Below are positions 1 through 14,900 of a stretch of DNA of 14,900 bases, piece after piece. The notes below the pieces were generated by a model, which saw nothing but the letters and a program-made list of their open reading frames with translations, had not been told where the DNA came from and made no database searches. Each line of letters begins with the position of its first letter. The first letter of the stretch is position 1. This DNA comes from Tannerellaceae bacterium (GTDB lineage: Bacteria; Bacteroidota; Bacteroidia; Bacteroidales; Tannerellaceae). Made by a program: the position numbers and the translations under genes. The stretch spans positions 1 through 14,900 of the forward strand of contig JAITHO010000221.1 of assembly GCA_031279915.1 (NCBI GenBank), read 5' to 3'.

Positions 1-252
1 GTTGTCACGTTACATCGGCCTCTATTTTCGCAGAACGCGCCCGTGGTAACGTTACATCGGCCTCCTATTCCGCAGAACGAGCCGGTTGTAACATTACATT
101 GGCCTCCTTTTCCGCAGAACGAGCCCGTTGTAACATTACATTTCCCTCGATATCCAAAAAACAAGCCCGTTGTAACGTTACATTTCCCTCGATCTCCAAA
201 AAACAAGCCCGTTGTAACGTTACATTTCCCTTCGATTCCGAAAAAGTCGGCT
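1..252. repeat. 42-bp tandem repeat array (six units, open at left edge)
   Basis: Six back-to-back 42-bp units start at 1, 43, 85, 127, 169 and 211. Each begins with GTTGTAACGTTACAT or a close variant. Units 2, 5 and 6 carry the perfect 10-bp palindrome GTAACGTTAC, units 3 and 4 have GTAACATTAC, and unit 1 has GTCACGTTAC. The second half of the unit falls into two types: a TTCCGCAGAACGAGCC type in units 1-3 and a CCAAAAAACAAGCCC type in units 4-5, with unit 6 diverging. The array probably continues to the left of the window. Because 42 is a multiple of three the array reads through as a periodic 14-residue peptide, but nothing else supports coding. Function unknown. Confidence 0.9.
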
Positions 253-264
253 CAGCAAATTAAG

Positions 265-513
265 GTCATTCCGCCTGCCCAAATAGGTCATTCCCGCGAA
301 GGCGGGAATCTCCGATCGAAAAAAGGGGACGATTGTAGTTGTATCATATAAAAACACAGACAATCGTCCCAGCTGTCGATCGGAGATTCCCGCCTTCGCG
401 GGAATGACTTGCTTGGGCAGGCGGAATGACCTGCTTGGGCGGGAATGACCTATTTGGGCAGGCGGAATTACCTGCTTGGGCGGGAATTACCTGCTTGGGC
501 AGGCATAATGACC
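265..513. repeat. Composite inverted-repeat element (GTCATTCCCGC family), left copy
   Basis: A perfect 32-bp inverted repeat pairs 287-318 with 377-408, and an inner 11-bp pair (326-336 with 360-370, GGGACGATTGT/ACAATCGTCCC) would extend the hairpin. Each 32-bp arm also holds its own small hairpin, ATTCCCGC-GAAG-GCGGGAAT. A degenerate GTCATTCC unit lies 22 bp before the left arm, at 265. After the right arm (400-513) come alternating 23- and 18-bp GGAATGACC/GGAATTACC-type modules ending in CTTGGGC, giving a 41-bp composite period. No transposase is seen. It resembles dispersed REP- or MITE-like elements. A related copy lies at 14757-14900. Confidence 0.85.
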
Positions 514-527
514 TTTTGACACATTGA

Positions 528-620
528 CTGCCCGAAGGGCAGGGTGGTGAAGACTAAAGCTAGCTCAATTCAATCCCTTTTGAGACAGAACCACCCCCTG
601 CCCCCTCTAAAGAAGGGGAA
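528..620. other. Short inverted repeats in the upstream intergenic region
   Basis: CTGCCCGAAGGGCAG (528-542) is a perfect 6-bp stem with a 3-nt loop. GGGTGGT (542-548) can pair with ACCACCC (590-596). A further imperfect C-rich/G-rich hairpin lies at about 602-618. There is no convincing U-tract, so a terminator for an upstream gene is possible but unproven. From 621 to about 770 I see no gene or repeat. Confidence 0.45.
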
Positions 621-773
621 TTGATGGCAGCGCTTGCGTTGCTTTTGCCTCAATCAGGGGAAAATGGGCGGAACGTCGGACAGACTTGAAGATATTGCGG
701 ACGGAAGGAAGGGCAGAAGGCGCATCAATACAGGCAAGTAGGATAGTTTGATTCCAAATTCCTATAACATTTC

Positions 774-804
774 TTTCAATTACCAATTTCGTTTCCTACT
801 TTTG
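774..804 (+). promoter_or_regulatory. Bacteroidota-type promoter for the operon
   Basis: TACTTTTG at 797-804 matches the Bacteroidota -7 consensus TAnnTTTG exactly. The -33 region, about 20 bp upstream near 774-777 (TTTC), is a weak match to TTTG. Transcription would start near 811, leaving a leader of about 26 nt before the ATG at 837. No other equally good -7 box was found before any gene in the window, consistent with this being the main operon promoter. I did not search exhaustively by computer. Confidence 0.55.
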
Positions 805-836
805 CGCCACAATTACAAGCAACGATTAAATTTCAA

Positions 837-2360
837 ATGAAAATAACAGAGACGTTATACCACCAACAATTGGAAAAGATTTTACTGGAAGGTGAACAAA
901 TTGAACTTACCGCCGGCACTCGAACTCGGATAGCAGATTGTTACAATTTCCTCAAAGATTTCTCAGCAAACAAGGTCATTTATGGTATTAACACGGGCTT
1001 CGGGCCTATGGCACAGTACCGCGTAGACAATAATTCCTTAGAGGCCTTACAATATAATATCATCCGCAGTCATGCTACCGGAGCCGGCAAACCTCTGCCC
1101 GACCAGTACGTGAGAGCAGCCATGCTGGCCCGCTTGATGACCTTCGCGCAAGCCAAATCGGGAGTGCATCCCGAACTTACAGACCTACTTACGGAGATGA
1201 TAAACCGCGAGATATATCCGCTGGTTCCGGAGCATGGCGGCGTGGGCGCAAGCGGCGATCTGGTGCAGCTGGCTCACATCGCCCTGGCGCTGATTGGCGA
1301 AGGGCAGGTTAAATACAAAGATGAATGGAGGTCGACGGCCGATGTGATGGCCGAACATAAGCTCAAACCTTTACAGATCAGAATACGCGAAGGACTGGCT
1401 CTTGCCAACGGAACCTCAGTGATGGCCGGTATAGGCATGATCAATGCCCTTCATGCCGAACAATTGATGCGGCGATCTATACTTGCATCCGTTTGGATAA
1501 ACGAGATAAGCGGATCGTATGACGATGCCTTCTCGGATGTTCTGAACAACATGAAGCATCACAAAGGACAGCAGCTCATCGCCTCTTTGATGAGATCTGC
1601 AGGAGAGGATAGCTCCTGCCTCCAAAAGCGCGAGAACATGCTATACAACGGCGATAACAATGAAACGGTTTTTAGCCACAAGGTGCAGCCATACTACTCC
1701 CTTCGATGCGTGCCGCAGGTGCTGGGGCCCATCTGGGATGCTGTTGCTAACGCGCAGATGGTAACGCTCAACGAAATCAACTCCGCATGCGATAATCCGG
1801 TGATAGATCCGGATAGCCAAAATATATATCACGGAGGAAACTTCCACGGCGACTATATATCTTATGAGATGGACAAACTGAAGATTGCCATGACCAAGCT
1901 AACCATGCTCACCGAACGGCAGCTGAACTACCTCTGCCACGACCGCGTTAACGGTATCCTGCCGCCCTTCCTGAACATGGGCGTTCTGGGCCTCAACTAC
2001 GGATTGCAGGCTACACAGTTTACCGCAACCTCAACCACCGCCGAATGCCAAACCCTCTCGAACCCCATGTCGATACACAGCATCTCGTGCAACAACGATA
2101 ATCAGGACATAGTCAGCATGGGAACAAACTCGGCGATGATAACCGCCACCGTCATTAATAACGCCTGGGAAGTGATGGCCATACAGTACATTGCGCTTGC
2201 ACAAGCCGTCGACTGCCTCGGCATAGCCTCCAAGCTGGCATCCTCCACCCGACAGGCATACGAGCAAGTGCGGAAGCTAATCCCGACCATCGTTGAAGAT
2301 ACGCCCAAGTTTTGGGATATAGAGATCTTAAAACAGTTTATGATAGACTCAAAATTATAA
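837..2360 (+). CDS. Tyrosine/histidine ammonia-lyase family protein (likely tyrosine ammonia-lyase)
   Basis: This 507-residue protein belongs to the aromatic amino-acid lyase family, whose MIO cofactor forms from an internal Ala-Ser-Gly. That triad is at residues 138-140 in GGVGASGDLVQLAH. Other family residues are the catalytic Tyr49 in VIYGINTGFGPMAQ, Asn191 in the NGTSVM motif, and Tyr287/Arg290 in YYSLRCVPQ. From memory the sequence closely resembles the Flavobacterium johnsoniae tyrosine ammonia-lyase, including the RSH motif (77-79) and a similar length. Such enzymes deaminate tyrosine to 4-coumarate, the aryl starter of flexirubin-type pigments. As first gene of a polyketide-like operon it fits starter supply far better than histidine degradation, since no other hut gene is present. 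Histidine as substrate cannot be excluded from sequence alone. The reductase gene follows after 6 nt. Confidence 0.9.
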   Translation: MKITETLYHQQLEKILLEGEQIELTAGTRTRIADCYNFLKDFSANKVIYGINTGFGPMAQYRVDNNSLEALQYNIIRSHATGAGKPLPDQYVRAAMLARLMTFAQAKSGVHPELTDLLTEMINREIYPLVPEHGGVGASGDLVQLAHIALALIGEGQVKYKDEWRSTADVMAEHKLKPLQIRIREGLALANGTSVMAGIGMINALHAEQLMRRSILASVWINEISGSYDDAFSDVLNNMKHHKGQQLIASLMRSAGEDSSCLQKRENMLYNGDNNETVFSHKVQPYYSLRCVPQVLGPIWDAVANAQMVTLNEINSACDNPVIDPDSQNIYHGGNFHGDYISYEMDKLKIAMTKLTMLTERQLNYLCHDRVNGILPPFLNMGVLGLNYGLQATQFTATSTTAECQTLSNPMSIHSISCNNDNQDIVSMGTNSAMITATVINNAWEVMAIQYIALAQAVDCLGIASKLASSTRQAYEQVRKLIPTIVEDTPKFWDIEILKQFMIDSKL

Positions 2361-2366
2361 GGCGAT

Positions 2367-3095
2367 ATGAAATACGCATTAGTAACCGGAGGATCGCGAG
2401 GCATAGGACGGGCCATCTGCCTGCAGCTTGCCGCCATGCAGTATCCCATTCTGATAAATTACAGATCAAATCATGAGGCGGCTATTGATACTCGCCTCCA
2501 AATAGAATCGAAGGGAGGAAAAGCCGAGCTGCTCTCCTTTGACGCTGCCGACCCTCACTCGGCCGACGATGCCATCGGCCATTGGCAGGATACGCATGAA
2601 GGCGACTCGATTGCCATACTGGTTAACAATGCCGGGATTCGAATGGACAGCATGATGGTGTTCATGCAAAACGAACAATGGCATAAGGTGGTCGATACAA
2701 CATTGAATGGATTCTTCTACGTAACGCGTCGACTGCTGAAAGATATGCTCACCTCGCGCTGGGGACGGATAATAAACATCGCATCGCTCTCAGGACTGAA
2801 AGGACTTCCGGGGCAAACCAACTACTCGGCGGCCAAAGCAGCCCTGATAGGAGCCTCCAAAGCCTTAGCTCTGGAAGTAGCCGCGCGAAAAGTGACCGTC
2901 AACGTAATAGCTCCGGGCTTCATCGAAACAGATATGACCCGCGACCTCGACGAAAAGCAATTAAAACAAATGATTCCAGCCGGACGCTTCGGACAGCCCG
3001 AAGAAGTTGCAGCCCTGGCAGGCTTCCTCGCCTCTAACGAAGCCGCCTACATCACCGGCGAAGTAATCTCCGTGAACGGAGGACTATACACTTAA
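2367..3095 (+). CDS. fabG: 3-oxoacyl-ACP reductase (FabG/ApeQ-like SDR)
   Basis: A 242-residue classical short-chain dehydrogenase. The Rossmann nucleotide motif TGGSRGIG is at 7-14, NNAG at 87-90, and the active-site residues are Ser140, Tyr153 and Lys157 in the usual YxxxK arrangement with FabG spacing. The end, ITGEVISVNGGLYT, is typical of FabG. It would reduce the 3-oxoacyl-ACP made by the neighbouring ketosynthases to 3-hydroxyacyl-ACP with NADPH, giving the substrate for dehydration. It lies 6 nt after the ammonia-lyase and 15 nt before a ketosynthase, so it is probably the pathway-dedicated reductase and not the housekeeping FabG. The symbol denotes the family. Confidence 0.9.
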   Translation: MKYALVTGGSRGIGRAICLQLAAMQYPILINYRSNHEAAIDTRLQIESKGGKAELLSFDAADPHSADDAIGHWQDTHEGDSIAILVNNAGIRMDSMMVFMQNEQWHKVVDTTLNGFFYVTRRLLKDMLTSRWGRIINIASLSGLKGLPGQTNYSAAKAALIGASKALALEVAARKVTVNVIAPGFIETDMTRDLDEKQLKQMIPAGRFGQPEEVAALAGFLASNEAAYITGEVISVNGGLYT

Positions 3096-3110
3096 AAAAA
3101 AGATAATAAC

Positions 3111-4337
3111 ATGAAACGAAGAGTAGTTGTAACCGGCATAGGTATATACTCCTGCATAGGGAAAGATCTTGCCGAAGTAACGCAGTCACTGTATGAAGGC
3201 CGATCGGGCATTGGAATCGAACCGCAACGTAAGTCCTACGGCTATCGCTCGCCTCTCACCGGCCTTATCGAACGTCCGTCGCTAAAAGGAATGCTCGACC
3301 GACGCCTCCGCATCTGCCTCGCCGAAGAGGGTGAATATGCCTACATGGCAACCTTAGAAGCAATGCTAACGGCAGGAATCGAACCCGAATTTCCGGACTA
3401 TAATGAGATGGGGATTTTCTATGGAAACGATTCGTCGGCTAAGGCAGTAATAGAAGCTCATAATACAATGGTATCGAAGAAAGACACCACGCTCCTGGGC
3501 TCGGGCGCAATATTCCAGTCGATGAACTCCACCGTAACGATGAACCTATCCACCATATTCCGTTTGCGAGGAGTGAACATGACCGTAAGCGCCGCCTGCG
3601 CCAGCGGATCGCATGCCATCGGACTTGGATACCTTTTCATCAAGCAAGGACTGCAAAACATTATTCTTTGCGGCGGAGCACAAGAAACCAACTACTACTC
3701 TATGGGCAGCTTCGATGCCTTAAGCGCATTTTCGACCCGCGTGGAGGATCCCGCCAAAGCCTCACGCCCCTTCGACATATCTCGCGACGGATTGATTCCA
3801 AGCGGAGGAGCAGCGAGCCTTATTCTCGAAGACTACGACCATGCCATGCGACGGGGAGCCACCATCTTTGCCGAAATAGCAGGCTACGGATTTTCGTCGA
3901 ACGGAAGGCATATCTCGCAGGCAAGCGATGAAGGTTCGCTAACAGCTATGATCCGAGCCTTAGACGATGCCAGAACCTCGCCGGCCGACATCGACTACGT
4001 GAATGCGCATGCTACATCTACTCCGCAGGGAGATGCCTTCGAAGCCATAGCATTGCACCGTCTGTTTGGACCAAATTGCCCCCCGATAAGCTCCACTAAG
4101 TCGATGACGGGACACGAGTGCTGGATGGCCGGAGCAAGCGAAATTGTTTACTCCATACTGATGATGCAACGCTCCTTCATCGCTCCCAATATCAACTTTG
4201 AGCAGCCCGACGAATACTCCGCAGAGCTGAACATTGCCACAAGTACAATAGAAACAGAACTGAATCTGATACTGTCGAACTCCTTTGGCTTCGGAGGAAC
4301 CAACAGCGCATTAGTGATAAAGAAATATCATTCGTAA
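3111..4337 (+). CDS. Beta-ketoacyl-ACP synthase (KAS I/II-like), catalytically complete
   Basis: A 408-residue thiolase-fold ketosynthase. The nucleophile Cys163 lies in SAACASGSHAIG, the first His is His300 in NAHATSTPQGD, Lys330 precedes TGH, and the second His is His335. The glycine-rich FGFGGTNSA is near the C-terminus. Cys163 has the same numbering as in E. coli FabB as I recall it, and the SACASG context is closer to FabB than to FabF. Two differences from the usual pattern are visible: NAHATSTP in place of HGTSTP, and TGHECWMAGASE in place of TGHxLGAAG. It would catalyse decarboxylative Claisen condensation with malonyl-ACP. It is followed after 15 nt by an ACP gene, a natural partner. 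Confidence 0.9.
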   Translation: MKRRVVVTGIGIYSCIGKDLAEVTQSLYEGRSGIGIEPQRKSYGYRSPLTGLIERPSLKGMLDRRLRICLAEEGEYAYMATLEAMLTAGIEPEFPDYNEMGIFYGNDSSAKAVIEAHNTMVSKKDTTLLGSGAIFQSMNSTVTMNLSTIFRLRGVNMTVSAACASGSHAIGLGYLFIKQGLQNIILCGGAQETNYYSMGSFDALSAFSTRVEDPAKASRPFDISRDGLIPSGGAASLILEDYDHAMRRGATIFAEIAGYGFSSNGRHISQASDEGSLTAMIRALDDARTSPADIDYVNAHATSTPQGDAFEAIALHRLFGPNCPPISSTKSMTGHECWMAGASEIVYSILMMQRSFIAPNINFEQPDEYSAELNIATSTIETELNLILSNSFGFGGTNSALVIKKYHS

Positions 4338-4352
4338 ACAATAATATATTCC

Positions 4353-4604
4353 ATGAATAGAGAGCATATAGAAGAAACGGTAAAACAATTTTTGATTGAA
4401 GAAATAGAAGTTGACGAAGCAGCAATCAAGCCGGAGGCTTTACTCAAGGATGATCTGGGAATAGATAGCCTCGACTTCGTCGACATAGTCGTAATCGTTG
4501 AACGCAACTTTGGATTCAAGATCAAGCCCGAGGAAATGGCCGAAGTGCATACCCTCTGTAACTTTTACGATTACATAGAATCCAGAACCGCCGCCAAAGA
4601 CTAA
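4353..4604 (+). CDS. Acyl carrier protein (first of two)
   Basis: An 83-residue acidic helical protein with the phosphopantetheine attachment motif GIDSL; the modified serine is Ser39. The length and the DSLDFVDIVV pattern of helix II are typical of a stand-alone ACP. It would carry the growing chain as a thioester between the ketosynthases, reductase and dehydratase of the operon. It sits between a ketosynthase and the methyltransferase. No phosphopantetheinyl transferase is in the window, so activation must rely on one encoded elsewhere. It differs clearly from the second ACP at 8369, so the two may serve different steps, such as starter loading and elongation; that division is inference. 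Confidence 0.93.
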   Translation: MNREHIEETVKQFLIEEIEVDEAAIKPEALLKDDLGIDSLDFVDIVVIVERNFGFKIKPEEMAEVHTLCNFYDYIESRTAAKD

Positions 4605-4614
4605 CTTACGCGCC

Positions 4615-5715
4615 ATGAAATTGTTCCCCGCATTAGAAAAGAAATACTCCGCAGAAAGCCGATCGGCCCTCGACGCTCTGCGAGCTGCCCACGAAATTGC
4701 CTTCGGCCCGATAGTATTCCAGGTATCGCGACTGATGGTTAAGTTCGGCATACTGCAAATGCTGCTCGATTCGGAAAAAGGGATGAGCCTTGCAGAAATA
4801 GCTGCAGAGGCCAAGCTCTCAGTTTATGCGGCTCAGGTGCTGCTCGAATCTGCGCTAACCACAGGCATAGTGTTGTGCAAGGAAGATAGGTTCGAGATCT
4901 CAAAAACGGGATGGTTTCTGCTTAACGATCCGCTGGTCAGGGTGAACATGGACTTCAATCACGACGTTAACTACCTGGGATGGTTCCGCCTCGAGGAAGC
5001 TTTGCGAAACGGAAAGCCCGAAGGCCTCAGAGTGTTCGGCTCCTGGAGCACCATTTACGAAGGCTTATCAAGCTTGCCGGAAAAGGTGCAGCAGAGTTGG
5101 TTCGCCTTCGATCATTACTATTCAGACAGCTCCTTTGCCGAAGCCCTCGAAATAGTATTCAGCAACAAACCGGAAAGCCTGCTCGACGTTGGAGGCAACA
5201 CCGGTCGCTGGGCGATGCAGTGCACGGCTCACGATCCCGACGTTAAAGTAACCGTCATGGATCTTCCTCAGCAATTGGAGCTCATGAAGCGGCAGATAGC
5301 CGGATCTGAAGGCGCATCGCGCATCTACGGCTATGCGGCAAACTTGCTCGACAATAGCGTGGCCTTTCCTTTGGGATATGATGCGATATGGATGAGCCAA
5401 TTCCTCGATTGTTTCTCGGAAGAGGAAGCAACAAGCATACTCACTCGCGCAGCGGCCTCCATGAGCGATCACAGTCTACTTTATATTATGGAAACCTGCT
5501 GGGACAGACAGAAGTTCGACGCCGCTGCATTTTGTCTCGCACAAATTAGCCTCTACTTCACCGCCATGGCCAATGGAAACAGCAAGATGTATCACTCCGA
5601 CGACCTCCTGCGATGCATAAAGGCAGCAGGATTGCAGCCAGAGCACATTCACGACGGCTTAGGGAAAGGGCATTCTCTCATCATTTGCAGAAAAACTTCG
5701 GATGCGGAGCGCTGA
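4615..5715 (+). CDS. SAM-dependent methyltransferase, OMT family 2-like
   Basis: 366 residues in a two-part architecture. The N-terminal helical/winged-helix dimerisation region (about 20-110) contains the GILQMLLDSEKGMSLAEIAA pattern typical of plant-like and CrtF-like O-methyltransferases. The Rossmann methyltransferase domain (about 185-366) has SAM motif I, LLDVGGNTG, at 189-197 and MDLP at 215-218. Where these enzymes usually have a catalytic His-Asp-Trp motif (LHDW), this protein reads SQFLDCF (261-267), so the classical base His is absent. Head groups of known aryl polyenes and flexirubins carry ring methyls, so C-methylation of the hydroxyphenyl head is a reasonable hypothesis. Direct evidence for O- versus C-methylation is lacking. 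Its last 14 nt overlap the next gene. Confidence 0.75.
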   Translation: MKLFPALEKKYSAESRSALDALRAAHEIAFGPIVFQVSRLMVKFGILQMLLDSEKGMSLAEIAAEAKLSVYAAQVLLESALTTGIVLCKEDRFEISKTGWFLLNDPLVRVNMDFNHDVNYLGWFRLEEALRNGKPEGLRVFGSWSTIYEGLSSLPEKVQQSWFAFDHYYSDSSFAEALEIVFSNKPESLLDVGGNTGRWAMQCTAHDPDVKVTVMDLPQQLELMKRQIAGSEGASRIYGYAANLLDNSVAFPLGYDAIWMSQFLDCFSEEEATSILTRAAASMSDHSLLYIMETCWDRQKFDAAAFCLAQISLYFTAMANGNSKMYHSDDLLRCIKAAGLQPEHIHDGLGKGHSLIICRKTSDAER

Positions 5716-6142
5716 CGACATCAATGTTCTTGATTTGCTCCCGCAGCAGCCGCCATTCGTTATGCTCGACCGGATGCATCGATCGGACAAAGTCGTCACG
5801 CTAACCTCGCTGCTGGTGCGTAGCGATAACTTCTTTCTCCAAGACGGTAAGCTGAGCGAAGCCGGACTGTTGGAGAACATGGCTCAAACATGCGCTGCAC
5901 GGATGGGATACATCAGCCTTGAGCTGGAAGGAGGATGCGTCAAACTTGGCTTCATTGGCTCTATGCGCAACATGAATATTCTGCGATTGCCGGAAGTGGG
6001 CGAAGAGATAATGACCGAAGCGACCGTTCTCGAAGAAGTTTTCCAAATGACACTCGTGAACATGAAAGTAAGTACCGCAACGGGAGAAATCATTGCCGAA
6101 GGCGAAATGAAAATATCTCTCACTGATATACCTGCAAGCTGA
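5702..6142 (+). CDS. Hotdog dehydratase-like protein (ApeP/FabZ-like) lacking the catalytic His
   Basis: 146 residues. The LLPQQPPFVMLDRM segment (12-25) matches the entry of FabZ-type hotdog proteins (LPHRYPFLLVDRV), and LLENMAQTCAA (56-66) matches the central helix bearing the catalytic acid; Glu58 aligns with the FabZ Glu. The FabZ catalytic His, in GHFPxxP fourteen residues before that Glu, is missing: the aligned stretch reads NFFLQDGKLSEAG with no His. This fits ApeP-like dehydratase partners of APE clusters. A second hotdog domain at 13395 has the His. The gene overlaps the end of the methyltransferase by 14 nt and its stop overlaps the next start (TGATG), implying translational coupling. 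Confidence 0.72.
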   Translation: MRSADDINVLDLLPQQPPFVMLDRMHRSDKVVTLTSLLVRSDNFFLQDGKLSEAGLLENMAQTCAARMGYISLELEGGCVKLGFIGSMRNMNILRLPEVGEEIMTEATVLEEVFQMTLVNMKVSTATGEIIAEGEMKISLTDIPAS

Positions 6143-6576
6143 TGAGCAATAAGGCGACCGTCCATCTTGCTGCCTCCAAAGAGATCTGTATACGATTCAG
6201 CGAAGTAGATTCGATGGGATTTGTGTGGCACGGTTCGTATGCTCTGTATTTTGAGGATGCCCGCGAAACCTTTGGGGCGATGTACGGCATATCTTATCTC
6301 GACATCTTCAATAATGGCTACTACGCTCCGCTTGTTGATCTCGCCTTTTCGTTTAAGCAACCTTTATCTTACGGCAAGAAGGCTATCGTTACTGCAAGCT
6401 TTCGCAACACTCCGGCGGCAAAAATCCTCTTCGATTACGAGATTAAGAAGGTTGACGACGGAACGCTTATCGCTACGGGATCGTCCGTTCAAGTATTTCT
6501 TGATCACGAATACCGTTTAGTATGGACTTTGCCTCCGTTCTTTGCAGAATGGAAACGGAAACACAATCTGCTATGA
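6142..6576 (+). CDS. Acyl-CoA/ACP thioesterase, 4-hydroxybenzoyl-CoA thioesterase (YbgC) family
   Basis: 144-residue single hotdog protein. The N-terminal motif IRFSEVDSMGFVWHGSYALYF has Asp23 and His30 at the seven-residue spacing of the YbgC catalytic Asp and His, followed by the conserved YFEDAR. The C-terminal half has the expected beta strands (FDYEIKK, GSSVQVFLD). The family hydrolyses acyl-CoA or acyl-ACP thioesters, so it may release the finished chain or edit stalled chains on ACP. The start ATG shares a base with the preceding stop and the stop TGA overlaps the next ATG at 6573. Homologues are usual in APE and flexirubin loci. Its precise substrate is unknown. Confidence 0.82.
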   Translation: MSNKATVHLAASKEICIRFSEVDSMGFVWHGSYALYFEDARETFGAMYGISYLDIFNNGYYAPLVDLAFSFKQPLSYGKKAIVTASFRNTPAAKILFDYEIKKVDDGTLIATGSSVQVFLDHEYRLVWTLPPFFAEWKRKHNLL

Positions 6577-7712
6577 TATCTTGGATGGGCGATAGCATTG
6601 TTTCTCCTTTAGGATTTACGTCGGAGGAAAATTATCAGGCGGCGAAGGGCCAGCGTTCGGCTGTTGCACTGCATTCGTGCGAAGGCCTTGCAGAGCCGTA
6701 TCATGCTGCTATCATTGACAAGGATGCTCTGGCAAGGGCTTTCGAAGGACGATGCGAATCTCCCAAAGGCCTCACTCCGCTTGAGCAGGCTGCCATACTG
6801 TCGATAAAGCTGGCGGCGGAAGGAAGCGGAATCTGCTTGGATTCTTCTAAGACGCTTTTCGTGTTCTCTTCAACAAAGGGGAACATTGAGCTGCTCGACG
6901 CTCCTGCCGGATCTTATGAGCGCGAAAAGCTTTACCTCTGGCATACGGCCGCTCTGATCGCGCGATGGTTTGGCAATCCTAACGAGCCGATCGTTGTATC
7001 GAATGCCTGCGTATCGGGAGCTTGCGCGCAGATCGTTGCCATGAGAATGATTGAGGCAGGAAGATATGAGACGGCCGTTGTGACCGGAGCTGATATGGCT
7101 TCACGCTTTGTCGTATCCGGATTCCAATCGCTTAAGGCTCTCGCTGCGGGACAGTGCCGTCCGTTCGATGTAAATAGATCGGGACTGAATTTGGGCGAGG
7201 CAGCGGCTACCATAATATATAGGAAACATAATGGAAGTACCGAATCTTCTTCCCAAATAAGCCTCCTTGCGGGAAGTATTCGCAACGACGCTAACCATAT
7301 ATCAGGACCGTCGCGCACTGCCGAGGGCGCTTTTCTGGCTTTGAATGATATACTGGTGCATGCCGCGAAGGAAGACATCGCTTTTGTGTGCGCTCACGGG
7401 ACGGCTACTCCATACAACGATAGAATGGAAACCATCGCTCTCAGACGAGCCGGACTTGACGGAATACCAACCAACAGTCTCAAGGGCTGCTTTGGACATA
7501 CGCTTGGGGCGGCAGGAACGTTGGAGAGCATTATCTCCGTATGGGCTTTGCGGGAAGGGATTGCGCTAGGTACTTGCGGCTTTGAGGTGGAGGATCCTGA
7601 TTGCGCCCTGCCTGTTTCGGCGAATAATATTGCCGCCAACGGATCGTACTTCCTCAAGATGCTTTCGGGATTCGGAGGAAGCAATGCGGCCTTGTTGTTT
7701 TCTAAACCATAA
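6573..7712 (+). CDS. Beta-ketoacyl synthase, compact, catalytically complete
   Basis: With the ATG at 6573, which overlaps the preceding stop as ATGA, the protein has 379 residues and begins directly at the first strand (MISWMGDSIVSPLG). An upstream in-frame ATG at 6522 would add 17 residues inside the previous gene and looks less likely. Cys146 in SNACVSGAC, His275 in CAHGTATPYND, Lys304 and His309 in CFGHTLGAAG form a full triad, and SGFGGSNAAL is near the C-terminus. It is shorter than the other two complete ketosynthases. It is probably an elongating or starter-condensing enzyme of the pathway; which step cannot be told from sequence. It is followed after 10 nt by the half-length ketosynthase-like gene. 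Confidence 0.87.
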   Translation: MISWMGDSIVSPLGFTSEENYQAAKGQRSAVALHSCEGLAEPYHAAIIDKDALARAFEGRCESPKGLTPLEQAAILSIKLAAEGSGICLDSSKTLFVFSSTKGNIELLDAPAGSYEREKLYLWHTAALIARWFGNPNEPIVVSNACVSGACAQIVAMRMIEAGRYETAVVTGADMASRFVVSGFQSLKALAAGQCRPFDVNRSGLNLGEAAATIIYRKHNGSTESSSQISLLAGSIRNDANHISGPSRTAEGAFLALNDILVHAAKEDIAFVCAHGTATPYNDRMETIALRRAGLDGIPTNSLKGCFGHTLGAAGTLESIISVWALREGIALGTCGFEVEDPDCALPVSANNIAANGSYFLKMLSGFGGSNAALLFSKP

Positions 7713-7722
7713 AGCTATTGCA

Positions 7723-8340
7723 ATGCTGAGCATCAAACAATACAGTTACATCTCCCCGAAGCATGCTTGTTCGCTGCCTCCTAAGGCGAAGATTGCATGC
7801 GCGGAGGGAGTTGATTTGCTAAATCTTTATCGAAGTCTCGGGCTTGATTATCCGAAGTTCTTCAAGATGGACGTTCTGTCGAAACTTGGAATTCTTGCCG
7901 CTGAACTGCTTTTGGCTGGAGAGGAAAGAGGGGAGGCCGAGGCTATGGAAGATCGATCGATTGCCTGCTTCAATCGAAGCGCATCGCTTGATGCTGATAT
8001 TGCCTACGCGAAGACTATACAGCCGCAGGATTTCTACCCAAGCCCATCCCTCTTTGTTTACACTTTGCCGAGCATTGTTACTGGCGAAATTGCCATTCGG
8101 CACAGGTTAAGGGGGGAGACTTCGTTTTACGTTACGCGCGAATGGGATGCGGAATTTGTTGTTGAGACGGTTCGGCAGATATTTGCCGTTGGCGCGTCGC
8201 GGTCGGTTGTCGCAGCATGGCTCGAATGTGAGGAGGATAGGTTTGAGGCGTTCATGATGCTCGTTGGCGATGATGGCGACGGGCTTAAATTCTCAACCGA
8301 TATTGCCAACTCTTTAATAACCGATTTACGCTTGCACTGA
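7723..8340 (+). CDS. Half-length ketosynthase-like protein (N-terminal thiolase domain; chain-length-factor type)
   Basis: 205 residues from the ATG at 7723, the first start after the preceding stop. An in-frame ATG at 7582 would lie deep in the upstream gene and is rejected. The segment SPSLFVYTLPSIVTGEIAIRHRLRGETSFYV (about 108-138) resembles the middle of the N-terminal ketosynthase-like family (ketoacyl-synt_2 type), followed by DAEFVVETVRQIFAVG and the AAWLE strand. No SAC nucleophile motif, no HGT motif and no second thiolase repeat are present, so it cannot be an active synthase alone. Similar half-KS proteins occur in aryl polyene loci and may act as chain-length partners of a full ketosynthase. 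The coding strand here is more T- and G-rich than in later genes. Confidence 0.62.
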   Translation: MLSIKQYSYISPKHACSLPPKAKIACAEGVDLLNLYRSLGLDYPKFFKMDVLSKLGILAAELLLAGEERGEAEAMEDRSIACFNRSASLDADIAYAKTIQPQDFYPSPSLFVYTLPSIVTGEIAIRHRLRGETSFYVTREWDAEFVVETVRQIFAVGASRSVVAAWLECEEDRFEAFMMLVGDDGDGLKFSTDIANSLITDLRLH

Positions 8341-8368
8341 TTTTTTTTAATAACCCTATAATACGATA

Positions 8369-8626
8369 ATGGAAGATTTGATTTTAGAACTAAAGAGCGA
8401 GATTATTAAGGCACTGAACCTTGAAGAAATAAGTCCGAATGATATTGGCGACGACGACCCTCTGTTTGGCGACGGCCTCGGACTTGACTCTATTGATGCC
8501 CTGGAGCTCATCGTTTTGATGGAAAAAAATTACGGCATTAAGCTGACCGATCCTTCTCAGGGACGCGATATTTTTCGCTCGGTACGCATTATGGCCGAAT
8601 ACATTCAGGCTAATCGAACGAAGTAA
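8369..8626 (+). CDS. Acyl carrier protein (second of two)
   Basis: 85 residues with the attachment motif GLDSIDALELIVLME; the phosphopantetheine serine is Ser41. The insertion DDDPLFGDGLGLDSID before it is characteristic of ACPs of APE and flexirubin loci, where PLFG..LGLDSID is common as I recall. It is clearly different from the ACP at 4353. It lies 28 nt after the half-ketosynthase and 66 nt before a complete ketosynthase. The T-rich run TTTTTTTT just upstream (8341-8348) is an ordinary spacer, and I see no -7 promoter box there. Two ACPs in one locus is the usual APE arrangement. Confidence 0.93.
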   Translation: MEDLILELKSEIIKALNLEEISPNDIGDDDPLFGDGLGLDSIDALELIVLMEKNYGIKLTDPSQGRDIFRSVRIMAEYIQANRTK

Positions 8627-8692
8627 GGATGATGCTACCAACATCGCCTGAGGTTTATCCCTCCAAAATCTCCGCCTAACAATTTCAAAACG

Positions 8693-9895
8693 ATGAGAAA
8701 CATATATGTAACGGGGATGGGAATAATATCCGCGCTGGGTACCGGTTACACACGTTCGCTGGATGCGCTGAGGAAACGGAAGTCGGGAATAGCGAGGATT
8801 AAGAAGCTCGAGACTTTGCACAGGGACTTTCCCGTTGGGGAAGTCGGCCCCTCCGACCAGGATATGATGTTCAAGCTGGGATTGCGCAAGTCTAGCGTTA
8901 CGACCCGATCGGCGCTCATGGCCAGCATTGCCGTGCAAGAAGCTTTGAGGATGGCCGAAATAAGCGACGAATACGATTCCGACAGAAGGCTCGCACTGAT
9001 TTCCGGAACCACCGTTGGAGGAATGGACATGAGCGAACGATATTACCGCAACTTTCTCGACGGCCCGGAGCACAGCGCTTACATTTCGACGCACGACTGC
9101 GGATCTTGTACCGAACTCACGGCTGACTACTTCGGGATTTTCTCCTTCGTACAAACCATATCCACAGCCTGCTCCTCAGCGGCCAACGCTATCCTGTCAG
9201 GCGCCGAACTGATTCTCGACGACCGAGCTGACTACGTTGTGGCAGGTGGAAGCGAATGTCTGACAAAATTTCACCTGAACGGATTTGCCAGCCTCATGAT
9301 TCTCGACCGAGAGCCCTGCAAACCCTTCGACGCAGCTCGCGGAGGACTCAATCTGGGCGAAGGCGCGGCATACATCGTTCTGGAGGCCGAGGATACGATC
9401 AAACGACGAAACGCACAGCCTATATGCCGCCTCAGCGGATGGGCAAATACCTGCGACGCTTATCACCAAACGGCCTCGTCTCCACTTGGCGACGGCGCGC
9501 GGATGTCGATGGAAAAAGCTCTCAGCAAGGCCGGTTTATCGCCTGCCGACATAGGATACATCAACGCGCACGGCACCGGCACGGCAAACAACGACCTGAG
9601 CGAAGGCCTCGCCATTGAAGCAGTTTTCGGCCAAAATATTCCAGCCGTATCCTCCACAAAAGCCTTCACCGGACACGCCACCAGCGCGGCAGGAAGCATT
9701 GAAGCCATCATCTCGATAATGGCCTTACAGCACAGATTCATTCCCGCCAACCTCAATTTCAAAAATCAGATGCCGGAGCTGAGCTTCCAACCTTCGCAAG
9801 GCGCTGAAGGCGTCGAACTACGGCATGTGCTCACAAATTCCTTTGGCTTCGGAGGTAATGATACAACCCTCATCTTCTCGAAAAATTCCTTATGA
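8693..9895 (+). CDS. Beta-ketoacyl-ACP synthase (FabF-like), catalytically complete
   Basis: 400 residues with Cys160 in STACSSAANAI, His293 in NAHGTGTANND, Lys323 and His328 in TGHATSAAG, and NSFGFGGNDTTL near the end. These are the classical KAS II features. It starts cleanly with MRNIYVTGMGIISALG. Together with the adjacent ACP it would extend the polyene chain. The two triad-less KS-like proteins of the locus (7723 and 10652) are candidate heterodimer partners for this or the other complete enzymes. After its stop comes the only long gap inside the operon. Confidence 0.9.
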   Translation: MRNIYVTGMGIISALGTGYTRSLDALRKRKSGIARIKKLETLHRDFPVGEVGPSDQDMMFKLGLRKSSVTTRSALMASIAVQEALRMAEISDEYDSDRRLALISGTTVGGMDMSERYYRNFLDGPEHSAYISTHDCGSCTELTADYFGIFSFVQTISTACSSAANAILSGAELILDDRADYVVAGGSECLTKFHLNGFASLMILDREPCKPFDAARGGLNLGEGAAYIVLEAEDTIKRRNAQPICRLSGWANTCDAYHQTASSPLGDGARMSMEKALSKAGLSPADIGYINAHGTGTANNDLSEGLAIEAVFGQNIPAVSSTKAFTGHATSAAGSIEAIISIMALQHRFIPANLNFKNQMPELSFQPSQGAEGVELRHVLTNSFGFGGNDTTLIFSKNSL

Positions 9896-10246
9896 TGACT
9901 TTTATCTCCTCCAAAACAAAAAGCCTTTTGGGGCAAAAAAAAATATGTGGCCGGCATTTTTTTCCCAGAGAAGCCAAACACACGTGTGGCTGGGCCCAGG
10001 ACAATTTCCTGGAGCAAAACCGACGTTTGGCTGGGCTGTGGGAAAATTTTTGGAGAGAAAAACATGGCTCATCGGTATCCCAAAAGCTTTTGCGGCATGA
10101 GGCAAGATGCGGGGTAGGGCAAACGCATTTAAACTTCATAGCCTATATCCGTAATGAATCTATGCTCCGCTTTTTTTGCAAGGCTATGCAAGATTGCAAA
10201 TCCGCATTTTTCCCAGCTGAAGCCTTTCTAAAGTTCAGTTATGTCA
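9896..10246. other. Gap inside the operon, first part: diverged 41-bp repeats and small palindromes
   Basis: No credible gene. A diverged repeat of about 41 bp is visible: GTGTGGCTGGGC at 9984-9995 recurs as GTTTGGCTGGGC at 10025-10036, exactly 41 bp later, and the following AATTT..TGGAG segments are about 42 bp apart (10003 and 10045). A third, weaker unit precedes them from about 9953. Palindromes include CACACGTGTG (9979-9988) and CCAGGA/TCCTGG (9996-10012). CCAAAA/TTTTGG (9911-9931) makes a weak stem followed by A residues, so it is not a rho-independent terminator on the + strand. From about 10080 to 10246 nothing specific is seen. Confidence 0.6.
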
Positions 10247-10479
10247 AATCTGATTTTCGCAAGCAAAATAAACCTTCAGTTTTGCCGAATCTGATTTTCG
10301 CAAGCAAAACGAACCTTCAGTTTTGCCGAATCTGTTTTTCGCAAGCAAAACGAACTTTCAGTTTTGCCGAATCCGATTTTCGCAAGCCAATGTAATCTTA
10401 CATTTTGCCGAATCCGATTTTCGCAAGCAAAATGAACCTTCAGTTTTGCCGAATCTGATTTTCGCAAGCCAATGTTATT
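10247..10479. repeat. 41-bp tandem repeat array with conserved internal hairpin
   Basis: Five complete 41-bp units start at 10247, 10288, 10329, 10370 and 10411, with a partial sixth from 10452 to about 10479. The unit begins AATCTGATTTTCGCAAGC and ends TTTTGCCG. Inside each, GCAAAA(C/T) and GTTTTGC are inverted repeats of 6-7 bp with a loop of 9 nt. Unit 4 replaces both arms by a different complementary pair, AATGTAA and TTACATT with a 2-nt loop, keeping the ability to pair. There are no unique spacers, so it is not CRISPR. Function unknown. Confidence 0.92.
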
Positions 10480-10651
10480 TTGAGAGACTTCCATGGCTAC
10501 GGATTTTTATCAATCGCAGCTTTGAACGATAAAAAAATTGGCGGCACAGAAAATATCTTCTTATCATTGAGCTCAAATTTAAATGCGCTTGCCCTTAGAT
10601 GCGGGGCGATGAAAAACAATCAGAAGTGATGAAACAAATTCTTTAGAAGCT
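10480..10651. other. Spacer before the triad-less ketosynthase gene
   Basis: A 172-bp stretch with no gene. I do not see a good TAnnTTTG box; CAGCTTTG at 10517-10524 is a one-base mismatch with no clear -33 element. The bases immediately upstream of the ATG at 10652 are A-rich (GAAACAAATTC), like other leaders here. An internal promoter is possible but unsupported. Confidence 0.4.
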
Positions 10652-11713
10652 ATGAACAAAGTATATCTGCTCGACGCAAAGCATATCTCGGCCCAAAAAC
10701 CGCTGAGCGAGGAATGGACAGATGCGCCCATCTATCCCTCCGGATCATTATCCTCATTCACGCCCTCCATCGACCCCGACTACGCTCAATGCTTCGCTCC
10801 CAATGTGAGGCGGCGGCTCGGCAAACTTCTCAAACGGGCTCTACTCGCCTCGCGAACAGTAATGGAATCAAGCGGAATAGCATGCCCCGATGCGATACTC
10901 ACAGGCACCGGATTTGGATGCGTTGAAAACACAGAAGTCTTTCTGGAAGCAATGACCTTTGAGGGCGAAGACTGCCTGAAGCCAACCAACTTTATGCAAT
11001 CAACGCACAACACTATCGGCTCCCTCATCGCCATCGAAACAGGCTGCCATGGATACAACACCACCTACACGCACAAAGGCGTGTCGTTCGAATCAGCGCT
11101 GCTCGACGCATTTATCCGCATAGCTAACGGACACATCCGCAACGCCCTCGTCGGATCCTACGATGAGATGACCCCGCACTACCGCATCCTCCTGAATCGC
11201 ACCGATTACCCAGGCAATGCCTACTTCGGCAGCGAAACCGCCCTTAGCGCCATCCTCGCCGATGAACCCTCTGAGGGCAGCAAAGCTTTATGCCGCATCG
11301 AAGCCATAGAGATGATCTACGGAAAATCTCCCCAATGCATCGCCACCGCCCTCCAACGGATTCTCTGTCGCGCCGGCCGTAGCTTCTCAGACCTCGACGC
11401 CATAATGACCGGCCTGAACGCCGACAAAGCCAACGATGCAGTATATCGCAGAGCCGAAGCAGAGCTCTTTTCAGGCAAACCTCTTTTGCAATACAAACAT
11501 CTGTTTGGCGAATCGCATGCAGTGTCAGGGCTCGGAGTTTATGCAACAGCCGTTTGCCTTCAGCGCGGCAGCGTTCCGGGCTTCATGCTCGTTAGCGATA
11601 AAAAGTTTAGGGTGGATAAGCTTCGCGATGATTTGCCGGCAAAAACCATACTCTTTTACAATCACTGCGGAGGCAAGAACCACGCCCTCATACTCATGAG
11701 CTCATGCGAATAA
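10652..11713 (+). CDS. Ketosynthase-like protein without catalytic triad (chain-length-factor-like)
   Basis: 353 residues with the thiolase-type layout but degenerate active sites. The nucleophile-elbow region reads NTTYTHKGVSFESALLD (about 136-152): the position expected for Cys is occupied by Gly143 or a neighbour, and no SAC motif exists. The HGT motif is replaced by GLNADKAND, and the last motif reads KHLFGESHAVSGLG in place of TGHxLGAAG, with NHCGGKNHAL where FGGxNxxL is usual. A ketosynthase family member with these losses is expected to act as a structural partner, like chain-length factors, and not as a synthase. It follows the 756-bp gap, and its end overlaps the next gene by 10 nt. 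N-terminal residues 1-40 do not align well with ordinary ketosynthases. Confidence 0.78.
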   Translation: MNKVYLLDAKHISAQKPLSEEWTDAPIYPSGSLSSFTPSIDPDYAQCFAPNVRRRLGKLLKRALLASRTVMESSGIACPDAILTGTGFGCVENTEVFLEAMTFEGEDCLKPTNFMQSTHNTIGSLIAIETGCHGYNTTYTHKGVSFESALLDAFIRIANGHIRNALVGSYDEMTPHYRILLNRTDYPGNAYFGSETALSAILADEPSEGSKALCRIEAIEMIYGKSPQCIATALQRILCRAGRSFSDLDAIMTGLNADKANDAVYRRAEAELFSGKPLLQYKHLFGESHAVSGLGVYATAVCLQRGSVPGFMLVSDKKFRVDKLRDDLPAKTILFYNHCGGKNHALILMSSCE

Positions 11714-12057
11714 TACTAGCCTTCGCCGTCCTTCAAAGCATGCTGCTCGCAGCCGGGCAAGTCTTCCTGAAGATAGGTTTGGGGCGGATAAACGGCGTAT
11801 CCCTGTCATGGAAGTTCATTGCCTCCCAGATAGTCAATTGGCCCCTTGCCGCCGCCGGAGGATGCCTAACCGCAGCCACCTTGCTGTGGATCTACATGCT
11901 GCGGCGCTTCGAATTTGGCGTAGTATATCCAATGACCAGCCTTGGATACCTATTCGGAATGATAGCGGCAGCAACCATCTTCCAGGAGCATATCCCGCCA
12001 ACAAGATGGCTCGGCCTGGCGCTCGTAATCGCCGGCATAATATTAATCGCTAAGTAA
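11704..12057 (+). CDS. Small four-helix membrane protein, SMR/EamA (EmrE/ArnE-like)
   Basis: 117 residues with four hydrophobic segments (about 3-22, 34-53, 56-74 and 80-116). Motifs typical of small EamA/SMR proteins are visible: GQVFLKIGL in helix 1 and FGVVYPMTSLGYLFGMIAA in helix 3, followed by FQEHIPPTRWLGLALVIAGIILIA, as in the ArnE/ArnF subunits that flip undecaprenyl-linked sugars. The helix 1 acidic residue required in drug-exporting EmrE is not apparent (AAGQVFLK). In this locus it may help move a lipid-linked or glycosylated product across the inner membrane, perhaps in partnership with the downstream glycosyltransferase. It overlaps the previous gene by 10 nt. Confidence 0.75.
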   Translation: MRIILAFAVLQSMLLAAGQVFLKIGLGRINGVSLSWKFIASQIVNWPLAAAGGCLTAATLLWIYMLRRFEFGVVYPMTSLGYLFGMIAAATIFQEHIPPTRWLGLALVIAGIILIAK

Positions 12058-12113
12058 AATAATCAGTCAAACGATTAGCGGAGTATTTCGCAACTAATAA
12101 AAGATAACAGAAG

Positions 12114-12296
12114 ATGTACAGGCAATTATTCAATCCAAGGGAGAACGGTCAAACGATCCCCGCCGGTATTCCGTCCAAATGGAACGGGCTGACGGTAGAA
12201 GTCATTGCGTTTCCAATACAAGAACGGAGGATAAGGCGCGACGATATAGCTTTAGCCTCCCTCGCAAGCCCTGAAGGTTCAAACATTAGAAGTTAA
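12114..12296 (+). CDS. Small hypothetical protein (60 aa)
   Basis: Sixty residues beginning MYRQLFNPRENG, with the core IPSKWNGLTVEVIAFPIQE. Small proteins with an IPxEWxGxxVEVIxFP pattern are familiar to me from Bacteroidales genomes, where they sometimes sit next to toxin-like genes; the pattern recalls AbrB-type antitoxin folds, but I cannot confirm the family. No toxin partner is seen here. It lies 56 nt after the membrane protein and 28 nt before the LolA-like gene, interrupting an otherwise functional series. An A-rich stretch precedes the ATG. It may be an insertion or remnant unrelated to the pathway. Confidence 0.5.
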   Translation: MYRQLFNPRENGQTIPAGIPSKWNGLTVEVIAFPIQERRIRRDDIALASLASPEGSNIRS

Positions 12297-12324
12297 CTCA
12301 ACAACATAATAAAGAAGACGAACA

Positions 12325-12969
12325 ATGAAGACAGTTGTTATATCAATCATTATTGCTTGGACAAGCATTGCTTATGCAATCGCCCAAGACTACCGCGAGG
12401 CATCCCCACAGCAGCAGAAGCAAATGCTGCAGAAAATCACCGAGGCATCATCGCGGATGAAGTCGCTCGCCTGCGACTTTGAGCAAACTAAAGAGCTCTC
12501 GATTCTCAACGAAAAAATGAGCTCGAAGGGACGCATGTTCTATCGAAACGACCAATGCGTGCGCTGGGAATACTCCACGCCTTATGCCTACACATTCGTT
12601 TTCAACAACAACCGCATCCTCATGACACAGGCCGACGGAAAACAAAGCGTTACCGACGTTAAGTCGAATAACCTATTCCAGGAAATCGTGAAGATCATGA
12701 TCAGCAGCATCGACGGCAGCGGACTAACCGACTCGAAGAGCTTCACATCTAAATTCTTCATCGCCGGCGATGATCCAATGGTAACGCTCACTCCGGTAAG
12801 GAAAGACGTCCGACGAATGTTCGCAACCATAAAGCTTTTCTTCACCGCAAAGGATTATTCTGTCGACTCCGTCGTCATGGAGGAAAGCAACGGAGATAAT
12901 ACAACAATCAAACTCACTAATAAACGCTACAATGAAACGATCAATCCAAGTCTGTTCGCTATTAATTAG
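12325..12969 (+). CDS. LolA-like periplasmic outer-membrane lipoprotein carrier
   Basis: 214 residues. An N-terminal signal peptide (residues 1-20, hydrophobic VVISIIIAWTSIAYA) has a likely cleavage after Ala20 (AIA-QD). Mature-domain hallmarks are DFEQTKELSI (51-60), SKGRMFYRND and VRWEYSTPYAYTF (79-91), matching the LolA core FEQ...G.l.f.rP..fRW.Y. LolA binds lipoprotein acyl chains in the periplasm. A dedicated paralogue in APE-type loci probably ferries the lipid-like product or a lipoprotein to the outer membrane. The 3' end overlaps the next gene by 38 nt. Confidence 0.83.
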   Translation: MKTVVISIIIAWTSIAYAIAQDYREASPQQQKQMLQKITEASSRMKSLACDFEQTKELSILNEKMSSKGRMFYRNDQCVRWEYSTPYAYTFVFNNNRILMTQADGKQSVTDVKSNNLFQEIVKIMISSIDGSGLTDSKSFTSKFFIAGDDPMVTLTPVRKDVRRMFATIKLFFTAKDYSVDSVVMEESNGDNTTIKLTNKRYNETINPSLFAIN

Positions 12970-13408
12970 CATCCTGATCCTGGCCGGTTGCGGATCGCAT
13001 ACAATGATGGGCCCGCGAACCTATCCGCATCTGGATCGCACACCACGCTATCGCATAGAAATAAATTCTGAGAAAGGCGGCTTCTCCGGAGCTCTCATCA
13101 TAAGAAAAGAAGCACGATCCGGATGGAGAGGCAGTCTCGTAAACGAATTTGGAGTCAAAGCCTTCGACATAATTTCGCCCGACCGATACACATGCAAGCT
13201 CCAGAACGTAATGCCCTTCATAAGCAAATGGTACATACGGTCAACCATAACCGACGACTTTCGATACCTACTCTGGGATGGCAACGAAGGTGTCAGACGG
13301 TCAGGCAAACAGATCGACAAACTCCCTAACGGAACCATTGTTTTGACAAACACACGGAGGCATATCGAATACATACTCCATCCGCTACCAAACCATGACC
13401 GTCGCTAG
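12932..13408 (+). CDS. Small lipoprotein of unknown function
   Basis: 158 residues with a type II signal peptide: MKRSIQVCSLLISILILAGC, a lipobox LAGC with Cys20 as the lipidated residue. The mature part is beta-rich (RYRIEINSEKGGFSGALIIRK, RGSLVNEFGVKAFDI), a layout reminiscent of LolB or the DUF3261-type lipoproteins found near LolA-like proteins in APE loci. I cannot assign a family with certainty. It overlaps the LolA-like gene by 38 nt and the next gene by 14 nt. The companion relationship suggests it accepts cargo from the LolA-like carrier at the outer membrane, but this is inference. Confidence 0.8.
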   Translation: MKRSIQVCSLLISILILAGCGSHTMMGPRTYPHLDRTPRYRIEINSEKGGFSGALIIRKEARSGWRGSLVNEFGVKAFDIISPDRYTCKLQNVMPFISKWYIRSTITDDFRYLLWDGNEGVRRSGKQIDKLPNGTIVLTNTRRHIEYILHPLPNHDRR

Positions 13409-14537
13409 GATATTCCATCTACGACAAACCACAACCGAGGCCGACGGCTTCTGCTGCACGCTGGGAATCGACCACAACAATCCAATCTACAGGATGCACT
13501 TCCCAGGAAACCCTGTAACGCCCGGAGTTTGCATAATTCAGGCATGCAAAGAACTATTCGAAATACAGCTCGGACAACAACTCCGGCTGCAGAGGATCGA
13601 CAATGTCAAGTTCCTCGCAGTCATCAGCCCAAAAGAGCACAACTCCATACGGCTAACTTTCTCCAAGATTACAAGCAATGCCAACCGACTATACTCCTGC
13701 AACGCAATATGCACTGCCGATAACGGAGCAAACAGCATAACCTTCGCCAAGCTCAAACTAACATTCGCCCAAACCGCCGCAGCGCTCGAACAACGAATGA
13801 AACGCAGCGGAACATGCCTCCTCATTCCAACCTACAATCACGGCACATACCTCCGACAAGTCCTCAACGAAGCCCTGCGGCAATCTTCCGACATCATACT
13901 CGTCGACGACGGATCAACCGACAGCGCCAAAACCATCCTCGCCGACTTCGCCCATCGAATCAACATCATCACCCTCCCAACAAACCGCGGAAAAGGATAC
14001 GCACTCGCACAAGGCATGAAACAAGCCATCGCACAAGGATTCCGAAACGTCGTCACCATGGACTCCGACGGACAGCACTCGCCCAACGATCTACGGGCAT
14101 TCCTACAAGCCGCCGAAGACAATCCCGGAGCATTGATCACCGGCGCACGAACCTTCCGAGAAAAACACATGCCCGCAGGAAACCGATTCGCCAACAGATT
14201 CTCGAACTTCTGGTTCACACTACAAACCGGCCGACGGCTCCCAGACACCCAATGCGGATACCGCCTTTATCCATTAAAACATATACAACACATGCGAGCC
14301 ATAGGCGCCCGATACGAAACCGAGCTCGCATGGCTGCTCCAATTCGCATGGAAAAACATCCAAATCATCGCCATACCCATACAGGCCGATTATCGCCCCA
14401 CCGGCGAGCGACCATCACACTACCGACGTAGCATCGACTTCATGCGCATCAGCCTGCTCAACGCCCTGATGTGCTTCGCCGCCATTTTCTACGGATACCC
14501 CAGCCTGCTATACCGCAAGCTCAAACCTCGCCGCTAA
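13395..14537 (+). CDS. Fusion of hotdog dehydratase-like domain (ApeI-like) and family-2 glycosyltransferase
   Basis: 380 residues with two domains in one frame. Domain 1 (about 1-130) is a FabZ/ApeI-like hotdog with MHFPGNPVTPGVCIIQA: His35 matches the FabZ catalytic His, and the residue 14 positions later, where FabZ has the catalytic Glu, is Gln49. Domain 2 (about 138-380) is a GT2 glycosyltransferase: CLLIPTYNHG start, DDGSTD at 171-176, the metal-binding DSDGQH at 223-228 and ARYETELAWL near 305-314. The C-terminus has a hydrophobic stretch (SLLNALMCFAAIFYGYPSLLY), perhaps membrane-associated. In APE clusters these activities are usually neighbouring separate genes (ApeI, ApeJ). An ATG at residue 135 could give a free glycosyltransferase. 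It overlaps the lipoprotein gene by 14 nt. Confidence 0.78.
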   Translation: MTVARIFHLRQTTTEADGFCCTLGIDHNNPIYRMHFPGNPVTPGVCIIQACKELFEIQLGQQLRLQRIDNVKFLAVISPKEHNSIRLTFSKITSNANRLYSCNAICTADNGANSITFAKLKLTFAQTAAALEQRMKRSGTCLLIPTYNHGTYLRQVLNEALRQSSDIILVDDGSTDSAKTILADFAHRINIITLPTNRGKGYALAQGMKQAIAQGFRNVVTMDSDGQHSPNDLRAFLQAAEDNPGALITGARTFREKHMPAGNRFANRFSNFWFTLQTGRRLPDTQCGYRLYPLKHIQHMRAIGARYETELAWLLQFAWKNIQIIAIPIQADYRPTGERPSHYRRSIDFMRISLLNALMCFAAIFYGYPSLLYRKLKPRR

Positions 14538-14625
14538 CACACCTCCCCCACCCTCCCCTTCCCACAATCTTCCCCAAACCTCAATCACCCACTTAATCAT
14601 CTCCTAAAACATTTTTCAGAGCCCA

Positions 14626-14740
14626 ATCACGTATTGTATCAGCCCGGAAAAATCGTCTATAGCCAAATCGCATCATGTATTAGCCTCAAAATAATTTTCA
14701 AGGCTAATACACATCATGTATTATCTCTGAAAAATTGTTT
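14626..14740. repeat. Imperfect short repeats after the operon
   Basis: ATCA(C/T)GTATT recurs at 14626, 14672 and 14713, spacings 46 and 41 bp, each followed within about 20 bp by a GAAAAAT-like or AAAATAATT stretch. The region is A/T-rich and holds no gene. Confidence 0.5.
14677..14710 (+). terminator. Hairpin downstream of the last gene, possible terminator
   Basis: GTATTAGCCT (14677-14686) and AGGCTAATAC (14701-14710) form a perfect 10-bp stem with a 14-nt A/T-rich loop, about 140 bp after the last stop. There is no U-run after it, so a rho-independent role is uncertain; it could equally be a structured repeat. Confidence 0.35.
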
Positions 14741-14756
14741 GTAAATGTGTCAAAAG

Positions 14757-14900
14757 GTCATTCCAGCTCGAAAAACAAGTCATTCCAGCTCGAAAAATAG
14801 GTCATTCCCGCGGAAGGCGGGAATCTCCGATCTCTGAAGGTTTCGATAGTATTTGTCTCATATACAAAAACATACACACGGCCCAGCAGTCGCTCGGTGA
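14757..14900. repeat. GTCATTCCCGC-family repeat element, right copy (cut by window edge)
   Basis: GTCATTCC-type units start at 14757, 14779 and 14801, spacing 22 bp. The last reads GTCATTCCCGC and continues through GGCGGGAATCTCCGATC (to about 14832), matching the left arm at 287-318 with one extra G in the loop. The following sequence (CTCATATACAAAAACATAC and CCCAGCAGTCGCTCGGTGA at the edge) resembles 343-385, including the start of the second arm. So this is a diverged copy of the 265-513 element in the same orientation, incomplete because the window ends. Confidence 0.8.

Follow-up and report, generated by a model that had tools for sequence, protein, structure and literature searches.

The analysed window, a stretch of 14,900 nucleotides from a Tannerellaceae bacterium, carries a cluster of flexirubin-type pigment genes (Table 1). 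Flexirubins are presented as a chemotaxonomic mark of the Bacteroidetes in the accessible part of one account (PMC3992019). The flexirubin cluster markers FlxA, FlxJ and LolA2 all scored above their curated cut-offs. A Pfam scan of ten window ORFs gave no adenylating enzyme. Two hotdog-fold genes of the cluster, named here the 5702 and 13395 genes after their first positions, are the subject of this analysis; both ORFs (5702-6142, 146 aa; 13395-14537, 380 aa) are open without interruption. A LolB2-like gene (12932-13408), which at 34.9 bits falls under the 60-bit cut-off, directly precedes the 13395 gene.

Table 1. Features of the flexirubin-type cluster and residue assignments in the two hotdog proteins.
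Feature	Position	Strand	Evidence
Tyrosine ammonia-lyase FlxA	837..2360	+	NF053541, 819.5 bits (cut-off 700)
Putative SDR-type ketoreductase, FlxB position	2367..3095	+	ORF position and sequence
Putative ketosynthase with Cys motif	3111..4337	+	Sequence
Putative acyl carrier protein (GIDSLD)	4353..4604	+	Sequence
FlxJ family methyltransferase	4615..5715	+	NF053543, 599.7 bits (cut-off 560)
FlxF/ApeP-type hotdog protein, 146 aa, predicted glutamate half of dehydratase	5702..6142	+	
Glu58 codon, FabZ-type catalytic acid	5873..5875	+	133/133 rows; aligns with FabZ Glu
Gln62 codon, Q of E-x3-Q	5885..5887	+	E-x3-Q in 133/133 and 32/32 rows (overlapping sets)
Hotdog thioesterase (4HBT_2)	6142..6576	+	Pfam
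Putative acyl carrier protein (GLDSID)	8369..8626	+	Sequence
Flexirubin LolA2	12325..12969	+	NF053544, 194.1 bits (cut-off 125)
Fusion protein, 380 aa: FlxS/ApeI-type hotdog domain and family-2 glycosyltransferase	13395..14537	+	ORF, Pfam, relatives P0122-P0124
Hotdog domain (residues 1-130), predicted histidine half of dehydratase	13395..13784	+	
His35 codon, FabZ-type catalytic histidine	13497..13499	+	57/57 rows
Gln49 codon, place of FabZ Glu / FabA Asp	13539..13541	+	Acid there in 0/57 rows
Glu53 codon, conserved acid one helical turn past Gln49	13551..13553	+	E in 55/57 rows; invariant in 30-row alignment A3
Glycosyltransferase family 2 domain, residues 141-337	13815..14405	+	Profile matches

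The initial annotation placed these two genes at opposite ends of one operon. The 5702 gene, however, comes sixth in the cluster and not at an end. Both genes do belong to one cluster, but with a 756-nt stretch of 41-bp repeats and short ORFs (9896-10651) between them they may not share a single operon.

The 5702 protein keeps the FabZ-type glutamate, correctly numbered from the start as Glu58 in the motif LLENMAQ. Based on an alignment of 133 FlxF-type domain rows, from which all the counts for this family except the 32-row set were taken, the residue is invariant, and both the E and the Q of E-x3-Q are likewise invariant in the FabZ alignment A4. The absence of a FabZ-type histidine, also claimed initially, holds for the family: the sole histidine of the protein, His26, is absent from the 90% identical relative P0001, and in alignment columns 40-57 histidine occurs in at most 14 of the 133 rows (column 50), and in 3 rows in each of the two columns, 48 and 49, to which the motif and hhalign assign the FabZ histidine. 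This distribution rules out another histidine of these columns as a replacement for the catalytic one. A thioesterase reading of the protein was rejected, as the fold lists name thioesterases only far down (at rank 48 in one, from rank 34 in the other) and the E-x3-Q motif and the FabZ profile match also disfavour it. The local profile PF22817.2 gave no match in the window protein, in five FlxF-type relatives, in six genomes or in 14 control genomes, and is therefore uninformative here.

In the 13395 protein, Pfam places a FabA-like domain at residues 22-102 and Glycos_transf_2 at 142-267. Its His35, within HFPGNPVTPG, was numbered correctly and is present in every one of the 57 FlxS-type rows. 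The reported exchange of the FabZ glutamate, 14 residues after His35, for Gln49 was confirmed, as the residues at this place (His+14) are Q in 43 rows, K in 9, R in 3, and G and L in one each. Another acid in this domain had been named as evidence against the proposed half site. None lies at the FabZ place, but a conserved glutamate, Glu53, which had not been considered, lies at His+18, one helical turn beyond it. The only row with E at His+14 (L002) is the housekeeping FabZ of the same genome, an LpxC-FabZ for which this alignment shows His as well as Glu, and thus a built-in control.

The counts exclude the window copies (L001 and L083), this LpxC-FabZ, the FabZ-like L187-L189, L134 (in the wrong frame for the FabZ alignment), a chance GT2 match in L164 and, at L145 4961-5443, a FabZ-like protein with both residues. 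Of the 26 plasmid records found, 8 supplied the aryl polyene (APE) pairs used for comparison.

The 13395 protein and its three listed relatives carry the precomputed label PF22818.3, whereas the local PF22818.2 scored the 13395 protein at 16.4 bits, below its 28.5-bit cut-off. On its sequence, the histidine half is filed as a sister family of ApeI rather than as ApeI, since it has Gln49 in place of the ApeI aspartate. Relatives P0122-P0124 share the fusion of the dehydratase-type domain to GT2, and in most relatives GT2 is a separate gene adjoining the histidine-half gene. The fusion would tie the predicted dehydratase to the glycosyltransferase in this lineage.

Neither window protein has both histidine and acid at the FabZ places, as one chain of a FabA/FabZ homodimer does. 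The residue split is not due to chance: the complementary residues are conserved family-wide. The initial proposal of complementary half active sites is further supported by the predicted models of the two proteins, which match the two different chains of PDB 6qsr, with FabZ chains scoring about equally. The source paper of this entry is presumably Grammbitter 2019 (JACS). A profile-profile comparison of the two window families gave no direct match to each other.

Based on these analyses, the 5702 protein (with Glu58 but not the FabZ-type His) and the N-terminal 13395 domain (with His35 but not the FabZ-type Glu) are likely to pair as an obligate heterodimer, a 3-hydroxyacyl-ACP dehydratase with a single complete site. 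This enzyme would introduce the double bonds into a flexirubin-type aryl polyene; we infer a heterodimer because the ApeI:ApeP heterocomplex has been solved. The complete site would combine His35 of the 13395 domain with Glu58 of the 5702 protein, and the mirror site, with no histidine from the 5702 protein and Gln49/Glu53 from the other, would be dead. Since the aspartate that ApeI has at the acid place is lost, a homodimer of the histidine half should lack a FabA/FabZ-type site.

Glu53 is the basis of the alternative that survives best, although we consider it quite unlikely. The 13395 hotdog domain alone would be a homodimeric dehydratase in which Glu53 replaces the lost acid, with Q-x3-E for E-x3-Q, and the 5702 protein would be an accessory or chain-length subunit. 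The conservation of the acid at His+18 is consistent with this: besides the FlxS-type rows, it is E in 17/17 further rows and in 11/12 more, the twelfth having D, which makes an acid role at this place slightly more probable. Nevertheless, the relatives do not have their acid at +18: FabZ keeps E-x3-Q, and ApeI has its acid at +14, with H (2), A (2), K (2), T (1) and R (1) but no acid at +18. Additionally, every row counted in the 5702 family has E-x3-Q, a motif that a merely accessory role would not call for. It is still less probable, indeed very improbable, that one or both proteins are no dehydratase here, LpxC-FabZ carrying out the dehydration while the two hotdog proteins bind or protect the polyene chain. 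The genome does encode an LpxC-FabZ with both catalytic residues, and hotdog function can change, AmcE of cispentacin synthesis being described as a decarboxylase (PMC10698177); however, none of the rows counted has lost the catalytic residues, which do not drift, and the homologous ApeI:ApeP is taken as the aryl polyene dehydratase, with ApeH/ApeP used in an in vitro assay in the portion of that source seen (PMC8041823). That each half works with a different partner, for instance with two tandem glutamate halves pairing together in Flavobacteria-like genomes and the histidine half serving another step, is extremely improbable: genomes with two glutamate halves do hold one strong histidine-half gene in 24/24 cases, but a dimer of glutamate halves, having no conserved histidine, has no FabZ-type site, the window holds one of each half, and its own genome (assembly 60.75% complete) shows no second copy of either.

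The predicted heterodimer of the 5702 and 13395 proteins bears on why flexirubin clusters have two named dehydratases: the sequences suggest that two are needed since each holds half an active site. The pair also offers a naturally occurring case in which to test whether hotdog subunits depend on each other for a shared active site. A wider reading, which we offer tentatively and regard as somewhat unlikely, is that flexirubin dehydratases are strictly complementary half-site enzymes, in which the histidine subunit has swapped E-x3-Q for Q-x3-E and is inactive alone; in Flavobacteria-like genomes, one histidine subunit would be common to two tandem glutamate subunits. The two alternative dehydratases formed in this way would share out the work on a single pigment, one serving its early and the other its late double bonds. 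Because these genomes have glutamate and histidine halves at a ratio of 2:1, they allow a test of whether the specificity of the dehydratase is determined by subunit exchange.

The idea of a paired dehydratase is already known for aryl polyene clusters; what sets the present pair apart, to judge from the residues aligned, is a histidine half from which the acid kept by its known relatives has gone too. The literature searched, with subscription journals outside its scope, yielded no description of the flexirubin pair as a heterodimer. The FlxF and FlxS of the Chitinophaga pinensis flexirubin cluster, which like the window contains TAL, LolA and a glycosyltransferase, are named together as the predicted dehydratase step, and the part of that account available has no word on complementary half sites (PMC3992019). 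The names given to the window genes follow from position and family rather than from comparing them with the C. pinensis proteins directly.

The ApeI:ApeP heterocomplex (PDB 6qsr, Xenorhabdus doucetiae; ApeH-ApeI/ApeP of A. baumannii, in the portion of PMC8041823 seen) likewise consists of two FabA/FabZ-type hotdog proteins from one pigment cluster. The alignment with these families, proposed initially as a check, bore out the split on one side. ApeP resembles the 5702 protein, with E-x3-Q in 7/7 proteins from the fetched APE plasmids and no conserved histidine before it (2/7 have a histidine 9 or 10 residues before the glutamate). ApeI keeps the histidine, as the 13395 domain does, but has aspartate at the acid place (8/8 plasmid-borne ApeI; also 6qsr_A and 3esi_A), unlike the 13395 domain with Gln49 and with Glu53 at +18. 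Gene tables of five APE loci show a GT2 gene immediately after the ApeI-type gene. The acyl-AMP ligase ApeH is the neighbour or fusion partner of ApeI, whereas the 13395 domain is fused to GT2 instead.

FabZ/FabA homodimers have the same hotdog fold, and the GHFP-type histidine motif and the E-x3-Q that are split between the window proteins lie in one FabZ chain (L002, alignment A4). The mycobacterial HadAB/HadBC are also heterodimeric hotdog dehydratases, but there a single subunit carries the catalytic residues, instead of each carrying one. For tests of active-site sharing, FabZ as a homodimer, ApeI, which keeps the acid, and FlxS, which has lost it, form the steps of one series.

Ten window proteins, the same set for both libraries, were compared with Pfam and NCBIfam. 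The NCBIfam matches assign the window firmly to flexirubin biosynthesis: the tyrosine ammonia-lyase FlxA scores 819.5 bits against a cut-off of 700, the methyltransferase FlxJ 599.7 against 560 and LolA2 194.1 against 125; LolB2 falls short with 34.9 of 60 bits. The window is the entire contig C121 (14,900 bases) of a source genome that totals 2.09 Mb over 229 contigs and is 60.75% complete. The nearest listed locus, L003, belongs to a Tannerellaceae MAG and shows 90% identity to the 5702 protein. PMC3992019 describes FlxF and FlxS as predicted dehydratases of the Chitinophaga pinensis flexirubin cluster, with LolA and a glycosyltransferase nearby; our labels FlxF-type and FlxS-type follow family and position. 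Other features are listed in the table.

Coordinates of features in the window and in compared loci
Sequence	Position	Feature
Window	1-245	Tandem repeat near contig end, units 42/84 bp
Window	398-514	Tandem repeat near contig end, units 19-41 bp
Window	5702-6142	FlxF-type hotdog protein (Glu58)
Window	7582-8340	Open frame between ketosynthase and ACP genes; unmatched in Pfam at E 0.1 and in NCBIfam at E 0.01
Window	9896-10651	756-nt gap separating the 8693 and 10652 genes; contains short ORFs
Window	10234-10469	41-bp tandem repeat x5.8, within that gap
Window	10652-11713	Ketosynthase-like (Ketoacyl-synt_2); STHNTIG and no Cys at the usual place (other window ketosynthases: ACASG, ACVSG, ACSSA); resembles a subunit of chain-length-factor type
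Window	11704-12057	Small membrane protein, EmrE/SMR look by sequence, between ketosynthase-like and LolA genes
Window	13395-14537	FlxS-type hotdog (His35, Gln49, Glu53) fused to GT2
Window	14757-14808	Tandem repeat near contig end, unit 22 bp
L074	15592-16047	Second, divergent FlxF-type domain
L077	4920-5489	Second, divergent FlxF-type domain
L145	4961-5443	Distinct FabZ-like protein carrying His as well as E-x3-Q, near a flexirubin-type cluster
L186 (G351)	8179-8607	FlxF-type gene
L186 (G351)	8595-8975	FlxS-type gene, start uncertain

Both hotdog frames are intact, and Glu58 of the 5702 protein and His35 and Gln49 of the 13395 protein lie where the initial annotation placed them. E58, A61 and Q62 are invariant in the 33 rows of alignment A1 (the window and 32 of 120 listed homologues). 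Comparison of the profile of a more diverse FlxF-type alignment (A5) with that of a FabZ alignment built on ten LpxC-FabZ proteins (A4) gave a probability of 98.1; the FabZ Glu fell on Glu58 and the FabZ His on Gly49, and the interval between them held five gap columns. The FlxS-type alignment (A3) matched the FabZ profile with a probability of 87.9.

Profile searches were run by script over the frames of the best 80 of 556 loci and the first 30 loci of a second list. Glu58, within an E-x3-Q motif, is kept in 133/133 FlxF-type domain rows (window copy, L083, left out), and His occurs in at most 14 of these rows in any column of residues 40 to 57, in agreement with the reported absence of the FabZ-place His. 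The His is kept in all 57 FlxS-type rows (the window and 56 loci), and the residue 14 positions after it (+14), at the FabZ Glu place, is never an acid (Q 43, K 9, R 3, G 1, L 1), as had been noted for Gln49. Since these residues are kept family-wide and the genome's own LpxC-FabZ, recovered with the same profile, carries both His and Glu, the split is a family trait rather than a lesion of this genome.

The initial annotation was right about Gln49 but overlooked Glu53, a conserved acid four residues later. Position +18 is E in 55 of the 57 rows (A 1, M 1), and 17 further FlxS-type rows, obtained from 20 stretches of further genomes (19 of 20 kb, one of 3.4 kb), all carry Gln at +14 and Glu at +18. 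The FabZ alignment (A4) reads E-x3-Q here, whereas the FlxS type has Q-x3-E in 41/57 rows (K-x3-E 9, R-x3-E 3, others 4); 12 more genes showed Q-x3-E (11) or Q-x3-D (1). Judging from these motifs, acid and amide have in effect swapped places by one helical turn, and Glu53 is a candidate catalytic acid. Mainly because of this conserved acid, we only infer that the lone His half would be inactive.

In FabZ, the His and the Glu meet across the subunit interface. The two window proteins probably form a 1:1 dimer in which His35 and Glu58 would meet in the same manner, the mirror site would be dead, and the paired enzyme would make polyene double bonds. Residue complement, conservation, fold class and gene context are established, and we regard such a heterodimeric dehydratase as likely.

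A FlxS-type gene was present within the fetched DNA at 57 of the 81 loci having a FlxF-type gene. Of the other 24, 12 had less than 7.5 kb downstream; for the 12 with more, whole-genome searches recovered a clear FlxS-type gene in 11, and in genome G431 found a FabZ-like match only. All six additional genomes with a FlxF-type gene also had the FlxS type. Among 17 FlxS-type genes from whole-genome searches, 14 had Q..E, one Q..Q (G118), and two, from G347 and G351 (loci L185 and L186), Glu at both +14 and +18; acid loss is thus not universal among relatives. The FlxF- and FlxS-type genes adjoin in G347 (15 nt apart) and overlap by their listed starts in G351, an arrangement consistent with joint function. 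Both clusters are compact; the scanned ORFs of G351 include ketosynthase, FlxB-type reductase, thioesterase and CrtD-like oxidoreductase, with no ammonia-lyase match.

In a phylum sample, the FlxF profile matched 247/395 genomes at E 0.001. Most of these matches were weak and came chiefly from long frames about the length of LpxC-FabZ. Strong matches (E below 1e-20) occurred in 36 genomes, 24 of which had two; from kinship tags and cluster form, we infer that these 24 are flavobacterial. The 12 whose surroundings were fetched all carried tandem FlxF-type genes, both with the Glu and without a conserved His. Whole-genome search gave one strong FlxS-type match in each of the 24 (E ≤3.2e-28), the remaining matches being weak (E 3.7e-6 or worse). 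Two tandem FlxF-type genes accompany one FlxS-type gene at L146, L148, L149, L151 and L153-L160. At the Bacteroidales loci L074 and L077, the second FlxF-type domain lies some kilobases past the first.

The FlxS-type domain is fused to GT2 in 7/57 rows (window, L003, L004, L010, L035, L055, L068). In 46 rows, the frame that follows directly encodes GT2; in the remaining four GT2 is more distant or overlaps more, or the locus ends. In the 17 further rows, GT2 lies about 0.5 kb downstream in 12, adjoins in two, and was not found in three. The protein is present in 9/18 genomes of the window's genus, as a single frame in six and as separate hotdog and GT2 frames in three, some of these genomes being the same as L003, L004 and L068 of the 57-row count. 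The fusion looks like a recent joining of neighbouring genes.

The known ApeI:ApeP heterocomplex of aryl polyene (APE) clusters was compared using eight plasmid loci of 26 records found, which yielded eight ApeI and seven ApeP; the Enterobacter asburiae locus gave no ApeP match in the fetched stretch, where an IS26 transposase is annotated beyond lolA. On the ApeP side, E-x3-Q is present in 7/7, and a His precedes the Glu by 9 or 10 residues in two, the rest having none in the preceding 20. ApeI has Asp at +14 in 8/8, as do 6qsr_A and 3esi_A at the same place, and an acid at +18 in 0/8; ApeI therefore retains a FabA-like His and Asp. Five of the APE loci have gene tables, and in each of them ApeI is encoded immediately upstream of a GT2 gene. 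Because the flexirubin His half, unlike ApeI, has lost the acid at +14, the flexirubin pair represents a stricter split than ApeI/ApeP.
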